Of a stretch of DNA of 64,000 bases, positions 1 to 64,000 are shown one piece after another; within the stretch, counting starts at the first letter, position 1, and each line of letters begins with the position of its first letter. Source of the stretch: Lacibacter sp. H375. Its GTDB lineage: Bacteria > Bacteroidota > Bacteroidia > Chitinophagales > Chitinophagaceae. The notes under the pieces were generated by a model. It ran no database searches. It was not told where the DNA came from and worked only from the letters and a program-made list of their open reading frames with translations. The position numbers and the translations under genes were made by a program. Location: positions 992,001 to 1,056,000 of the forward strand of contig NZ_JBBKTT010000001.1 in the NCBI RefSeq assembly GCF_037892425.1, in the 5' to 3' direction.

Positions 1-15
1 AACTCTAAACAAGTT

Positions 16-45
16 GGGCCCCGATAGAAATCGTGGGCCCTTTTG
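16..45 (+). terminator. Rho-independent terminator of an upstream gene outside the window
   Basis: GGGCCC at 16-21 and CGAT at 22-25 pair with ATCG at 30-33 and GGGCCC at 35-40 (one bulged T) around an AGAA loop, followed by TTTTG. The gene it ends lies before the window. The rest of 46-297 is AT-rich and shows no convincing gene. Confidence 0.6.
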
Positions 46-297
46 CTTACCTCTGAAACCACAAAAAAATAGATCTTTTATGTTCAGAAAGAGTTACAAC
101 AATTTGAGTTGCTATTATAAAAGACAGTATAATAAATTAATTGTAGGGAGGAACTAATTGTTCATCAGCGGGATATTATGGAATACCAGGAGCTTTGTAA
201 GGGAAATTGGAATTGGGTTGGACGGGGACCAGATGTGACGAGATAAATATAGACCAGTCTTTTGGAATATGCAAGAAAAACAAACCCTTCTTTCAGT

Positions 298-1173
298 CTA
301 AATCAATTCTTTTTCAGCGGCTTCAAATGCTTTTCGTTTTTTGAACGAATACCACCATTGCGGAGCTGTTTTCTTCAACAAAGTATCTATACCACGCATC
401 CCAAACAGGTTCCATACACCATGCAACTTTGGCGCTATGCCTTCCTGCATTGCACGCAGGCTCATCGCAAACCCACTATCAAGATATTCCATATGATGAA
501 AGTAACCGGCAGGCATAAACAGGGTATCGCCATGCTCAAGTATTACTTCATAACCAGTTGCCTGCCTAATAGCCGGGAACTGTTCGTAGTCGGGTTTTCC
601 GTTTTTGAGATGATAATTGCTGAAATCGGCCAGGCTCAAAACTTCAAAAGGTTTGCGGTACAATTTGTATTGTTCTTCATATGGGAAGAGCAGCACCCGC
701 TTACGACCCACAAACTGTGTATGCAGGATATGCGACAAATCAATATCAAAATGCATATGAGTGATGGAGGTTGCCCCACCCACAAATAACATCGGGTATT
801 TTTTTACAAAGCCCTTCATATATTCTTCGGGCCAGGTAAAATCCTGTGTCAACTCCGGTGAATGATCGAAAATATTAAAGAGGAAAATGCGCCAGCCTGC
901 CGGGCCTTCGGAGATCATATCAACATATTCGCCAAAGGTCTTATAATCATCAGCCGTGTTGATGGGCGTGTATGCATCACTTTTAATATTATTATAAATG
1001 CCTACTTTATGATGCCCTGCAATTTGCTTCAGAAAATTCCAGTTCCACTTGTTATAAGCTGGCCATGTTTTTGCGAGTGATTTAATGATCACAGGCTTAC
1101 CTGGCAGATAATAGTCACGACGAAACTGCTCTGGGCTGATGGTATCAAATGTATCAACGGGTTTCAGTTGCAT
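298..1173 (-). CDS. Cupin-like (JmjC-type) domain protein
   Basis: A 291-residue cytoplasmic protein of the cupin_8/JmjC-like superfamily, whose members are usually Fe(II)/2-oxoglutarate hydroxylases. The metal site is visible as H141-x-D143 in a THMHFDIDLSH context, with a distal His in PAGYFHHMEY (H226/H227). The N-terminal part (residues 5-40, with a GKPVIIK stretch) is the usual lead-in of this family. I start at the ATG at 1173 and not the TTG two codons earlier. It is transcribed away from the Sua5-like gene. The substrate is unknown; a protein or small-molecule hydroxylase is inferred only from the fold. Confidence 0.8.
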   Translation of the reverse strand: MQLKPVDTFDTISPEQFRRDYYLPGKPVIIKSLAKTWPAYNKWNWNFLKQIAGHHKVGIYNNIKSDAYTPINTADDYKTFGEYVDMISEGPAGWRIFLFNIFDHSPELTQDFTWPEEYMKGFVKKYPMLFVGGATSITHMHFDIDLSHILHTQFVGRKRVLLFPYEEQYKLYRKPFEVLSLADFSNYHLKNGKPDYEQFPAIRQATGYEVILEHGDTLFMPAGYFHHMEYLDSGFAMSLRAMQEGIAPKLHGVWNLFGMRGIDTLLKKTAPQWWYSFKKRKAFEAAEKELI

Positions 1174-1276
1174 AAACAATCAGGGCTAATAATGCACAAT
1201 CAAATATAAACGAACAATTGCAGATAAATGGTCAGCCGAATGATAAAATTGGTTCAATTCAATAGTACTTTTAATT

Positions 1277-1885
1277 ATGTTATTGCACGTTCATCCGGAA
1301 AACCCTCAGCCCCGGCAGATCAAAACCATTGTTGAGTGTCTGCAAAGCGGGGGCATCATTATCTATCCAACCGATACGATTTATGGTTTGGGTTGTGATA
1401 TTTTTCAGCATAAAGCTATCGAACGCATTTGCCGCATCAAAAATGTTGACCCGCAAAAAGCGCAACTTTCATTTATCTGCCACGGACTGAGCGATCTCAG
1501 CAATTACACCAAACAGATCAGCACGCCTGTTTATCGTATGCTGAAGCAGTATCTGCCAGGTCCTTATACGTTCATTTTACCCGCCAGTCGTGAAGTGCCG
1601 AAAATCCTGAAAAGTAAAAAAGATACCATTGGTTTGCGTGTGCCTGATAATAAAATTGCATGTGCCATAATCCGTGAGTTAGGCCATCCAATATTAAGTG
1701 CGTCATTGCCCGGGGAGATGGTGGAAGAATACACCGATCCTGAATACATGCATGATAACTTTAAGAAATTGGTTGACTTGGTTGTTGACGGTGGAATTGG
1801 TGGTATGGTTCCTTCAACCATTGTGGACTGCACGGATGATGAACCGGTGGTGTTGAGAGAAGGATTGGGCGACTGGGTAGGTTAA
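1277..1885 (+). CDS. Sua5/YciO/YrdC-family protein (L-threonylcarbamoyladenylate synthase type)
   Basis: A 202-residue single YrdC domain. Near the N-terminus it has the family pattern GGIIIYPTDTIYGLGCD, then a basic IKNVDPQK stretch, PGPYTFIL, IGLRVPD and a late PSTIVDCT motif, which together form the ATP/threonine/bicarbonate pocket. TsaC/Sua5 members make threonylcarbamoyl-AMP for the t6A37 tRNA modification. YciO paralogues have the same fold, and the basic KxR motif here is diverged (KNVDPQKAQ), so this may be the YciO branch. It starts at ATG 1277 and lacks the extra Sua5 C-terminal domain. Confidence 0.85.
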   Translation: MLLHVHPENPQPRQIKTIVECLQSGGIIIYPTDTIYGLGCDIFQHKAIERICRIKNVDPQKAQLSFICHGLSDLSNYTKQISTPVYRMLKQYLPGPYTFILPASREVPKILKSKKDTIGLRVPDNKIACAIIRELGHPILSASLPGEMVEEYTDPEYMHDNFKKLVDLVVDGGIGGMVPSTIVDCTDDEPVVLREGLGDWVG

Positions 1886-1977
1886 GCTAAGAGATTGAAA
1901 GAGGGGAATAAGCAAAAAAGGAATGCACAACATTTTTCTCTTTTACCTAATTCGTCTTCCTTATTCTTTACTCAGGA

Positions 1978-2580
1978 TCAAAACAACTCCTGAATTTTCA
2001 ACGGATCAATATTAAATGACTTACGATGGTGCTCACATAATCCATGCACTTCAATTGCCTTGCGATGTTCTTCTGTTCCATAGCCTTTGTTCTTTTGCCA
2101 ATTGTAGTGGGGAAACTGTTGGTGAAGGTTGAGCATGTATTCATCACGATAGGTTTTGGCCAAAATACTGGCCGCTGCAATTGAAGCAAAACGTCCATCA
2201 CCTTTTACAAATGTTTTGTGTGCAGTGCGTTTGTATTTAATGAAGCGGTTCCCATCGATCAACAATAATTGTGGCTTTTGCTTGAGTTGATCAATTGCCA
2301 AATGCATGGCTTTAAACGATGCTTTCAGAATATTGATATGATCGATCTCTTCTACTTCTACTTTTGCCACCGCATAAGCCATTGCCTTCTCCTCAATGAT
2401 CAACCGTAACGTATTTCTGTTTTCTTCTTTTACCTGTTTACTATCGTTAAGCAAAGGATGATGAAATTCTTTCGGCAAGATCACTGCTGCTGCAAACACC
2501 GGTCCGGCATAACAACCCCTTCCCGCTTCATCACAACCGGCTTCAAGCAGTTCTTCCTGGTAAAAAGATAGTAAAGACAT
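1978..2580 (-). CDS. rnhB: Ribonuclease HII
   Basis: A 200-residue RNase HII, which cleaves the RNA strand of RNA-DNA hybrids and starts ribonucleotide excision repair. The diagnostic GCDEAGRGCYAGPV motif supplies the first Asp-Glu of the D-E-D-D metal site. LLIDGN supplies the next Asp and the SILAKTYRDEYM segment the last. Length is normal. It is convergent with the Sua5-like gene and divergent from the Crp/Fnr regulator. Confidence 0.95.
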   Translation of the reverse strand: MSLLSFYQEELLEAGCDEAGRGCYAGPVFAAAVILPKEFHHPLLNDSKQVKEENRNTLRLIIEEKAMAYAVAKVEVEEIDHINILKASFKAMHLAIDQLKQKPQLLLIDGNRFIKYKRTAHKTFVKGDGRFASIAAASILAKTYRDEYMLNLHQQFPHYNWQKNKGYGTEEHRKAIEVHGLCEHHRKSFNIDPLKIQELF

Positions 2581-2648
2581 CGCCCCAAAGATAGAAAGCT
2601 TAGGAGTTTTAAAATGTTGTAGTGCTTTTCAAATCCAAAATAAAATTC

Positions 2649-2656
2649 CACATTTG
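2649..2656 (+). promoter_or_regulatory. Putative -7 element of the Crp/Fnr gene
   Basis: CACATTTG resembles the Bacteroidota TAnnTTTG element and lies only 3 nt before the ATG at 2660. If it is used, the mRNA would be practically leaderless. No TGTGA box is visible upstream, so autoregulation is not supported. Confidence 0.35.
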
Positions 2657-2659
2657 TGT

Positions 2660-3307
2660 ATGGCTACGCAACAGGTACACGACGATCTTCTCCGCAAGAG
2701 TTATCCTTTATTTGAAGATCAACTTGTTAATGAAATTGAAGAACAAGGTGAATTCAAAACATTTCCTGCTAATGAAATACTAATGCGTAAAGGCCAATAT
2801 ATCCGAAGCACCATGCTGGTATTAAATGGCCTTATCAAGATTTACCGGGAAGATGATGATGGCAATGAGTTTCTCATGTATTATTTAAAACCCGGCGAAG
2901 CCTGTGCGTTATCACTCGTTTGCGCTGCCAAACATGAAGCAAGTCCCATTATGGCGAAAACTGTGGTTGAAACAGAAGTGATGATGGTCCCCGTTGATAC
3001 CATGAGCGAATGGATGGGCAAATTCAAAAGTTGGTACCAGTTTGTAATTGAAACCTATCGTGCACGTTTTGATGAATTACTTGTTACGTTGGATAATGTT
3101 GCTTTCCGTAATATGGATGAGCGTTTGGAATTTTACCTGAAACGTGCAAAGGAAGCACAGGGAACAACGCTGCTCAACATCAGTCACCAGGAAATTGCAC
3201 AGGAGCTGAATACTTCAAGAGAAGTAATATCAAGACTGCTCAAAAAAATGGAGCAGAAAGGGTTGGTTGGATTACAACGCAATGCCATTGAGTTGAAAAA
3301 TTTATAA
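2660..3307 (+). CDS. Crp/Fnr-family transcriptional regulator of the sulfur island
   Basis: A 215-residue regulator with an N-terminal cNMP-like beta-roll (about residues 20-120), a dimer helix and a C-terminal winged HTH near 170-200 (ISHQEIAQELNTSREVISRL). The recognition helix has R-E-V-I-S-R, combining the CRP Arg-Glu...Arg triad that reads TGTGA with the FNR Ser. It lacks the FNR N-terminal Fe-S cysteines. Cysteines 82 and 88 lie in the PGEACALSLVCAA loop, where CRP binds cAMP, hinting at thiol or persulfide sensing (inference). ATG 2660 is preferred over TTG 2654. TGTGA-N6-TCACA boxes sit upstream of the neighbouring sulfur genes, so it is their likely regulator. Confidence 0.9.
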   Translation: MATQQVHDDLLRKSYPLFEDQLVNEIEEQGEFKTFPANEILMRKGQYIRSTMLVLNGLIKIYREDDDGNEFLMYYLKPGEACALSLVCAAKHEASPIMAKTVVETEVMMVPVDTMSEWMGKFKSWYQFVIETYRARFDELLVTLDNVAFRNMDERLEFYLKRAKEAQGTTLLNISHQEIAQELNTSREVISRLLKKMEQKGLVGLQRNAIELKNL

Positions 3308-3318
3308 TTGTTTGCCTG

Positions 3319-3363
3319 TGTGATTTGTATCACCTTCCGCTGCTGAAATTGCATCCACATTTG
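3319..3363 (+). promoter_or_regulatory. Crp/Fnr box plus -7 element of the TauE gene
   Basis: TGTGA-TTTGTA-TCACC at 3319-3334 is a CRP-type palindrome. CACATTTG at 3356-3363 is the -7 candidate. The box centre is 36.5 nt from the last G of the -7 element, the same as in front of the genes at 4371 and 15434. The start point would fall at or beside the ATG at 3368. Confidence 0.6.
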
Positions 3364-3367
3364 CAGC

Positions 3368-4165
3368 ATGGAAATAATCGGATATCTCGCCTCTATTGTT
3401 ATTGGTATTTCGCTTGGTCTTATTGGTGGTGGCGGCTCCATCTTAACAGTACCTGTTTTGGTGTATCTGTTTGGCGTTAATCCTGTATTAGCAACCGCTT
3501 ATTCGTTGTTTATTGTTGGTGCCACCTCACTGGTAGGTGCTTTCCCGAAATACAAACTTGGACTTGTAAATATTAAAACAGCCCTGATTTTTGGCACACC
3601 TGCCATTGCGGCTGTGTATGCAACACGAAAATTTATTGTACCGGCTATTCCTGATGAAGTGTTCAGTATTGCCGGCTTTACAGTAACCAAGCCCGTATTA
3701 ATGATGCTGTTGTTTGCAGTACTGATGGTGTTTGCATCCTATTCCATGATCAAAGGAAAGAATGAAGATGAAAACGGTAACGGCGGGGAACAGAAATTCA
3801 ATTATCCGCTGATACTGGTAGAAGGAACAGTAGTAGGCATCTTGACAGGATTGGTTGGTGCAGGCGGAGGCTTCCTTATTATTCCTGCATTGGTATTACT
3901 CAGTAAACTTCCAATGAAACAAGCAGTTGGAACTTCCTTATTAATTATAGCTGCCAAATCATTGATCGGCTTTTTAGGTGATGTAGGGCATCAGGTCATT
4001 GATTGGAAACTACTCGTTATTGTAACCGTATTGGCCATTACAGGCATTTTCATCGGCAATGCTTTCAGCAAAAAAGTATCAGGCGATAAATTGAAAAAAT
4101 GGTTTGGCTGGTTTGTGTTGGTGATGGGCATTTACATCATTGTGAAAGAATTGTTTATTCGTTAA
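3368..4165 (+). CDS. TauE/SafE-family (TSUP) sulfite/sulfonate exporter
   Basis: A 265-residue membrane protein with about eight hydrophobic segments in two inverted halves. Each half begins with the family's glycine-rich turn (GLIGGGGSILTVPVL near residue 18 and GLVGAGGGFLIIPAL near 165). A charged loop (KGKNEDENGNGGEQK) separates the halves. TSUP proteins export sulfite, sulfoacetate or thiosulfate. Lying directly before a persulfide dioxygenase, which makes sulfite, export of sulfite is the best inference. It has its own Crp/Fnr box. Confidence 0.88.
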   Translation: MEIIGYLASIVIGISLGLIGGGGSILTVPVLVYLFGVNPVLATAYSLFIVGATSLVGAFPKYKLGLVNIKTALIFGTPAIAAVYATRKFIVPAIPDEVFSIAGFTVTKPVLMMLLFAVLMVFASYSMIKGKNEDENGNGGEQKFNYPLILVEGTVVGILTGLVGAGGGFLIIPALVLLSKLPMKQAVGTSLLIIAAKSLIGFLGDVGHQVIDWKLLVIVTVLAITGIFIGNAFSKKVSGDKLKKWFGWFVLVMGIYIIVKELFIR

Positions 4166-4189
4166 ACTTCTTTTACTCCAGCGCATTTG

Positions 4190-4234
4190 TGTGACTAAAG
4201 TCATAGTTCACAGCCTTCTGAAAACACAACTTTG
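4190..4234 (+). promoter_or_regulatory. Crp/Fnr box plus -7 element of the persulfide dioxygenase gene
   Basis: TGTGA-CTAAAG-TCATA at 4190-4205 is followed by CAACTTTG at 4227-4234. The box centre lies 36.5 nt before the last G, identical to the copies at 3319 and 15357. The predicted start near 4240 gives a leader of about 130 nt. Confidence 0.6.
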
Positions 4235-4370
4235 CATTATTCAAGTCAACAATAAAAAAATAAAAAAGCATATGAAATGAGCCATAAAATTTTTTAGCGA
4301 TTATATCTACGGGTGATGAAAATTTATGGCGAATAACATGTGGCAAAAAAAACAATTAAAAAATATACAC

Positions 4371-5792
4371 ATGAAAATTGAACAGATCTATACCGGTTGC
4401 CTGGCACAAGGTGCTTATTATATCGAAAGCGAAGGCGAGGCCGTAGTGATCGATCCATTGCGTGAAGTAAAGCCATATCTCGAAAAAGCAAAGCGCAATA
4501 ATGCCAAGATAAAGTATGTATTTGAAACACACTTCCACGCTGATTTTGTGAGTGGACATATTGATCTTGCAAAAGAATCAGGTGCAAAGATCGTGTACGG
4601 CCCAAATGCAAAACCCGATTTCGATTTTCATTCAGCAAAAGATGGTGAAGAGTTGAAAGTAGGGAAGCTTACATTCAAAGTGTTGCATACACCCGGCCAT
4701 ACAATGGAAAGTACCTGTTACCTGTTGAAAGATGAACATGGAAAAGATATTGCCATTTTCACCGGTGATACATTGTTCATAGGTGATGTTGGTCGCCCCG
4801 ATCTTGCACAAAAAATTGTAGCCGATCTAACACAGGATATGCTTTCAGGTTATTTGTATGAATCATTGCGTAACAAGATCATGCCACTTTCTGATGATTT
4901 GATTGTATATCCGGCGCATGGTGCCGGCAGCGCATGTGGTAAGAACATGAGTAAAGAAACATCTGATACATTGGGGCATCAAAAAGCAACCAACTATGCG
5001 TTGCGTGCCAATATGACCAAAGAAGAATTTATTAAAGAAGTTACAACAGGCTTAGTGGCACCTCCCCAATATTTCCCGCTGAATGTAATGATGAATATTC
5101 ATGGTTACGATAGTATTGAAGAAGTATTGAAGCGTGGTACGCAAGCTCTAAGTCCTGATGCATTTGAAACGGCAGCGAATGAAACCGGAGCGTTGATTCT
5201 TGATACAAGAGATGCCGAAGTATTTGCAAAAGGATTTGTGCCAAATTCCATTAACATTGGTATTGATGGAAGTTTTGCGCCATGGGTTGGCAGTATGATT
5301 CCCGATGTAAAACAGGAAATACTTCTTGTTACTGATGAAGGGCGTGAAGAAGAAGTGGTTACCCGTTTGGCCCGTGTTGGTTACGATTATTCGCTGGGTT
5401 ATCTGAAAGGTGGTTTCAATGCATGGAGAGAAGCAGGTAAAGAAATTGATCAGATCAAACGTGTATCTGCAGAGGAACTGGCAGAGATTGTTACAAAAGA
5501 TAACAATGCAAACATTCTTGATGTACGTAAAGAAAGCGAGTTCCAGAGTGAGCACCTGTTTAATGTAGAGAATGCACCGTTAGATTTTATTAACGACAGC
5601 ATGTTAAAGGTTGATAAAAACAAAACCTATTATGTGCATTGTGCAGGTGGTTACCGTTCTATGATTTTTGTTTCCATTCTTCGTGCACGAGGATATGATA
5701 ATTTAATTGATGTGCGTGGCGGTTTTAAAGCAATTAAAGAAAGCGGCAAGTTTAATTTAACCGATTACGTTTGTCCGACTACACTTTTATAA
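4371..5792 (+). CDS. Persulfide dioxygenase-rhodanese fusion (ETHE1/CstB type)
   Basis: A 473-residue cytoplasmic protein in three parts. Residues 1-235 are a metallo-beta-lactamase-fold ETHE1 domain (THFHADFVSGH with H54, H56 and D58; HTPGHT; FTGDTLFIGDVGRPD), a mononuclear-iron persulfide dioxygenase that oxidises glutathione, CoA or low-molecular persulfides to sulfite. Residues about 265-360 are a rhodanese fold without a catalytic Cys. Residues about 375-470 are an active rhodanese (YVHCAGGYRS, C424) that can pass sulfite to thiosulfate. The order matches CstB of Staphylococcus aureus. I start at the ATG at 4371; the in-frame ATG at 4326 would add a lysine-rich leader not seen in the family. 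A Crp/Fnr box lies upstream. Confidence 0.92.
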   Translation: MKIEQIYTGCLAQGAYYIESEGEAVVIDPLREVKPYLEKAKRNNAKIKYVFETHFHADFVSGHIDLAKESGAKIVYGPNAKPDFDFHSAKDGEELKVGKLTFKVLHTPGHTMESTCYLLKDEHGKDIAIFTGDTLFIGDVGRPDLAQKIVADLTQDMLSGYLYESLRNKIMPLSDDLIVYPAHGAGSACGKNMSKETSDTLGHQKATNYALRANMTKEEFIKEVTTGLVAPPQYFPLNVMMNIHGYDSIEEVLKRGTQALSPDAFETAANETGALILDTRDAEVFAKGFVPNSINIGIDGSFAPWVGSMIPDVKQEILLVTDEGREEEVVTRLARVGYDYSLGYLKGGFNAWREAGKEIDQIKRVSAEELAEIVTKDNNANILDVRKESEFQSEHLFNVENAPLDFINDSMLKVDKNKTYYVHCAGGYRSMIFVSILRARGYDNLIDVRGGFKAIKESGKFNLTDYVCPTTLL

Positions 5793-5810
5793 TGAGTCAT
5801 TTTTAAACTG

Positions 5811-5850
5811 ATGAAAGGAGGCTCCATAACAACCTCCTTTCATTTCAAAT
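5811..5850 (+). terminator. Intercistronic hairpin after the persulfide dioxygenase gene
   Basis: An 11-bp perfect stem (ATGAAAGGAGG at 5811-5821 with CCTCCTTTCAT at 5833-5843) and an 11-nt loop, followed by only a weak T-rich stretch. It could partly terminate transcription, or protect the mRNA end before the rhodanese genes. Confidence 0.5.
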
Positions 5851-5856
5851 CATACT

Positions 5857-6228
5857 ATGAAAAACCGAATCCTTTTCCTGGCAGTTGGATTTTTTGCTGT
5901 TCTTTCAGCAATTGCTCAAATAAAAAATGTATCGCCTGTTTTTGCTGAAAAGAAATTAAATAAGAAAAAAGTAGTGGTACTGGATGTACGCACCACACAG
6001 GAATTCAACGAAGGACATTTGCCCAAGGCAGTTCATATAGATGTGATGGATTCAGTTGCATTTGTACAACAGATCAATCAGCTAAAAAAAGGAAAGACCT
6101 ACCTGCTTTACTGCAAAAGTGGACGACGCAGCGCCAAGGCAGCAACCATCATGGAGCAACAGGGCTTTCGCCACATCTGGAATATGGAAGGCGGTATCAC
6201 TTCCTGGAAAGGAACAATTAAACAATAA
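5857..6228 (+). CDS. Exported single-domain rhodanese
   Basis: A 123-residue rhodanese with a cleavable signal peptide (about residues 1-21, ending in LSAIAQ). VLDVRTTQEFNEGHLPKA is the family N-terminal signature, and the active-site loop is YCKSGRRS with the catalytic Cys. Exported rhodaneses can take sulfane sulfur from thiosulfate or polysulfide in the periplasm. It is first of three adjacent rhodanese genes and is followed 17 nt later by the next. Confidence 0.9.
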   Translation: MKNRILFLAVGFFAVLSAIAQIKNVSPVFAEKKLNKKKVVVLDVRTTQEFNEGHLPKAVHIDVMDSVAFVQQINQLKKGKTYLLYCKSGRRSAKAATIMEQQGFRHIWNMEGGITSWKGTIKQ

Positions 6229-6245
6229 ACGAAAAACCATTTGAT

Positions 6246-6530
6246 ATGAATCTAAAAGAAATCGTTCAGAACCCACACACAAAGTTTGTGGATGTACGTT
6301 CAAGAGAAGAGTTTGCCGACGGACACTTTCCCGGCGCAACCAATATTCCGCTGCCCGAAATTGCAGCGAAGGCTAACGAGTTGAAAGAGTCTGATAGTCC
6401 GGTAGTTTTGTATTGCCGTTCCGGGGCAAGAAGTACGAATGCATACTTTCTGCTAAAACAACTGGGACTTGAAAATGTACACAATGCAGGTGGCTTGCAA
6501 GATTTACTAACCTTGAAAAACCTCAATTAG
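6246..6530 (+). CDS. Single-domain rhodanese
   Basis: A 94-residue cytoplasmic rhodanese of GlpE size, with FVDVRSREEFADGHFPGA near the N-terminus and the active loop YCRSGARS. It moves sulfane sulfur from thiosulfate or a persulfide to a thiol acceptor. The next gene starts right after its stop, so the two are surely co-transcribed. Its real partner cannot be read from sequence. Confidence 0.9.
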   Translation: MNLKEIVQNPHTKFVDVRSREEFADGHFPGATNIPLPEIAAKANELKESDSPVVLYCRSGARSTNAYFLLKQLGLENVHNAGGLQDLLTLKNLN

Positions 6531-6531
6531 T

Positions 6532-6843
6532 ATGTTCAATTTTATTAAAAAATTATTTGGCCCCGGTACAGATTTTAAAGGATTGCAACAACAAGGTGCA
6601 GTTATAATTGATGTACGTACGCCAGGCGAATTTAGTGGTGGCCATATTAAAGGTGCCATTAACATTCCGGTTGACAGTATTCGTTCAAAGGTCAACGACA
6701 TTAAGAAAAAAGGAAAGCCTGTCATTACCTGTTGCGCCAGTGGAATGCGTAGTGGTTCTGCCACATCTATATTAAAGCAGGCAGGCGTTGAAGCATATAA
6801 CGGCGGATCATGGATCAGCTTACAAAATAAAATAGCATCATGA
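6532..6843 (+). CDS. Single-domain rhodanese
   Basis: A 103-residue cytoplasmic rhodanese. IIDVRTPGEFSGGHIKGAI is followed by an active loop TCCASGMRS with two adjacent Cys; the second is the usual catalytic position. Its stop overlaps the next start (ATGA at 6840-6843), showing translational coupling with the small membrane protein that follows, as if the two form one unit like the rhodanese-membrane fusion YgaP. Confidence 0.9.
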   Translation: MFNFIKKLFGPGTDFKGLQQQGAVIIDVRTPGEFSGGHIKGAINIPVDSIRSKVNDIKKKGKPVITCCASGMRSGSATSILKQAGVEAYNGGSWISLQNKIAS

Positions 6844-7058
6844 TCATCCAATGGTTGAAACAATGGAACGGTATGCGTCTCCTTCGTCTCGGCATCGGTA
6901 TCGCAGCCATTGTACAAGGACTTTATTCGCCTACACCCTTTCTTTGGGCAATTGGTGCTGTATTAGTGATTCAGGCTGTTATGAATATCGGGTGCATGGG
7001 CGGTGCCTGTGCTGTTCCGCAAAACAAACAACAACATAAAAATGAAGACTCTCTTTAA
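6840..7058 (+). CDS. Small membrane protein coupled to rhodanese (DUF2892-like)
   Basis: A 72-residue protein with two hydrophobic segments (about 17-31 and 34-50) and a cysteine motif GCMGGAC at the end of the second helix. The RLLRLGIG start resembles DUF2892, the membrane part of YgaP-type rhodaneses; I hold this assignment loosely. It overlaps the rhodanese before it by 4 nt and the next gene by 17 nt. A role in holding or passing sulfane sulfur at the membrane is inferred. Confidence 0.7.
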   Translation: MIIQWLKQWNGMRLLRLGIGIAAIVQGLYSPTPFLWAIGAVLVIQAVMNIGCMGGACAVPQNKQQHKNEDSL

Positions 7059-7272
7059 AAAAGCAACCTGGGTTTTACCAGGATTAGTGTTGGGTGCTGT
7101 TGGCGGCTTCTTCTATTGGAAATTCGATGGTTGTGATGGTACTTGTTTGATCACTTCAAGCCCCGTAAGAAGTATGATCTATTTCGGGGTGATGGGAGCT
7201 GTTGCCAACAGCATGTTCAAGCCAAAGCAAAAGGAAACAAAAGAACAGGGCGAAGTTTCGAACAACAATTGA
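7042..7272 (+). CDS. Small membrane protein with CDGTC motif (DUF6132-like)
   Basis: A 76-residue protein with two short hydrophobic segments around the motif CDGTCLITSSPVRS and a charged tail (KPKQKETKEQGE). I recall similar proteins as DUF6132, found next to rhodanese and YeeE genes in Bacteroidota; no biochemical function is known to me. I start at ATG 7042; upstream in-frame codons lie inside the previous gene and are not needed. The two-Cys motif next to a membrane helix parallels the neighbour at 6840. Confidence 0.65.
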   Translation: MKTLFKKATWVLPGLVLGAVGGFFYWKFDGCDGTCLITSSPVRSMIYFGVMGAVANSMFKPKQKETKEQGEVSNNN

Positions 7273-7320
7273 TTGTAACCTTTTCTTTCTTCTGTACCTT
7301 ACAGAAACACCTGTTTCCAA

Positions 7321-7364
7321 TGTAATATTTATCACATAATTCCGGCAGGTGGAATTCTACCTTG
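7321..7364 (+). promoter_or_regulatory. Crp/Fnr-like box upstream of the YeeE/YedE pair
   Basis: TGTAA-TATTTA-TCACA at 7321-7336 matches the local box in nine of ten half-site bases. TACCTTG at 7358-7364 is an imperfect -7 element ending 35.5 nt from the box centre, one base off the other copies. Confidence 0.45.
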
Positions 7365-7387
7365 CAAGAACTTAAACGAAACAATTC

Positions 7388-7957
7388 ATGAACCTGATTG
7401 AATTTATTAAACAGCCGTGGCCATGGTATGTAGCTGGTCCATTGATCGGGTTAACAGTGCCCACACTACTCATCATCGGCAACAAAACCTTTGGCATCTC
7501 TTCTTCACTGCGGCATATCTGCGCAGCATGTTTGCCGGCTAAAATTCCTTTCTTTCAATATGATTGGAGAAAAGAAATGTGGAATCTATTTTTTGTAGGT
7601 GGTATTTTATTGGGAGGATTCATTGCGTTTCTCTTTTTGCAAAACCCTGAACCAATGATCGTGAATCCGAAGCTGAGTACAGAGTTAGCCACGTATGGTA
7701 TTACCAATTACGATTCACTTGTTCCAACAGAAGTGTTTAACTGGAGCAGCCTGTTCACACTACGGGGTTTTATCATGATGGTGGTGGGTGGTTTCCTCGT
7801 TGGATTTGGAACACGCTATGCAGGTGGTTGTACAAGCGGACATGCAATTATGGGTATTTCCACTTTACAATGGCCTTCATTGATAGCAACAATCAGTTTT
7901 ATGGTGGGTGGTTTTATTATGGCCAATCTTCTTCTTCCTTTTATTCTTAAACTCTAA
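7388..7957 (+). CDS. YeeE/YedE-family transporter half (sulfur import)
   Basis: A 189-residue membrane protein of the YeeE/YedE (TsuA/PmpA) family with about four or five hydrophobic segments. Conserved cysteines are in [14 protein letters not shown] near residue 45 and in [18 protein letters not shown] near 145, the GGCTSGH signature being diagnostic. YeeE (TsuA) of Escherichia coli takes up thiosulfate by passing it along such cysteines. Here the transporter is split, with the second half in the next gene 6 nt later. It probably brings thiosulfate or sulfane sulfur into the cytoplasm for the rhodaneses. Confidence 0.9.
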
Positions 7958-7963
7958 CGATTC

Positions 7964-8515
7964 ATGGAACAACAAAAAAATATCGCTGAAGAGGAAATAG
8001 TGGTTGAACAAAAACACCATGAATTCCTTACGGAGAATACAGATTTTGAAATGCGATCGATGGATGCTACCTGCTTCAACGAATCAGAACTTCAACATCC
8101 ATGGTGGCATAATTTCAAATATGCGTTTGTAGGATTATTGTTTGGTATTCTCTTCGTAAAAGCAGAAGTGGTTTCCTGGTTTCGTATACAGGAAATGTTT
8201 CGCCTGCAAAGTTTTCACATGTATGGCATCATTGGCTCTGCAGTAGTGGTTGGAATTATCAGTGTGTGGCTTATTAAAAAATTTAAGATCAAAACCATTT
8301 ATGGTGAGCCAATTGAATTCGTTGATAAGAAATTCAATAAAGGTCAAATCTATGGCGGTCTTTTGTTTGGTTTGGGCTGGGCCGTTACCGGCGCTTGCCC
8401 GGGACCGTTATTTGCACAGATAGGAAACGGTGCCACTGTAATTGCCGTAACATTGCTGAGTGCAATTGCCGGTACATGGGTGTATGGTAAGTTCAGAGAA
8501 CAACTGCCTCATTAA
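7964..8515 (+). CDS. YeeE/YedE-family transporter, second half
   Basis: A 183-residue partner of the preceding gene. It has a charged N-terminal tail of about 45 residues (with a Cys in MDATCFNESE), then four hydrophobic segments and the family motif GLGWAVTGACPGPLFAQIG near residue 140, equivalent to the second Cys-containing loop of one-chain YeeE proteins. The long acidic N-tail is unusual and may dock a cytoplasmic sulfur carrier (inference). Confidence 0.9.
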   Translation: MEQQKNIAEEEIVVEQKHHEFLTENTDFEMRSMDATCFNESELQHPWWHNFKYAFVGLLFGILFVKAEVVSWFRIQEMFRLQSFHMYGIIGSAVVVGIISVWLIKKFKIKTIYGEPIEFVDKKFNKGQIYGGLLFGLGWAVTGACPGPLFAQIGNGATVIAVTLLSAIAGTWVYGKFREQLPH

Positions 8516-8531
8516 ATTCGAAACACAGAAA

Positions 8532-9533
8532 GTGAATACACAGAGAACCATACTTCTTTTTATCATTTTACTGTTATTAATTACAGCCACCCAGATTGGT
8601 TGTAATGATTCAGGCAAAGAGGAATCAACTGCAGTTGACTCAACCATTCAGCAAACAGTCTGGATGGGGCCGCCTGCAAATCAAATCCCGTATTATTCAA
8701 GAGAAGATGGAAAACTCATTTGGTATGGTCATCAACTTATATCCAACACATCAAAGTATCTCGGTCCAAAAGGTTCTGTGTTGCAAATAACAAATGGCAT
8801 GAACTGCCAGAACTGTCATTTAGATGCGGGCACCAAACCCTGGGGCAATAATTACAGTGCTGTTTATACAACATATCCAAAATTCAGAGATCGTTCGGGA
8901 GGTATTGAAACCATTTATAAACGTGTGAACGATTGCATTGAACGGAGTTTGAATGGAACAGCTCTTGACACAACGTCAAAAGAGATGCAGGCCATTTATG
9001 CTTATATCAAATGGCTGGGCGAAGATTTAAAAAAAGGTGATAAACCAAAAGGCTCCGGCATTATAGAACTTCCATACCTCAATCGTGCTGCTGATCCTGA
9101 AAAAGGAAAAATTGTATATGTACAGAAATGCCAGACTTGTCATACTGCAAACGGGGAGGGGCAATTAAATGCAGATGGCATTACTTATACTTATCCGCCC
9201 TTGTGGGGTAAAAACAGTTATAATGTTGGTGCAGGTTTATTTCGTTTATCACGCTTTGCAGGTTATGTAAAAAATAATATGCCGCAGGGAACCGATTATC
9301 ATTCACCACAATTAAGCGATGAGGAAGCATGGGATGTAGCAGCATTCGTTAACTCGCAGCCACGCCCCTCAAAAGATCTGAGCAGCGATTGGCCCGATAT
9401 TTCAAAGAAACCGATCGATCATCCGTTTGGTCCATATGCAGATACGTTTAGTGAACAACAACATAAGTACGGCCCATTCGCCCCAATTAAAGAATACAGA
9501 GAACAACAAAAGAAATCCGGTACTAAAAAATAA
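8532..9533 (+). CDS. tsdA: TsdA-type dihaem thiosulfate dehydrogenase, lipoprotein
   Basis: TsdA enzymes couple two thiosulfates to tetrathionate in the periplasm, giving electrons to haem; some run in reverse. This 334-residue protein has two c-type haem sites, C92QNCH and C200QTCH, and family blocks RVNDCIERSLNG (C135 is the likely unusual Cys ligand of haem 1), EMQAIYAYIKWLG, YPPLWG, NVGAGLFRL, NNMPQG and the late EAWDVAAFVNSQPRP. I choose GTG 8532: it starts a signal peptide ending in GC (lipoprotein-like), while the longer frame runs back into the transporter gene. It is likely the electron entry point of the island. Confidence 0.88.
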   Translation: MNTQRTILLFIILLLLITATQIGCNDSGKEESTAVDSTIQQTVWMGPPANQIPYYSREDGKLIWYGHQLISNTSKYLGPKGSVLQITNGMNCQNCHLDAGTKPWGNNYSAVYTTYPKFRDRSGGIETIYKRVNDCIERSLNGTALDTTSKEMQAIYAYIKWLGEDLKKGDKPKGSGIIELPYLNRAADPEKGKIVYVQKCQTCHTANGEGQLNADGITYTYPPLWGKNSYNVGAGLFRLSRFAGYVKNNMPQGTDYHSPQLSDEEAWDVAAFVNSQPRPSKDLSSDWPDISKKPIDHPFGPYADTFSEQQHKYGPFAPIKEYREQQKKSGTKK

Positions 9534-9547
9534 TTGTTAACACAAGC

Positions 9548-11335
9548 ATGCCAGAAAAAAATACTACACATCTCCACAATTGTTCATGTAATAGTTGTTC
9601 AGATGGTGAACAGATTGCACCCATCTCTCAAAACTCACGAAGAGATTTTTTTAAATCTGCATCCGCTATTGCAGCAGGTGCGGTATTGCCCGCATCCATC
9701 GTGAATGCAGTTAGTGGCGATGATTATCATGCAAAAGAATTGTTCGGAAATAAAGCGTTGAAAGATGGTAAAGCAAACGTAATTACTCTACTGCACACAT
9801 CCGATATTCACGCACAGCTTCACACACACGATGAATTCTTTTTTGAAGATGGAAATGCAGTTTATAAAAAGCGTGGAGGCTTTGCCGTATTGAAAACAAT
9901 GCTGCACACACTCAAAGCACAAAACCCAACCAACACAATTATTATTGATGGTGGCGATTGTTTCCAGGGTGGTGGCGTAGCAGCATTAACTGAAGGAAAA
10001 GGCATTGTTCCACTTATAAACAATATTGGATACGATCTTATTCTTCCCGGTAACTGGGAAGTGGTGTATGGTAAAGATGCCATGCTGAAAGATCTTGGTG
10101 GTTACAACAGTGCAAAGATCTGTGCCAATATGTTTCATGATAATTCGGATGAAAATAAGAACGACCTTATTTTTCCTCCTTACTGGACAAAAATGTTGGG
10201 TGGAGTTAAAATTGGTTTCATTGGTTATAACGATCCGCTTACACCCAAACGTCAATCGCCTGCATACAGTAAGGGCATAACGTTTACAAAACCGGAAATG
10301 AATGTGGCGAAGTATATCAAAATTCTTAAAGAGTATGAGAAGTGTGCAATGGTATTCTTAGTTACACATATGGGTTTGGCGCAACAGGTTGATCTTGCCA
10401 ACCAACCCGAATTACAGGGAGTTGATTATATACTTGGTGCCGATACACATGAACGTGTACGAGTACCAATACAAGGTAAGTATGCAAAGGTAACTGAGCC
10501 GGGTGCCTTTGGTTCTTTTGTTGCAAGGCTTGATATTGTTATTGAGAATGGACAGATAAAAGATGAGAATTATCAATTGCTTGATGTAGATCCGGAAAAA
10601 TATAAGCCTGATCCTGCAATGGAAAGGCTGGTTGAAGAAGTAAGTGCTCCACATAAAAAAGAACTCAATAAAGTAATTGGCAAAACCAAAACAACATTGG
10701 TACGCTATTATGTTATTGAAAACCCAATGGACAATTTGATCACGGATGCATTGATGTGGAAGTTTAAAGATGCAAACGTTGATGTGGTGGTGAGTAATGG
10801 TTTTCGTTTTTGTCCGCCGTTGGTTGCAGATGCAAAAAAAGGATATGCAGAGATCACCAATGATTTTTTATGGAGCATGCTCCCGGTTGAAAGTGATGTA
10901 AAGATGGGCGAAGTGAGCGGTGCACAGTTACATGATTGGATGGAACAGGAGTTGCACAATGTCTTTGCAAAAGATCCGGCCAAACGTTTTGGAGGTTGGG
11001 TGGTTCGTTTCAAAGGAATGGAAATGAACTTCACCATGAATAATGATTTGGGCAAACGTGTAAACCGGATCACTATTAATGGCAAGCCGTTAGATAAAAA
11101 CAAACAGTATACCATGCTCGCCTGCGAACGTGAAGGTGATCCTGATGATACTTTATGCCGTTTAGATAAGGTAAAGAACCCACGCAAACCCGGCTATACT
11201 TTACATGGAATTATGCGTGAATACCTGGCTGCACATCCAATGGTAGCACCAAAAATTGAAGGCCGTGCAACAGCAACCGATGCCCCGTCAACATTATTAT
11301 CGCAATTGGAAGGATATAATTATACATTTATCTGA
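9548..11335 (+). CDS. SoxB-like metallophosphoesterase/5'-nucleotidase-family enzyme, Tat-exported
   Basis: A 595-residue protein of the SoxB/UshA family. A Tat signal (SRRDFFKSASAIAAG, about residues 29-45) is preceded by a Cys cluster, CSCNSC at 12-17. The metallophosphoesterase domain shows LLHTSDIHAQL, IDGGDCFQGGG, LPGNWEVVYG, VTHMG and GADTHE; the C-terminal domain has SNGFRFCPPL. In classical 5'-nucleotidases the motif is GNHE; here Trp replaces the His, as I recall for SoxB, which releases sulfate from carrier-bound S-sulfocysteine. No SoxYZ carrier is nearby, so the true substrate is open. It sits 14 nt after tsdA and before a DsrE gene. Confidence 0.82.
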   Translation: MPEKNTTHLHNCSCNSCSDGEQIAPISQNSRRDFFKSASAIAAGAVLPASIVNAVSGDDYHAKELFGNKALKDGKANVITLLHTSDIHAQLHTHDEFFFEDGNAVYKKRGGFAVLKTMLHTLKAQNPTNTIIIDGGDCFQGGGVAALTEGKGIVPLINNIGYDLILPGNWEVVYGKDAMLKDLGGYNSAKICANMFHDNSDENKNDLIFPPYWTKMLGGVKIGFIGYNDPLTPKRQSPAYSKGITFTKPEMNVAKYIKILKEYEKCAMVFLVTHMGLAQQVDLANQPELQGVDYILGADTHERVRVPIQGKYAKVTEPGAFGSFVARLDIVIENGQIKDENYQLLDVDPEKYKPDPAMERLVEEVSAPHKKELNKVIGKTKTTLVRYYVIENPMDNLITDALMWKFKDANVDVVVSNGFRFCPPLVADAKKGYAEITNDFLWSMLPVESDVKMGEVSGAQLHDWMEQELHNVFAKDPAKRFGGWVVRFKGMEMNFTMNNDLGKRVNRITINGKPLDKNKQYTMLACEREGDPDDTLCRLDKVKNPRKPGYTLHGIMREYLAAHPMVAPKIEGRATATDAPSTLLSQLEGYNYTFI

Positions 11336-11348
11336 TAAAACAACTCAT

Positions 11349-11756
11349 ATGCAAGGATTAAAATTCTTACTCGTATCAGCACTGGTTATCAGTTCATCAT
11401 TTTTAAAGGCACAATCAAAAATTGTTTGGGAAATGGCATCGGGTGATACTGCCCAGCAACGTATCCTGTTCAGACAGGTAGGTAATGTACTTGCAGCTGC
11501 TCCTGATACAAAAATTGAAATTGTATTTCATGGAAATGCTGTTTGGGGATTGCTGAAGGACACTGGTTATTTTAAAGAACAGATTATTGGCTTTCATAAA
11601 AAGGGAGTAGTAATGGCTGTTTGTAACAATGCTTTAAAAATGAGGAATATTAAAACAGACAGAGTGATACCCGAAGGAACCGTTGTTCCTGTTGCCATTC
11701 TTGAATTAGTAAAGAAACAGGAAGAAGGCTGGAGCTATATTAAAGCAGCCAATTGA
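11349..11756 (+). CDS. Exported DsrE-family protein
   Basis: A 135-residue DsrE/DsrF-like protein with a signal peptide (about 1-20, ending in FLKAQ). It keeps the fold's pattern: KIEIVFHGNAV, GVVMAVCNNALKMRNI with the single conserved Cys, and a C-terminal ILELVKKQEEGWSYIKA. DsrE proteins carry sulfur as a persulfide. A periplasmic version next to TsdA and the SoxB-like enzyme suggests it carries or senses sulfane sulfur outside the membrane. I start at ATG 11349, since the longer frame overlaps the previous gene. Confidence 0.85.
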   Translation: MQGLKFLLVSALVISSSFLKAQSKIVWEMASGDTAQQRILFRQVGNVLAAAPDTKIEIVFHGNAVWGLLKDTGYFKEQIIGFHKKGVVMAVCNNALKMRNIKTDRVIPEGTVVPVAILELVKKQEEGWSYIKAAN

Positions 11757-11779
11757 TCTGATTGAAAAGAGGAGTGTGA

Positions 11780-13024
11780 ATGATGAAGCAAGGTTTGCAC
11801 GAAAATAGAAATCAATTTATCCTGCTGGTGCTTGTAAATGCATTCGTAGGTGCAATGGTTGGTTTAGAACGAACCGTAATGCCCGATTATGCAGCTGCAC
11901 GTTTTCAAATGGATTCAACTGTTGCATTGGTTTCATTTATTGCCGCCTTTGGTACAACCAAAGCAATCTTCAATTTGCTCACCGGTTATTTACACCAACA
12001 TTATAATCGCAAACAAATCTTATTACTTGGCTGGGCAGCCGCAATACCTGTTCCTTTTCTGTTACTCTATGCACAAGACTGGTGGATGGTGATTGTCGCC
12101 AATATTTTTCTGGGCATCAATCAAGGGTTGGCATGGTCATCAACAGTGGTCATGAAAGTTGATTTAGTAGGAACGAAGAACCGTGGACTGGCAATGGGCA
12201 TTAATGAATTTGCAGGTTATGTAGCAGTTGGGTTAGCCGGGTATCTTGCAACCAGTCTTGCTCATACATATGGTGCAGGATTTTATCCGTTTGTACCAGG
12301 TATCTTTTTTGTAGTGATAGGTTTTTTATTATCATGGTTATTGGTAAAAGATACCACAGCATTTGTAACACATGAACAGCAAGCAACGGAACAACGAGCA
12401 TTCAAATCGCTTTGGAAAGAAGTAAGCTTCCGTCATTTTAACATGGGCAGTGTGAACATCAATGGGTTTATTAATAATCTGAACGATGGTGTGCTGTGGG
12501 GTTTGTTGCCCATCTGGTTATTATCGAACGGTTACAGCATTCTAGAAACAGGAAGTATTGCTGCTATCTATCCGGCCGTGTGGGGCATCAGTCAATTGTT
12601 TGCAGGAAAACTGGGGGATCATTTTTGCAAAAAACAATTGCTTACAGTCGGTATGTTGTTGCAGGCTGCAGGTATTGTTCTTCTTGTAATTGGCACTGCA
12701 AAATTATTTGTGATCAGTGCTATGCTGTTGATGGGATTGGGAACAGGTTTGGTGTATCCAAACTTCCTCACGGTTATTGCAGAAAATCTTTCTCCCGTTC
12801 AGCGTTCAAAAGGGTTAAGCATTTTTCGTTTCTGGAGAGATCTTGGTTATGTTGCCGGTGCGTTAGGTGCAGGACTTATTGCAGAACTCTTCAGCATACC
12901 CATTGCGTTTACAGTTGTTGCAGCTCTCACAGCAGCCGCCGGCATTATGGCCAACCTGCGCATGTGCTGCACCTTTAAATTATTATGGCGCAGCCATACC
13001 TGCACGGAAGCTGCTGCATTTTGA
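11780..13024 (+). CDS. Major facilitator superfamily transporter
   Basis: A 414-residue MFS protein with about 12 hydrophobic helices and the loop 2-3 region GYLHQHYNRKQILLLG in place of the classical GxLaDRxGRR. It ends in a short Cys-containing tail (RSHTCTEAAAF). The start is ATG 11780 (ATG 11783 is also possible); an AGAGGAG stretch at 11768-11774 may help. It is the last plus-strand gene of the sulfur block, so transport of a sulfur compound is possible but not shown by any motif. Confidence 0.8.
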   Translation: MMKQGLHENRNQFILLVLVNAFVGAMVGLERTVMPDYAAARFQMDSTVALVSFIAAFGTTKAIFNLLTGYLHQHYNRKQILLLGWAAAIPVPFLLLYAQDWWMVIVANIFLGINQGLAWSSTVVMKVDLVGTKNRGLAMGINEFAGYVAVGLAGYLATSLAHTYGAGFYPFVPGIFFVVIGFLLSWLLVKDTTAFVTHEQQATEQRAFKSLWKEVSFRHFNMGSVNINGFINNLNDGVLWGLLPIWLLSNGYSILETGSIAAIYPAVWGISQLFAGKLGDHFCKKQLLTVGMLLQAAGIVLLVIGTAKLFVISAMLLMGLGTGLVYPNFLTVIAENLSPVQRSKGLSIFRFWRDLGYVAGALGAGLIAELFSIPIAFTVVAALTAAAGIMANLRMCCTFKLLWRSHTCTEAAAF

Positions 13025-13059
13025 ACTGCTTTACCTAAACAAAACAAATACAATCACAG

Positions 13060-13542
13060 CTATATAAACAGCATGTGAACTCCTTCGCCTTCGCTTCTTT
13101 TATAAAAATCACTAACGGTTATAATATCATCAACACCTTCATACAGATCTTCTTCTTTGTAATGGAACATATCAAACGCAAGTTTGCAAGCCCACATTTT
13201 TACACCGGATGCATATAAAATATCAAGGAACTCAGGAACTTCCGGCATATCTACTTTTTCCATTTCTTTTTTCATCATAGTTGTTGCCAGTGCTTCCATA
13301 CCGGGGAGCCCGCCAATCATCGTTGGCATGTGCATAGCAGGATTACCTACAGTGGCAATATGCAGGCTATCCATTTTCTTTTTGTTAATTGCCTCCAATC
13401 CAAAGAAGGTAAAGAATAACTCAGCTTCAATTCCTTCCATACGTGCACCATTAGCTAATACAAAAGCAGCATATACATTTTCCAATGATGCTTTTGATAA
13501 GATGATCATCATCTTTTTTATTTTTCCATTATTCTCGGTCAT
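13060..13542 (-). CDS. DsrE2-like sulfur carrier protein
   Basis: A 160-residue DsrE/DrsH-type protein. The N-terminal KKMMIILSKASLENVYAAF strand-helix begins the fold. A methionine-rich middle (MHMPTMIGGLPGMEALATTMM) is followed by KMWACKLAFDMF, carrying the one conserved Cys, and a VSDFYKRSEGEGVHMLFI end. DsrE2 proteins pass persulfide sulfur between rhodanese, TusA and DsrC. I use the ATG at 13542; longer starts run into the DsrC gene. It is the last gene of a three-gene operon with DsrC and an SQR-like enzyme. Confidence 0.85.
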   Translation of the reverse strand: MTENNGKIKKMMIILSKASLENVYAAFVLANGARMEGIEAELFFTFFGLEAINKKKMDSLHIATVGNPAMHMPTMIGGLPGMEALATTMMKKEMEKVDMPEVPEFLDILYASGVKMWACKLAFDMFHYKEEDLYEGVDDIITVSDFYKRSEGEGVHMLFI

Positions 13543-13561
13543 GGCTTTTAATTTTTGATTG

Positions 13562-13870
13562 TTAAATACAACTTGCAGGCTTGGGTATGCCGGCAATTTT
13601 TGTTGAAGTTTTCAATGGTGCATTGGGAAATAAGGAATAGAATTCTTTAATATCCACCACACCGCTTTTACCTACACGCCTGATGCTGAGTGCCACCTGG
13701 TTCTGCTGTTCTTTTTGCAGATATTTCAGAACTTCCCAATGGCGGGGTGTTAGATCAATGTTGGCTTCAGATGCTAACTCTGTTCCAACATTCTCATCCC
13801 ATTGGCTGAAATCAGTTAAATAACCTTCTTCGTTAACGGTGATTATTTTACCGGCTATTGTCTTTTCCAT
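13562..13870 (-). CDS. DsrC/TusE-family sulfur carrier
   Basis: A 102-residue DsrC/TusE protein. The ending, GIPKPASCI, is the flexible arm with the penultimate catalytic Cys (C101). Inner blocks include DENVGTELASEANIDLTPRHWEV and the basic RRVGKSGV region. The second arm Cys of sulfate-reducer DsrC, about ten residues earlier, is absent, so it resembles TusE or single-Cys DsrC-like relay proteins. No dsrAB or tusBCD genes are nearby. It probably accepts sulfane sulfur from the DsrE2-like partner encoded 20 nt downstream. Confidence 0.92.
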   Translation of the reverse strand: MEKTIAGKIITVNEEGYLTDFSQWDENVGTELASEANIDLTPRHWEVLKYLQKEQQNQVALSIRRVGKSGVVDIKEFYSLFPNAPLKTSTKIAGIPKPASCI

Positions 13871-13895
13871 AATATGTTTTTAATTAGTGAATGAT

Positions 13896-15131
13896 TTAGT
13901 TATAATGTTTTCCGCTTTCGCTCATGGTTGCTGATACAAACGGAATATGAGTTCCTTTTAGCAGTACATTCCAATAGATCCAGCGAAAGGCGAGTTTACC
14001 CATGTGATTCATGCGGCTTTCTTTCAACAAACGCAACGGACCAATTCCTGCAAAAGGAAAACTACCTTCTACCGGTTCGTGTGTATAGTTGAAGTCGATG
14101 AGCAATGCTTTACCGCCGCCTGTTTCAATAAAACAGTTTGCATGTCCATCGAATTCTTCTTTCAATGGTTCAGCTTTTACATACCTCAGAATATTTTCTG
14201 TTAAGATCTCTGCTTCAAAGTGTGCAACAGACCCTGCTTTTGATGCAGGTATATTACTTGCGTCGCCAATTACAAATACGTTTGCAAAATTTTTCGATTG
14301 CAGTGTTGATTTGTGAGTAGGCACATAGTTCAGATCATCGCCCATTCCTGAACGTTCCATCAATTCATCGCCTTTATTGGTAGGAACTGTAACAAGAATA
14401 TCAAACTGAATTTCTCTGCCGCCATAATCAACAATGGTTTTGCTTTCATTATCTACATGCTCAATCGCAAAATCACTTTCAATCTTAATTCCTTTTTCAT
14501 GCAGTAAATGTTCCAGCGCTTCGGTTGCCTTTGGTTTTGTAAAAGCACCGCTTAATGGCGTTACATAAGTGATCTCAACTTTGTCACGCATGTGTTTATG
14601 CTTAAAGAAAGAATCGGCCAGGAAGGCAAATTCCAATGGCGCAACCGGGCATTTGATTGGCATTTCAGTAATATGCACCACCAGTTTACCTCCTTCCCAA
14701 TCTCTCAATTTGTTGCGTAATGCAAGTGCTCCTTCAAATGTGTAAAAATCAAAAACAGATTTTTGCCATTCTTCACCCTTCATGCCTTCTGTTTCTTCGG
14801 GTGCAATTTTTGCTCCCGTGGCAACAATGAGAATATCATAATTTAATTCAGCACCATCTTTCAATTGAATTTTATTTTCATTTGGAACGATGCGTTCAAT
14901 TTTACGTTTTAACAGCGTTACATCTTTTGGAATAAATTCTTCTATTGTTTTAATGATATCATCAGGAGTGTAAATATCAAACGGGAGAAAAAGATAACCT
15001 GGTTGGTAATGATGCTCTTCACGTTCATCAACAATGGTAATTTGCCAATCGGGTTGTTTTAATTCATGGTGCAGATGATTGGCCATCATGGTTCCCGCAG
15101 TACCAGCTCCCAGTATAACAAGATTTTTCAT
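13896..15131 (-). CDS. Sulfide:quinone oxidoreductase-like FAD protein
   Basis: A 411-residue pyridine-nucleotide-disulfide-type flavoprotein. GAGTAGTMMA at residues 8-17 binds FAD, IVATGAKIAP is the mid motif and VFVIGDASNIPASKAG the second FAD motif. Two cysteines fit SQR redox sites: one in MPIKCPVAPLEF (about residue 160) and one in HANCFIETGGGKAL (about 340). The C-terminus is amphipathic, suiting membrane attachment. SQRs oxidise sulfide to sulfane sulfur and reduce quinone. Being in an operon with DsrC and DsrE2, it may hand the sulfur to them. It could instead be a relative with another sulfur substrate. Confidence 0.8.
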   Translation of the reverse strand: MKNLVILGAGTAGTMMANHLHHELKQPDWQITIVDEREEHHYQPGYLFLPFDIYTPDDIIKTIEEFIPKDVTLLKRKIERIVPNENKIQLKDGAELNYDILIVATGAKIAPEETEGMKGEEWQKSVFDFYTFEGALALRNKLRDWEGGKLVVHITEMPIKCPVAPLEFAFLADSFFKHKHMRDKVEITYVTPLSGAFTKPKATEALEHLLHEKGIKIESDFAIEHVDNESKTIVDYGGREIQFDILVTVPTNKGDELMERSGMGDDLNYVPTHKSTLQSKNFANVFVIGDASNIPASKAGSVAHFEAEILTENILRYVKAEPLKEEFDGHANCFIETGGGKALLIDFNYTHEPVEGSFPFAGIGPLRLLKESRMNHMGKLAFRWIYWNVLLKGTHIPFVSATMSESGKHYN

Positions 15132-15149
15132 TTGCTGATTGTTTTGTTG

Positions 15150-15165
15150 TGTGATTTATGACATA
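15150..15165 (-). promoter_or_regulatory. Weak Crp/Fnr-like half-site box before the SQR-like gene
   Basis: TGTGA-TTTATG-ACATA has one good half (TGTGA) and one poor half, 19 nt upstream of the SQR-like start. Its nearness to the start codon would fit a repressing or start-proximal role more than class II activation. Confidence 0.25.
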
Positions 15166-15267
15166 GTAAAAATCGATCAGCAACAGTTATTGTTTAATGA
15201 CCTGTATGCGCATGCAGAATGATACTTGTCAAGAAAAAATGGAGAATCATTTAAAATGTATTAGTTG

Positions 15268-15283
15268 TGTGATTTTTGTCACA
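15268..15283. promoter_or_regulatory. Perfect Crp/Fnr palindrome in the divergent region
   Basis: TGTGA-TTTTTG-TCACA has both half-sites at full CRP consensus. It lies 137 nt from the SQR-like start and 150 nt from the CoADR start. It may serve the SQR-like operon or act from afar on both. Confidence 0.6.
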
Positions 15284-15310
15284 ACGAAAAACGCTAGAAC
15301 ACTTGTTGTA

Positions 15311-15326
15311 TGTGACTTTTAGCACA
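15311..15326. promoter_or_regulatory. Crp/Fnr box in the divergent region
   Basis: TGTGA-CTTTTA-GCACA matches nine of ten half-site bases. Its centre is 43 nt from the centre of the perfect palindrome at 15268 and 46 nt from the box at 15357, about four helical turns in each case. Confidence 0.5.
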
Positions 15327-15356
15327 TATCAGCCCCTTTCCAATAACAGGTTTCTA

Positions 15357-15401
15357 CATGATTAATATCACAAGATGCACTTACCACTTGCGCTACTTTT
15401 G
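15357..15401 (+). promoter_or_regulatory. Crp/Fnr box plus -7 element of the CoADR-rhodanese gene
   Basis: CATGA-TTAATA-TCACA at 15357-15372 is followed by TACTTTTG at 15394-15401. The box centre to last G is 36.5 nt, equal to the copies at 3319 and 4190, and places the box near -42, the class II activator position. The leader would be about 26 nt. Confidence 0.6.
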
Positions 15402-15433
15402 ACACATTAAGAAAGTATAAAAATAGATTAGTA

Positions 15434-17128
15434 ATGAAGTACATCATTGTAGGTGCCGTTGCAGGTGGGGCGAGTGCAGCAGCAAGAATAAGAAGGTTAG
15501 ATGAGCATGCAGAGATCATCATCTTTGAAAAAGGCGAATATATTTCGTTCGCCAATTGTGGACTGCCCTACTATATCGGCGAAGTGATCAAAGACCGGAA
15601 TAAACTCTTTGTGCAAACTGCAACAGCTTTCAATCAACGTTTCAATATTGATGTGCGTGTACAAACTGAAGTAACTGCCATCAATCCATCTACAAAAACC
15701 ATTACGGCTGTTAAACAGGTAACAAGCGAAGTGTATGAGGAAACTTATGATAAACTGATTCTTTCACCGGGTGCAGAACCTGTTCGTCCTCCTTTGCCCG
15801 GCATTAACAATGAAGGCATCTTTACATTACGAAACGTAAAAGACACCGATTATATTAAAGCTTATGTGCAACAGAAGAATGTGAACAAGGCAGTGATTAT
15901 TGGTGCAGGATTTATTGGCCTTGAAATGGCGGAAAACTTTCATGAGCTTGGTTTGGATGTAACCGTTGTTGAAATGATCAACCAGGTAATGGCGCCTGTT
16001 GATTATTCCATTGCTTCTTTTGTACAGCAACATATCCGTTCTAAAAGAGTGCATCTTCGTTTGAACACTGCCGTTACAGGCTTTACAAAAGTTGGAGAAA
16101 GAATTGAAGTAGCCTTTAATAATGGCGAAGTATTAGTGGCCGACGTCGTGTTACTTTCCATTGGTGTTCGCCCTGATACCAGGCTTGCTGTAATGGCAGG
16201 ATTAAAACTCGGACCGGCAAAAGGTATTTGGGTAAATGAGTTTTTACAAACATCTGATCCGGATATTTATGCAGTTGGTGATGCAATTGAATTTGAAAAT
16301 CCGATCACACATCAATCCATGATCACTTACCTCGCAGGCCCGGCCAATAAACAAGGACGTATTTGTGCAGATAATGTGGTACTTGGAAATGTACGATCGT
16401 ACAACGGCTCCATTAATACAGCAATTGTAAAAGTATTTGATATGACGGTGGGTACTGCAGGTACAGCATCCAAACATTTAACTGCGGCTGGTATTGAACA
16501 TATTGTTTCAACCACACATAACGGATCACATGCAGGTTACTATCCCGGTTCTAAACAAATGACGATACAACTTGCTTTCGCACCCAAAGACGGACGTTTG
16601 TTGAGTGCACAGATCGCAGGATATGATGGTGTTGATAAACGTATTGATGTATTTGCATCTTACATCAAACAAGGAAAAACCATTTACGATCTGATTGAGT
16701 TTGAACATGCTTATGCTCCTCCTTATTCATCAGCGAAGGATCCGGTGAACATGGCCGGTTTTGTTGCAGAGAATATTTTACTGGACCGTCTGCGTGTATT
16801 TTACTGGAATGAAATAGAAGAATTAAAACCAAATGATGTGTTGATCGATGTTCGTCGTAAGGATGAATTTGATGCGGGCAATATTTCCGGGGCAATCAAC
16901 ATACCGGTTGATGAACTAAGATGCAGGTTAAATGAAATTCCAAAAAACAAATCAATTTATATTTATTGTGAAGCAGGTTTGCGTGGCTACCTGGCACAAC
17001 GCATACTTCGGCAAAACGGATTTAACAAAGTAGCCAACTTGTCCGGTGGCTATATTTTATGGAAAGCCTGTGTAAACGAGCAAAACAAGCTCGCCAATAA
17101 ACTGGAGGATTTTCTTATTCATCAATAA
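15434..17128 (+). CDS. CoA-disulfide reductase-rhodanese fusion
   Basis: A 564-residue protein. Residues 1-450 are a CoADR/NADH-oxidase-type flavoprotein: FAD motif GAVAGGASAAARIRRL, active Cys C42 in SFANCGLPYYIG, NAD motif VIIGAGFIGLEMAENF and DIYAVGDAIEF. Residues about 465-555 are a rhodanese with VLIDVRRKDEFDAGNISGA and active YCEAGLRG (C512). Such fusions reduce CoA-persulfide, CoA-disulfide or polysulfide with NAD(P)H. Here it may release sulfur bound as CoA-persulfide or keep carrier thiols reduced. It is transcribed divergently from the SQR-like operon through a region with several Crp/Fnr boxes. Confidence 0.9.
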   Translation: MKYIIVGAVAGGASAAARIRRLDEHAEIIIFEKGEYISFANCGLPYYIGEVIKDRNKLFVQTATAFNQRFNIDVRVQTEVTAINPSTKTITAVKQVTSEVYEETYDKLILSPGAEPVRPPLPGINNEGIFTLRNVKDTDYIKAYVQQKNVNKAVIIGAGFIGLEMAENFHELGLDVTVVEMINQVMAPVDYSIASFVQQHIRSKRVHLRLNTAVTGFTKVGERIEVAFNNGEVLVADVVLLSIGVRPDTRLAVMAGLKLGPAKGIWVNEFLQTSDPDIYAVGDAIEFENPITHQSMITYLAGPANKQGRICADNVVLGNVRSYNGSINTAIVKVFDMTVGTAGTASKHLTAAGIEHIVSTTHNGSHAGYYPGSKQMTIQLAFAPKDGRLLSAQIAGYDGVDKRIDVFASYIKQGKTIYDLIEFEHAYAPPYSSAKDPVNMAGFVAENILLDRLRVFYWNEIEELKPNDVLIDVRRKDEFDAGNISGAINIPVDELRCRLNEIPKNKSIYIYCEAGLRGYLAQRILRQNGFNKVANLSGGYILWKACVNEQNKLANKLEDFLIHQ

Positions 17129-17150
17129 TAATTGAGACCTGTTCCTCTCC

Positions 17151-17158
17151 TACCTTTG
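17151..17158 (+). promoter_or_regulatory. Putative -7 element of the haem A synthase gene
   Basis: TACCTTTG fits TAnnTTTG, with ATTG at 17131-17134 as a possible -33 element (16-nt spacer, rather short). It ends 8 nt before the ATG at 17167, implying a very short leader. Confidence 0.4.
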
Positions 17159-17166
17159 CCATCGTT

Positions 17167-18231
17167 ATGACGCAAACTTCCTCTTCAAATAAAGCAGTCG
17201 CTAATTGGTTGCTCTTTGGTGTATTCATGTTAATTGTCCAGATCTTATTGGGCGGCATCACCCGTTTAACAGGCAGCGGCTTAAGTATTACAGAGTGGGA
17301 CGTTGTAACAGGCACATTACCGCCACTGAACGAAACCAAATGGCTGGAAGAGTTTGCAAAGTATAAAGCAACACCGCAGTATCAATTACTCAATACCGAT
17401 TTCACCGTCAGCGATTTTAAATTCATTTTCTTTTGGGAATGGTTTCATCGTTTATGGGCGAGAGTAATGGGGATGGTGTTTGCTGTTGGTTTTATTTACT
17501 TTTTAGTGCGCAGGTATTTTAAACAGGAGATGATCAAGCCGTTGCTCATATTGTTTTTGTTAGGTGCGTTGCAGGGTGCAGTTGGCTGGATCATGGTTGC
17601 AAGTGGTTTGGTGGGCGATGCTGTTTATGTAAAACCAACAAGACTGGCGCTTCATTTTATTTTAGCTATGGGTTTGCTTTGTTACACGTTTTGGTTTGCG
17701 TTGCAGTTGCGTGTAAAAAAAGAACAGGTCACACACAACAAGTCTATTCACAGTTTTACAATGTGGTTGTTGGTATTACTGGTTGTACAACTGATGTTTG
17801 GAGCATTGATGGCGGGTCATAAAGCTGCAACAGCCGCACCATCGTGGCCAATGATTAACGCCGAGTGGATACCTGCTGCCTTATTTAAAGATTCTCCCTG
17901 GCTTATCAACTTTATTGAAAATAAGATCACTATTCATTTTGTACATCGTGGTCTTGCATATTTACTTACTGCACTCATTATTGCTTGGTATTACAAAGCT
18001 GCCAAAATAAAAGGCTCCGATCTGTTCCAGGCAACACGTTTTCTTCCATTGTTCCTTGTGGTTGTGCAGGTAGTGTTAGGTATTGCATCAGTACTTACAT
18101 CACCACAAATTATTCCTAGCCGCTGGGGCTTGTTTGAGTGGATGGCGCAACTGCATCAACTGGTGGGTATGTTCTTATTGCTAAGCTTTATTTGGATACT
18201 TTATTTAGTACGCAGGAAACAAGTGGTATAA
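17167..18231 (+). CDS. ctaA: Haem A synthase (COX15/CtaA family)
   Basis: A 354-residue membrane protein with eight helices that oxidises the C8 methyl of haem O to make haem A for aa3-type terminal oxidases. Family motifs are GGITRLTGSGLSITEWDVVTG after helix 1, the haem-ligand histidines in FFWEWFHRLWARVMG, LALHFILA, HFVHRGLAYL and LHQLVGM, and GALMAGHKAATAAPSWP in the middle. It implies aerobic respiration with a haem-a oxidase, a plausible sink for electrons from the neighbouring sulfur enzymes. Confidence 0.93.
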   Translation: MTQTSSSNKAVANWLLFGVFMLIVQILLGGITRLTGSGLSITEWDVVTGTLPPLNETKWLEEFAKYKATPQYQLLNTDFTVSDFKFIFFWEWFHRLWARVMGMVFAVGFIYFLVRRYFKQEMIKPLLILFLLGALQGAVGWIMVASGLVGDAVYVKPTRLALHFILAMGLLCYTFWFALQLRVKKEQVTHNKSIHSFTMWLLVLLVVQLMFGALMAGHKAATAAPSWPMINAEWIPAALFKDSPWLINFIENKITIHFVHRGLAYLLTALIIAWYYKAAKIKGSDLFQATRFLPLFLVVVQVVLGIASVLTSPQIIPSRWGLFEWMAQLHQLVGMFLLLSFIWILYLVRRKQVV

Positions 18232-18290
18232 CATTCAACGCCAAGCAGCGTTCTTATGTAAATTGTTTTCTTTTACGTAACTTCTGTCCC

Positions 18291-20549
18291 ATGAAGAAAT
18301 ACCTGCTTGGCATATGGTATTCATTCCCTGTTCAATTGATCTTTCTGCATTTCCGGAAATATCAACTCATGTTGCTATTCTGGGTATTACTGGCTAGTGC
18401 AGCCAGTGGTGGTTTTATGAGCGACTATGGTGCTAATTCACTTTTTTTATCGCCTGAATATTTAGGTGAAGTAAATTTTTTCAGTGCCTTCTTTGTTGGA
18501 GTTGCGTTTGGTGGTTTCGTTATGAGCTGGAATATTACCACCTTCATTCTGTTCAGCAGTTACTTTAAATTTTTAGCCACTACTTCAAAACCATTTTTAA
18601 AATATTGCATTAACAATGCAGGCATCCCTGTTATTTTTATTATCAATTACTTTATCCAGGTTGTGCGTTTTGGCAAATACAAAGAGCTGATGGAGAATGG
18701 AGAGATCATTCTTATCATGTTTGGTTTTATTGCGGGGCTTGTTATCTTTCTTCTGTTCTCTATGCTTTATTTCTATGGCTCGGAAAAGGCGATCCTGCGT
18801 GATATGCAACCGGTGCTGCGTGATCCCCAACAATTCAAACAACAATTCAAACCTCATCATAAAGCAGAAGACCATCAACAGGTAATTAAGGTTCAGTATT
18901 TTTTAACCAGTTTTCTTACATACCGCAAAACAAGAAACGTAACACATTACAGTCGCTTGTTTCTGGATGTGATCTTTAAACGCCATCACTTTTCTGCAGT
19001 GCTTGCAATCATTCTTGCGTTTCTATTGCTCATGATTTATGGTTTGTTTCTCGACCGGCCTTCGTTGCAGTTGCCTGCTGCAGCCAGCATCTTTGTATTC
19101 TTTGCAATCCTCATTGGTGCATCTGGTGCATTGGCGCATTGGCTCGATACGTGGAGCATTCCTGTAGCAATACTTCTTGTTCTTGTTTTCCATATGTTAT
19201 TCCGATACGAATACATCGATATCCGCAACAAAGCATTTGGATTGAATTATGAAGATCGTAGCAAACGTCCCGTGTATTCACTTGCCTCAATGGTGAAACT
19301 GTGCACGCCTGAACAAATGCAGAAAGACAGTTTGAATATGATCAACGTGCTTGAGAACTGGAAGCGAAAACAGGTTGAAGAAAAACCATTCTTTTATGTG
19401 ATCAACGTAAGCGGCGGCGGCAACCGTTCTGCTACGTTTACGGCGAACATGTTGTGCAGGATCGATAGTTTTATGAATGGTAAACTGATGCAGAAGACTG
19501 CACTATTCTCCGGCGCATCAGGTGGCATGTTGGGATTAACTTATTACCGTGAGCTATACCGGCAACAGCAAAAAGGGAAACCACTTTCATTTACGAATGA
19601 AATGATCTCCGCCAACATCTCAAAGGATTTATTGAATCCTATTTTTTCTGCCTATGTTACAAGAGACCTTGTTACACCTGCACAAAAATTTTCGGTTGGG
19701 CCTTACCGTTTTGTAAAAGACAGAGGTTATGCCTTTGAGCAACAGTTTAACTTCAACACCGGAAATATTCTTACTGATCGATTAACTGATTACCGAACCG
19801 ATGAGTTTGAAGCAAAAATTCCATTGGGCATTTTTAGTTCAACAGTTTCGCAGGACGGACGTAAGCTGATGATCTGCAGCCAGCCAATCAGTTTTTTAAT
19901 GCGGCCTAAATTCGACAGTACAAAAGGAATTACTGCTGAGCCTGATGCGATTGATTATACAGCTTTCTTTAAAGATCTTGATCCTTACAATCTCCGGATG
20001 CTTACGGCGCTTAGGATGAATGCAACATTCCCTTATGTGCTACCCAACGTATGGCTGCCCACCAAACCAATCGTAGATGTAATGGATGCAGGTTTACGTG
20101 ATAACTTCGGACAAGAAATTACTTTGCGTTTTCTGCATGTGTTTGCAGATTGGATTAAGGAAAACACATCGGGTGTAATTTTTATTCAGATACGTGACCG
20201 GAAGAAAGGTGAGTGGCATGATGATTTGCGTGAACCTGGTGTAGGTGATATTCTTTATAAACCTGTTACTACACTGCAGAATAATTTTTATAAAGTGCAG
20301 GATTATATGCAGGAGAGTATGCTTAGTTATTCAAAGGAAACAGTGCCCATAAACAGATTTATGTTTATGTATCAACCATCTGGTAATAAAAAGGGAGCTG
20401 CACTCAGTTTTCATTTAACAGAAAGGGAAAAACAGGATATTTCAAGAGCTGTGTTTGATAATGTAAATGAGCAAACTATACAAAAGTTGATGCGCCTGCA
20501 GGAAATGCAGCGCCCTGTTCAGCTTGCTCAGGGCATTAATAAAGAATAA
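18291..20549 (+). CDS. Membrane-anchored patatin-like phospholipase
   Basis: A 752-residue protein. About the first 340 residues hold several hydrophobic helices (two groups, near 20-160 and 235-310). A cytosolic patatin domain follows, with the oxyanion-hole motif SGGGNRSA near residue 370, the nucleophile S410 in SGASGGMLG and the catalytic D599 in VMDAGLRDN. These are the Ser-Asp dyad residues of acyl hydrolases. Start at ATG 18291; the upstream frame overlaps ctaA. Its last 22 nt overlap the convergent lipid kinase gene. The substrate is probably membrane lipid. Confidence 0.82.
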   Translation: MKKYLLGIWYSFPVQLIFLHFRKYQLMLLFWVLLASAASGGFMSDYGANSLFLSPEYLGEVNFFSAFFVGVAFGGFVMSWNITTFILFSSYFKFLATTSKPFLKYCINNAGIPVIFIINYFIQVVRFGKYKELMENGEIILIMFGFIAGLVIFLLFSMLYFYGSEKAILRDMQPVLRDPQQFKQQFKPHHKAEDHQQVIKVQYFLTSFLTYRKTRNVTHYSRLFLDVIFKRHHFSAVLAIILAFLLLMIYGLFLDRPSLQLPAAASIFVFFAILIGASGALAHWLDTWSIPVAILLVLVFHMLFRYEYIDIRNKAFGLNYEDRSKRPVYSLASMVKLCTPEQMQKDSLNMINVLENWKRKQVEEKPFFYVINVSGGGNRSATFTANMLCRIDSFMNGKLMQKTALFSGASGGMLGLTYYRELYRQQQKGKPLSFTNEMISANISKDLLNPIFSAYVTRDLVTPAQKFSVGPYRFVKDRGYAFEQQFNFNTGNILTDRLTDYRTDEFEAKIPLGIFSSTVSQDGRKLMICSQPISFLMRPKFDSTKGITAEPDAIDYTAFFKDLDPYNLRMLTALRMNATFPYVLPNVWLPTKPIVDVMDAGLRDNFGQEITLRFLHVFADWIKENTSGVIFIQIRDRKKGEWHDDLREPGVGDILYKPVTTLQNNFYKVQDYMQESMLSYSKETVPINRFMFMYQPSGNKKGAALSFHLTEREKQDISRAVFDNVNEQTIQKLMRLQEMQRPVQLAQGINKE

Positions 20550-21418
20550 GCTGCCGGTAATACTTTTATGTGGAAAAATGATGCAGTTGGTTTGCCGTCA
20601 CCATCAATATGAAATGGTGCATTGTCGGTGTTCGTAATAGTTAACTCAGCTGTCTGGAAATAAGTAATGCCTCTACGTTTTGTAAAATCTGCGGTAAATT
20701 TCCCAAAACGTATATGCAACAAAATGCGCATCAGTACAAAAAAGATATTTGTTTTTTCTACTGCTACAATGTCAAGTAAGCCGTCCTGTAAACTTGCTTT
20801 TGGCGCAATGGTGAATTGATTGCCGAACTGGTTACTGTTAGCAATACTGATGAAGTAAGCCCTTAATTTCAGATCTGCTTCTTTTGCTTTGATACCAAAA
20901 GTATAGGTCCTTATTCTTTGAAGGTTTTTTAAGATTAGCCGGATATACTTATTCAAACCTCTTTTCTTTTCTCTGTCGAATTCATGAGCTACCTGTGCAT
21001 CGAAACCAATGCCGCTCAACATACAGGAAAAATGATTGTTGATAACAAATGCATCAACCCGATGTGCAGTTCCGTTAAAAATAATATCGATCGCCTTGTT
21101 CACATCCTTTGAAATACCTGCCGCTAATGCCAATCCATTTCCCGATCCTCTGGGAATAATACCAATATTAACCGGCAAATCTTTAATGGCTGCAACAACA
21201 GTACTGATGGTTCCGTCGCCTCCTGCAATAACGACGTCAGTTACTGATTCATTTATAATCTTTTCTTTCAGTGATGAATAGTCGCCATCAGCACGGCTAT
21301 GTTCAATACTGTAATGTACAGCGGCCTGTTGGCAACGTTCGGTAATGATCTCTGCCAGAGATTTTCCCTTTTGCACACCTGAATGAGGATTGAATAAAAA
21401 GATAAAACGACGTTGCAT
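20528..21418 (-). CDS. Diacylglycerol/sphingosine kinase-family lipid kinase (YegS-like)
   Basis: A 296-residue DAGK catalytic-domain protein. FLFNPHSG begins the nucleotide fold, VVIAGGDGTISTVV is the GGDGT phosphate loop and IIPRGSGNGLA the second conserved block. The C-terminal beta-sandwich includes APKASLQDGLLDIV. It phosphorylates a lipid hydroxyl. ATG 21418 is chosen over GTG 21421. It overlaps the 3' end of the patatin gene by 22 nt tail to tail, so the two lipid genes may affect each other through antisense ends. Confidence 0.9.
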   Translation of the reverse strand: MQRRFIFLFNPHSGVQKGKSLAEIITERCQQAAVHYSIEHSRADGDYSSLKEKIINESVTDVVIAGGDGTISTVVAAIKDLPVNIGIIPRGSGNGLALAAGISKDVNKAIDIIFNGTAHRVDAFVINNHFSCMLSGIGFDAQVAHEFDREKKRGLNKYIRLILKNLQRIRTYTFGIKAKEADLKLRAYFISIANSNQFGNQFTIAPKASLQDGLLDIVAVEKTNIFFVLMRILLHIRFGKFTADFTKRRGITYFQTAELTITNTDNAPFHIDGDGKPTASFFHIKVLPAAYSLLMP

Positions 21419-21464
21419 CACGTGGCAAAACTACAGGCGAAAATGTAAACCTGCGAAAAAAGCT

Positions 21465-21896
21465 CTAACGGCGTGGGTACAATACATCCCGGTTGTAAGA
21501 CCAGATCGCATCCTGCAGATAGTTGCCAGCTTTACGGCGAAACAAGGAACCGATAAGGTTGATGGTATTGCCGCTAATGACCGTGATATATCCGGGCGTT
21601 CGGTTTTTTTGCGCCATAATAATTCCTGTAATAACTGCGGCCGTGCCAAATATTGGCAACACATTTCCAACACGTTTATTCTTGAGATATTGTTTGTAGT
21701 ATGCAGTGGCTTCAGGAGAAATGAGCATCAGATTCTTCACCGTTTGGGGTTCAAGCAATGAACCATTCATGGTAATACGATTATTAAAGCGCAGAGTTTT
21801 TTGATTGTATTGCATGCGAAGGGAATCGATATTAAGCTGGGCACTGCCAGCAAAAGCAATAAAAAGACATAGTGAAAACAATAATGATCGCATCAT
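21465..21896 (-). CDS. Secreted or membrane-bound hypothetical protein
   Basis: A 143-residue protein with a clear signal peptide (about 1-19, LFIAFAGSAQ). A hydrophilic part is followed by a hydrophobic stretch around 78-95 (VLPIFGTAAVITGIIMAQ) and another near 103-115. The family is not recognised. It ends 47 nt before the lipid kinase start on the same strand and is probably co-transcribed with it. Confidence 0.7.
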   Translation of the reverse strand: MMRSLLFSLCLFIAFAGSAQLNIDSLRMQYNQKTLRFNNRITMNGSLLEPQTVKNLMLISPEATAYYKQYLKNKRVGNVLPIFGTAAVITGIIMAQKNRTPGYITVISGNTINLIGSLFRRKAGNYLQDAIWSYNRDVLYPRR

Positions 21897-22030
21897 GCTA
21901 TAAAAATATAAATAGGTGTTAGTTTTTTCGGCTACTCATGACTGAAAGTATACTTTTTATGAAGTATTATTGTATTAATACGGCTAATACTTAAACAAAG
22001 ATGGCTTAATCTACTGATAACACTGTAAGC

Positions 22031-22061
22031 TTGTCTATCTGATGCTGTTGCCTTACATTTG
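22031..22061 (+). promoter_or_regulatory. Bacteroidota-type promoter
   Basis: TTG at 22031-22033, a 20-nt spacer and TACATTTG at 22054-22061 fit the TTG-N19-21-TAnnTTTG consensus. The start point would be near 22068, 14 nt before the ATG of the next small membrane protein. Confidence 0.5.
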
Positions 22062-22081
22062 CCGAAACTTACGATTAATAA

Positions 22082-22399
22082 ATGCAACATCACACCTTAC
22101 GAATAACGCTTTCGGTTTTACTAACGGGTGCTGCGTTTGTTTTCTTTGCACAATTGGTGTTCTTGCCGCTTAATGAAGATCAACGTTTTTTCCTAATCGT
22201 ACAGGCATTATTATTCTTATTCCTCTCTTCAGCGAATTATACGGATAGAAAAAAGGCATTGCTTGGCAAACCGAAAACACATTTAGTGATACTCATTGTC
22301 CTTGCTGTAGTATTATCGATCAATGGATATTTTTTGGTGAAAAAAGGAAATACAGACATCGCTACTTCTCGGTTAATAACTAAAAGTCACACGCTTTAA
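22082..22399 (+). CDS. Small hypothetical membrane protein
   Basis: A 105-residue protein with three hydrophobic segments (about 7-28, 38-51 and 66-86) and a basic loop YTDRKKALLGKPK between the last two. It has a good promoter just upstream. No family is recognised. It is convergent with the FabH-like gene, whose stop lies 16 nt after this stop. Confidence 0.6.
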   Translation: MQHHTLRITLSVLLTGAAFVFFAQLVFLPLNEDQRFFLIVQALLFLFLSSANYTDRKKALLGKPKTHLVILIVLAVVLSINGYFLVKKGNTDIATSRLITKSHTL

Positions 22400-22414
22400 T
22401 TAAAGCAATTTCGC

Positions 22415-23461
22415 TTACCATTTCAGTAAGGCGCTGGCCCAGGTAAAGCCGCTGCCAAAAGCTGCAAGGCACACGAGATCACCTTCGTTAAGTTTACCTG
22501 CTTCCCATGCTTCGCATAACGCAATAGGTACCGATGCTGCTGTTGTGTTGCCATATTTCTGAATATTGTTAAACACCTGGTCGTCTCTGAGTTTTAGTTT
22601 TTGTTGCACAAATTGTGCTATGCGCAGGTTTGCCTGGTGTGGTATCAGCAATTTCAGATCAGCCGGTTGATAACCGTTAGCAGCAAGAGCCTCCATGATT
22701 ACTTCCGGAAATTTTACTACCGCTGTTTTAAATACTGCGGGGCCATCCATATTGGGGAAGTTTTCACCCTTATCAATCATGTCATGACTCATAAACATAT
22801 CTGCTATTTCAGTTTCATTAAAACTTGCAAGGTTTTGTTTCCAATGATTCGCATGCGTACCTGGATTATACATCGCAAGAATTTCCGCATCATTTCCATC
22901 ACTGTGCAAATGTGTGCTGAGGATGCCACGATTCTCATCTGTTGTAGGTTGTAACACAACAGCACCTGCTCCATCGCCGAAGATGACACTGATATTTCTG
23001 CCTCTTGTACTAAAATCTAATCCAAACGAATGTTTCTCTGCTCCAACAACTAATATGTTTTTATACATACCGGTTTTAATAAACTGATCGGCTACAGAAA
23101 CAGCATATACAAAACCACTACATTGATTACGCACATCCAATGCCCCAACCTGTTTCATTTTCATGGCACGTTGTAGCAGCACGCCGCAACCGGGAAAATA
23201 ATAGTCGGGACTTAATGTGGCGAACACAATAAAATCAATATCCTGTGGAGTAATTCCTGCACGTTTGATTGCAATGGTTGCTGCTTCCACACCCATTGTA
23301 GTAGTGGTTTCTTCTGTTCGATGCGCATAACGACGCTCTTTAATACCGGTTCGTTCCTGTATCCATTCATCGTTTGTATCCATATATTTTGTGAGGTCGT
23401 TGTTTGTAACAACGTTGGAAGGAACATACATACCAATCCCTGCTATTTTACTGCGAACCAT
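22415..23461 (-). CDS. 3-oxoacyl-ACP synthase III family (FabH-like ketosynthase)
   Basis: A 348-residue ketosynthase III. The triad is visible: Cys114 in VRNQCSGFVYA, His in LIPHQANLRI and Asn in YGNTTAASVP. It begins fatty-acid chains or makes related ketones from acyl-CoA and malonyl-ACP. At 348 residues it is slightly longer than FabH of Escherichia coli, and Bacteroidota have several paralogues, so the exact role is not fixed. I use ATG 23461; the longer frame would add a hydrophobic stretch that runs into the terminator of the upstream gene. Confidence 0.88.
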   Translation of the reverse strand: MVRSKIAGIGMYVPSNVVTNNDLTKYMDTNDEWIQERTGIKERRYAHRTEETTTTMGVEAATIAIKRAGITPQDIDFIVFATLSPDYYFPGCGVLLQRAMKMKQVGALDVRNQCSGFVYAVSVADQFIKTGMYKNILVVGAEKHSFGLDFSTRGRNISVIFGDGAGAVVLQPTTDENRGILSTHLHSDGNDAEILAMYNPGTHANHWKQNLASFNETEIADMFMSHDMIDKGENFPNMDGPAVFKTAVVKFPEVIMEALAANGYQPADLKLLIPHQANLRIAQFVQQKLKLRDDQVFNNIQKYGNTTAASVPIALCEAWEAGKLNEGDLVCLAAFGSGFTWASALLKW

Positions 23462-23540
23462 ATGGCAATCAATTTTAAAGAAAGTTAGGAAATAGAACCG
23501 AAATGAAACTATTACAAACAGAACCGTTACGAAGGCACAA

Positions 23541-23569
23541 AAAAAAAAGGGGCAATGCCCCCCTTTTTT
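23541..23569 (-). terminator. Terminator after the 2-oxoacid oxidoreductase beta gene
   Basis: An A-tract and GGGGC (to 23553), an AAT loop and GCCCC followed by TTTTTT form a strong hairpin. It follows the minus-strand gene ending at 23590, with a U-run in that direction. Confidence 0.75.
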
Positions 23570-23589
23570 AATATTCTTTCTTATGAATG

Positions 23590-24624
23590 TTATGCCATGA
23601 TCTCCCACACTTCGTTACCACGTAAGAGTTTATCGAGATTGCCAACTCCTTTTGTTCCGATGGCTTCATCGATCTGCAGTTGCATTACATCTTCGTAGCA
23701 GGCACGTTCTGTTTCGTAAAACACGCCAAATGGTCGTGGTAAATGACCTGCAATGCGAGGATCATCAAACATGCGTACTAATATCTGTGCTTTGTAAAAG
23801 TCTTTTTCATTGTGGATCCACAGATCATCTTTGCTAAATCCTTCATCGAGATTAACGATCACAGGACTAAAACCATCAAGCTTAATTCCTTTATTTTTTG
23901 CAGCCCCAAACACTAATGGTTCACCATGTGCAAGGAATAATGTTTCGTCTTGTTTGCTTGATTTTTCAGTGAACACTTCAAATGCACCATCGTTAAAGAT
24001 GTTACAGTTCTGATAGATCTCAAGGAATGATGCTCCTTTATGTTGCTGACTGCGGATGAGTGTTTCCTGCAAATGCTTCGGATCACGATCCATACTGCGT
24101 GCAATAAATGTTGCATCGGCACCCATCGCTAAAGCCAACGGATTAAACGGATGATCGATACTACCCATTGGTGTACTCTTGGTCACCTTCTTTTCTTCGG
24201 AGGTAGGTGAATACTGCCCTTTTGTTAAACCATAAATCTGGTTATTGAACAACAATATGTTCACATCAAAATTCCGGCGCAGTAAATGAATTGTATGATT
24301 ACCACCAATACTCAAACCATCACCATCACCGGTTACGATCCACACACTCAGTTCAGGTCTTGCTGCTTTTAATCCACTGGCAACAGCAGTTGCACGGCCA
24401 TGGATAGAATGCATACCATACGTATTCATATAATAAGGGAAACGGCTGCTGCAGCCAATACCACTTACAATTACAATATTTTCTTTAGGAATACCAAGCG
24501 TTGGCATCACTTTCTGTACCTGTGCTAAAATGGAATAATCTCCACAACCGGGGCACCAGCGAACTTCCTGGTCGGTTGCAAAATCCTTAGCGGTAAGGGC
24601 AGGGGCGGTCGTTACTTCACTCAT
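23590..24624 (-). CDS. 2-oxoacid:ferredoxin oxidoreductase, beta subunit
   Basis: A 344-residue TPP-binding beta subunit of the KorB/OforB type. It has RWCPGCGDYSIL near the start (CPGCG Fe-S/TPP signature), SGIGCSSRFPYY, the HGRATAVASGLK block and the TPP motif VTGDGDGLSIGGNH with FNNQIYGLTKGQYSPT. The enzyme oxidises 2-oxoglutarate or another 2-oxoacid to acyl-CoA with ferredoxin. ATG 24624 is used. The alpha subunit, normally just upstream, is not there: the upstream neighbour is an AhpD-like gene. Confidence 0.92.
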   Translation of the reverse strand: MSEVTTAPALTAKDFATDQEVRWCPGCGDYSILAQVQKVMPTLGIPKENIVIVSGIGCSSRFPYYMNTYGMHSIHGRATAVASGLKAARPELSVWIVTGDGDGLSIGGNHTIHLLRRNFDVNILLFNNQIYGLTKGQYSPTSEEKKVTKSTPMGSIDHPFNPLALAMGADATFIARSMDRDPKHLQETLIRSQQHKGASFLEIYQNCNIFNDGAFEVFTEKSSKQDETLFLAHGEPLVFGAAKNKGIKLDGFSPVIVNLDEGFSKDDLWIHNEKDFYKAQILVRMFDDPRIAGHLPRPFGVFYETERACYEDVMQLQIDEAIGTKGVGNLDKLLRGNEVWEIMA

Positions 24625-24689
24625 AGAATTGTATTGCCTCAAATTTACGCAGAAATTCAACTGCACAGCATTTTAAACAACTGAATTGA

Positions 24690-25034
24690 TCATTTCGCTG
24701 TTAATTCTTCCCAATATTCTGCAGCTCTTCTTGTGTGGGGGATCACAATTGTACCACCAACAATGTTGGCCACAGCAAATATTTCATACATCTGCTCGGT
24801 ACTAATGCCTTCCTCATGGCATTTACCCAAATGATACTTGATACAATCATCACAACGCAATACCATACTGGCAACAAGACCTAACATTTCTTTAGTTTGT
24901 GTTGAAAGAGCTCCTTCCGCATAGGTATTGGTATCTAAGTTCCACAGACGCTTGATCACAAGATTGTCTTTACTCAAGATCACCTCATTCATTTTGGTGC
25001 GATAGTCATTAAATTCCTGTACGAGATTACCCAT
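24690..25034 (-). CDS. Carboxymuconolactone decarboxylase/AhpD-like protein
   Basis: A 114-residue all-helical protein of the CMD/AhpD family. The redox pair sits in VLRCDDCIKYHLGKCHEEG (CDDC followed by the conserved His), then AVANIVGGTIVIPHTRRA. The CxxC suits disulfide reduction of peroxiredoxins or antioxidant defence; real decarboxylases lack it. It lies 65 nt upstream of the oxidoreductase beta gene on the same strand. Confidence 0.88.
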   Translation of the reverse strand: MGNLVQEFNDYRTKMNEVILSKDNLVIKRLWNLDTNTYAEGALSTQTKEMLGLVASMVLRCDDCIKYHLGKCHEEGISTEQMYEIFAVANIVGGTIVIPHTRRAAEYWEELTAK

Positions 25035-25083
25035 AGCTTAATTTTTGCCAAAGATATTTGATTGCATTGCTGAAAAAACAAAA

Positions 25084-25105
25084 CCCCCGATGTATCGGGG
25101 GCTTG
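25084..25105 (-). terminator. Terminator of the RRM protein gene
   Basis: CCCCCGA (25084-25090) pairs with TCGGGGG (25095-25101) around TGTA. On the minus strand it is followed by GTTTTGTTTT. It ends the RRM transcript, whose stop is at 25128. Confidence 0.75.
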
Positions 25106-25127
25106 CAGTTCGGGTATCTAAACAAGA

Positions 25128-25436
25128 TCAGTAACGGTTGTTGCTGAAGCTTCTGTTGCCAGAGAAAGAACGACGGTCGTTATTGCTGCGTTCTTCACGT
25201 GGTTTAGCTTCTGTTACTTTAATAGCACGTCCTTCAACCATACCACCATCGAGTTCGCTGATGGCTGTTTTTGCAGCTGCATCATCGCTCATTTCTACAA
25301 ATCCGAAACCCCGGCTACGGCCGGTGAATTTGTCGTTGATCACTTTAGCACTGGTTACATCACCATAGCTTTCGAAAAAACCTCTTAAGTCATCATCAGT
25401 CACGTTGAAGCTTAAGTTAGAAACATAAATGTTCAT
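25128..25436 (-). CDS. RNA-binding protein with one RRM domain
   Basis: A 102-residue protein: RRM at residues 1-78 (RNP2 as IYVSNL, RNP1 as RGFGFVEM) plus a basic, Arg/Asn/Ser-rich tail (REERSNNDRRSFSGNRS). These small RRM proteins are typical of Bacteroidota and cyanobacteria and bind single-stranded RNA, often with a role in cold or stress response. A roughly 490-bp non-coding region lies upstream and may hold a long regulated leader. Confidence 0.92.
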   Translation of the reverse strand: MNIYVSNLSFNVTDDDLRGFFESYGDVTSAKVINDKFTGRSRGFGFVEMSDDAAAKTAISELDGGMVEGRAIKVTEAKPREERSNNDRRSFSGNRSFSNNRY

Positions 25437-25926
25437 GTTGTTAATTAAACATTGAATTAAAAAAATCTGAGAAAATACGGGCGTAAAAGATGACTAACTA
25501 TTAGCAGATCCTTAGATAAACTCAGGACAAAGGCGTAGCAGATAATACGATTCACTTACAAAACACTGTATAACTCAAAATAACGCCGCAAATATAAGGA
25601 GATACACCTGCAGGAGTATCGTAAATACCCTTTAAGGGCTCAATTTGAACTTTTTTTTAAACTTTTTTTTAGACTAATGGGTCACAATTAATGCATTAAT
25701 CCACAATTGCTTAGCTGCGCTTAATACGAAGCTTGTATCGTAGATTAACGATAATCTGTAAGAAAAATACTGAAAAAGATTAGGATAATTTAAAACTACC
25801 TTATACTTTTGCTAAGCATTTACCCCTAGAGAACGATACATACACAACTAAATAGCTAATTCTCAGCTGTTTTTTTACCATCGCACTTCTTAGGGTATTT
25901 ACTAGAAAACTAAACGTACCCGTACC
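25437..25926. other. Long divergent intergenic region
   Basis: About 490 bp with no credible gene. It is AT-rich and holds T-runs near 25650-25672. A -7 candidate TACTTTTG lies at 25804-25811 on the plus strand, about 115 nt before the secreted-protein start. The rest may include the RRM gene's promoter and leader. Confidence 0.4.
25804..25811 (+). promoter_or_regulatory. Putative -7 element for the secreted Por-tail protein gene
   Basis: TACTTTTG fits TAnnTTTG. A -33 TTG at the right distance is poor (TTAG at 25780). The leader would be about 105-110 nt. Confidence 0.3.
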
Positions 25927-27105
25927 ATGAAACAAAAATTTACCCCAGTAATTTGTGCAATTGTTATTGCCCTCACTTTTCTCTCAAACAACATTTTCGC
26001 TCAATCTTTATTAATCGGTGAGTATCCAGCCGCTTCAGAAACTCTGTTGGGTGTTCGTTACCGTAAAATGAACTTTGGAAACAGCAATCAAAGTAGTGCA
26101 GTATTTTCAGGCATTCCTGATCTTACAAACGGAAACAAAGCAACCGGTGATTTAACTTACGGCACTACCGGATCATTTTCTTTCACTATTACTTTTAACA
26201 GCGGCGACAATACATTTACAACCGTAACAACTGTTAACGGAAACCCGGTTAGCACTTCATTTGCAAACGTAACTGGAAACTTATCAAGTGCCGGTAAGCT
26301 TGCTTCTGCAAACAATATTAATATGTTGACATTGGCTATTAAAACGCCAAACAACGGAACTATTACTGTCTCTGATCTTACGATTGATGGTATGGCCATC
26401 ATCGGTAGCTATACACGCAGCAACTCAAATGGCACTTCAAACTGGTATATGCCTTCATCAGCCTTAACAAGCGGATTTGTAGTTACCGGCACAGTTACCA
26501 TGTCTGGAACAATGGGTAATGGTAACGAAGCTCAATTGGTAGAATTAGGTTTTGCCAATTCATCTTCAGCTCCCGGTCCTCTTCCTGTAGTTTGGGGTGG
26601 GTTTGCCGGTAAGCGTGTAAACAGTTCAACTGTTGGCTTACAGTGGAGAACATTGCAAGAACAAAATGCATCACACTACAACGTACAACGTTCTGAAGAT
26701 GGTATCCGTTTCCGTACAATAGGTATGGTAATGGCTCAGGGTACTACTGCTTCAATTACAGATTATACTTTCAATGACAAGAATGCAACTGGTACGATGT
26801 ATTACTACCGTTTGCAACAGGTTGATCTTGATGGAAGCATTGATTATTCTTCAATCATTAAACAAGGTAATGGTGGTCAAAAAACTTTGGTTGGCGGTTT
26901 AGGCAGCAACAAAATCATGGTACAGTTCTTCAGCAATGATACACGTAACCTCCGCATCGTTAGCAACAGCGGTATCATTGTAAAACAAATGAACAGCTCT
27001 GCACAACAACAGGTGTTAGATGTAAACAATCTGCCTGTGGGTGTTTATGCTCTCCAAATAATTAACAGCGATGGTACTTCAGAAGTACACCGCTTTGTAA
27101 AATAA
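25927..27105 (+). CDS. Secreted protein with type IX secretion-type C-terminal tail
   Basis: A 392-residue exported protein with a signal peptide (about 1-27, NNIFAQ). The Thr/Asn/Ser-rich beta domain at 28-215 is not recognised. A PLPVVWGGFAGKR linker introduces a fibronectin-like module (LQWRTLQEQNASHYNVQRSEDG). The C-terminus, NLPVGVYALQIINSDG with a final HRFVK, matches the Por-secretion/T9SS sorting domain, so it is probably surface-attached. It stands alone, ended by a bidirectional terminator. Confidence 0.8.
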   Translation: MKQKFTPVICAIVIALTFLSNNIFAQSLLIGEYPAASETLLGVRYRKMNFGNSNQSSAVFSGIPDLTNGNKATGDLTYGTTGSFSFTITFNSGDNTFTTVTTVNGNPVSTSFANVTGNLSSAGKLASANNINMLTLAIKTPNNGTITVSDLTIDGMAIIGSYTRSNSNGTSNWYMPSSALTSGFVVTGTVTMSGTMGNGNEAQLVELGFANSSSAPGPLPVVWGGFAGKRVNSSTVGLQWRTLQEQNASHYNVQRSEDGIRFRTIGMVMAQGTTASITDYTFNDKNATGTMYYYRLQQVDLDGSIDYSSIIKQGNGGQKTLVGGLGSNKIMVQFFSNDTRNLRIVSNSGIIVKQMNSSAQQQVLDVNNLPVGVYALQIINSDGTSEVHRFVK

Positions 27106-27175
27106 TTTCTAGGTTCTCTTATGGTACGGATCTGAGGGCTCTGGTTTCCACCTAAGCCTGACCAAGATCTAAAGA

Positions 27176-27206
27176 AAAAGCCCCACATTAAATATGTGGG
27201 GCTTTT
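27176..27206. terminator. Bidirectional terminator
   Basis: AAAAGCCCCACAT pairs with ATGTGGGGCTTTT around a short AAA-type loop, with A- and T-tracts on both sides. It separates the convergent secreted-protein and ABC-F genes. Confidence 0.85.
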
Positions 27207-27227
27207 CTGATTTTATTACTAATGCAA

Positions 27228-28901
<1,674 letters not shown>

Positions 28902-29011
28902 TCACAGATGTTTGTTTCTGAACATTTCCTGTAACCAGTAAGATTTTTGAAGCTGCAAAGGTATGGAAAAACAGGCAGGTAAAGGGTTTGAAAGATCGTG
29001 TGTTATAAACA

Positions 29012-29041
29012 AAAAAGCCGATGGATTTACCACCGGCTTTT
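29012..29041 (-). terminator. Terminator of the outer-membrane barrel gene
   Basis: AAAAGCCGATGG pairs with CCACCGGCTTTT (one mismatch) around ATTTA. It lies 18 nt after the stop of the minus-strand barrel gene. Confidence 0.75.
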
Positions 29042-29058
29042 ACATAAAATCATTTTCT

Positions 29059-29640
29059 TTAGTTTCTTGAACCACCACCTATGTAGAAACCGAGGTTTAC
29101 ACCAATGTAGTTGTTTGAAATACGGCCTGTTTTAGGATTTACATCATACTCCAGGTTAAAACGGAAATGACTTACATCAAAACCAGCTCTTACCATTCCA
29201 GAAAAACCATTTTTTGTTTGAGTTTCTGCGGTTTCTTCAGTTGCTGTTGCAGTAGCACCAGCAGCACTTGCAAAACCTAAACCAATACCTGCAAATGGAC
29301 GGAATTTTGCACCGGCTTCTTTTTGAAAATAGTAATCACCTGTTGCTAAGTAAGAAGCCACGGCAGCAACTGATGCTTCACCAATTTCTTCTCCTGAAGC
29401 ATCCAATGTATACTTGAGAGTTAATGCACCACCAAGACGAAGACCTGCACTGAAGTTGTCGTTGATGTGGTACTTAGGTTCAAGATACAATGCGATACCG
29501 CCTTTTGTTCCTTTACCGCTCGCAGCGGCGTAACCACCCATGAAATCTACTTGCCATGGAGTGTAAGCTGTTGATTGTGCAAAAGAGTTGAGAGACAGGG
29601 TAAGTACTGTAAGAAGTACAATCAGGGTTTTCTTTTTCAT
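29059..29640 (-). CDS. Outer-membrane beta-barrel protein
   Basis: A 193-residue protein with a signal peptide (about 1-22, LSLNSFAQ). Alternating hydrophobic strands follow, with aromatic-glycine patterns such as FMGGYAAASGKGTKGGIALYLEPKYHI, FRPFAGIGLGF and a final IGVNLGFYIGGG, typical of small OmpA/OmpW-like eight-strand barrels. A loop rich in Ala/Thr/Glu (ATATATEETAETQ) is low complexity. I start at ATG 29640. The function is unknown, perhaps a small porin or stress protein. Confidence 0.75.
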   Translation of the reverse strand: MKKKTLIVLLTVLTLSLNSFAQSTAYTPWQVDFMGGYAAASGKGTKGGIALYLEPKYHINDNFSAGLRLGGALTLKYTLDASGEEIGEASVAAVASYLATGDYYFQKEAGAKFRPFAGIGLGFASAAGATATATEETAETQTKNGFSGMVRAGFDVSHFRFNLEYDVNPKTGRISNNYIGVNLGFYIGGGSRN

Positions 29641-29880
29641 GTGAATTTTTTTGGAACACAAAAAAAAGAGATTGCAGATAAAGAAAAAAATAAAATTTCT
29701 AACTGTAACATATAGCCGCACTTATTATAAAAATCAACACGCTTGTTACTTTGAAATCGTGTTTTTACTAATAACAAATGATAAATTACACATGAAAACA
29801 GAATAGACTCAGAGTCTGGGTTTTGAGACCAGATTTGACTAATGCAACGCTACTATGAAATGAGATATCTGCATTAAAAC

Positions 29881-30181
29881 CAAATACTCACATTTTTAGA
29901 AATAGTTTATTCATTACTTCTGATCTCCGCAATTTTTTCATCCTGCGGTACAAATAACAGGCTTGAGAATTTTAAAAATATGGTTCAGTACTTTTAAAGG
30001 CAATTTCTTTTTAAACAAAAGTGATGAATGTGGCAAGCCGGGTTCAGATATATCGGTGTCAACAAATGAGAGTTTAAATTCAACTCCACTTTTTGTGAAA
30101 ATAGAATCCGGCAAGCTGCAATTAAGTACTCCGTATTGTTATGCCGACGGTGCAAGCACTTATTACAGTAGGATACAATAA
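29881..30181 (+). pseudogene. Possible degraded lipoprotein gene
   Basis: One frame from 29881 reads as a signal peptide with a lipobox (LLLISAIFSSCG) and stops at TAA 29995. A second frame, shifted by one base, carries on to 30181 (KGNFFLNKSDECGKPG ... YYSRIQ). Joined near 29990 they read as one small lipoprotein. No ATG is present at the front. The gap 29641-30234 holds nothing else I recognise. This is inferred from reading frames only. Confidence 0.3.
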
Positions 30182-30234
30182 AAAAACGGATAAAGGTGAC
30201 CCTACATTTGTATGATTTAGATTAACACCTCAAA

Positions 30235-30579
30235 TCACCCTTCTTTCGTCACTTCTCTTTTAAAAAGGTATAAGTAATCACTATTGTCAGTACTGTTACT
30301 TACAGTGTGTACCAATTTCCAACCTTGCTTACCCATATAGTTCAATGCATCAACCGGTGATTTAAAACGTAGGAGATTGTTACTGCTGTCACGCAGTCGC
30401 TTACCGAGCCTGTGCATTAGTTCATCATCTTTGCCTTCGTCAATTGTAATGGTTGCTCCCTCAGCAAGAATGGAATAATAGATCTTCATTGTGCAATACT
30501 GTTCAACTGTGGTTGTATGCTGCCCCATAACAAATACTGTCACAAAAGATAACAAGGTTGTAATAACAAGATGCTTCAT
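30235..30579 (-). CDS. Hypothetical exported protein
   Basis: A 114-residue protein with a signal peptide (about 1-19, FVTVFVMGQ). The mature part is mixed and charged (TIDEGKDDELMHRLGKRL) and ends in a GKQGWKLVHTVSN-type block seen in short DUF4177-like or similar small exported proteins; the family is not certain. It is separated from the sugar operon by a strong terminator. Confidence 0.65.
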   Translation of the reverse strand: MKHLVITTLLSFVTVFVMGQHTTTVEQYCTMKIYYSILAEGATITIDEGKDDELMHRLGKRLRDSSNNLLRFKSPVDALNYMGKQGWKLVHTVSNSTDNSDYLYLFKREVTKEG

Positions 30580-30628
30580 GTGAATTTTTAAAGCAAGCTA
30601 CTCACTCATTTCAAAAACTGTCGTTAAA

Positions 30629-30665
30629 GCAAAAGCTGCTGCACTTTTAGTACAGCAGCTTTTGC
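30629..30665 (-). terminator. Terminator of the sugar-oxidation operon (minus strand)
   Basis: A perfect 13-bp stem, GCAAAAGCTGCTG at 30629-30641 with CAGCAGCTTTTGC at 30653-30665, and an 11-nt loop. It lies 26 nt after the DUF1080 stop. Confidence 0.85.
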
Positions 30666-30690
30666 AGTCTATTAACGTTTAAGTAAAACG

Positions 30691-31464
30691 TTACAATTTC
30701 CTGATCTTAATATTCCTGAACCATACTGCATTATCATGATCCTGCAATACAATTTTTCCTTTCTTAAATGTTCCAAAGCCGGGCCATTGTTTAAACTTGC
30801 TGGCAGCGATCATCTTTGTCCAGTTATCATCCCACATTGTAGTGGTTACAACTGTAACACCATTCAAACGATGTTCAAGTTTACCGTCTTTAATAATGAT
30901 CTCGGCAAGGTTCCATTCGCCAACAGGCTTTACTGTTTCCGGTGTAGCTGAAATGAGATCATACAAATCACCTGCACGATGTTTGTTGATTTTTGCATCG
31001 GGATGACCATTGTTATCCAGCACCTGCATTTCAGGACCTGATTCATATGGATGCTTATACTTTGCTGTATCTTCATTAGAAAGGAAGATGATACCGCTGT
31101 TTCCGTTTGGAGATATCTTCCATTCAATTTTTAAATGAAAATTTTCATATTCTTCATCTGTTAGAATATCACCGCCATCAACTATTTTTCCATCTTTTTT
31201 TACTGATGTATCAAGATGCAATGTACCATCCACAACTTTCCATGCATTGCCTGCAGATGTGCCACCATACTTATGCCAACCCTTGGTACTTTGTCCGTCA
31301 AATAACGATACCCAACCATCTTTTACTTCCTCATCAGTTAATAATGGCGGAGTTGCAGCAGGTAGTTCTGCTGTTGAAGTATCATTTGTAGTTGAGTTTT
31401 CGCCTTCATTATTACAGGAAGCAAATAAACCCACGGCTGCAATCATTAACATTGAACGAATCAT
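30691..31464 (-). CDS. DUF1080 3-keto-glycoside hydrolase-type lipoprotein
   Basis: A 257-residue lipoprotein (signal with LFASC, Cys about 16) with one DUF1080 jelly-roll domain from about 50: WVSLFDGQSTKGWHKYGG at the front, then FHLKIEWKISPNGNSGIIF and the late GFGTFKKGKIVLQDHDN-VWFRNIKIR ending. This family is found as 3-keto-disaccharide hydrolases. It is last in the minus-strand operon and anchored in the periplasm or outer membrane, where the GMC dehydrogenases make 3-keto sugars, so it likely splits these. Confidence 0.88.
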   Translation of the reverse strand: MIRSMLMIAAVGLFASCNNEGENSTTNDTSTAELPAATPPLLTDEEVKDGWVSLFDGQSTKGWHKYGGTSAGNAWKVVDGTLHLDTSVKKDGKIVDGGDILTDEEYENFHLKIEWKISPNGNSGIIFLSNEDTAKYKHPYESGPEMQVLDNNGHPDAKINKHRAGDLYDLISATPETVKPVGEWNLAEIIIKDGKLEHRLNGVTVVTTTMWDDNWTKMIAASKFKQWPGFGTFKKGKIVLQDHDNAVWFRNIKIRKL

Positions 31465-31466
31465 GT

Positions 31467-31877
31467 TTACTTGTTTTTAAGTAAGAGAATATACTTTACC
31501 ATTTGTTCTGCATCAGCAATAGTTACAACAGCATTTGGCGGCATAGCTACGTCACCCCAAACTCCACTACCACCTTTCACTACTTTTTCAGCCAGCATTT
31601 TAATATTTGCTTCTGTTGGTTCATATTTATTTGCAACATCACGATAAGCAGGACCAATTACTTTTTCATCGATCTTATGACAGGTTAAGCAAAGGTTCTC
31701 AGGCTTGGCAACAAGTGCAAGACCCTTTTCGTAATCGGGATTATCACTTGGTGATGGAGGAGTTGCTTCCGCTTCCTGTTTTGGTTCTTCTTTTGTTTGC
31801 TCTTTATTTTCTGTACCTGCACCACCACAGGCAATTAAAGCAAGCATCACAGCCGAAGTAAATAAAATCTTTTTCAT
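31467..31877 (-). CDS. Monohaem cytochrome c, lipoprotein
   Basis: A 136-residue class I cytochrome c. The signal ends in LIACG (lipoprotein Cys about 17), followed by a Glu/Lys/Pro-rich linker (about 20-45) that would let it reach away from the membrane. The haem site is CLTCH near 63-67, with the distal Met probably in GDVAMPPNA. It probably takes electrons from the GMC-subunit 3 dehydrogenase encoded in this operon, as the cytochrome subunit does in bacterial FAD-glucose dehydrogenases. Its stop is directly followed by the DUF1080 start. Confidence 0.9.
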   Translation of the reverse strand: MKKILFTSAVMLALIACGGAGTENKEQTKEEPKQEAEATPPSPSDNPDYEKGLALVAKPENLCLTCHKIDEKVIGPAYRDVANKYEPTEANIKMLAEKVVKGGSGVWGDVAMPPNAVVTIADAEQMVKYILLLKNK

Positions 31878-31991
31878 GTGTATGTTTTTTAATTGTTTTT
31901 AATTGTCACAGAATTTGCTCATAATCATTTTCAATTGTGATGATAAGCTTACGGGCATTTCATGATCTATTGTTTTAAGTTGAAAATGTGA

Positions 31992-33047
31992 TTAATCGAG
32001 ACCTAAAATACGTCGGTTAGTTGCAACATCGCTTCCACTGCCGGCAAAATCATCGAATGTTTTGTCAGTTACACGAATAATATGGTTTTTGATAAACTCC
32101 GAACCTTCTCTTGCACCATCTTCAGGATGTTTAATGCAACATTCCCATTCCATCACCGCCCATCCATCGTAACCGTATTGAGTAAGTTTACTGAAGATAG
32201 TTTTAAAATCAACCTGACCATCACCAGGTGAACGATAACGGCCTGCTCTGTTTAACCAACTTTGATACCCACCAAATGTTCCCTGCCGGCCGGTTGGATT
32301 GAATTCTGAATCTTTTACATGAAATGCTTTGATGCGTTCGTGATACAGATCGATGTATTCAATATAATCGAGTTGCTGTAATACAAAATGCGATGGATCA
32401 TACAACAAACAGGCACGTGGATGATTATTTACTTTCTCTAAAAACATTTCATAAGTAATGCCATCAAACAGATCTTCACCGGGATGAATTTCATAACAAA
32501 CATCTACACCACATTCGTCAAAATAATTCAGAATCGGCAACCAACGTTTGGCCAATTCTTTAAAACCTTCTTCTACCAACCCATCGGGACGTTGCGGCCA
32601 CGGATGAAATGTATGCCATAACAAGGAGCCACTGAATGTTGCATGTGCTGTGATACCCAGGTTCTGCGATGCTTTTGCGCCATACATTAATTGTTGCACT
32701 GCCCATGCTTGTCTTGCTTTGGGATTGTTCTTTACTTCATCTGCTGCAAATGCATCGAACATTGTATCGTAAGCCGGGTGCACTGCAACAAGCTGACCTT
32801 GTAAATGTGTACTGAGTTCAGAAATCTCTAACCCATAACTGTTGATCTTTCCTTTTAACTCATCAGCATATGTTTTACTTTCTGCCGCAAGTTTCAGATC
32901 GATCAATCTTTTTTCCCATGTTGGTATCTGTACTGCTTTAAAGCCGAGTGATGCTGCCCATTCACAAATCGTTTCCAGACTGTTGAATGGAGCTTTGTCG
33001 CCCATGAACTGAGCTAAGAATATGGCTGGTCCTTTTATCGTTTTCAT
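31992..33047 (-). CDS. Sugar-phosphate isomerase/epimerase-type TIM barrel
   Basis: A 351-residue AP-endonuclease-2-type TIM barrel without signal peptide, so cytoplasmic. Probable metal ligands lie in VCYEIHPGEDLFDG (Glu), LLYDPSHF (Asp/His), AFHVKDSEF (His) and AVMEWECC (Glu). In 3-keto-glycoside pathways such proteins act as beta-eliminases (lyases) on 3-keto-glycosides; other relatives isomerise or dehydrate inosose. It lies 21 nt after the Gfo/Idh/MocA gene of the same operon. Confidence 0.85.
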   Translation of the reverse strand: MKTIKGPAIFLAQFMGDKAPFNSLETICEWAASLGFKAVQIPTWEKRLIDLKLAAESKTYADELKGKINSYGLEISELSTHLQGQLVAVHPAYDTMFDAFAADEVKNNPKARQAWAVQQLMYGAKASQNLGITAHATFSGSLLWHTFHPWPQRPDGLVEEGFKELAKRWLPILNYFDECGVDVCYEIHPGEDLFDGITYEMFLEKVNNHPRACLLYDPSHFVLQQLDYIEYIDLYHERIKAFHVKDSEFNPTGRQGTFGGYQSWLNRAGRYRSPGDGQVDFKTIFSKLTQYGYDGWAVMEWECCIKHPEDGAREGSEFIKNHIIRVTDKTFDDFAGSGSDVATNRRILGLD

Positions 33048-33068
33048 TTCTTAAGTATCAATTATGAA

Positions 33069-34226
33069 TTAAACTACAAACTCCTTCCACTTTACATCAC
33101 TCTGTCCGCTCTCGATCACATTATTTACAAACGCCATCCCCCGCACTCCTTCTTTCACACTTGGAAAATCGAGCCACTCTTCTTTTGGTTGTTCGCCATT
33201 CATTTTTGCACGAACGGTTAATACAAAGTTGCGGTAAAGATTTCCAAAAGCTTCTAAATAACCTTCCGGATGACCAGCAGGTACTCTGGTGTTATGTGCA
33301 GCGAAAGAGCTGTTATAACCACCGCCCGTTCTGTAAATCTCTGCTGGTTTATCGAGCCACTTCACCAATAAGGTATTTGCATCTTCCTGCTTCCATTCAA
33401 TGCCGCCTTTTTCACCATATACTCGGATCTTTACATTGTTTTCTTCACCAGCTGCAATTTGTGTAGCCATCAACACACCTGTTGCACCATTATTGAATTT
33501 TAAAAATGCAGCACCGTCATCATCCAGCATTCTTCCTTCAACAACAATATTTGTATTGGAACAAAGATGCGTTACTGCTAACCCGGTAACATATTCTGCA
33601 AGATTAAATGCATGCGTGCCAATATCGCCCATTGCACCTGCTTTACCACTTTTCTTGGGATCGGTTCGCCAACTGGCTTGAGCATTTCCTGCAGCCTCGA
33701 GTAATGTGCTTAACCAACCTTGCGGATATTCAACATACACTTTTCTGATCTTACCCAATGCTCCGCTTTTCAACAATTGTTTTGCCTGTTTCACCATCGG
33801 GTAACCCGTATAGGTATGACAAAGCAATAAGCTCAATCCTGTATCTTCAACTTTTGCTTTCAGTTTCATGGCTTCTTCCAATGTAAATGTGATCGGCTTT
33901 TCAACCACTACATTAAATCCTTTTTCCAATGCCATCATTGCAGGATCAAAATGCACAAAGTTGGGCGTAACAATGCTTACAAAGTCAATGCGTTTATCAG
34001 CAGGCATTGCTGCTTCTTTTTCGAGTAATACTTTGTAATCGGTATAAATGCGGTCTTCGTCAAGAAATAATAGTTTTCCTGATTCAACTGCAACTTCAGG
34101 GTTCACACTTAATGCGCCGGCAACAAGTTCGGCCTGTCCGTCCATATTCATAGCAAGGCGGTGTACTGCACCAATGAAGGCATCTTTACCACCACCGATC
34201 ATTGCCATTCTTAATTTTCTGTTCAT
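33069..34226 (-). CDS. Gfo/Idh/MocA-family oxidoreductase (cytoplasmic)
   Basis: A 385-residue NAD(P)-dependent dehydrogenase with an N-terminal Rossmann fold (MAMIGGGKDAFIG at 8-20), then SIVTPNFVHFDPA and the catalytic-lysine motif VVEKPITFTLEEA near residue 112. The C-terminal half is the Gfo substrate domain. There is no signal peptide. It probably reduces or oxidises a 3-keto sugar in the cytoplasm, using NAD(P)H. It is adjacent to the TIM barrel and downstream of a second, Tat-exported Gfo gene. Confidence 0.9.
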   Translation of the reverse strand: MNRKLRMAMIGGGKDAFIGAVHRLAMNMDGQAELVAGALSVNPEVAVESGKLLFLDEDRIYTDYKVLLEKEAAMPADKRIDFVSIVTPNFVHFDPAMMALEKGFNVVVEKPITFTLEEAMKLKAKVEDTGLSLLLCHTYTGYPMVKQAKQLLKSGALGKIRKVYVEYPQGWLSTLLEAAGNAQASWRTDPKKSGKAGAMGDIGTHAFNLAEYVTGLAVTHLCSNTNIVVEGRMLDDDGAAFLKFNNGATGVLMATQIAAGEENNVKIRVYGEKGGIEWKQEDANTLLVKWLDKPAEIYRTGGGYNSSFAAHNTRVPAGHPEGYLEAFGNLYRNFVLTVRAKMNGEQPKEEWLDFPSVKEGVRGMAFVNNVIESGQSDVKWKEFVV

Positions 34227-34291
34227 AGTATCAATCGTTCTAAATGAAAAAAATATTATGTTATCGTCGTTTGGTTCTTTGTGTGGCTGTT

Positions 34292-34312
34292 GTTGCCACG
34301 CTCGCTTGTACG
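34292..34312 (+). repeat. Dispersed 21-bp repeat, copy 1
   Basis: Matches the family consensus GTTGYGTCGCWCNCTTGTAC (then G) in all but four bases (GTTGCCACGCTCGCTTGTAC). It lies between the Gfo/Idh/MocA genes. Other copies are at 42320, 52193 and 52289. Confidence 0.55.
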
Positions 34313-34433
34313 TTTTGTATTTCTATTGACCGTGAGCGAAGCCGAAGGACCCACCCCTTTCAATTATCATAAACATTTAAGACTCTACCGCCCCTCCATG
34401 GAGTGGATGAACACACTCATGACTCATCATTAA

Positions 34434-35852
34434 TCACCATCCCGTTCTATACTCCCTCTTCACAAACTGGTTGGCTTCATCAAAGTTGGTGATCTTCATA
34501 TTGGCAGCATCCCACAATAACTTTTTACGACCAAGATATTTATCTCCCCATCCCGTCAATTTCGGGTTTTTGATCATCCATGATCGTATTGCCAAATTAC
34601 CCATTAATATACTTTCAGTAAAAGGTCCTGCATATTCAAACGGTGAACTTGTTTCTCCATTACCATAACCAGCCATACATGCATTCACCCATTGTACATA
34701 GTGACCTTCGGGGACACGCTTCAACGTTTGCTTTGGCAAACGGTCTTCTTTCATGCGTTTTGTTGGTAGCAGAGTTGGCTTTTCACCATAGCAACCACTC
34801 ATCATCTTTCCTTTTGTTCCTTCAAAGATCACTCCTCCGTCCCAATTGCCCATTGCTTCATCCGGCAATAATTCTTCCGGACGTTTTGGTAACAGTCCAC
34901 CATCCATCCAGGTAACTTTTATTTGTCCTTTACCATCAGTTCTTGGATAGTTAAGATGTATTATTGAAGCCGGCGGACAGCTATCAATATAACCTGCTTC
35001 TGTCCATGCTGCAGTAAACTGATTGGGCAAACTACATTCTACTTCGTTTGGATAAAGAATTGGTAAGATGCGATAAATAGGATCCATGATATGACAAGCC
35101 ATATCGCCCAATGCGCCTGTACCGAACGACCACCAACCTCTCCAATTAAATGGATGATAGGCCGGGTTATAATCTTCAAATTTTGATGGACCGATCCATA
35201 GATCCCATTTGAAATTTGCGGGAACAGCATGTGTTCCTGTTGGCTTTGCTAAACCTTGCGGCCATACTGGACGATTGGTCCATGCATTAACACTGGTTAC
35301 TTTACCAATAAGACCGGCATCATACCATTCTTTCATTAAACGAACGCCATCGCCGCTACCACCCTGGTTTCCCATTTGTGTAACCACTTTATATTTTTTT
35401 GCAGCTTCAGTGAGCATACGTGCTTCATAAATATCATGCGTTAACGGCTTTTGTACATATACGTGTTTGCCCATTTCCATAGCAGCTAATGTTGCAATAG
35501 CATGTGTATGGTCGGGTGTTGATACTGATACTGCGTCAATATTATTTTTTTCTTTCTCCAGCATTTCACGGAAATCGTAATAGAATTTCGCTTTAGGGAA
35601 ACGCTTAACCGAGCCTGCAGCCTGTGCTTCATCAACATCGCAAAAAGCAACAATATTTACTTTCGGACTTTTTGCGAATTCAGCCAAATCACTTGCTCCT
35701 TTACCACCGGCACCAATACCTGCAATATTCAACCGATCACTTGGTGCAATATAACCGGGTCCGCCCAATACATGTCGTGGCACAATAAAGAACCCTGCTG
35801 CAGCAATAGATCCTGTGCGTAGAAAATCCCGTCTTGTTTTTTTGTTGCTCAT
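34434..35852 (-). CDS. Gfo/Idh/MocA-family oxidoreductase with Tat signal
   Basis: A 472-residue protein with a Tat signal (TRRDFLRTGSIAAAG at 6-20). A Rossmann motif (IAGIGAGGKGASDL), SVSTPDHTHAIAT and YVQKPLTHDI mark the Gfo family. Tat export lets it be folded with NAD(P) bound tightly, as in glucose-fructose oxidoreductase. In 3-keto-glycoside clusters such periplasmic Gfo proteins interconvert glycoside and keto-glycoside. The Trp-rich C-terminal half (FNWRGWWSFGTGALGDMACH) is typical of the subfamily. There is a gap of about 200 nt before the next gene. Confidence 0.9.
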   Translation of the reverse strand: MSNKKTRRDFLRTGSIAAAGFFIVPRHVLGGPGYIAPSDRLNIAGIGAGGKGASDLAEFAKSPKVNIVAFCDVDEAQAAGSVKRFPKAKFYYDFREMLEKEKNNIDAVSVSTPDHTHAIATLAAMEMGKHVYVQKPLTHDIYEARMLTEAAKKYKVVTQMGNQGGSGDGVRLMKEWYDAGLIGKVTSVNAWTNRPVWPQGLAKPTGTHAVPANFKWDLWIGPSKFEDYNPAYHPFNWRGWWSFGTGALGDMACHIMDPIYRILPILYPNEVECSLPNQFTAAWTEAGYIDSCPPASIIHLNYPRTDGKGQIKVTWMDGGLLPKRPEELLPDEAMGNWDGGVIFEGTKGKMMSGCYGEKPTLLPTKRMKEDRLPKQTLKRVPEGHYVQWVNACMAGYGNGETSSPFEYAGPFTESILMGNLAIRSWMIKNPKLTGWGDKYLGRKKLLWDAANMKITNFDEANQFVKREYRTGW

Positions 35853-35880
35853 GTAAGTTGTTTATTGATCAAATAAAATA

Positions 35881-36564
35881 TTATGCTTTAGTATCGAACG
35901 AAACACATTCTTTCAATTCCTTTTCAGTGTAAGCCAAGCCGTATTGTTTTAACACATCATCAGGCACACCATTCCATTGATTAGGCCTGTTACCCATGTA
36001 ACCAAGATCTTTTACGCCGATTTCTGATGTATAAAAACCTGTAGAAGTTAAGTTGCGCATCAGATTGAAAAATGCAACACCTTGTTTCATTTCTGGTTTT
36101 GCTTTTTCAGGATAAGCTATATCATCAACAATAGCGATCTGTTGTTGAGTAGTGCAATCTTTGAATGCTTTTTGAAACCGTTTGCTGCTTTCCAGATCGA
36201 GCCAACGCAAACCACCACGCATAGGTGTTTTGTTTTGCGGCATATCTTTTACAATAAACTCAATAAAATCGGGCACACCTGCTTCACTTGCACTTCCGCT
36301 CACTTCATCTTTCGGGATAATAATATCGGCAAGTATGGTGATGGTTGCCATTTCATGTGCTGTAAAAAATGTTTCTGCCATCAGCTTTGCTTCGATCTCT
36401 GCTTCAACTTTTGTTCGATCGATCGTACTGGCAGGAGTTGTAGAAGATGAATCTGCAGATGTAGATGCGTTTGCTTTTTCATCAGCGGTTTTACACGCAT
36501 CAACCAATACAGATGATGCAACCGTACCAACTAAAATAGCTTTAATGGAATCTCTTCTTTTCAT
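35881..36564 (-). CDS. Gluconate 2-dehydrogenase subunit 3-family protein, Tat lipoprotein
   Basis: A 227-residue small subunit of a GMC dehydrogenase complex. It opens with KRRDSIK and a hydrophobic stretch ending in VLVDAC (lipobox-like, C24), a Tat lipoprotein signal. A Ser/Thr/Ala-rich linker is followed by the domain: FTAHEMATITILADIIIPKDEVSGSASEAGVPDFIEF near 70-110, and NLTSTGFYTSEIGVKDLGYMGN. The GMC subunit encoded just upstream has no signal, so this protein probably carries it out as a folded complex and anchors it. Confidence 0.9.
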   Translation of the reverse strand: MKRRDSIKAILVGTVASSVLVDACKTADEKANASTSADSSSTTPASTIDRTKVEAEIEAKLMAETFFTAHEMATITILADIIIPKDEVSGSASEAGVPDFIEFIVKDMPQNKTPMRGGLRWLDLESSKRFQKAFKDCTTQQQIAIVDDIAYPEKAKPEMKQGVAFFNLMRNLTSTGFYTSEIGVKDLGYMGNRPNQWNGVPDDVLKQYGLAYTEKELKECVSFDTKA

Positions 36565-36576
36565 GTTGTATTTCGA

Positions 36577-38325
36577 TTAGAGATTATTTTTTTTGAGCTG
36601 GTCAACAATATATTCACTTGCCCGCATGCTCAGTGCCAAAATCGTCCACGTAATATTCTTATCAGCTTGCGATACAAATGCAGCACCGTCAACTACAAAC
36701 AGGTTTTTACAATCGTGTGCCTGGTTGTATTTATTCAATGCACTTTTCTTTGGATCGTTACCCATGCGTGCAGTTCCTGCTTCATGAATAATTTTTCCGG
36801 GTGTTTCCAATCCGTAATCATTTTCGGGTCCATCGTCGCCACCCCAAGTGATAACAGCACCCATGTTATGCATCACCTCTTTAAAGGTTTCCTTCATGTG
36901 CTTTGCCTGTTTTATTTCATGTTCACTCCACTTTACATTGAACTTCAACACTGGAATACCATACTGATCTACCACATCGGGATCTATTTTACAATAATTA
37001 CTTTCTAAAGGAATTGCTTCACCACGCCCGGCCATACCTACATTGGCACCATAGAAATAACGCTGGTCTTCTTTTAATGAAGCGCCATAACCACCGGCTT
37101 CTTTTTGTTTACCTGCAACTGCATACTTGCCATTTAACATTTGAATATTCATTCCAAAGCCATAAGCCGGTTGACCCATGCCACCCCAATATTCAATATG
37201 ATAACCACGGGGGAAATCCAGTTTCTTATTATCTAACCACCAGGGCGAATACACATGCATTCCACCCACGCCATCTTCATTGTATTTTTTTCGACCGAAG
37301 AGCTTCGGCAATACTCCACCTAATGCAGCACCTGTACTATCATGCAAATATTTACCAACCACATCACTGCTGTTGGCTAATCCGTTTGGATGACGTGGTG
37401 ATTTTGAATTGAGTAATATTCTTGAAGTTTCACAAGCACTTGCAGCAAGGATCACCACCTTACCATTTACCTGGTATTCGTTGAGATCATCTTTGCTTAC
37501 ATAACTAACACCTGTTGCCATTCCTTCCTTGTTCGTAAGTACTTCACGTGCCATGGCATTTGCAATAACATCAACATTGCCTGTTTTAAGTGCAGGATAG
37601 ATCAATACATTGGTTGATGAAAAATCAGCTTTCGCCATACTGCAGTTACGTCCGCATTGCGAACAATAAAAACAAACGCCTCTTTCAGTTGTGCTTTCTA
37701 TTTTTTTTGTGAGGATCGATAAACGGGAAGGAATCACTTTAACACCAGCCTGGGTTGCTGCATTCTTAATAAACAGTTCGTGCAAACGTGGTTTAGGTGG
37801 TGGAAGAAAAAATCCGTCAGGATCATTTTCCAAACCTTCGTTAGTTCCAAAGATGCCGATGAGCTTGTCAACTTTGTCGTAATAAGGTTTCACATCATCA
37901 TAACCAATTGGCCAATCATCACCTAATCCATCAATACTTCTGCGTTTGAAATCTTTTGGACCAAAGCGTAAAGAGATACGTCCCCAGTGATTGGTACGTC
38001 CGCCCAACATACGTGCACGCCACCAATCCCATTTTGTTCCAGCCTCTTTTGTATATGGTTCACCATCAAGTTCCCATCCGCCGTAGCATGCATCAAAATC
38101 GCCAAAGGGTCTGTACTTTGTGCTTGCACCTCTGCGTTTACTTTCCCATGGATTCTTTAATTGTGTAACGTTCTTTTGCGGATCATACATGGTGCCAGCT
38201 TCAAGCAAACACACTTTCAATCCCGCTTTACTTAATTCGTAGGCAGCCATACCGCCACCAGCGCCAGAGCCAACGATTACTACATCGTAACTTTTGGGCT
38301 GAACTTTTATCTGGAAATCTCCCAT
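36577..38325 (-). CDS. GMC oxidoreductase, catalytic FAD subunit
   Basis: A 582-residue GMC flavoprotein. FAD fold [21 protein letters not shown] begins at about 15. A probable [3Fe-4S] motif, C218-x5-C224-x3-C228 with extra C221 ([12 protein letters not shown]), matches the C-x5-C-x3-C pattern of bacterial FAD-glucose dehydrogenase. The C-terminal [12 protein letters not shown] and [20 protein letters not shown] hold the catalytic His/Asn region. No signal peptide. It likely oxidises a sugar OH (3-position) in the periplasm with the subunit 3 partner and cytochrome c of this operon. ATG 38325 is preferred to TTG 38334. Confidence 0.92.
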
Positions 38326-38584
38326 GACATGCAATTGGTTTGAAGGTTCTAAAGGTAATGACTAAATGAAAACAACAAATTCAATTTACTTACTTATGAT
38401 ACAATCATTGCTGAAAATGATACGGGAAGATAAAATAGTATTTATGATTAGAACAATGAGTTTAATATTCATTAACATTTTAAACGATTGCCGCACCGGA
38501 TTTAAAAATTTCAGGTTTCTCAATTAGGAAATAGCCTAAATTTATTTTTTTCTTTAACCAGCCTAAACTTTAAACGATTGTAGA
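38326..38584. promoter_or_regulatory. Divergent control region of the two sugar-oxidation operons
   Basis: A 259-bp region between the divergent GMC and MFS genes, AT-rich, with repeated ATTAACATTT and TTTAAACGATT-type motifs at 38472-38490 and 38572-38580. It contains one copy of an approximately 81-bp segment (38464-38544) duplicated at 39921-40002. Confidence 0.5.
38464..38544 (+). repeat. Duplicated upstream segment, copy A
   Basis: About 81 bp that align with 39921-40002 at roughly 80 percent. The first 26 bases differ once, and both end in CCTAAATTTA. It lies 40 nt before the first MFS start, as if a shared operator and promoter. Confidence 0.7.
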
Positions 38585-39799
38585 ATGAATTCCATTAACC
38601 GTAATCAACTATTTCTTGCCAGTCGTATTGCACTGATTGTAACAGCCATCACGTTTGCCTATCGTGCAGCCCTTGAGGGTACATGGGAAAAAGAATTTCA
38701 TCTCACCAAAGAACAAATTGGCTGGATATTCAGTCCGGCATTCTGGGGCTTCACTTTAGCTATGATTTTTGGTGGCCCTCTTTGTGATATAATAGGCATG
38801 AAAAGATTAGTTGGCCTGGCTTTTATAGGCCATGTCACGGGAATTGTTATTTACCTGGTTGCAAATGATGCCACCATGTTATTTATCGGTACAGTTTGTA
38901 TTGGTGTAGGAAATGGAATGGTGGAAGCTGCATGTAATCCTCTTGTTGTTTCTCTTTATCCGGATAATAAAACAACGATGCTGAATAAATTTCACGTTTG
39001 GTTCCCTGGTGGAATTGTAATTGGAGGATTGATTTCGTATCTGTTTTTAGAACAACTGCATCTGGATTGGAGAATCATGGTTGCCTTGCTAGTATTACCT
39101 GCAATTATTTATGGCGTTATGTTCTGGAAACTTGATTTTCCAAAAACCGAACGAGTTGAAAAAGGAGTCAGCACAGGTGAAATGTTTAAAAGCTGTCTTA
39201 ATCCGCTATATCTTATCATGATTGTTTGCATGTTTATGACAGCTGCCACAGAATTAGGTACAGGTACGTGGATTGGTGCTTTATTAAGCGGAGCAGGCGT
39301 TTCGGGGATATTAATTTTGGTATTTATCAATGGTATAATGGCTGTCGGCAGGTCATTCGCCGGGCCTATCGTACATAAACTGAATCCGAATGGTATGCTG
39401 ATATTCTCTTCTTTATTTGCAGCCATTGGATTATATCTTTTGAGTATTTCAAGTGGCGCCGCAGCAGTTGGTGCAGCTGCAGTGTTTGCAGTTGGTATTT
39501 GCTTTTTCTGGCCAACAATGCTTGGCTTTGTATCGGAGTATCTTCCAAAAACAGGAGCGTTGGGTCTATCATTAATGGGCGGAGCAGGAATGTTTTCTGT
39601 TTCCCTGATATTACCTGTTATGGGCAAATGGTTTGATAAAGCAAAAGCGGCGGCTGTTAGCTCGGGAACTGATGTTGCAAAAGCGGAAGCTGTGGCCGGG
39701 AGTGATACTCTTTTAAAAGTTGCCATTATGCCCGCTATACTTTTTGCAATATTTACAATTATTTATTTCATAAGAAAAAGTAAACCAGTTAAATCCTGA
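38585..39799 (+). CDS. MFS transporter, sugar type
   Basis: A 404-residue MFS protein with 12 hydrophobic segments. Segments such as FGGPLCDIIGMKRLVG between helices 2 and 3, and VGNGMVEAACNPLVVSLYPDNKTTMLNKFHVWFPGG are typical of fucose/glucose-galactose-type sugar MFS proteins. It begins the plus-strand operon and probably imports a monosaccharide or keto sugar formed by the extracytoplasmic enzymes. A long Ala-rich loop (KAKAAAVSSGTDVAKAEAV) precedes the final helix. Confidence 0.85.
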   Translation: MNSINRNQLFLASRIALIVTAITFAYRAALEGTWEKEFHLTKEQIGWIFSPAFWGFTLAMIFGGPLCDIIGMKRLVGLAFIGHVTGIVIYLVANDATMLFIGTVCIGVGNGMVEAACNPLVVSLYPDNKTTMLNKFHVWFPGGIVIGGLISYLFLEQLHLDWRIMVALLVLPAIIYGVMFWKLDFPKTERVEKGVSTGEMFKSCLNPLYLIMIVCMFMTAATELGTGTWIGALLSGAGVSGILILVFINGIMAVGRSFAGPIVHKLNPNGMLIFSSLFAAIGLYLLSISSGAAAVGAAAVFAVGICFFWPTMLGFVSEYLPKTGALGLSLMGGAGMFSVSLILPVMGKWFDKAKAAAVSSGTDVAKAEAVAGSDTLLKVAIMPAILFAIFTIIYFIRKSKPVKS

Positions 39800-39920
39800 T
39801 TGTTGCATTGCAGGCTTATAGATTTACATACATGGCCAAAGCATACAAAGTTTAACAACTGGATAAACTTATTATTCAAATAACGTATTAATCACTAATA
39901 ATGGTTAGTACCATCGCATC

Positions 39921-40002
39921 AATATTCATTAACATTTCAAACGATTACAGCACCCGCTTTAAAAAAATTAGGTTCTCACAAAGCAGAAATACCCTAAATT
40001 TA
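39921..40002 (+). repeat. Duplicated upstream segment, copy B
   Basis: About 82 bp, similar to 38464-38544 (see copy A). It lies 84 nt before the nucleoside-type MFS gene, in a 286-bp gap without coding potential. Confidence 0.7.
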
Positions 40003-40085
40003 AAACCTCATATTAAGCTGTGGTTGAGCCAGTATTCAGCCATTGTATTTTTTGAACTTTAACCAACCACTTAAATCGATTGCGC

Positions 40086-41312
40086 ATGTCTTTTACTACC
40101 CGTGTACAGCTTTCCTTTATGATGTTTCTTGAGTTCTTTATCTGGGGAGGATGGTTTGTAACATTGGGCACTTTTTTAAATAATAATTTGTCTGCATCGG
40201 GGGCTGAATCGGGACAGGTTTTCTCAACACAGTCATGGGGCGCCATTATTGCTCCGTTTATTATTGGGTTAATTGCCGATCGTTTTGTGAATGCAGAAAA
40301 GATTCTTGGTGTGCTGCATATTATAGGGGCATTATTGATGTACCAGATGTACAGTGCCGATAATATTGCCGTTTTCTACCCTTATGTATTAATATATATG
40401 ATTTGCTATATGCCTACACTGGCCTTGGTAAATTCAGTATCATTCAACCAAATGAAAAATCCAGAAAAAGAATTTTCCGTGATTCGTTTGTTTGGCACAA
40501 TCGGCTGGATCGCTGCGGGTTTATTGATCAGTTATCTGTTTCATTGGGACTCAGCAGAAGCGACAAAAGAAGGTTTATTGAAAAATACATTCTTATTATC
40601 AGGTGCTGCATCATTGGTGCTTGGTTTGTTTAGTTTCACATTGCCGAAAACTCCTCCTAAAGGGAAGGGCACAAAGGTTACTGTGAATGATATTCTTGGA
40701 TTAGATGCGTTAAAACTGCTGAAGGATAAAAACTTCCTCATCTTTTTTATCTCTTCCATTCTTATTTGTATTCCACTGGCTTTCTACTACCAGAATACAA
40801 ATTCTTTTCTCTCTAGCATTGGCGTTGACAACCCAACCGGCAAAATGACAATTGGCCAGGGGTCGGAAGTATTGTTCCTGTTGTTATTGCCTGTATTCTT
40901 TAACCGCTTTGGTTTTAAGAAAACAATTTTAGTTGGTATGCTTGCATGGGCCGTTCGTTATGTGTTGTTTGCATACGGCAATGCCGGCGACCTCACATTT
41001 ATGTTATTAATAGGTATTGCCCTGCATGGTATTTGCTACGATTTCTTCTTTGTATCAGGACAAATCTATACCGACTCAAAAGCAGGAGAACAACATAAAA
41101 GTGCAGCACAGGGATTAATTACATTGGCTACTTATGGTGTGGGTATGCTCATTGGGTTTGCTGTAGCCGGAAAAATCACCGACAGTTATAAATTGGCAGA
41201 TGGCACAATGGATTATAAAATGATCTGGTTAATTCCATCGGGTATTGCATTTGCAGTGTTCCTGATTTTTGCACTGCTGTTTAAAGATGAAAAAACAAAC
41301 AAGACCGCTTAA
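40086..41312 (+). CDS. MFS transporter, nucleoside:H+ symporter (NupG) type
   Basis: A 408-residue MFS protein with the start VQLSFMMFLEFFIWGGWFVTLGTFL and SWGAIIAPFIIGLIADRF, as in NupG/NHS-family permeases; FSVIRLFGTIGWIAAG is also characteristic. In sugar clusters of Bacteroidota such proteins are often annotated as xanthosine/nucleoside permease but likely move sugars or cyclitols. ATG 40086 is used; the TTG two codons earlier is unlikely. It is followed after 20 nt by a TIM-barrel gene. Confidence 0.85.
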   Translation: MSFTTRVQLSFMMFLEFFIWGGWFVTLGTFLNNNLSASGAESGQVFSTQSWGAIIAPFIIGLIADRFVNAEKILGVLHIIGALLMYQMYSADNIAVFYPYVLIYMICYMPTLALVNSVSFNQMKNPEKEFSVIRLFGTIGWIAAGLLISYLFHWDSAEATKEGLLKNTFLLSGAASLVLGLFSFTLPKTPPKGKGTKVTVNDILGLDALKLLKDKNFLIFFISSILICIPLAFYYQNTNSFLSSIGVDNPTGKMTIGQGSEVLFLLLLPVFFNRFGFKKTILVGMLAWAVRYVLFAYGNAGDLTFMLLIGIALHGICYDFFFVSGQIYTDSKAGEQHKSAAQGLITLATYGVGMLIGFAVAGKITDSYKLADGTMDYKMIWLIPSGIAFAVFLIFALLFKDEKTNKTA

Positions 41313-41332
41313 TTGTATAAAGTAAAGTATTC

Positions 41333-42235
41333 ATGTCAAAGCAATCATCGAGAAGAGAAGCCATTAAGAAATTTGCAGCAGCAACGGTTGCTGTTACAGC
41401 CGGCAATGTTGTAACTGCAGGTGCAATAGAAAGAGTTATGGAAGAAACTCAGTATAAATTAAAAGGAAATATCAACCATTCTGTTTGTAAATGGACACAT
41501 GATTTTCTTTCACTTGAAGAATTGTGTATAGAAGTAAAAAAGATGGGCTTTGCTGCCATCGATCTTCTTACGCCAAGTGAATGGCCCATTGCCAAAAAGC
41601 ACGGCATCCATTGTTCTATGTGTTATACGAATGGCAAGATCAGTTTAACAGAAGGCTGGAACAACAAGAAAAACCATGCACAATTGATTGCTGCTTTTAC
41701 AGAAGCTATTCCTTTGGTGGCAGCAGCAGGTTATCAAAATCTCATCTGTTTCAGTGGTAACCGTAATGGTATGGATGATGAAACCGGTTTGCAGAATTGT
41801 GTTGAAGGGTTGAAACAGATTATGCCATTGGCTGAAAAGCATAACGTCATCATCCAGATTGAAGTGTTTAACAGCAAAGTGAACCATCCTGATTACATGG
41901 CTGATAATACCAAATGGACGATCGAATTATGCAAACGCCTTGGTTCACCCAACTTTAAGATCCTGTATGATATCTATCACATGCAGATCAGTGAAGGCGA
42001 TATTATTAGTACGATCAAGAAGAATCATCAGTATTTCGGTCATTACCATACAGCAGGTGTTCCCGGCCGACATGAGATCACTGAAAACCAGGAGCTGTAT
42101 TACCCGGCCATTATGAAAGCAATTCTTGAAACAGGTTACAAAGGATACGTAGCACAGGAATATATACCCACAGGAAAAACAAAAGAAGAAAAACTGGCTG
42201 CATTGAAAGATGCGGTGAAAAGATGTGATGTGTAA
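41333..42235 (+). CDS. Hydroxypyruvate isomerase-like TIM barrel with Tat-like signal
   Basis: A 300-residue AP-endonuclease-2 TIM barrel of the hydroxypyruvate isomerase-like type. The N-terminus SSRREAIKKFAAATVAVTAG looks like a Tat signal. Metal-site segments are VIIQIEVFNS (Glu), LYDIYHMQIS (Asp, His), FGHYHTAGVPGRHEI (His) and VAQEYIPTG (Glu). It is the periplasmic counterpart to the cytoplasmic TIM barrel at 31992, and in this operon probably acts on keto sugars made by the GMC enzymes. Confidence 0.85.
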   Translation: MSKQSSRREAIKKFAAATVAVTAGNVVTAGAIERVMEETQYKLKGNINHSVCKWTHDFLSLEELCIEVKKMGFAAIDLLTPSEWPIAKKHGIHCSMCYTNGKISLTEGWNNKKNHAQLIAAFTEAIPLVAAAGYQNLICFSGNRNGMDDETGLQNCVEGLKQIMPLAEKHNVIIQIEVFNSKVNHPDYMADNTKWTIELCKRLGSPNFKILYDIYHMQISEGDIISTIKKNHQYFGHYHTAGVPGRHEITENQELYYPAIMKAILETGYKGYVAQEYIPTGKTKEEKLAALKDAVKRCDV

Positions 42236-42319
42236 CAAACGAGAGTTTTGAATGATCAATCATGAGTAATAATTACAAGTGACGATTCATCTTTCAACAG
42301 TGGTGAATAGAATTGCAAC

Positions 42320-42340
42320 CGTACAAGTGTGCGACGCAAC
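42320..42340 (-). repeat. Dispersed 21-bp repeat, copy 2
   Basis: On the minus strand it reads GTTGCGTCGCACACTTGTAC (then G), between the TIM-barrel and GMC genes of the operon. Confidence 0.6.
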
Positions 42341-42403
42341 AACAGTTAAATAGAAATAAAGAAGCTTAGTTCATATAAACAATAACCACTCAAATAAGAC
42401 AAT

Positions 42404-44086
42404 ATGCCGGATAATTATGTGTATGATGCCATTGTAATTGGCTCAGGAATCAGCGGTGGATGGGCCGCCAAAGAGCTCACTGAAAAAGGTTTAAAAACCA
42501 TTATGCTTGAGCGTGGAAGAAATATTGAACACATCAAAGATTATGTAAATGCTACAAAAGAACCATGGGATCTCCCGCACCGTGGTAACCGAACGCAGCA
42601 GATGATCAAAGATTATCCGGTGTTGAAACGTGATTATCCACTCAATGAAATGGTATTGGATTATTGGGTAAAAGATAAAGAATGTCCTTACGTAGAAGAA
42701 AAACGCTTCGATTGGTTTCGTGGTTATCATGTAGGTGGCCGCTCTATCATGTGGGGCAGACAAAGCTATCGTTTCAACAAATGGGATTTTGAAGCAAATG
42801 CCAAAGAAGGTATTGCAGTTGACTGGCCTATCCGTTACGAAGATGTAGCACCATGGTACAGCTATGCAGAAAAATTTGCAGGCATACAGGGAAGTAAAGA
42901 TGGATTGGAGGTGTTGCCCGATGGCGACTTTATGCCCGCAATGGAACTGAACTGTGTTGAGAAAGAAGTGAAGAAACGTTTAACAGCACATTATAAAGGC
43001 ATGCGGCATTTAATTATTGGCCGTAGCGCAAATATTACACAACCACACCACAACCGTACAAATTGCCAGTATCGTGATCGTTGCTGGAGAGGTTGTCCGT
43101 TTGGGGCTTATTTCAGTACACAATCTGCTACTTTGCCTGCAGCAATGGCCACAGGTAATTTAACACTTCGCCCATTCTCCATTGTTACCAAGATCGTTTA
43201 TGATAAGGATACCAAGAAAGCAACGGGTGTTGAAATTCTTGATGCAGAAACAAACCAAACATATGTGTACAAAGCGAAAATTGTTTTCGTGTGTGCATCA
43301 GCTTTAAACTCTGCATGGGTGTTAATGAATTCAGCAACTGATGTTTGGGAAGGTGGTTTAGGAAGCAGCAGTGGTGAGTTGGGTCATAACGTAATGGATC
43401 ATCATTTCCGTGCCGGCGCAAACGGAACCATGGAAGGTTTCAGTGATAAGTATGAATATGGACGCAGACCTACAGGTATATATATTCCACGTTTCCGCAA
43501 TATCTATGACGATAAACGTGATTACCTACGTGGCTTTGGTTACCAGGGCGGAGCAGGACGTGGAAGAGGTATTGATGTAGCTGAGTTAACCATTGGTGCT
43601 GATCTGAAAGAAGCATTGAGTGTTCCAAGTGATAACTGGAATATGGGTATTACCGGCTTTGGGGAAATGCTGCCATACCACGAAAACAAAATCACCATTG
43701 ATAAAGATGTGAAAGATAAATGGGGATTACCGGTGTTGAAGTTTGATGTTGAGATCAAAGAAAATGAAAAGAAGATGCGTGTTGATATGATGAATGATGC
43801 AAAAGAAATGCTGGAAGCTGCCGGTGCCAAAAATGTAAGTACCTATGATGCTGGATATGCCCCGGGTATGGGTATTCATGAAATGGGTACAGCACGTATG
43901 GGTCGTGATCCTAAAACATCAGTACTCAATGGCAACAACCAGGTATGGGATGCAAAGAATGTGTTTGTTACCGATGGTGCATGTATGACATCAGCATCAT
44001 GTGTAAACCCCTCATTAACTTATATGGCATTAACAGCACGTGCTGCAGATTTTGCTGTAAGCGAATTGAAAAAAGGCAACCTTTAA
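42404..44086 (+). CDS. GMC oxidoreductase, catalytic FAD subunit (paralogue 1)
   Basis: A 560-residue GMC flavoprotein with FAD fold AIVIGSGISGGWAAKELTEKG near 10-30. A [3Fe-4S]-type motif C221-x5-C227-x3-C231-P (CQYRDRCWRGCPFGAYF) fits the FAD-glucose dehydrogenase pattern. HEMGTARMGRDPKTSVLNGNNQVWD and the VTDGACMTSASCVNPSLTYMALTARAA ending hold the active-site region. It has no signal peptide; export with subunit 3 is inferred. It is followed after 10 nt by a paralogue of the same length. Confidence 0.92.
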   Translation: MPDNYVYDAIVIGSGISGGWAAKELTEKGLKTIMLERGRNIEHIKDYVNATKEPWDLPHRGNRTQQMIKDYPVLKRDYPLNEMVLDYWVKDKECPYVEEKRFDWFRGYHVGGRSIMWGRQSYRFNKWDFEANAKEGIAVDWPIRYEDVAPWYSYAEKFAGIQGSKDGLEVLPDGDFMPAMELNCVEKEVKKRLTAHYKGMRHLIIGRSANITQPHHNRTNCQYRDRCWRGCPFGAYFSTQSATLPAAMATGNLTLRPFSIVTKIVYDKDTKKATGVEILDAETNQTYVYKAKIVFVCASALNSAWVLMNSATDVWEGGLGSSSGELGHNVMDHHFRAGANGTMEGFSDKYEYGRRPTGIYIPRFRNIYDDKRDYLRGFGYQGGAGRGRGIDVAELTIGADLKEALSVPSDNWNMGITGFGEMLPYHENKITIDKDVKDKWGLPVLKFDVEIKENEKKMRVDMMNDAKEMLEAAGAKNVSTYDAGYAPGMGIHEMGTARMGRDPKTSVLNGNNQVWDAKNVFVTDGACMTSASCVNPSLTYMALTARAADFAVSELKKGNL

Positions 44087-44096
44087 TTGACCCATT

Positions 44097-45779
44097 ATGG
44101 CAGATAACACATTTGATGCAATAGTAATCGGGTCGGGTATCAGCGGCGGCTGGGCAGCAAAGGAACTTTGCGAGCAGGGGCTTAAAGTGCTGATGCTGGA
44201 GCGTGGTGCCGAGCATAAACATATCACCGATTATAAAACTGCCAACAAAATGCCTTGGGAGTTTGAATATCGTGGCAAAACAACTCAGCAGCAAAAAGAA
44301 GACTACCCTGTTATTCACAGAGGATGGGCTGCCAATGAACGTGTAATGGATGCATGGGCCAACGAAAAAGATTCGCCCTATACAGAAGTAAAACCATTTA
44401 CCTGGTGGCGTAGTTACCGTATGGGTGGTCGTTCTGTTTTATGGGGACGGCATAGTTATCGCTGGAGCGAACTTGATTTTGAAGCCAATGCTAAAGACGG
44501 GTTTGGTATTGATTGGCCCATCCGTTATAAAGACATTGCTCCATGGTATGATCATGTAGAACGGTTTGCAGGTATCAGCGGCTCAGTAGAAGGTTTACCT
44601 TATCTCCCCGATGGGCAGTTTCTTCCTCCTGTGCCGTTGAACATTGTTGAAAAAGATGTAGCAGCAAAGATCAAAGCGTTTTATAAAGGAGAGCGGCAAA
44701 TGATCAACAGTCGTGTAGCCAATATTACGGTACCACACAATCAAAGACCGGGTTGCCAGTTTCGTAACCGTTGCTGGGAAGGTTGCCCTTTTGGTGGTTA
44801 TTTCAGCACACAATCTTCTACTTTACCTGCAGCAGTAAAAACAAACAATCTTACTGTTCGTCCATTATCAATTGTAACAAAAATCCTTTACGATAAAGAC
44901 AAGAAAAAAGCAAGCGGTGTAGAGGTGCTTGATACCATGGATAATAAAACCTATGAGTATAAAGCAAAGATCATTTTCGTTTGCGCATCGGCTCTAAACT
45001 CAACCTGGCTTTTATTCAATTCAGCTACTGATATATGGCCCGGTGGTTTAGGCAGCAGCAGTGGTGAGTTGGGACATAATGTAATGGATCATCACTATAA
45101 CCTTGGTGTAAGCGGCGAAATAGATGGATATGAAAATGTAACTGAATATGGTCGTCGCCCAGCCGGTTTTTACATCAGCCGCTTTGCCAACACCCCGGGT
45201 GATAAACAAAGAAATTTTGTAAGAGGATATGGTTATCAGGGAAGCGCAAGCAGGCAAGGTTGGGGAAGAGTTGTCGCCGAACTTACTATTGGCAGCGAGT
45301 TAAAAGAAGCACTTACTGAACCCGGCGGATGGCGCATCGGTGCAACAGGCTTTGGAGAAATACTTCCTTATCATGAAAATAAAATTTCGTTGGATAAAGA
45401 AGTAAAAGACAAATGGGGTTTACCTGTTCTATCGATGGATGCTGAATTGAAGGAGAACGAGATGAATATGCGTAAGGACATTAAAGAAGATCTGCAGGCC
45501 ATGTTTGAAGCAGCAGGTGTAAAAAATATATCTGCTTATGATTCAGGGCATGCAATGGGCCATGGTATTCATGAAATGGGAACAGCACGTATGGGTCGTG
45601 ATCCCAAAACATCTGTACTGAATGGCAATAACCAAGTATGGGATGCACCAAACGTATTCGTTACTGATGGTGCATGTATGACAAGCGCTTCCTGTGTTAA
45701 TCCATCTTTAACGTATATGGCATTAACAGCCAGGGCTGCTTCATTTGCTGTAAGTGAATTAAAAAAAGGAAACCTGTAA
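44097..45779 (+). CDS. GMC oxidoreductase, catalytic FAD subunit (paralogue 2)
   Basis: A second 560-residue GMC protein, clearly a tandem duplicate of the one before. The FAD motif, the C220-x5-C226-x3-C230-P motif (CQFRNRCWEGCPFGGYF) and a nearly identical C-terminal block (HEMGTARMGRDPKTSVLNGNNQVWD) are kept, while the middle (FANTPGDKQRNFVRGYG) differs. No signal peptide. The pair may oxidise different sugars or form a heteromer. The single subunit 3 gene follows after 36 nt. Confidence 0.92.
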   Translation: MADNTFDAIVIGSGISGGWAAKELCEQGLKVLMLERGAEHKHITDYKTANKMPWEFEYRGKTTQQQKEDYPVIHRGWAANERVMDAWANEKDSPYTEVKPFTWWRSYRMGGRSVLWGRHSYRWSELDFEANAKDGFGIDWPIRYKDIAPWYDHVERFAGISGSVEGLPYLPDGQFLPPVPLNIVEKDVAAKIKAFYKGERQMINSRVANITVPHNQRPGCQFRNRCWEGCPFGGYFSTQSSTLPAAVKTNNLTVRPLSIVTKILYDKDKKKASGVEVLDTMDNKTYEYKAKIIFVCASALNSTWLLFNSATDIWPGGLGSSSGELGHNVMDHHYNLGVSGEIDGYENVTEYGRRPAGFYISRFANTPGDKQRNFVRGYGYQGSASRQGWGRVVAELTIGSELKEALTEPGGWRIGATGFGEILPYHENKISLDKEVKDKWGLPVLSMDAELKENEMNMRKDIKEDLQAMFEAAGVKNISAYDSGHAMGHGIHEMGTARMGRDPKTSVLNGNNQVWDAPNVFVTDGACMTSASCVNPSLTYMALTARAASFAVSELKKGNL

Positions 45780-45815
45780 AAAAATAATTAAGCAACTTTA
45801 AAATCAACTTTTTAT

Positions 45816-46454
45816 ATGAATCGTCGTGATCTCCTAAAACAAATAGCATTACTTACCGGTGGTGCAGTTATTGGTGGCGAATTGTTTTTAGCTGGTTGTA
45901 AAACCGGGCCTAAAGTAGCAGCAGATTTTTCTGCCGCCAATATTTCTTTACTTGATGAAGTAGCTGAAACTATTATTCCTGCAACTTCAACGCCAGGCGC
46001 AAAAGCTGCTAAAGTTGGTGAGTTTATGAAAGTGATGGTAACAGATTGTTACACCCAGCGCCAGCAGGATGCATTCATGAGTGGTATTGGCGAACTTGAA
46101 GATGCCTGCAAAAAAATGCACAGCAAATCGTTTATGGAATGTACACCTGAACAACGCAAAGCATTATTAGTAAGTCTTGAAAAAGAAGCCAAAGAGTTCA
46201 ATACCAAACGTGATGAAGCAGATAAACCATTGCGGGAAGAACATCATCAGAGAAATGAAACCAAGGCATGGAAAGATCAAACAGAGTTTGAAGGCGCACC
46301 AAGCCATTATTATACTATGATGAAGCAGTTAACGTTGACGGGCTTTTTTACATCTAAGACCGGTATGACAGAAACACTGCGTCATGTACCTATTCCAGGC
46401 AAGTTTGATGGTGAGTTCCCTTATGCAAAGGGTGATAAAGCATGGGCAGAATAA
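45816..46454 (+). CDS. Gluconate 2-dehydrogenase subunit 3-family protein, Tat lipoprotein
   Basis: A 212-residue small subunit. Signal MNRRDLLKQIALLTGG with a twin arginine and a lipobox FLAGC (C28). The domain has VAETIIPATSTPGAKAAKVGEFMKV and LTLTGFFTSKTGMTETLRHVP. It is the only small subunit for the two GMC proteins upstream, so both may share it or only one is exported. A stretch rich in Lys/Glu (EKEAKEFNTKRDEADKPLREE) precedes the C-terminal part. Confidence 0.9.
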   Translation: MNRRDLLKQIALLTGGAVIGGELFLAGCKTGPKVAADFSAANISLLDEVAETIIPATSTPGAKAAKVGEFMKVMVTDCYTQRQQDAFMSGIGELEDACKKMHSKSFMECTPEQRKALLVSLEKEAKEFNTKRDEADKPLREEHHQRNETKAWKDQTEFEGAPSHYYTMMKQLTLTGFFTSKTGMTETLRHVPIPGKFDGEFPYAKGDKAWAE

Positions 46455-46520
46455 AGTATAAAGCAACGGCTTAGTTCTTGCAAACGTCTTTAAACAGCAA
46501 ACGCTTACTTTAAACATACA

Positions 46521-46548
46521 CTTCCGCTAAATGAATGTTTAGCGGAGG
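46521..46548 (+). other. Hairpin just before the last TIM-barrel gene
   Basis: CTTCCGCTAAA pairs with TTTAGCGGAGG (one G-T pair) around TGAATG, ending 18 nt before the ATG at 46566. There is no T-run, so it is more likely an mRNA stability or translation element than a terminator. Confidence 0.4.
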
Positions 46549-46565
46549 TTTCAATTTCACAAAAA

Positions 46566-47468
46566 ATGGCTTACAATCGCAGATCATTCTTAAAAACTTC
46601 AGCAGCTGCCACTGCAGGTATTTCATTGGCAGGCTTGCCGTTAATTTCATGCGCAAATAAATCATTGGCTGATACAAAAAAGTATGGTCTTCAGTTATAC
46701 ACTGTGCGTAATGATGTTGCAAAAAATCTTGCAAGCACCTTAGATTATGTTGCCAAAGCAGGTTACTCGCAAATTGAATTATATGGTTTTGATGGTAAAT
46801 CGTTCTTTGGTAAATCACCAAAAGAATTGAAGGCCATGTTTGATGGATTGAAATTAACATCACCCAGTGGTCACTATAATTTTGGCCCGGTGTTAACCGA
46901 AGGCAATCTTGATTTCTGGAAGAAAGTGCTCGAAGCTGCCAACATCATGGGTAATGAATATGCAACAATCCCGTGGTTAGATGCAAATCAACGTGGTGCT
47001 GATACACTTCCGAAACTTGTTGAGCTGGTGAACAAAGCTGCAGACCTTACCAAAGCTGCGGGCTTGAAACTGGCTTACCATAATCACGACTTTGAATTTA
47101 AGAAACTGGATAATGGTAAATCATTCCTTCAAACATTGTTAGAAGGCACAGATCCTTCCATGGTTGATTTTGAATTGGATATTTACTGGTCATCTTTTAT
47201 GAATGAAGATGCGGTGGAATGGTTCAATAAATATCCAGGTCGTTTTACCATGTGGCATGTAAAAGATCTTACTGTAAATAAAGAAGGTAAAAAAGAGAGT
47301 ACACAAGTGGGTGATGGTACCATCAACTTCAGTAAAATTTTTGAGCACAAGAAACATGCAGGTCTAAAATATGCATTTGTAGAACAAGAGGCATACACAA
47401 TGCCAGAGGAAGAGTGCATTAAGAAAAGCATTGCTTATATGAAAAAGAAAGACTGGGGTAACAGTTGA
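46566..47468 (+). CDS. Sugar-phosphate isomerase/epimerase-type TIM barrel, Tat lipoprotein
   Basis: A 300-residue AP-endonuclease-2 TIM barrel. The signal NRRSFLKTSAAATAG with LISC (C29) indicates Tat export and lipid anchoring. Active-site segments: LAYHNHDFEF (His/Glu), VDFELDIYW (Asp), MWHVKDL (His) and YAFVEQEAY (Glu). It is last in the plus-strand operon and ends before a strong terminator. It fits a periplasmic keto-glycoside lyase or epimerase role; the actual reaction is not proven by sequence. Confidence 0.85.
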   Translation: MAYNRRSFLKTSAAATAGISLAGLPLISCANKSLADTKKYGLQLYTVRNDVAKNLASTLDYVAKAGYSQIELYGFDGKSFFGKSPKELKAMFDGLKLTSPSGHYNFGPVLTEGNLDFWKKVLEAANIMGNEYATIPWLDANQRGADTLPKLVELVNKAADLTKAAGLKLAYHNHDFEFKKLDNGKSFLQTLLEGTDPSMVDFELDIYWSSFMNEDAVEWFNKYPGRFTMWHVKDLTVNKEGKKESTQVGDGTINFSKIFEHKKHAGLKYAFVEQEAYTMPEEECIKKSIAYMKKKDWGNS

Positions 47469-47489
47469 TCTTCTTTCATCAACGAGATA

Positions 47490-47518
47490 AAGCACAGGTC
47501 AAACGCCTGTGCTTTTTT
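47490..47518 (+). terminator. Terminator of the plus-strand sugar operon
   Basis: AAGCACAGG (47490-47498) pairs with CCTGTGCTT (47506-47514) around TCAAACG, followed by a run of T. Confidence 0.88.
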
Positions 47519-47579
47519 ATTTACGATCAGTTCATAAAATTCGTATAATTGGTGGCTTCATTTTTACTACATTCAGTTT

Positions 47580-48005
47580 ATGAAAAAACTATTCTTCCTT
47601 TTCTTGCTGGTTTCAGCAATCCATGCAAACGCACAAACAAAAGATAAACAACACATCCTTTCCATACTTGACGCACAAACCAACTACTGGAATGCAGGTG
47701 ATCTTGAAAACTTCATGAAAGGTTACTGGAAAAGTGATTCACTCATGTTCATCGGCAAGAGCGGTGTTACGTACGGCTACAACAATACTTTAGAGAATTA
47801 CAGCAAAGGATATCCCAACAGAGATGCAATGGGCATTCTCAAATTCACTATCCTGAAAGTTGAAAAGATATCGGCTGATGCATACTTTGTTGTGGGCAAA
47901 TGGCATTTAACAAGAGAGAAAGTAGGTGATGTTGAAGGACATTACAGCTTACTGTTTAGAAAGATAAAAGGAGAATGGGTGATTGTGGCTGATCACAGCA
48001 GTTGA
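47580..48005 (+). CDS. NTF2/SnoaL-like (DUF4440) exported protein
   Basis: A 141-residue protein with a signal peptide (about 1-19, AIHANAQ) and an NTF2-like cone fold: LDAQTNYWNAGDLENFMKGYW is the typical opening helix, followed by YFVVGKWHLTREKVGDVEGHYSLLFRKIKGEWVIVADHSS. The family binds small molecules or has isomerase-like activity; no catalytic role can be assigned. Its stop abuts the stop of the next convergent gene. Confidence 0.85.
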   Translation: MKKLFFLFLLVSAIHANAQTKDKQHILSILDAQTNYWNAGDLENFMKGYWKSDSLMFIGKSGVTYGYNNTLENYSKGYPNRDAMGILKFTILKVEKISADAYFVVGKWHLTREKVGDVEGHYSLLFRKIKGEWVIVADHSS

Positions 48006-48233
48006 TTATAACTTCCCCTTCCACAACTTGTAATAGAAATAGATCAACCCGGCAAACGAAGCAAGAAATACAATGTAATAAATGATATTACCAATGCCGG
48101 GGCTGCCTTCAAAAAAGCCCCAGTTGAGGTATAAGCCAAAGGTCATGTGCAGCAACAGAAATAGTATACCCATTGAAACCGTTTGAATGATCCGCTTCAA
48201 AAAATCCTGGGCTTCCGGCTCCATACCACTCAT
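48006..48233 (-). CDS. Small hypothetical membrane protein
   Basis: A 75-residue protein with two hydrophobic helices (about 16-33 and 48-66) and an acidic start (MSGMEPEAQDFLKR). The ending YKLWKGKL is basic, giving both ends in the cytoplasm. The family is not recognised. It is convergent and directly abutting the NTF2-like gene. Confidence 0.65.
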   Translation of the reverse strand: MSGMEPEAQDFLKRIIQTVSMGILFLLLHMTFGLYLNWGFFEGSPGIGNIIYYIVFLASFAGLIYFYYKLWKGKL

Positions 48234-48270
48234 AACATGTAAATTTTAAGGAAAGTTACGAACATAAAAA

Positions 48271-48298
48271 ATGCTGTTGTACAGGAGTACAACAGCAT
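48271..48298 (-). terminator. Terminator of the barrel-like gene at 48317
   Basis: A perfect 12-bp stem (ATGCTGTTGTAC with GTACAACAGCAT) and an AGGA loop. It ends the minus-strand gene at 48317. Confidence 0.75.
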
Positions 48299-48316
48299 AC
48301 ATATGATTTTGTTTTG

Positions 48317-48778
48317 TTACAGCGTAAACCGAATAGCAAAACCACCCCAGTTACCATAAAAGCCATTACGGTCAGCTCCGCCTAACTCAAAAGCTGGTTG
48401 CCAATCGAGAGCAAGATTCAATGGAATATTATTGAATTTATAATCAATACCCACAACACCATCAATACCCACTGCTGTAGAATTTTTGTATATGCTTACA
48501 TGAGCACCAGGTCCTACATACCATTTCAACGAACCTTCTGTACTCAGGTTACCGTGAAATTCATACAATCCTGTAATGCGTGTACCAAACCTATCGAAAT
48601 AACCGATAAGCTCTATTGCATTATTCTCTTTAATAAATGTTTTGATCGACACGCCGGCACCGGCCCACACTTTTACACCAATGGCTGTTTTATATTCGGT
48701 ACTATTAGCAGTGCTGTTCTGTGACATTACAGCATTGACCGATGCTACGAAGAAGATAGAGAGTAAGATTTTTTTCAT
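48317..48778 (-). CDS. Small outer-membrane beta-barrel-like protein
   Basis: A 153-residue exported protein with signal SVNAVMSQ (about 1-19). The remaining sequence alternates strands and glycine turns (KVWAGAGVSIKTFIKENNAIELIGYF, WYVGPGAHVSIY, VGIDYKFNNIPLNLALDWQPAFEL) and ends in a terminal strand GGFAIRFTL with a last aromatic-x-hydrophobic pattern, typical of Bacteroidota small barrels. No enzymatic role is indicated. Confidence 0.7.
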   Translation of the reverse strand: MKKILLSIFFVASVNAVMSQNSTANSTEYKTAIGVKVWAGAGVSIKTFIKENNAIELIGYFDRFGTRITGLYEFHGNLSTEGSLKWYVGPGAHVSIYKNSTAVGIDGVVGIDYKFNNIPLNLALDWQPAFELGGADRNGFYGNWGGFAIRFTL

Positions 48779-48845
48779 CTGTCTGATTTTTTTTATTGAC
48801 TGTTCCTTAAGACGTTCTTTATAATTAAGGCCGATGCAAAAGTAG

Positions 48846-49616
48846 TTATTTCAACAGCAGGTTTTCAAATTGAGTACTGTCTCCACTGAATACATTAAAA
48901 TCAACTTTACCGGGAATACCATTTACACGACCGCTTTCGCTGTGTTGCCAGAAATGCCAATCACGATCAATGCGTGGTGCAACCGGACGAAGATAATGTG
49001 CCACCCACAATGGATACTCATCAAATCCTTCTTTTAAGTACTGTTTATAAAAATCCGCATTCGTGTAAATAATAGGCTTTATACCATACGCCAGTTCAGT
49101 TGCATATAAAAATGCTTTCACCCGTTGTTGTAAAATGGTTTTGCTCACGCCATAGGTTTGCTCAACATCAAGCACCGGAGGCAAGTCACCTTTCTCCAGC
49201 TTTACACACTTCACAAAATTTCTTGCCTGCATCGTTCCATCTTTCGTGGCAATAAAAAAATGATAAGCTCCACGGGTCATACCTGCTTCTCCTGCTTTAC
49301 GCCAGTTGCGTTTAAAGTGTGAATCGGTACCGCTGTTTCCTTCTGTTGCTTTAATAAACGCAAAGCTGATCTGCACACCTTCCACATTCATTCCTTTTAC
49401 TGCATCCCAGTTTATGATCTGCTGGTAACGGCTTACGTCAATACCATGCATACTGTATTTTGTAGGAATAGGAATGCCAAACTCACGGTAGCGGATCATA
49501 CCGGCCTGCCGTTCGAGCCACCAGTTACGCACAACTAAAAAAGCACCACCTGCAAATACAAGAGCTACAATAATAACAGGAAGATAGCGAAGTGATTTCT
49601 TTTTCTTGCGGGCCAT
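48846..49616 (-). CDS. Glycoside hydrolase family 25 lysozyme-like protein
   Basis: A 256-residue protein with an N-terminal basic stretch and one membrane anchor (ARKKKKSLRYLPVIIVALVFAGGAFL). The GH25 barrel follows: HGIDVSRYQQIINWDAV (first catalytic Asp), FAFIKATEGNSGTDSHF, GAYHFF, PPVLDVEQTYG (catalytic Asp-x-Glu), PIIYTNADFY and YPLWVAHY. It cuts muramic acid-GlcNAc bonds in peptidoglycan. I start at ATG 49616; the longer frame adds a non-conserved tail. Confidence 0.9.
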   Translation of the reverse strand: MARKKKKSLRYLPVIIVALVFAGGAFLVVRNWWLERQAGMIRYREFGIPIPTKYSMHGIDVSRYQQIINWDAVKGMNVEGVQISFAFIKATEGNSGTDSHFKRNWRKAGEAGMTRGAYHFFIATKDGTMQARNFVKCVKLEKGDLPPVLDVEQTYGVSKTILQQRVKAFLYATELAYGIKPIIYTNADFYKQYLKEGFDEYPLWVAHYLRPVAPRIDRDWHFWQHSESGRVNGIPGKVDFNVFSGDSTQFENLLLK

Positions 49617-49718
49617 AAACGGTTGCAAATCTAATTTCAACAAACAGAAAAACAGACGATCAGCAGGTTTTTAATTTTTTATTGGCGATTGGTTGCCACA
49701 GCATTGTTATTTTGCAGC

Positions 49719-50846
49719 ATGCTGTGGCTGCTGCTTACACTTTTACTGTTTGTGCCTTATTCAATACTGTTGCTGCTGTATCGGTATTGGTGGAGTAAGT
49801 CTGCGACACTCAACCTTCCTGATTCATTTGCTGCAACCACATCCTTTACCATTCTTATTCCCGCACGCAACGAAGAAGAAAATATAAAAGCGTGCTTGCA
49901 GAGTATTCAACAGTTAAACTATCCGAAAGAGTTGATCGAAGTAATTGTGATCGATGATTTCAGTGACGATAATACGGTTGCAACTGCAAAACAATTTTCA
50001 GCTTTGCAGGTGATTGAGTTAAAAGATATACTGAAAGAAAAGATCAACTCCTATAAAAAGAAAGCCATTGAAGTGGGTGTTGAAAAAGCAACAGGTAAAT
50101 ACATTGTAACAACAGATGCTGATTGTACAGTTCCAACTAACTGGTTACGCAACTTTGCTTACATCATCGAATACCAACCAACAGTTTTTATTGCAGCACC
50201 TGTTGCTATGAAAGAAGAAAGTTCATTTATTAAATTATTTCAGTCGCTTGATTTTTTAACACTGCAGGGAATTACTGCAGCGTCTGTTGGCGCAGGTTTT
50301 CACAGTATGTGCAATGGTGCTAATCTCTGCTACAGCAAAGAAGCGTTTTACGCTGTTGGTGGTTTTAAAGGTGTGGACCATATTGCCAGTGGTGATGATA
50401 TGCTACTGATGCATAAACTCTATCGCCGTTTCCCAACCCAAGTGCATTACTGCAAAGCAGCAGACAGTATTGTGCTCACCAACCCTGTTGAAAGGGTAAG
50501 TGAATTTTTCCGTCAGCGTATACGCTGGGCCAGCAAAGCCGATCAATATGATGATAAACGTATCTTCTGGGTATTGCTGTTGGTTTATTTGCTCAACGTA
50601 TTGTTTGTTGTTCTTTTTATTGCTGCATGTTTCAACAGCAGTTTATGGATGCTCCTTGCTGGAAGTTTACTCTTCAAAACAATCATTGAACTTATTTTTC
50701 TGATACCTGTGGCCGGTTTCTTTCAAAAAGAAAAACTGCTGTGGTGGTTTCCGCTTGCACAGCCTTTTCATATTGTGTACACGGTTATTGCAGGTTGGTT
50801 GGGTAAGTTTGGAAAGTACGATTGGAAAGGAAGAACAGTGAAGTAG
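49719..50846 (+). CDS. Family 2 glycosyltransferase, membrane-bound
   Basis: A 375-residue GT2 with an N-terminal helix (MLWLLLTLLLFVPYSILLLL), GT-A domain (FTILIPARNEEENI, VIVIDDFSDDN, IVTTDADC as DxD), then FKGVDHIASGDDMLLMHKL and the RQRIRWASKADQY motif (QxxRW type), and about three C-terminal helices. This arrangement suits polymer or lipid glycosylation at the membrane. The start at 49719 puts the signal-anchor helix at the end; TTG 49689 upstream is also open. Confidence 0.88.
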   Translation: MLWLLLTLLLFVPYSILLLLYRYWWSKSATLNLPDSFAATTSFTILIPARNEEENIKACLQSIQQLNYPKELIEVIVIDDFSDDNTVATAKQFSALQVIELKDILKEKINSYKKKAIEVGVEKATGKYIVTTDADCTVPTNWLRNFAYIIEYQPTVFIAAPVAMKEESSFIKLFQSLDFLTLQGITAASVGAGFHSMCNGANLCYSKEAFYAVGGFKGVDHIASGDDMLLMHKLYRRFPTQVHYCKAADSIVLTNPVERVSEFFRQRIRWASKADQYDDKRIFWVLLLVYLLNVLFVVLFIAACFNSSLWMLLAGSLLFKTIIELIFLIPVAGFFQKEKLLWWFPLAQPFHIVYTVIAGWLGKFGKYDWKGRTVK

Positions 50847-50882
50847 GTCACGGAACTGGCAGCAAAGCTTTATTTTTAATTA

Positions 50883-51962
50883 ATGTCTGACACAGAATAT
50901 TCCTTTACAAAAATCTTCTGGAAAAAACTCCGCCGGAATAAAGGCGCTGTTTTTGGCTTAAGCATTATTGTGTTGGCCTTACTCACTGCTGTGTTTGCAT
51001 ACATCCTTGCGCCCGATGCGACTCCTGATGCTAACCGTATAATCGTCGAGATCGCTGCAAAGAAGCCGGGCTATAAACAACAGTTCATTAAAATTGAACG
51101 TGAGCAGCAGAACAATTCTTCGCTCTCTGATCTTTTCTTTGGTGCAGAAGATCAATATCAATACATCCCTATCAGTTCGTATAAGCAAACAGGGAACGGT
51201 TATGCCGTTGAGAAATTTGTAGATGAAGGAGTAACTGAACCGTTGACATTTCGTTTTACCGGTCATCAAAAAGAAAGCCCGATCGTTACCAAAACCTTCT
51301 GGCTGGGTACCGATAAATTCGGCCGGGATATTTTAAGCAGGCTCATTGTTGGTGTGCGGGTGAGTTTAAGTGTTGGGCTAATTGCTGTGGCTATTTCGTT
51401 AACCGTTGGCATTTTTCTCGGAGCTGTAGCCGGTTATTTCCGTGGCTGGATCGATGAAGCTATTCTCTGGCTCATTAATGTAGTGTGGAGCATCCCTACT
51501 TTATTACTGGTGTTTGCCATTACGCTGGCTTTGGGCAAAGGTTTTTGGCAGGTGTTCATCGCCGTTGGCTTAACGCTTTGGGTGAATGTGGCCCGCCTGG
51601 TTCGTGGGCAGGTGCTCAGCATCCGTGAACTCAATTATATTGAAGCCACCAAGGCCATGGGCTTTTCGCATTCCCGTACGATTTTTAAACATATCCTTCC
51701 AAACATTATGGGCCCGGTGATCGTGATTGCGGCCAGCAATTTTGCCAGCGCTATCGTGATTGAAGCCGGTTTGAGTTTCCTGGGAGTTGGCGTACAGGCA
51801 CCGCAACCCAGCTGGGGACTAATGATAAAAGAGAACTACAATTTCATTATCACTAACAATCCCATGCTGGCCATTGCCCCGGGCATTGCTATTATGCTGC
51901 TGGTACTGGCCTTCAACTTGCTGGGTAATGGGTTAAGGGATGGGTTGGATGTGAGGAGTTAA
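50883..51962 (+). CDS. ABC transporter permease, OppC/DppC type
   Basis: A 359-residue permease with an N-terminal OppC_N segment (FWKKLRRNKGAVFGLSIIVLALLTAVFAYIL), an extra periplasmic loop of about 85 residues, then the BPD membrane domain with GTDKFGRDILSRLIVGVRVSLSVGL and the EAA-type loop YIEATKAMGFSHSRTIFKHILPN. It imports peptides or related solutes. The OppB partner, ATPases and binding protein are not in the window, so the gene is an orphan here. Confidence 0.9.
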   Translation: MSDTEYSFTKIFWKKLRRNKGAVFGLSIIVLALLTAVFAYILAPDATPDANRIIVEIAAKKPGYKQQFIKIEREQQNNSSLSDLFFGAEDQYQYIPISSYKQTGNGYAVEKFVDEGVTEPLTFRFTGHQKESPIVTKTFWLGTDKFGRDILSRLIVGVRVSLSVGLIAVAISLTVGIFLGAVAGYFRGWIDEAILWLINVVWSIPTLLLVFAITLALGKGFWQVFIAVGLTLWVNVARLVRGQVLSIRELNYIEATKAMGFSHSRTIFKHILPNIMGPVIVIAASNFASAIVIEAGLSFLGVGVQAPQPSWGLMIKENYNFIITNNPMLAIAPGIAIMLLVLAFNLLGNGLRDGLDVRS

Positions 51963-52192
51963 ATTTTATCATGGAGGTACGAGGGAATCTGCCCGGCTCC
52001 TGCTATAATGTTCAAGAGATTCCTCCTTCGCCGGGATGACAGACAGGGCCGCCAATCCTTATTGCTGTTAGCTTTCCCGATAAATCCCTATTTTTGATGG
52101 AATTGACCTGTGGTAAAGGATTTGAGAACAGAAAAGGTCAACGTGTAAAGAAGGATTTTGTGAGTGAGCTTTTGAATTACTGATCGTCTTTA

Positions 52193-52213
52193 GTTGCGTC
52201 GCACTCTTGTACT
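52193..52213 (+). repeat. Dispersed 21-bp repeat, copy 3
   Basis: GTTGCGTCGCACTCTTGTAC at 52193-52212. It faces copy 4 at 52289-52309, forming an inverted pair about 75 nt apart. Confidence 0.6.
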
Positions 52214-52288
52214 ACATTGCCAATATCGGCAACGTATTTCAACATATCTACTGAATTTCAGGCTTTAACAGCTGAATAGCCAACAAAG

Positions 52289-52309
52289 CGTACAAGTGAG
52301 TGACACAAC
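52289..52309 (-). repeat. Dispersed 21-bp repeat, copy 4
   Basis: Minus strand reads GTTGTGTCACTCACTTGTAC (then G). It is the inverted partner of copy 3. Confidence 0.6.
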
Positions 52310-52381
52310 CAAAGCTTTATAGACATTCCCCGGCTTGCCCCATCCTCTCTTCTTATTATTAACTTTTTAATTCTCATAATA

Positions 52382-53809
52382 ATGAGTTGTACAAGTTGTA
52401 GTACGGGTAAACCGGGCGGTTGCAAAAGCAACGGTGGCTGCAGCACAGGAGGTTGTAACCGGTTAAATGTGCACGATTGGTTGGCAAACCTGCCTTTCAG
52501 CGACCCCGACAGCGATTGCCGCATTGTGGAAGTAACTTTCAACAACGGAAGCCGGAAAGAATTTTACCGCAACAATACGTTGCAAACCTTCACCAAAGGC
52601 GACATGGTGGCGGTGGAAGGTGTAAGTGGTTTTGATGTGGGTATGGTAAACATCAGCGGTGAGCTGGTGCGTTTGCAGATGAAGAAAAAGGGTGTGAAAG
52701 AAGATAACCCGGATATTAAAAAGATCATGCGCCGGGCCAACGAAATGGACCTTCAGAAGTGGAGAGAAACCAAAGAGCGGGAAAAACCAACACAGGTAAG
52801 AGCAAGGGCTATCATCATTCAGCTGAAGCTGGACATGAAACTGATCGAAGTGGAATTCCAGGCCGATGGACGAAAAGCTACTTTCTATTATACGGCCGAA
52901 GACCGTGTTGATTTCCGTGAATTGATCAAAATCTATGCGAGTGAGTTTAAGATAAAGGTGGAGATGAAGCAAATCGGTATTCGTCAGGAAGCAGCGAAGA
53001 TCGGTGGCATTGGCAGCTGCGGTCGTGAACTTTGCTGCAGCAGCTGGCTCAGCGATTTCAAAAGTGTAACAACAACCATCGCCCGTTACCAGAATCTCAC
53101 CATCAATCAAACAAAACTCAGCGGCCAGTGTGGTCGTTTGAAATGCTGTTTGAATTATGAACTGGATACCTACCTCGATGCGTTGCAACATTTCCCGAAT
53201 AATGCTGATACGTTAGAACTTAGTCGTGGTACTGCACAGCTCATTAAAAAAGATATTTTTAAAAACCTGATGTGGTATGTGTTGCCCGACAGCAACAAAC
53301 AATACCCAGTTCCTATTGAACGTGTAAAGGAGATCAGGTTCATGAATGTAAAAGGTCAACGTCCTGATGAGTTAGGTGCTATTGAACTTTCACCTGCAAA
53401 AGCTGAAGAGAAAGAACATGCACACGTGGAGTTGGTTGGACAGATCAGCTTGCGCACGCTGGAACGTAACAGCAAAAAACGTAAAGACAAAGAGCGTTCG
53501 CAGCAGCAAAAACAACAAGGCGGAGGACAGCAAGGGCAACAACGTCCGCCACAACAACAAAGACAGCAGCAACAACGACCACCACAACAGCAACGTGGGC
53601 AGCAAGGGCAGGGCGGTCAGCAAAATAAACAAGGTGGACAAGGACAGCAACGTCCGCCACAACAGCAAAGACAACAGCAGCAACAGCGCCCACCACAACA
53701 GCAACGAGGTCAGCAGCAACAACGACCGCCACAGAACAAACCACCTCAACAAAACAGGCCGCAGATCGAAAAGAAAAAAGATCCGCCGCCACAAAATGAT
53801 AACGCATAA
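52382..53809 (+). CDS. ricT: RicT/YaaT-like PSP1-domain protein with Cys-rich head and Gln/Pro-rich tail
   Basis: A 475-residue protein. It opens with a cysteine-rich head (C3, C6, C14, C20, C25). The PSP1 domain covers about residues 45-270, with VRARAIIIQLKLDMKLIEVEFQADG, GIGSCGRELCCSSWL and SGQCGRLKCCLNYE as signature cysteine blocks. RicT in Bacillus subtilis forms a Fe-S-linked complex with RicA and RicF that aids RNase Y; the Bacteroidota role is not known to me. The tail from about residue 370 is repeats of QQRPPQQQRQQQQ, disordered and probably variable. Confidence 0.88.
   Translation: MSCTSCSTGKPGGCKSNGGCSTGGCNRLNVHDWLANLPFSDPDSDCRIVEVTFNNGSRKEFYRNNTLQTFTKGDMVAVEGVSGFDVGMVNISGELVRLQMKKKGVKEDNPDIKKIMRRANEMDLQKWRETKEREKPTQVRARAIIIQLKLDMKLIEVEFQADGRKATFYYTAEDRVDFRELIKIYASEFKIKVEMKQIGIRQEAAKIGGIGSCGRELCCSSWLSDFKSVTTTIARYQNLTINQTKLSGQCGRLKCCLNYELDTYLDALQHFPNNADTLELSRGTAQLIKKDIFKNLMWYVLPDSNKQYPVPIERVKEIRFMNVKGQRPDELGAIELSPAKAEEKEHAHVELVGQISLRTLERNSKKRKDKERSQQQKQQGGGQQGQQRPPQQQRQQQQRPPQQQRGQQGQGGQQNKQGGQGQQRPPQQQRQQQQQRPPQQQRGQQQQRPPQNKPPQQNRPQIEKKKDPPPQNDNA
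53500..53765 (+). repeat. Imperfect Gln/Pro-coding tandem repeat
   Basis: CAACGTCCGCCACAACA-like units recur (for example near 53539 and 53649) and code the QQRPPQQQ tail of RicT. The repeats invite slippage and length variation. Confidence 0.7.
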
Positions 53810-53816
53810 GCAAACG

Positions 53817-53845
53817 AACCCCGACGAGAGTTGGGGTTTTTGTTT
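53817..53845 (+). terminator. Terminator of the RicT gene
   Basis: AACCCCGAC (53817-53825) pairs with GTTGGGGTT (53830-53838, one G-T) around GAGA and is followed by TTTGTTTT. Confidence 0.85.
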
Positions 53846-53872
53846 TAACCAAACCTAATGATGTTTGTAACA

Positions 53873-53880
53873 TACATTTG
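53873..53880 (+). promoter_or_regulatory. Putative -7 element of the alpha/beta hydrolase gene
   Basis: TACATTTG fits TAnnTTTG, 36 nt before the ATG at 53917. No clear -33 TTG at the usual distance. Confidence 0.4.
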
Positions 53881-53916
53881 AAATCAACCACATTAAACAT
53901 TTCGTAACTTACTATA

Positions 53917-54771
53917 ATGCCACGCTGGATGAAACGCTCCTTTATGATTCTCGGAATTATTTTATTGCTATGGCTTGTTATGGCGCAAAGCTGTATGAAA
54001 ATGCGCATGAGCGATAGTAAAGCCAAATTACAATTTGAAGAAGCTGGCGTGCAACTGCAAACACCTGTTAAGACGATCAATGGCTTTCCGCTGCATTACG
54101 CACAAACTGGTAGCGATACATTACCTACGTTGTTATTTGTACATGGCACACCCGGGAGTTGGGATGCATTTGCTGCTTACCTGCGCAACAAAGAATTATT
54201 ACAGCATTACAGAATTATTTCCATTGACCGTCCGGGTTTTGGTTACAGCGATTTTGGTAATGCCATGAATTTAACTGAACAAACAACTATCATCAGTGCA
54301 TGGATGGATTCTGTTTATAACAACAAACCATTTATCATCATTGGCCATAGTTTGGGCGGACCAATGACCATTAAACTTGCCGCAGCACGACCACAATACA
54401 CAAAAGCGTTGGTGATACTCGCAGGTTCACAAGATCCTGCTGCAGAAAAGCCGGAGAAGTGGCGACCCGTTTTATTTAAAACACCGTTGAATTATTTGGT
54501 ACCCGGTGCCATGCGGCCAAGTAATGAAGAGTTATGGTATTTGAAAAAAGATTTAGTGGAGATGAAACCAGAGTATGAAAAGATCACCTGTCCTGTTTAT
54601 ATCTTACACGGAACAAAAGACATCCTTGTTCCATACAGCAATGTGGCTTACACCCAACAGATGCTCACGAAAACAGATTCGGTGTTTGTTACCACATTCG
54701 AAAAAGAAAATCATTTTATTGTTTGGACGAGAGAGAAAGAAATTGTGGAGTTGTTGATGAAGTTAAAGTGA
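53917..54771 (+). CDS. Alpha/beta hydrolase
   Basis: A 284-residue hydrolase with an N-terminal membrane helix (FMILGIILLLWLVMAQSC; the Cys may be a lipobox). The fold shows LLFVHGTPGSWDAFAAYL (HG oxyanion motif), IISIDRPGFGYSD, the nucleophile in IGHSLGGPM, the acid in LHGTKDILVP and the His in KENHFIVW. It is a membrane-bound esterase or lipase-like enzyme; the substrate is not given by the sequence. Confidence 0.87.
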   Translation: MPRWMKRSFMILGIILLLWLVMAQSCMKMRMSDSKAKLQFEEAGVQLQTPVKTINGFPLHYAQTGSDTLPTLLFVHGTPGSWDAFAAYLRNKELLQHYRIISIDRPGFGYSDFGNAMNLTEQTTIISAWMDSVYNNKPFIIIGHSLGGPMTIKLAAARPQYTKALVILAGSQDPAAEKPEKWRPVLFKTPLNYLVPGAMRPSNEELWYLKKDLVEMKPEYEKITCPVYILHGTKDILVPYSNVAYTQQMLTKTDSVFVTTFEKENHFIVWTREKEIVELLMKLK

Positions 54772-54792
54772 GTTGTGATTGACTACCTACGT

Positions 54793-55194
54793 TTATAGAG
54801 ATTCAGTTTTAAACAAAAAGTACCTGGCAAATAAAATAACAATCACTGTCCACAGTAAGTAACCCAATGCAAGGTAAAACCAATATTGTTTGAATTTATA
54901 CTCTTTCCGTTTGTCTAGAATAATGGCTGCAATGATATTATGTAAAAAAATAAAAAAAGGAAACACAACAAGTATAACCTTATACTTTATATCTAAACCG
55001 GTTTCTCTATCGGGTTTGTATAGTGAATCGTGTGTACTGATTAGCTGATTGATTTCATCAGTAGGTATTCTTCTACTGTCAAATTCTGCATTTGCATCTT
55101 TCCTGATATTACTATCTAAGGATGTATTTCGAATAATTGGAAATTGGAAAGTTGAGAAAAATTCATATTGCCGATTTATTTCTCCAACAACACT
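54793..55194 (-). pseudogene. 5'-truncated membrane-protein gene remnant
   Basis: The frame is open from 55194 to TAA at 54793 (133 codons) and reads as a coherent protein, not a shadow: RIPTDEINQLISTHDSLY, then two membrane helices (YKVILVVFPFFIFLHNIIAAIIL and FYLALGYLLWTVIVILFARYFL) with a basic loop DKRKEYKFKQY between. No ATG, GTG or TTG occurs in its first 40 codons, and the 5' end overlaps the 3' end of the GH3 gene (stop 55176). The N-terminal part is missing, probably lost when the neighbouring gene came to lie here. Confidence 0.6.
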
Positions 55195-58112
55195 TTATAC
55201 AAAGCATCCTGAATCTTCCCTCTTACATTCATCGTTAACAATTTTGTATTTGTTCCGCCTTCGGGATGCACACGGTTGCTTAAGAAAATATACACGATCT
55301 TAGTCTCAGGATCAGCCCACACACCGGTGCCGGTATAACCTGTATGTCCGAATGTTGACGGCGATACACTCAATGCAGGATAAGGCTCTTTTCGTGTAAG
55401 ATTATCTTTCTCCGGTTTATCAAATCCCAATCCTCTTCTGCTGGTTTCACTGCCGTATGCAATAAATTTCGCTACCGTTTCAGGTTTAAAAAAAGTATAC
55501 TGACCAATTGTTCCGCCGTTGTTCAGCATTTGTAAGATCACTGCTAATTCATATGCCGTGCTGAACAAACCTGCATGTCCTGCAATGCCACCAAACATAG
55601 CTGCACCGGGATCATGCACATCACCTCTTAATAACTGCCGGCGAAACTGCACTTCACGTTCGGTTGGTACAATTCGGTTAACTGGCATGCGCTGCAACGG
55701 CAGAAATCCTGATGATTCTAAATGCAATGGTTCATAAAATGTTTTACGTACATATTCATCGAGCGTCAACCCTGTAAGTTGCTCAACAACTTTTCCGAGA
55801 AAGATAAAATCATTATCACTGTACACATATTTTCCATACGGTCCCATTTCACTTTGCAGAATACGTTGATACATGGTATCACGCCAGTCATTACGCATGT
55901 AAAATGTATCAGCTACACGAATGGCATAATCTTCACTTGGTCCGTTTGCATATAAACTATCGTATGGTGTTCCTGTAACAGTATCGATCGTTTCCTTGAA
56001 AAAAGGAATCCATGATTTTAAACCCGCCTGGTGCAATAAAATATCCTGTATGAGCAAATCCTGTTTATTCGTGCCATTTACCCAAGGCAGGTAATAACCA
56101 AGCCGTTGATTCAAATCGATCTTTCCCTCTTCATACAACTTCATTACCGATATTGTGGTGGCACAGATCTTTGTTACCGATGCCATATCAAACACCGATT
56201 CCAATGTCATTGGTTCCTGTTGCTCATACGTATAATAACCATACGCTTTTTCAAACATGATCTTGCCATCTTTTACTGCCATCACCACACAACCCGGCAT
56301 TGCTTTTTTCTGAATGGCATCTGCAACAATTGAATCGACAGTGACAAACTTTGATTCATCCAATAAATTCAGTGGCAGATCACCCATGGCAGGCATCATG
56401 TATTCAAGCCCTGTTCCGTATTTAATATTCTCACATACTGTCACCGGTAGTTTTCCTGTTGGTCGTTGTTTACCGATCAATACATCAAAAGCCGCAGCCT
56501 GTGTATGAGCATCATCTTCGTAACAAACCACACTTGTCTTTACATCGCAGAAATTCTTTAATGCGTACGGATTACCAAATAACAATAATGCAGCTTGTGG
56601 TAATTCAGATAACTGTTTTGCTAATTGCAATGCTGAAACACTGATACCGAAATTGTTTTGTGGTCTGCGGCTATAGTTATGCATACCAATTACTACATGA
56701 CTGTAATTCTGTTTGATCAATTCAACCAATGATAAGATCCGTCCCGCATCACTTTTATAAGAAAAGAAAAAGATGTCTGCTTTCAGTTCATCCTTCATCT
56801 TTTGCGTAATTACATTCGCTGTTGTAGTGCCAATAGCTATATATGCGATCTTCTTTTCTGTATTGGTTGCCTTTCCCATAAAAGATAACGCAGCTGAAGA
56901 AAGCGGCAACAGGCTTTGATCATTCTTTACCAGTGTTACTGAACGTTGAGCGATCAGTTTACGAATTGCTTCAGTACTGCTGTTAAGATCAGTCACCAGG
57001 TTATTGGTGTCAATTGGTTTTACGTCACCCAAACCATATAAATATTTCGCCATCAATACACGGTGTACACGACTGTTGAGATCGTCCCAACTCAACTTTT
57101 TCTTTTTGATGGCTGACTTGATTTTTTTAATAGCAGCGGGAATGTCAGAAGGCAAACACAAGAGATCATTTCCTGCGATCAGCGATTGTACACTGGCTGC
57201 ACCATCAGGATAAAACTTTTTCACGCCCTGCATTTCCAATGCATCGGTAAACGTTAAGCCTTTATAACCGAGTTCTTCACGCAACAACTTGGTTACGTTA
57301 TTATATGATAAAGATGTCGCTTGGTTTTTTGTATTGTCAATTGCAGGAATATACAAATGGCCGATCATAACACTACCCACACCGTTTTCAAAAATTTCAC
57401 GGAAGGGGTAAAGTTCTAATGAATCAAGTTGCTCTTTTGTTTTGTTGATAATGGGCAGATCGTAATGACTGTCTGTTTCTGTATCACCATGACCGGGAAA
57501 ATGTTTGGCACAAGCCATCACACCCACATCCTGCATTCCTTTCATTACCTGCACACCAAATAATGCTACTTTGTAACGGTCTTCACCAAAAGAACGATCA
57601 TTGATCACAGGATTGTTTGGATTGTTATTTACATCAACAACTGGAGCAAAGTTTACCTGTATGCCTATGCGTTTGCATTGTTCGCCTAATATCTTTCCAT
57701 AGTCGTATGCAATTGCTGCATCCTGCACTGCGCCCAACATTAACTGCCTCGGTAGTGATACCACACTATCCAAACGCATACCCAAACCCCACTCACCATC
57801 GATGGTGATCATCAACGGAGTTTTTGCAATGCTTTGATAGAAGTTGGTGAGATTGGCCTGCCGAACCGGACCACCCTGGAAGAAACAAAGTCCACCCACA
57901 TTGTATTTCTGAATAAGATCGGTTACCTGTTTTACATGCGCCGCTCCAAGATTACTGTGTGCACGGATGATCATCAATTGTGCAATACGCTGATCGTTAT
58001 TCAAGGTTTGCATCACACTATCGGCCCACCGCTTTGCCAGTTCCTGTTTCGATTGCGAATAGCTAAGAGAAATGGTCGCAATACAAGCCAATGTCAGTAT
58101 AAGTTTTTTCAT
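55176..58112 (-). CDS. GH3 beta-N-acetylhexosaminidase fused to beta-lactamase-like serine hydrolase
   Basis: A 978-residue exported protein with a signal peptide (about 1-19). Residues about 30-560 are GH3 of NagZ type: FAPVVDVNNNPNNPVINDRSFG, CAKHFPGHGDTETDSHYDLP (general acid His/Asp) and LTFTDALEMQGVKKF (nucleophile Asp region). Residues about 600-970 are a class C beta-lactamase/PBP-like serine hydrolase with SxxK (MASVTKICATT), YSDN-type and GHTGYTGTGVWADP. The first cuts GlcNAc from muropeptides; the second may cleave the peptide or ester part, so one protein could recycle cell wall. The fused arrangement is frequent in Bacteroidota. Confidence 0.9.
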   Translation of the reverse strand: MKKLILTLACIATISLSYSQSKQELAKRWADSVMQTLNNDQRIAQLMIIRAHSNLGAAHVKQVTDLIQKYNVGGLCFFQGGPVRQANLTNFYQSIAKTPLMITIDGEWGLGMRLDSVVSLPRQLMLGAVQDAAIAYDYGKILGEQCKRIGIQVNFAPVVDVNNNPNNPVINDRSFGEDRYKVALFGVQVMKGMQDVGVMACAKHFPGHGDTETDSHYDLPIINKTKEQLDSLELYPFREIFENGVGSVMIGHLYIPAIDNTKNQATSLSYNNVTKLLREELGYKGLTFTDALEMQGVKKFYPDGAASVQSLIAGNDLLCLPSDIPAAIKKIKSAIKKKKLSWDDLNSRVHRVLMAKYLYGLGDVKPIDTNNLVTDLNSSTEAIRKLIAQRSVTLVKNDQSLLPLSSAALSFMGKATNTEKKIAYIAIGTTTANVITQKMKDELKADIFFFSYKSDAGRILSLVELIKQNYSHVVIGMHNYSRRPQNNFGISVSALQLAKQLSELPQAALLLFGNPYALKNFCDVKTSVVCYEDDAHTQAAAFDVLIGKQRPTGKLPVTVCENIKYGTGLEYMMPAMGDLPLNLLDESKFVTVDSIVADAIQKKAMPGCVVMAVKDGKIMFEKAYGYYTYEQQEPMTLESVFDMASVTKICATTISVMKLYEEGKIDLNQRLGYYLPWVNGTNKQDLLIQDILLHQAGLKSWIPFFKETIDTVTGTPYDSLYANGPSEDYAIRVADTFYMRNDWRDTMYQRILQSEMGPYGKYVYSDNDFIFLGKVVEQLTGLTLDEYVRKTFYEPLHLESSGFLPLQRMPVNRIVPTEREVQFRRQLLRGDVHDPGAAMFGGIAGHAGLFSTAYELAVILQMLNNGGTIGQYTFFKPETVAKFIAYGSETSRRGLGFDKPEKDNLTRKEPYPALSVSPSTFGHTGYTGTGVWADPETKIVYIFLSNRVHPEGGTNTKLLTMNVRGKIQDALYKVLLEK

Positions 58113-58182
58113 GTAAGTTTTCTGCTTTTTTCGATCCGCTTAAAGGTAACGAATTATCCTTCGACGGTTGGTTGAAGTAACG

Positions 58183-58190
58183 TAAATTTG
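58183..58190 (+). promoter_or_regulatory. Putative -7 element of mutL
   Basis: TAAATTTG fits TAnnTTTG, 25 nt before the GTG start of mutL. No good -33 TTG at the usual spacing was found. Confidence 0.4.
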
Positions 58191-58215
58191 GCGTTTCAAA
58201 AACACAAAAGCGTAC

Positions 58216-60054
58216 GTGCCGGATATCATTCAATTATTACCCGATCATATTGCAAACCAGATTGCAGCAGGTGAGGTTATTCAACGACCTGCCAGTGCTG
58301 TGAAGGAATTACTCGAGAATGCGGTTGATGCGGGTGCAACAGAAATTCAACTCATCATTAACGATGCGGGGAAGCAACTGTTGCAGGTAATTGATAACGG
58401 TGGCGGCATGAGCGAAACGGATGCACGCATGGCTTTTGAGCGCCACGCCACTTCCAAGATCAAAGAAATTGATGATCTGTTCCGCATTAAAACAATGGGC
58501 TTTCGTGGTGAAGCACTTGCTTCTATTGCAGCCGTTGCACAGGTGGAAGTAAAAACCAAACGTGCAGAAGATACAGCAGGCACTTATATTGAAATTGAAA
58601 ACAGCGTTGTTAAAAAACAAGAACCTGTTGCTACGATCAACGGTACCAGCATCGCCATGAAGAATTTATTCTTCAATGTTCCTGCACGCAGAAACTTTTT
58701 AAAAAGTAATGCAGCCGAAATGCGACACATTGTGGATGAGTTCATTCGTGTGAGCATGGCTTATCCTGATATTTTCTTTTCGCTTAGTGCAAACGGGCAA
58801 CAAATGTTTCACCTCGACAGAGGCACATTAAAACAACGTATTGTTCAGTTGCTCGGCAATCAATACAATGCAAAATTGGTTTCTGTTGAAGAGCAAACCG
58901 ATTACATGAATATCTATGGCTTTATCGGCAAACCTGATACAGCTAAGAAAACAAGAGGTGATCAGTACTTTTTTGTGAACCATCGTTTCATCAAGAGCGC
59001 TTATCTCAATCATGCAGTAGCCGGTGCCTTCCAGGAAATGATCGCCACAGATAGTTTCCCCACTTATGTGTTGTTCATTGATCTTGATCCTGCACAGGTG
59101 GACATCAATGTGCACCCAACAAAGCAGGAAATAAAATTTGAAGATGAGAAGATCGTGTATGCATTTGTTCAATCTGCAGTGAAGCATGCGTTGGCACAGT
59201 TCAGCATTACGCCCACATTGGATTTTGATCTTGACCCAACCATTCAACATCTTGATGCAGTAAACAAACCTTTTACAAGTGAACAGAAGTCGCAGGCTTC
59301 TTCTTCGTCGCTGTACAATACGTTCACACAAAAACATGCAGCACATAAAATTGATCCGCAGCAGAAAAGTGAATTGAAACATTGGCGGGAATTTTACGAG
59401 CCAACGAAGACGACGGACGGTGGACAACAGACCACAGTTGGTACATCTGCAGATTTTTCAGCGATCAGTCAATCGAAGATTTTTATACCTGAACAGGATT
59501 TTTCGCAACAACATAATACCTACATTCTTGCATCAACAGCAAAAGGCATGTTGATCATTCATCAGCAGAATGCACATGAGCGTGTGTTGTATGAACGTTA
59601 TCTCGCTGCAGCTGATGGAAAGCCCATTGCTGCTCAACGAAGTTTGTTTCCTTCTACTCTCCATCTTTCAACTGCCGATGCTGTTTTATTAGGTGAGCTG
59701 AGTGATGAACTGAAACAACTTGGTTATTTGATTGAACCCTTTGGAAAGGATACATTCGTCATTCAAGGTACACCTGCTGATGTAGAACAAGGCAACGAAG
59801 CAATGGCGATTGAATTATTGCTGGAACAATTCAAGCATTACACCAGTGATCTCAAGTTTTCCAAGCGTGAAAAACTCATCCGGTCATTGGCGAAACAACA
59901 CAGCATTAAAGCCGGTCGCTCTCTTACACAAAAAGAAATGAAACAGTTGGTGGAAGATCTGTTCAACTGTGCACAACCAAACTCAACATCAAACGGATTT
60001 CCTGTTTACATGGAAATTAAAAAAGATGAGTTAGAGAAACAGTTTGGGCGTTAA
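58216..60054 (+). CDS. mutL: DNA mismatch repair protein MutL
   Basis: A 612-residue MutL. GTG start: PDIIQLLPDHIANQIAAGEVIQRP is the family opening, followed by ATPase motifs ENAVDAGA, DNGGGM and GFRGEALASI. The N-terminal domain (1-330) is the GHKL ATPase; the C-terminal dimer domain (from about 420) has QNAHERVLYERY, yet I see no DQHAxx(E)4xE endonuclease motif (it reads HQQNAHERVLYERY). A linker rich in Gln/Thr (TKTTDGGQQTTVG) joins the two. MutL works with MutS in mismatch repair. Confidence 0.95.
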   Translation: MPDIIQLLPDHIANQIAAGEVIQRPASAVKELLENAVDAGATEIQLIINDAGKQLLQVIDNGGGMSETDARMAFERHATSKIKEIDDLFRIKTMGFRGEALASIAAVAQVEVKTKRAEDTAGTYIEIENSVVKKQEPVATINGTSIAMKNLFFNVPARRNFLKSNAAEMRHIVDEFIRVSMAYPDIFFSLSANGQQMFHLDRGTLKQRIVQLLGNQYNAKLVSVEEQTDYMNIYGFIGKPDTAKKTRGDQYFFVNHRFIKSAYLNHAVAGAFQEMIATDSFPTYVLFIDLDPAQVDINVHPTKQEIKFEDEKIVYAFVQSAVKHALAQFSITPTLDFDLDPTIQHLDAVNKPFTSEQKSQASSSSLYNTFTQKHAAHKIDPQQKSELKHWREFYEPTKTTDGGQQTTVGTSADFSAISQSKIFIPEQDFSQQHNTYILASTAKGMLIIHQQNAHERVLYERYLAAADGKPIAAQRSLFPSTLHLSTADAVLLGELSDELKQLGYLIEPFGKDTFVIQGTPADVEQGNEAMAIELLLEQFKHYTSDLKFSKREKLIRSLAKQHSIKAGRSLTQKEMKQLVEDLFNCAQPNSTSNGFPVYMEIKKDELEKQFGR

Positions 60055-60083
60055 AGTTCCAAGGCATAGCTAACACTAAAAAC

Positions 60084-60114
60084 AAAGAGCAAACTGCTTA
60101 GCAGCTTGCTCTTT
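60084..60114. terminator. Bidirectional terminator between mutL and the PKD protein
   Basis: AAAGAGCAA (60084-60092) and CTGC (60094-60097) pair with GCAG (60101-60104) and TTGCTCTTT (60106-60114) around TTA, with one mismatch. A/T tracts flank both sides of the convergent genes. Confidence 0.85.
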
Positions 60115-60143
60115 ATTTAATCATATTTCTTTCAGCAGTTTTA

Positions 60144-62027
60144 TTAATTCACTTTCTGAAACTTACTGGTACAAACCTGTTCACCAACTTTCACTTCAAG
60201 CATATAATATCCGGGTGCTAATGTTGTAACAGGTAAACTAAACGTATTAATTCCAGGCACTGCGCTCAAATAAAACACTGCTTTCCGCATTCCGGTCATA
60301 TCTACTATCGAAGCAACAACCGGCTTCGCTACTTCAACCTGTACTTTAAACTGGATGTTTGTTATTGCCGGGTTTGGTGTTACCTGTAAATGACATTCCC
60401 TGGGCACATAAGTAATATGAACGTAATCGCAATATTCCTTTACACATCCGTTTGCAGTTGTTACACGCAAACAAACTTTGTAATAACCGGTATCCTGGAA
60501 AATATAAGTTGGATCGTTTGCATTGATCTTAACCGGCGTGGTTGAGTTGTTTCTAAAAATTGTCCAGCTTTGTGAAGTAATTGGTTGATTACTGACCGCA
60601 GTAAACTTCACCGCATTATTATTCGGCGGGTTCATGCGTTGCATTTCAAACTTCATTGTTGTTTGTTCGCAATTCAACCCACCAATAACAACTTCCTTAC
60701 ACGAAGCGGAAGCACAGCTATCGGAACGATAAATGGTTAAACAAACTCTGTATGTACCCGGACGATCATACTTGTGCGAAGCTGTTGCGCCTAATGCACC
60801 GGTACCATCACCAAAGGTCCAGGTGTATTTTATGGTTGCTTTATTTGTCTCTGCTTTAAAGTGTAATGTATTCGGGCTTGAACTTGTTCGTTCGATCGTA
60901 AACCTGCTGAGCGCTTCACAATTTTCAATTGGCGGAACAGTTACTTCTTTACAAACTTCTTTCACACAACCTGCATAATACTCAATACGTAAACAAACCT
61001 TGTATGTGCCGGGTTGCTGGTAAATATGGAGCGGACTGTATTCTGTACTATAAGTACCATCGCCAAAACTCCATTTTGTACTCAACGGTGCAATGGTAAG
61101 TGGAGAAGGAGTTGGAGTGAACTTTACACCACGCATCGGATGCGCATTGTCCATCACCCAGCTAAAGCCTGCATCGAAATTGCAATCTCTCACAACAACG
61201 TCTTTGCAGTATTCACGTACACAAGTATTACTAACAGTTGCAATCAAACAAACTTTATATACTCCGGCTTTTGCATACGCATGAACAGGATTGGCATCAG
61301 TACTGGAAGTACCATCGCCAAAAATCCATTTGTATTGTGTAGTTGCAGGTGTGGGATTTGTTTTGTTGCTGAATGTAACAGAGAGCGGATGAGCTGCATC
61401 AACCGTCCATAAGAAATAAGGTTGAATATTACAGTTAGGATTAACGGTTACAACAGTGCAATAAGTTTTTGTACAAACCGGTGCAGTTGAACCGGCAACC
61501 TGATAACTTACAGTAAGACAAACATTGTACTGACCCGGTGCTGCATAAATATGATCGGGATTGGCAGCAGTTGAACTTGTGCCATCGCCAAAAGTCCATT
61601 TATAAACAAGAGAGATTCCAATAGTATTGGGCAACGAGTGATTAATGAAAAAGACTTTAGACGGATTAACCGAATCTTTTCTCCATTCAAACTTTGACTG
61701 GACCAATTCACAGAGCGATGCCGTTATGCTGAATTCCTTCACAGCCGAATCATAACAGTTCAGTAACGAGTCTTTTATATAATGAACAACTCGATAATTG
61801 CCCGCTGCTATATAGGTATGAGTAGGATTGGCGACGTCTCCAACCTGTCCATCTCCGAATTTCCAGGAATGAGCCAGCGGTGTGTTAACCGTAGTTGCTG
61901 AATAAAATTTAACCGTATTGCCAGTAATTGTAAGCTGGAAAGCGGCTTTGCCTTTGCACAGATTATCCTGGGCCACGGATGTAAATGCAGATAACAGGGC
62001 AATGAAAGAGTAGAATACCTTTTTCAT
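60144..62027 (-). CDS. PKD-repeat secreted protein with type IX sorting tail
   Basis: A 627-residue protein with a signal peptide (about 1-19, FTSVAQ) and six PKD-type repeats of roughly 85-95 residues. Five carry the WxFGDGT core followed by a (P)xHxY block; the sixth (TIFRNNSTTPVK) has lost the FGDG core. Repeats end in YxVCLxxxxxNxCVxEYCK-like Cys pairs that likely form disulfides. The C-terminus (CHLQVTPNPAITNIQFKVQVE ... FQKVN) is a Por/T9SS sorting domain. It is a surface adhesin or stalk-like protein. Confidence 0.88.
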   Translation of the reverse strand: MKKVFYSFIALLSAFTSVAQDNLCKGKAAFQLTITGNTVKFYSATTVNTPLAHSWKFGDGQVGDVANPTHTYIAAGNYRVVHYIKDSLLNCYDSAVKEFSITASLCELVQSKFEWRKDSVNPSKVFFINHSLPNTIGISLVYKWTFGDGTSSTAANPDHIYAAPGQYNVCLTVSYQVAGSTAPVCTKTYCTVVTVNPNCNIQPYFLWTVDAAHPLSVTFSNKTNPTPATTQYKWIFGDGTSSTDANPVHAYAKAGVYKVCLIATVSNTCVREYCKDVVVRDCNFDAGFSWVMDNAHPMRGVKFTPTPSPLTIAPLSTKWSFGDGTYSTEYSPLHIYQQPGTYKVCLRIEYYAGCVKEVCKEVTVPPIENCEALSRFTIERTSSSPNTLHFKAETNKATIKYTWTFGDGTGALGATASHKYDRPGTYRVCLTIYRSDSCASASCKEVVIGGLNCEQTTMKFEMQRMNPPNNNAVKFTAVSNQPITSQSWTIFRNNSTTPVKINANDPTYIFQDTGYYKVCLRVTTANGCVKEYCDYVHITYVPRECHLQVTPNPAITNIQFKVQVEVAKPVVASIVDMTGMRKAVFYLSAVPGINTFSLPVTTLAPGYYMLEVKVGEQVCTSKFQKVN

Positions 62028-62168
62028 AATACAACGTTTTGGGTCCGCTTTATAAGGGGAAGCAGGCGGATCGGGGTGAACAATCGTACTGCTGTGACGG
62101 ATTTATCCTGTAGAGGTTTAAACTGGCAATAAATAATTTCCTGCTGAACAAAGTCAAAGGGGTATTAC

Positions 62169-63503
62169 CTAATCAGTCCGTAGCTCTTTCACGAACTTTT
62201 CAACGGCTCTTCGCACTGCTGTAGCCGATGTGTTGTGATTGTTTACGATAACCGAGAATACCAACAGCTTGTTTTTTGCTGTGATAAGAAAGCCACTTAA
62301 AGCAAGATGCCCGGTCAAAGATCCTGTTTTAGCAAAAATGTATCCTGCTTCATCCACATAATAATTACGCAATGTTCCTGTATTGCCTGTTGGCAAGATG
62401 GTTTTCAAACGTTCTAACCCAAATTCATCTCTCATCTTTAGCAACAACCACACAAAATCTTCCGGTGTAAATAAATTGTAACGGCTCAATCCGCTTCCAT
62501 CAACCCATTTTGGTTTTTGTGGAAAGCCGCTTAAATCAGTCTTTAGTAAATGAGCAATCAGTTTCTGTTCATCCATTTCAGCAAACAGTTGATTGCTCAC
62601 CATCATCAGCGTTTGTTCCGCAAAGAAATTATCGCTGCGGTGCATGAGTGGTTTGAACATCGAATCAACCGGCTGCGAATAAATTACCTCCGGGTTAGAA
62701 ATGTTGAATCCTTCTGCTGTGATGGTTTGATGCACGGTATCTTTCAATAACTCCAACGCCGATTGTAATCCGTTCGTTACAAAAGGCACTTCGAGTTCTT
62801 TCTTCAACTCTTTGCCTTCAGTGATCGTGTATTTATTTTCGGTGCGTGGACGGGTTACATCAAACGCTGTGGTCTTGCCTGTTTTAAATTGTACATCCCA
62901 ACTTATTTCAGGATCTGTAAAAACAATTCCCGATGTATCCATATTGCCATCACGTTCTTCCACATTCCGTTGCTGGATCCATTTAATATAGTTGCCATAC
63001 ACCGGGAGCGGACTACGCTCTGTCATGTAATAACCAAGATAATCGTCCCATGCCCAGCCATAACCCAATGCTTCAGCTTTCCAGTTGCTGTTATTAATGG
63101 CGATCGGCTTGGTTTGCTTCTTTAAAAAATCAACAACAGGTTGTGTTTTATAATCTACGTGCAATAAAGTTGGATCGCCTGTTGGTTGAATGTATAATGT
63201 ATCGTTCTCTTCTTTGTATTGTAAGCCGGGCAATTGTGTTCCGAGATACTTCATACCTGCATACAAGGTTGGAAGTTTGGTATTACTCGCCGGTACAAAA
63301 TATTTGTTGCTGTTGTATTGATGAAGATAGGTTCCGGTTTCAGTATCGTATACTGCAATGCCGACAAACGCATTCGTTAATGCAGAATCGCCAACGAGTT
63401 GCTTTTGTAACGGCGATACTCTTGCCATTTTTTGCGTTGTGCAGGAAAACAACAGCACCGAACCCAATATCAATTTACCCAGTGGTTTACTGACCAACAT
63501 CAT
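62169..63503 (-). CDS. dacB: D-Ala-D-Ala carboxypeptidase/endopeptidase, PBP4 (S13) type
   Basis: A 444-residue lipoprotein (signal ending in LLFSC) of the DacB/PBP4 family. S-x-x-K is in PASNTKLPT (about residue 71), S-x-N in RSDNFFAEQ and K-T-G in FAKTGSLTGHLAL. The domain between, which is inserted after SxxK in PBP4, is present (about 90-250). The enzyme trims or cuts peptidoglycan stem peptides. It is divergent from the K+ channel gene at the window end. Confidence 0.92.
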   Translation of the reverse strand: MMLVSKPLGKLILGSVLLFSCTTQKMARVSPLQKQLVGDSALTNAFVGIAVYDTETGTYLHQYNSNKYFVPASNTKLPTLYAGMKYLGTQLPGLQYKEENDTLYIQPTGDPTLLHVDYKTQPVVDFLKKQTKPIAINNSNWKAEALGYGWAWDDYLGYYMTERSPLPVYGNYIKWIQQRNVEERDGNMDTSGIVFTDPEISWDVQFKTGKTTAFDVTRPRTENKYTITEGKELKKELEVPFVTNGLQSALELLKDTVHQTITAEGFNISNPEVIYSQPVDSMFKPLMHRSDNFFAEQTLMMVSNQLFAEMDEQKLIAHLLKTDLSGFPQKPKWVDGSGLSRYNLFTPEDFVWLLLKMRDEFGLERLKTILPTGNTGTLRNYYVDEAGYIFAKTGSLTGHLALSGFLITAKNKLLVFSVIVNNHNTSATAVRRAVEKFVKELRTD

Positions 63504-63574
63504 GCTCGTTTTTGTTCTAAATATACAAGTTTCCTTTTCTTTGCTATACGAAGTAATTGCTTCCTATAAATTTA

Positions 63575-64000
63575 ATGATGTACTTCCTCAGGCTGTTAAA
63601 ATACTTTAAGGGATTGCTTGTTCCCATCAGTCTATTCGTTGTGTTATTGTTCATTGGCACGGCAGGTTATATGATCATCGAATCGTATAACTTTCTCGAT
63701 GCATTTTACATGACTGTCATTACAGTGGGTACTGTTGGTTACCTCGAAGTGCAGCCGTTATCTGATGCCGGGCGCATTTTCACCAGTATCATTATTATCG
63801 TCAATATCGGTGCGTTTACTTTTTTTGTTACATACCTTACCCGTTACCTGCTCGACGGGGAATTCATCCGACAATACAAACATTTAAAAATGGATAACGC
63901 CATTCATCAGCTCAACAATCATGTGATTGTATGTGGCTTTGGCCGCAACGGCACACAATGTGCACAGATCCTGCACGACAACCACATACCCTTCGTGGTA
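63575..64000 (+). CDS. K+ channel with RCK/TrkA-N domain (partial, cut at window end)
   Basis: The first 142 codons are present and the frame is still open at 64000. Two hydrophobic segments (about 14-37 and 66-90) flank a pore loop AFYMTVITVGTVGYLEVQPLSDAG whose filter is TVGYLE, where the usual reads TVGYGD. From about 125 a Rossmann-like RCK domain begins (NNHVIVCGFGRNGTQCAQIL). It fits Kch/MthK-type channels gated by a cytoplasmic RCK ring. Start ATG 63575 or 63578. Confidence 0.85.
   Translation, partial: MMYFLRLLKYFKGLLVPISLFVVLLFIGTAGYMIIESYNFLDAFYMTVITVGTVGYLEVQPLSDAGRIFTSIIIIVNIGAFTFFVTYLTRYLLDGEFIRQYKHLKMDNAIHQLNNHVIVCGFGRNGTQCAQILHDNHIPFVV

Follow-up and report, generated by a model that had tools for sequence, protein, structure and literature searches.

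The sulfur genes of Lacibacter sp. H375 lie beside a gene for a Crp/Fnr-family protein, and TGTGA-type boxes precede several of them. This locus raises the question of whether the boxes belong to one regulon, set at a fixed distance from the promoters and read by the neighboring protein. Comparison of related loci suggests that the regulator, in this strain and in many relatives, appears to turn on reactive-sulfur genes from one exact distance. The features below lie in the window, the whole 64-kb stretch of DNA that was analyzed.

2660–3307, + strand: Crp/Fnr-family regulator, 215 aa from ATG 2660 (Pfam cNMP_binding, HTH_Crp_2 and Crp above cut-off)
2903–2905, 2921–2923 and 3221–3223, + strand: regulator codons for C82, C88 and E188, the last in the recognition helix R187-E188...R192
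3319–3334, + strand: Crp/Fnr box TGTGATTTGTATCACC, center 3326.5, 36.5 nt from G 3363
3356–3363, + strand: −7 element CACATTTG, CAnnTTTG type, upstream of TauE
3368–4165, + strand: TauE/SafE-family exporter (PF01925, 150.6 bits)
4190–4205, + strand: Crp/Fnr box TGTGACTAAAGTCATA, center 4197.5, 36.5 nt from G 4234
4227–4234, + strand: −7 element CAACTTTG, CAnnTTTG type
4371–5792, + strand: metallo-beta-lactamase/rhodanese protein (Pfam Lactamase_B, Rhodanese), probable persulfide dioxygenase
5857–6843, + strand: three consecutive rhodanese-domain proteins (Pfam)
7321–7336, + strand: Crp/Fnr box TGTAATATTTATCACA, center 35.5 nt from G 7364
7358–7365, + strand: −7 element TACCTTGC, TAnnTTGY type
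7388–8515, + strand: YeeE/YedE-type sulfur transporter, split over two genes (PF04143)
8508–11756, + strand: cytochrome c (SoxA/TsdA-like), SoxB-like protein and DsrE-like protein (profile matches)
13060–15131, − strand: DsrE-2-like, DsrC/TusE-like and SQR-like genes
15150–15165, no strand assigned: imperfect box TGTGATTTATGACATA near the start of the SQR-like gene; no class II register found
15268–15283, no strand assigned: perfect palindrome TGTGATTTTTGTCACA, far from the CoADR −7 element
15311–15326, no strand assigned: box TGTGACTTTTAGCACA
15357–15372, + strand: Crp/Fnr box CATGATTAATATCACA, center 15364.5, 36.5 nt from G 15401
15394–15401, + strand: −7 element TACTTTTG, TAnnTTTG type
15434–17128, + strand: pyridine nucleotide-disulfide oxidoreductase fused to rhodanese (Pfam Pyr_redox_2, Pyr_redox_dim, Rhodanese), which we read as the CoA-disulfide/persulfide reductase type (CoADR)

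The start of the persulfide dioxygenase gene is more likely at 4371 (MKIEQIYTGC) than at 4326; the corresponding ORFs of relatives begin with MKIEQIYTGC or near variants. The SoxB-like protein scores 265 bits against the SoxB model, below its cut-off of 550.

Boxes and promoter register in the island

The original prediction placed TGTGA-N6-TCACA boxes at 3319, 4190 and 15357, the center of each standing exactly 36.5 nt before a TAnnTTTG-like −7 element, counted to its last G. The distance is exact in all three cases. The boxes are present, but with 1, 1 and 2 mismatches, respectively. Among these promoters, the element at 15394–15401 is the sole TAnnTTTG, but the other two are CAnnTTTG and lack the T of TA. 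The box at 7321, upstream of YeeE, had been described as one base off. This is true of the TTG but not of the TA of its −7 element, which lies 29.5 nt from the box center, in the same register as the TA at 15394; the TTG alone is shifted, one base nearer the box. Passages of a published promoter study give TAnnTTGY as a variant of the −7 element (PMC9723704). The box at 7321 is kept in loci L211 and L033 and is absent from L212/L034 and L213/L035, which represent two Lacibacter genomes.

In the same passages, a start-site map of Flavobacterium psychrophilum places TAnnTTTG at −12 to −5 (PMC9723704). The box center would therefore be at −41.5, the class II position, with transcription predicted to start 5 nt after the last G of the −7 element. 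The TauE start would then be 3368, the A of the ATG, giving a leaderless transcript. By the same start rule, the palindrome at 15268, kept in L211 and L212, lies at about −130.5 relative to the CoADR promoter; it is perfect, but too far from the −7 element of CoADR for a class II site.

With the last G at −5, the downstream edge of the box falls at −34. The suggested replacement of the −33 element comes down to overlap: the edge reaches the −33 region, and no TTTG occurs at about −33 in the 68 non-redundant sites. A search for the −33 element by TTG-to-TAnnTTTG distance gave no clear peak, and a weak G stands at column 17, about −33 (36/68 sites, 0.46 bits).

Class II promoters of E. coli CRP and FNR have a two-fold TGTGA-type box at −41.5 that overlaps the upstream promoter element, and their regulators carry an R-E...R helix. 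The Lacibacter system is alike in its two-fold TGTGA-type box, its predicted −41.5 position and its R-E...R helix. In contrast to E. coli CRP, the window protein has an alanine for the pocket arginine and two pocket cysteines. The promoters also differ, as Bacteroidota have their own primary sigma factor and −33/−7 elements, according to passages of two sources (PMC9723704, PMC7366714). If the register is exactly −41.5 on promoters with no recognizable −35/−33 element, the polymerase, and not the sequence read by sigma, would seem to fix class II geometry. A Crp-family activator of the same phylum, the Bacteroides master regulator of carbohydrate use BT4338, likewise uses a two-fold box, placed upstream of the promoter's −7 sequence, but this box is TATGTTnTAnAACATA, its role is in carbon limitation, and the passages of that paper give no spacing rule (PMC6989115).

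Recurrence of the spacing in related loci

The original prediction considered equal spacing hard to obtain by chance. The boxes by themselves are not enriched, either in the window (38 matches with at most 2 mismatches against 40.6 expected) or genome-wide (at ≤1 mismatch 122, with 113 in the reversed control). Nor is the combination of a box with TTTG at gap 25 enriched genome-wide (178 against 160 at ≤3 mismatches); a gap of 25 nt corresponds to 36.5 nt from the box center to the last G. Since box counts alone gave no support for a regulon, the spacing was tested in relatives, where the excess is clear. Among 80 named related loci, many of which belong to the single genus Flavobacterium, gap 25 was found in 126 of 1179 oriented boxes, against 3–30 at each of 44 other gaps. 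In the non-redundant set, 64 boxes have gap 25, compared with a mean of 8.4 and a maximum of 16 elsewhere.

The same peak appears in a set of 40 loci from other families that was collected once the spacing prediction had been written down. A symmetric box with ≤2 mismatches plus AnnTTTG gave 19 at gap 25 against a mean of 1.0 and a maximum of 7, and the plain TGTGA box plus TTTG gave 13 against 3.1 and 9; a strict site is present in only 6 of the 40. None of four control palindromes peaks at gap 25 in the same 80 loci. One of them, TGAGT-N6-ACTCA, clumps at gap 37 (14) and gap 34 (8), so relatedness alone could produce a moderate peak. Although the search made no use of the A of (C/T)AnnTTTG, 65 of the 68 non-redundant sites have it, and no column from the box flank to the −7 element (20–36) exceeds 0.19 bits. 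At the level of sequence, these comparisons show that the geometry is fixed and that further families of the phylum share it.

The genes that follow the geometry are also clear. In 161 loci there are 150 fixed-geometry sites. An ORF follows 148 of them, and in 130 cases it encodes persulfide dioxygenase/rhodanese, TauE, YeeE or SQR-like proteins, the main targets being the persulfide dioxygenase/rhodanese and TauE genes. The gap of the box at 3319–3334 recurs upstream of 59 TauE genes, and that of the box at 15357 is also found upstream of CoADR in L035, L036 and L037 and in genomes G160 and G083. The box-spacing pair is thus enriched upstream of orthologous genes, the outcome on which the original prediction had staked itself. 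By eye, no convincing box was found 36.5 nt from a −7-like sequence for the SQR-like gene (minus strand, 15131–15434). The geometry is not confined to the island, and in relatives the targets include some OsmC, peroxiredoxin and thioredoxin genes.

The regulator, its proposed mode of action and its possible signal

The protein encoded at 2660 belongs to the Crp/Fnr superfamily by its scores for PF00027 (40.7, cut-off 27.5), PF13545 (45.1, cut-off 27) and PF00325 (28.9, cut-off 21). It falls far below the cut-offs of the CRP equivalog NF008732 (51.6 bits against 266) and of FNR NF008365 (25.2 against 228); its best NCBIfam match, FtrB NF006901, reaches 52.9 bits against 211. FNR is defined by its cluster cysteines, and this regulator, counted from ATG 2660, has two cysteines in all, C82 and C88. 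The phosphate pocket of CRP for cAMP contains Arg-Ser; in the columns of profile alignments, A94-S95 stands in its place. S95 is found in 119 of 121 aligned regulators, and at position 94, 111 of the 121 have K, T, A, P or Q, while some relatives (L007, L011) have R. By E-value, the first solved structure in both sequence and fold searches is 3dv8, a Crp/Fnr-family protein of Eubacterium rectale whose cysteines align at both places, but it shares 23% identity and a whole-chain TM-score of 0.55; chain 4ev0 reaches a higher TM-score (0.72) in the fold search.

We propose that a Crp/Fnr dimer acts as a class II activator of reactive-sulfur genes from a fixed box at −41.5 and receives its signal through C82/C88, a reading to which we give a probability of roughly three in four. 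The dimer would bind TGTRAY-N4-RTYACA centered at −41.5 in promoters carrying the −7 box (C/T)AnnTTTG, with the box extending into the −33 region. Binding would activate genes for the export, oxidation or reduction of reactive sulfur (TauE, persulfide dioxygenase/rhodanese, YeeE and the disulfide reductase-rhodanese). The signal may be reactive sulfur species sensed via C82, together with C88, in a segment that aligns with the phosphate-binding part of the CRP cAMP pocket.

C82 is present in 121/121 aligned regulators and C88 in 113/121, the conservation expected of a sulfane-sulfur sensor; a cysteine also stands at the C82 place in 38 of 40 other-family loci, by pattern reading and not by column-wise alignment. 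These cysteines suggest, without proof, that the regulator itself senses reactive sulfur. In the predicted structure the cysteine loop (residues 81–90) has a pLDDT of 56, and the model does not settle the cysteine geometry. A switch of two cysteines is not universal: 8 of the 121 regulators have Ser or Gly instead of C88, and many of the 40 loci from other families have a residue other than cysteine there. Together with the OsmC, peroxiredoxin and thioredoxin targets of relatives, this variation makes it possible, if doubtful, that the same regulator and geometry answer to general thiol oxidation, oxygen or a small molecule bound in the former cyclic-nucleotide pocket. The invariance of C82 and the predominance of sulfur genes among the downstream ORFs speak against such a signal.

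Regulators of the SqrR/BigR, CstR and FisR types use cysteines to control genes of sulfide oxidation and persulfide dioxygenase. The Lacibacter protein resembles them in its predicted targets and in its cysteines, whose sensing role here is putative, but they belong to families other than Crp/Fnr and several are repressors. As many known sulfane-sulfur regulators repress, the box could be a repressor site at which the protein blocks polymerase until sulfur releases it, as with SqrR/BigR or CstR. A repressor tolerates many positions, however, whereas an activator in contact with polymerase should keep to one exact register, and the single register to the −7 element in all locus sets makes repression improbable. 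If the cysteines do sense sulfane sulfur, the known persulfide sensors would gain a member with the Crp/Fnr fold, and one that activates.

The recognition helix and box position 4

The original prediction also held that the R-E...R helix of the regulator reads TGTGA, and this is strongly supported by covariation. Across 201 loci, in which the helix was identified by profile search and which include those where the rule was first seen, 140 of the 142 sites that go with REV-type regulators carry G at box position 4 in one half or both, whereas 0 of the 22 sites of RVV-type regulators do. Residue 188 (E or V) is thus linked in these sequences with box position 4 (G or not), agreeing in 162 of 164 sites. 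Two E regulators, L083 and L152, have no G at the box. The counting rule yielded no site for 48 of the 143 REV-type loci and 24 of the 42 RVV-type loci. The remaining loci of this count comprise 9 with REA regulators (2 sites, both G), 2 with RVT (no site), 1 with RET (1 site, G), 1 with both helix types (no site) and 3 with an unread helix (2 sites, both with G). In L177 and L186, whose regulators are of REA type, the sites read TGTAAC when 2 mismatches are allowed.

In the 40 loci fetched after the E/V rule had been noted, G is present in 8/8 sites against 0/4. The script left the helix unread in 14 of them, which were then read by hand; two of these, L175 and L190, hold a strict site, and both are RVV and lack G. 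The profile search on all 201 loci supersedes these readings. A tree, reduced from 115 rows to 74 after L252 (two types) and L253, L254 and L275 (helix unread) were dropped, contains three supported independent E/V switches, each with a matching box change; with so few switches the test is not significant (p 0.25).

The island's regulator therefore very probably reads the box, and the host genome encodes one protein of its clade. That another Crp/Fnr protein, of cAMP or FNR type, reads the island boxes while the neighboring regulator serves other targets is a quite remote prospect. The island box resembles the CRP site, the host genome holds two more distant matches to the regulator (18–20% identical), and the same geometry occurs elsewhere with TTTGAY-N4-RTCAAA and TGTAAC boxes, but a distant reader would not make residue 188 track box position 4. 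Chance, or inheritance of the spacing as a block without function, is hardly credible: Flavobacterium loci, the unenriched window boxes and the clumping control speak for it, but the spacer shows no conserved letters, and the gap is common to different genes and repeated in other families.

More broadly, we hold it an even proposition that these proteins form a phylum-wide activator clade, in which the cyclic-nucleotide pocket has become a cysteine sensor for reactive sulfur, the class II position known from E. coli is kept exactly on the Bacteroidota −7 promoter, and DNA specificity is changed by one E/V switch in the recognition helix, with box position 4 following. Literature on Crp/Fnr, persulfide dioxygenase and Bacteroidota promoters, with subscription journals mostly uncovered, yielded no publication on this regulator or regulon. 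Activator-dependent promoters of this phylum have been described only sparsely, and the proposed activator would provide a testable promoter code for them, with base-exact predicted starts, candidate regulons from a fixed-gap scan and a half-site predicted from one residue.

Outside the island, the fixed geometry is found upstream of thioredoxin reductase, DsbD-like and other genes, some of them with boxes of the TTTGAY-N4-RTCAAA or TGTAAC kind; different Crp/Fnr proteins may control these genes. The host-genome matches at 1463332, 1056813 and 3117312 were rejected, as they lie inside opposite-strand ORFs. Candidate sites are those at 2426339 (DsbD_N-like) and 4349895 (thioredoxin reductase), which have the same gap in 4/4 Lacibacter genomes searched, the host's included. 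At the host thioredoxin gene, a box-like sequence can be seen by eye at gap 24.

Spacing of box and -7 element

The Crp/Fnr regulon proposed in the original prediction is upheld by sequence comparison, from which it appears to have a fixed, class II-like geometry, to be centred on sulfide and persulfide handling and to reach further than had been stated, into several families of the phylum. Its parts are of known kinds and their combination is new; we found no published account of the regulon, subscription journals lying mostly outside the search. The island features concerned are as follows.

2660-3307 (+), Crp/Fnr-family regulator, 215 aa
3319, box, one mismatch to TGTGA-N6-TCACA
3368-4165 (+), TauE
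4190, box, one mismatch
4371-5792 (+), probable persulfide dioxygenase
7321, fourth box
15268, perfect palindrome
15357, box, two mismatches
15434-17128 (+), putative CoADR, an oxidoreductase-rhodanese fusion

The boxes at 3319, 4190 and 15357 each lie 36.5 nt, centre to last G, from a -7 element (gap 25, counted from box end to TTTG), exactly at the coordinates predicted. Their positions stand, with the mismatches listed above, and the -7 elements are correctly placed, although two of the three read CAnnTTTG rather than TAnnTTTG. The element of the fourth box had been called one base off; this is true of its TTG but not of its TA, whose distance of 29.5 nt to the box centre is shared by the TA at 15394. 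A variant of this kind, TAnnTTGY, is described at -12 to -5, like TAnnTTTG, in a Flavobacterium psychrophilum start-site map (PMC9723704).

In the window, the box alone occurs 38 times with up to two mismatches (40.6 expected), and in the whole genome 122 times with up to one (113 for the reversed control), which by itself proves nothing; requiring TTTG at gap 25 as well, with up to three mismatches allowed, gives 178 against 160 in the genome. A one-mismatch box with full TTTG at gap 25 is found there at three places, the island's 3319 and 4190 and genome position 1463332, the last within an ORF of the opposite strand and rejected. The regulon is therefore small here, and the argument has to be made from related genomes.

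Relatives of the regulator were found in 175 of 244 genomes of the family (E ≤ 1e-20) and, by profile at 1e-40, in 99 of 296 genomes of the phylum. A profile from 24 regulators gave 587 confirmed loci, of which the best 80 (Lacibacter, other Chitinophagaceae, Flavobacterium) were taken. These 80 hold 1179 oriented boxes with up to two mismatches, of which 126 have TTTG at gap 25, each of 44 other gaps giving 3-30; with at most one mismatch, the counts are 29 of 181 boxes versus at most 5 elsewhere. None of four control palindromes peaks at gap 25 in the same best 80 loci. One of them does pile up at two other gaps, 37 (14) and 34 (8), which calls for caution over relatedness. When the sites of the best 80 are clustered at 60% identity, 64 are left at gap 25, against 8.4 on average and 16 at most. 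Clustering at 75% leaves 68 sites. Their consensus is TGTRAY-WWWW-RTYAC, followed by columns 20-36, none of them above 0.19 bits, and by (C/T)AnnTTTG, whose A, not part of the search, is present in 65. The enrichment repeats in 40 loci from families other than f1 (the window's) and f5, which were retrieved once the prediction had been noted: gap 25 has 19 cases of a symmetric box (up to two mismatches) with AnnTTTG versus a mean of 1.0, the next-highest gap being 26 (maximum 7), and strict sites are found in 6 of the 40.

In E. coli CRP and FNR, the class II position is -41.5. The F. psychrophilum map places TAnnTTTG at -12 to -5 (PMC9723704). By this rule the last G would be -5, and the box would be centred on -41.5 and end at -34, at the edge of the region described for the -33 TTTG of Bacteroides in PMC7366714, which also reports that the -33 motif was not found in F. 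johnsoniae. No TTTG was seen at about -33 in the 68 non-redundant sites (best 80 of 587 loci), 36 of which have a weak G at column 17. The same rule puts the predicted TauE start on the A of its ATG (3368), giving a putatively leaderless mRNA. For the persulfide dioxygenase, the ORF list begins at 4326; relatives begin MKIEQIYTGC, corresponding to 4371, which would leave a leader of about 130 nt past the predicted start.

The predicted palindrome at 15268 is present and kept in two other loci (L211, L212); it has no -7 element at class II distance that we could find. Upstream of CoADR (15268-15401) there are three tandem boxes, conserved in part within Lacibacter; for a start at 15406 they would be centred at about -130.5, -87.5 and -41.5. 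They resemble class III arrangements.

Target genes and the recognition helix

A scan of 161 loci (symmetric box with at most one mismatch, gap 25, AnnTTTG) yielded 150 sites, 148 with an ORF downstream: 65 of the persulfide dioxygenase/rhodanese group, 59 TauE, 4 YeeE, 2 SQR-like and 18 others. Those looked up among the 18 include outer-membrane efflux, OsmC, thioredoxin, peroxiredoxin, YgaP-like, TetR and OprD-like proteins; one is the clade's own regulator gene (L203).

The recognition helix of the window regulator reads R-E-V-I-S-R, and V replaces E in some relatives. When the search leaves box position 4 and its mirror open, and the loci where the rule was first seen are included, 140 of 142 sites of E-type (REV) regulators (95 of 143 loci with a site) carry G on one half or both, versus 0 of 22 of V-type (RVV) regulators (18 of 42 loci). 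In 40 loci retrieved once the rule had been noted, the counts are 8/8 versus 0/4; the helix was unread in 14 of these, and later reading by hand found no strict site contrary to the rule. In a tree from which the helix residues were left out there are three supported independent E/V switches, all three with the matching box change (p 0.25, three being too few for a test). Against the rule, E regulators L083 and L152 lack the G, and REA-type regulators L177 and L186 have TGTAAC boxes at two mismatches.

Cysteines and the signal

Counted from the ATG at 2660, the window regulator has two cysteines, C82, present in 121 of 121 aligned regulators, and C88, in 113. By alignment, both lie in a stretch corresponding to the phosphate-binding segment of CRP. 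The Eubacterium rectale protein 3dv8, which ranks first by E-value in the sequence search and in the fold search, carries cysteines at both positions. The regulator's neighbourhood is rich in sulfur genes. We infer a reactive sulfur species as the most likely signal, but a one-cysteine sensor or a thiol-redox sensor would fit almost as well. In the 40 loci of distant families, a cysteine read by pattern is kept at the C82 place in 38, while Gly, Ala, Thr or Ser is common where C88 would be. Only the first cysteine is kept (such as ESCIMSFLGG) in L139, L142, L144, L145, L148, L149 and many of L243-L282; what C88 contributes could be judged by comparison with these natural relatives.

The same geometry outside the island

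Gap 25 is kept before a thioredoxin reductase and a DsbD_N-like gene in each of the four Lacibacter genomes covered, including that of the window; the gene downstream of the latter site was read in three of them, and in G160 only gap and box were seen.

C1:4349895-4349939 (-), own genome (L313); also L307, L315, L316: TGTAAY-N4-RTTACA, gap 25, before thioredoxin reductase
C1:2426339, own genome (L123, L314); also L284, L298 and G160 C1:2456890: TGTGAC...TGACA, gap 25, before the DsbD_N-like gene
G083 C1:125924 (L301); similar sites in G213 and G160: FNR-like TTTGAY-N4-RTCAAA, gap 25 before TTTG, YiaAB-domain gene

The DsbD_N-like gene is a likely regulon member, and the TGTAAY box may belong to another Crp/Fnr protein. 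The FNR-like box suggests that several Crp/Fnr specificities may share the geometry. A perfect TGTGATTTGCTTCACA palindrome also occurs at C1:4730476 of the own genome (L126), directly upstream of an ORF that, by its first residues, looks like a type II-C Cas9.
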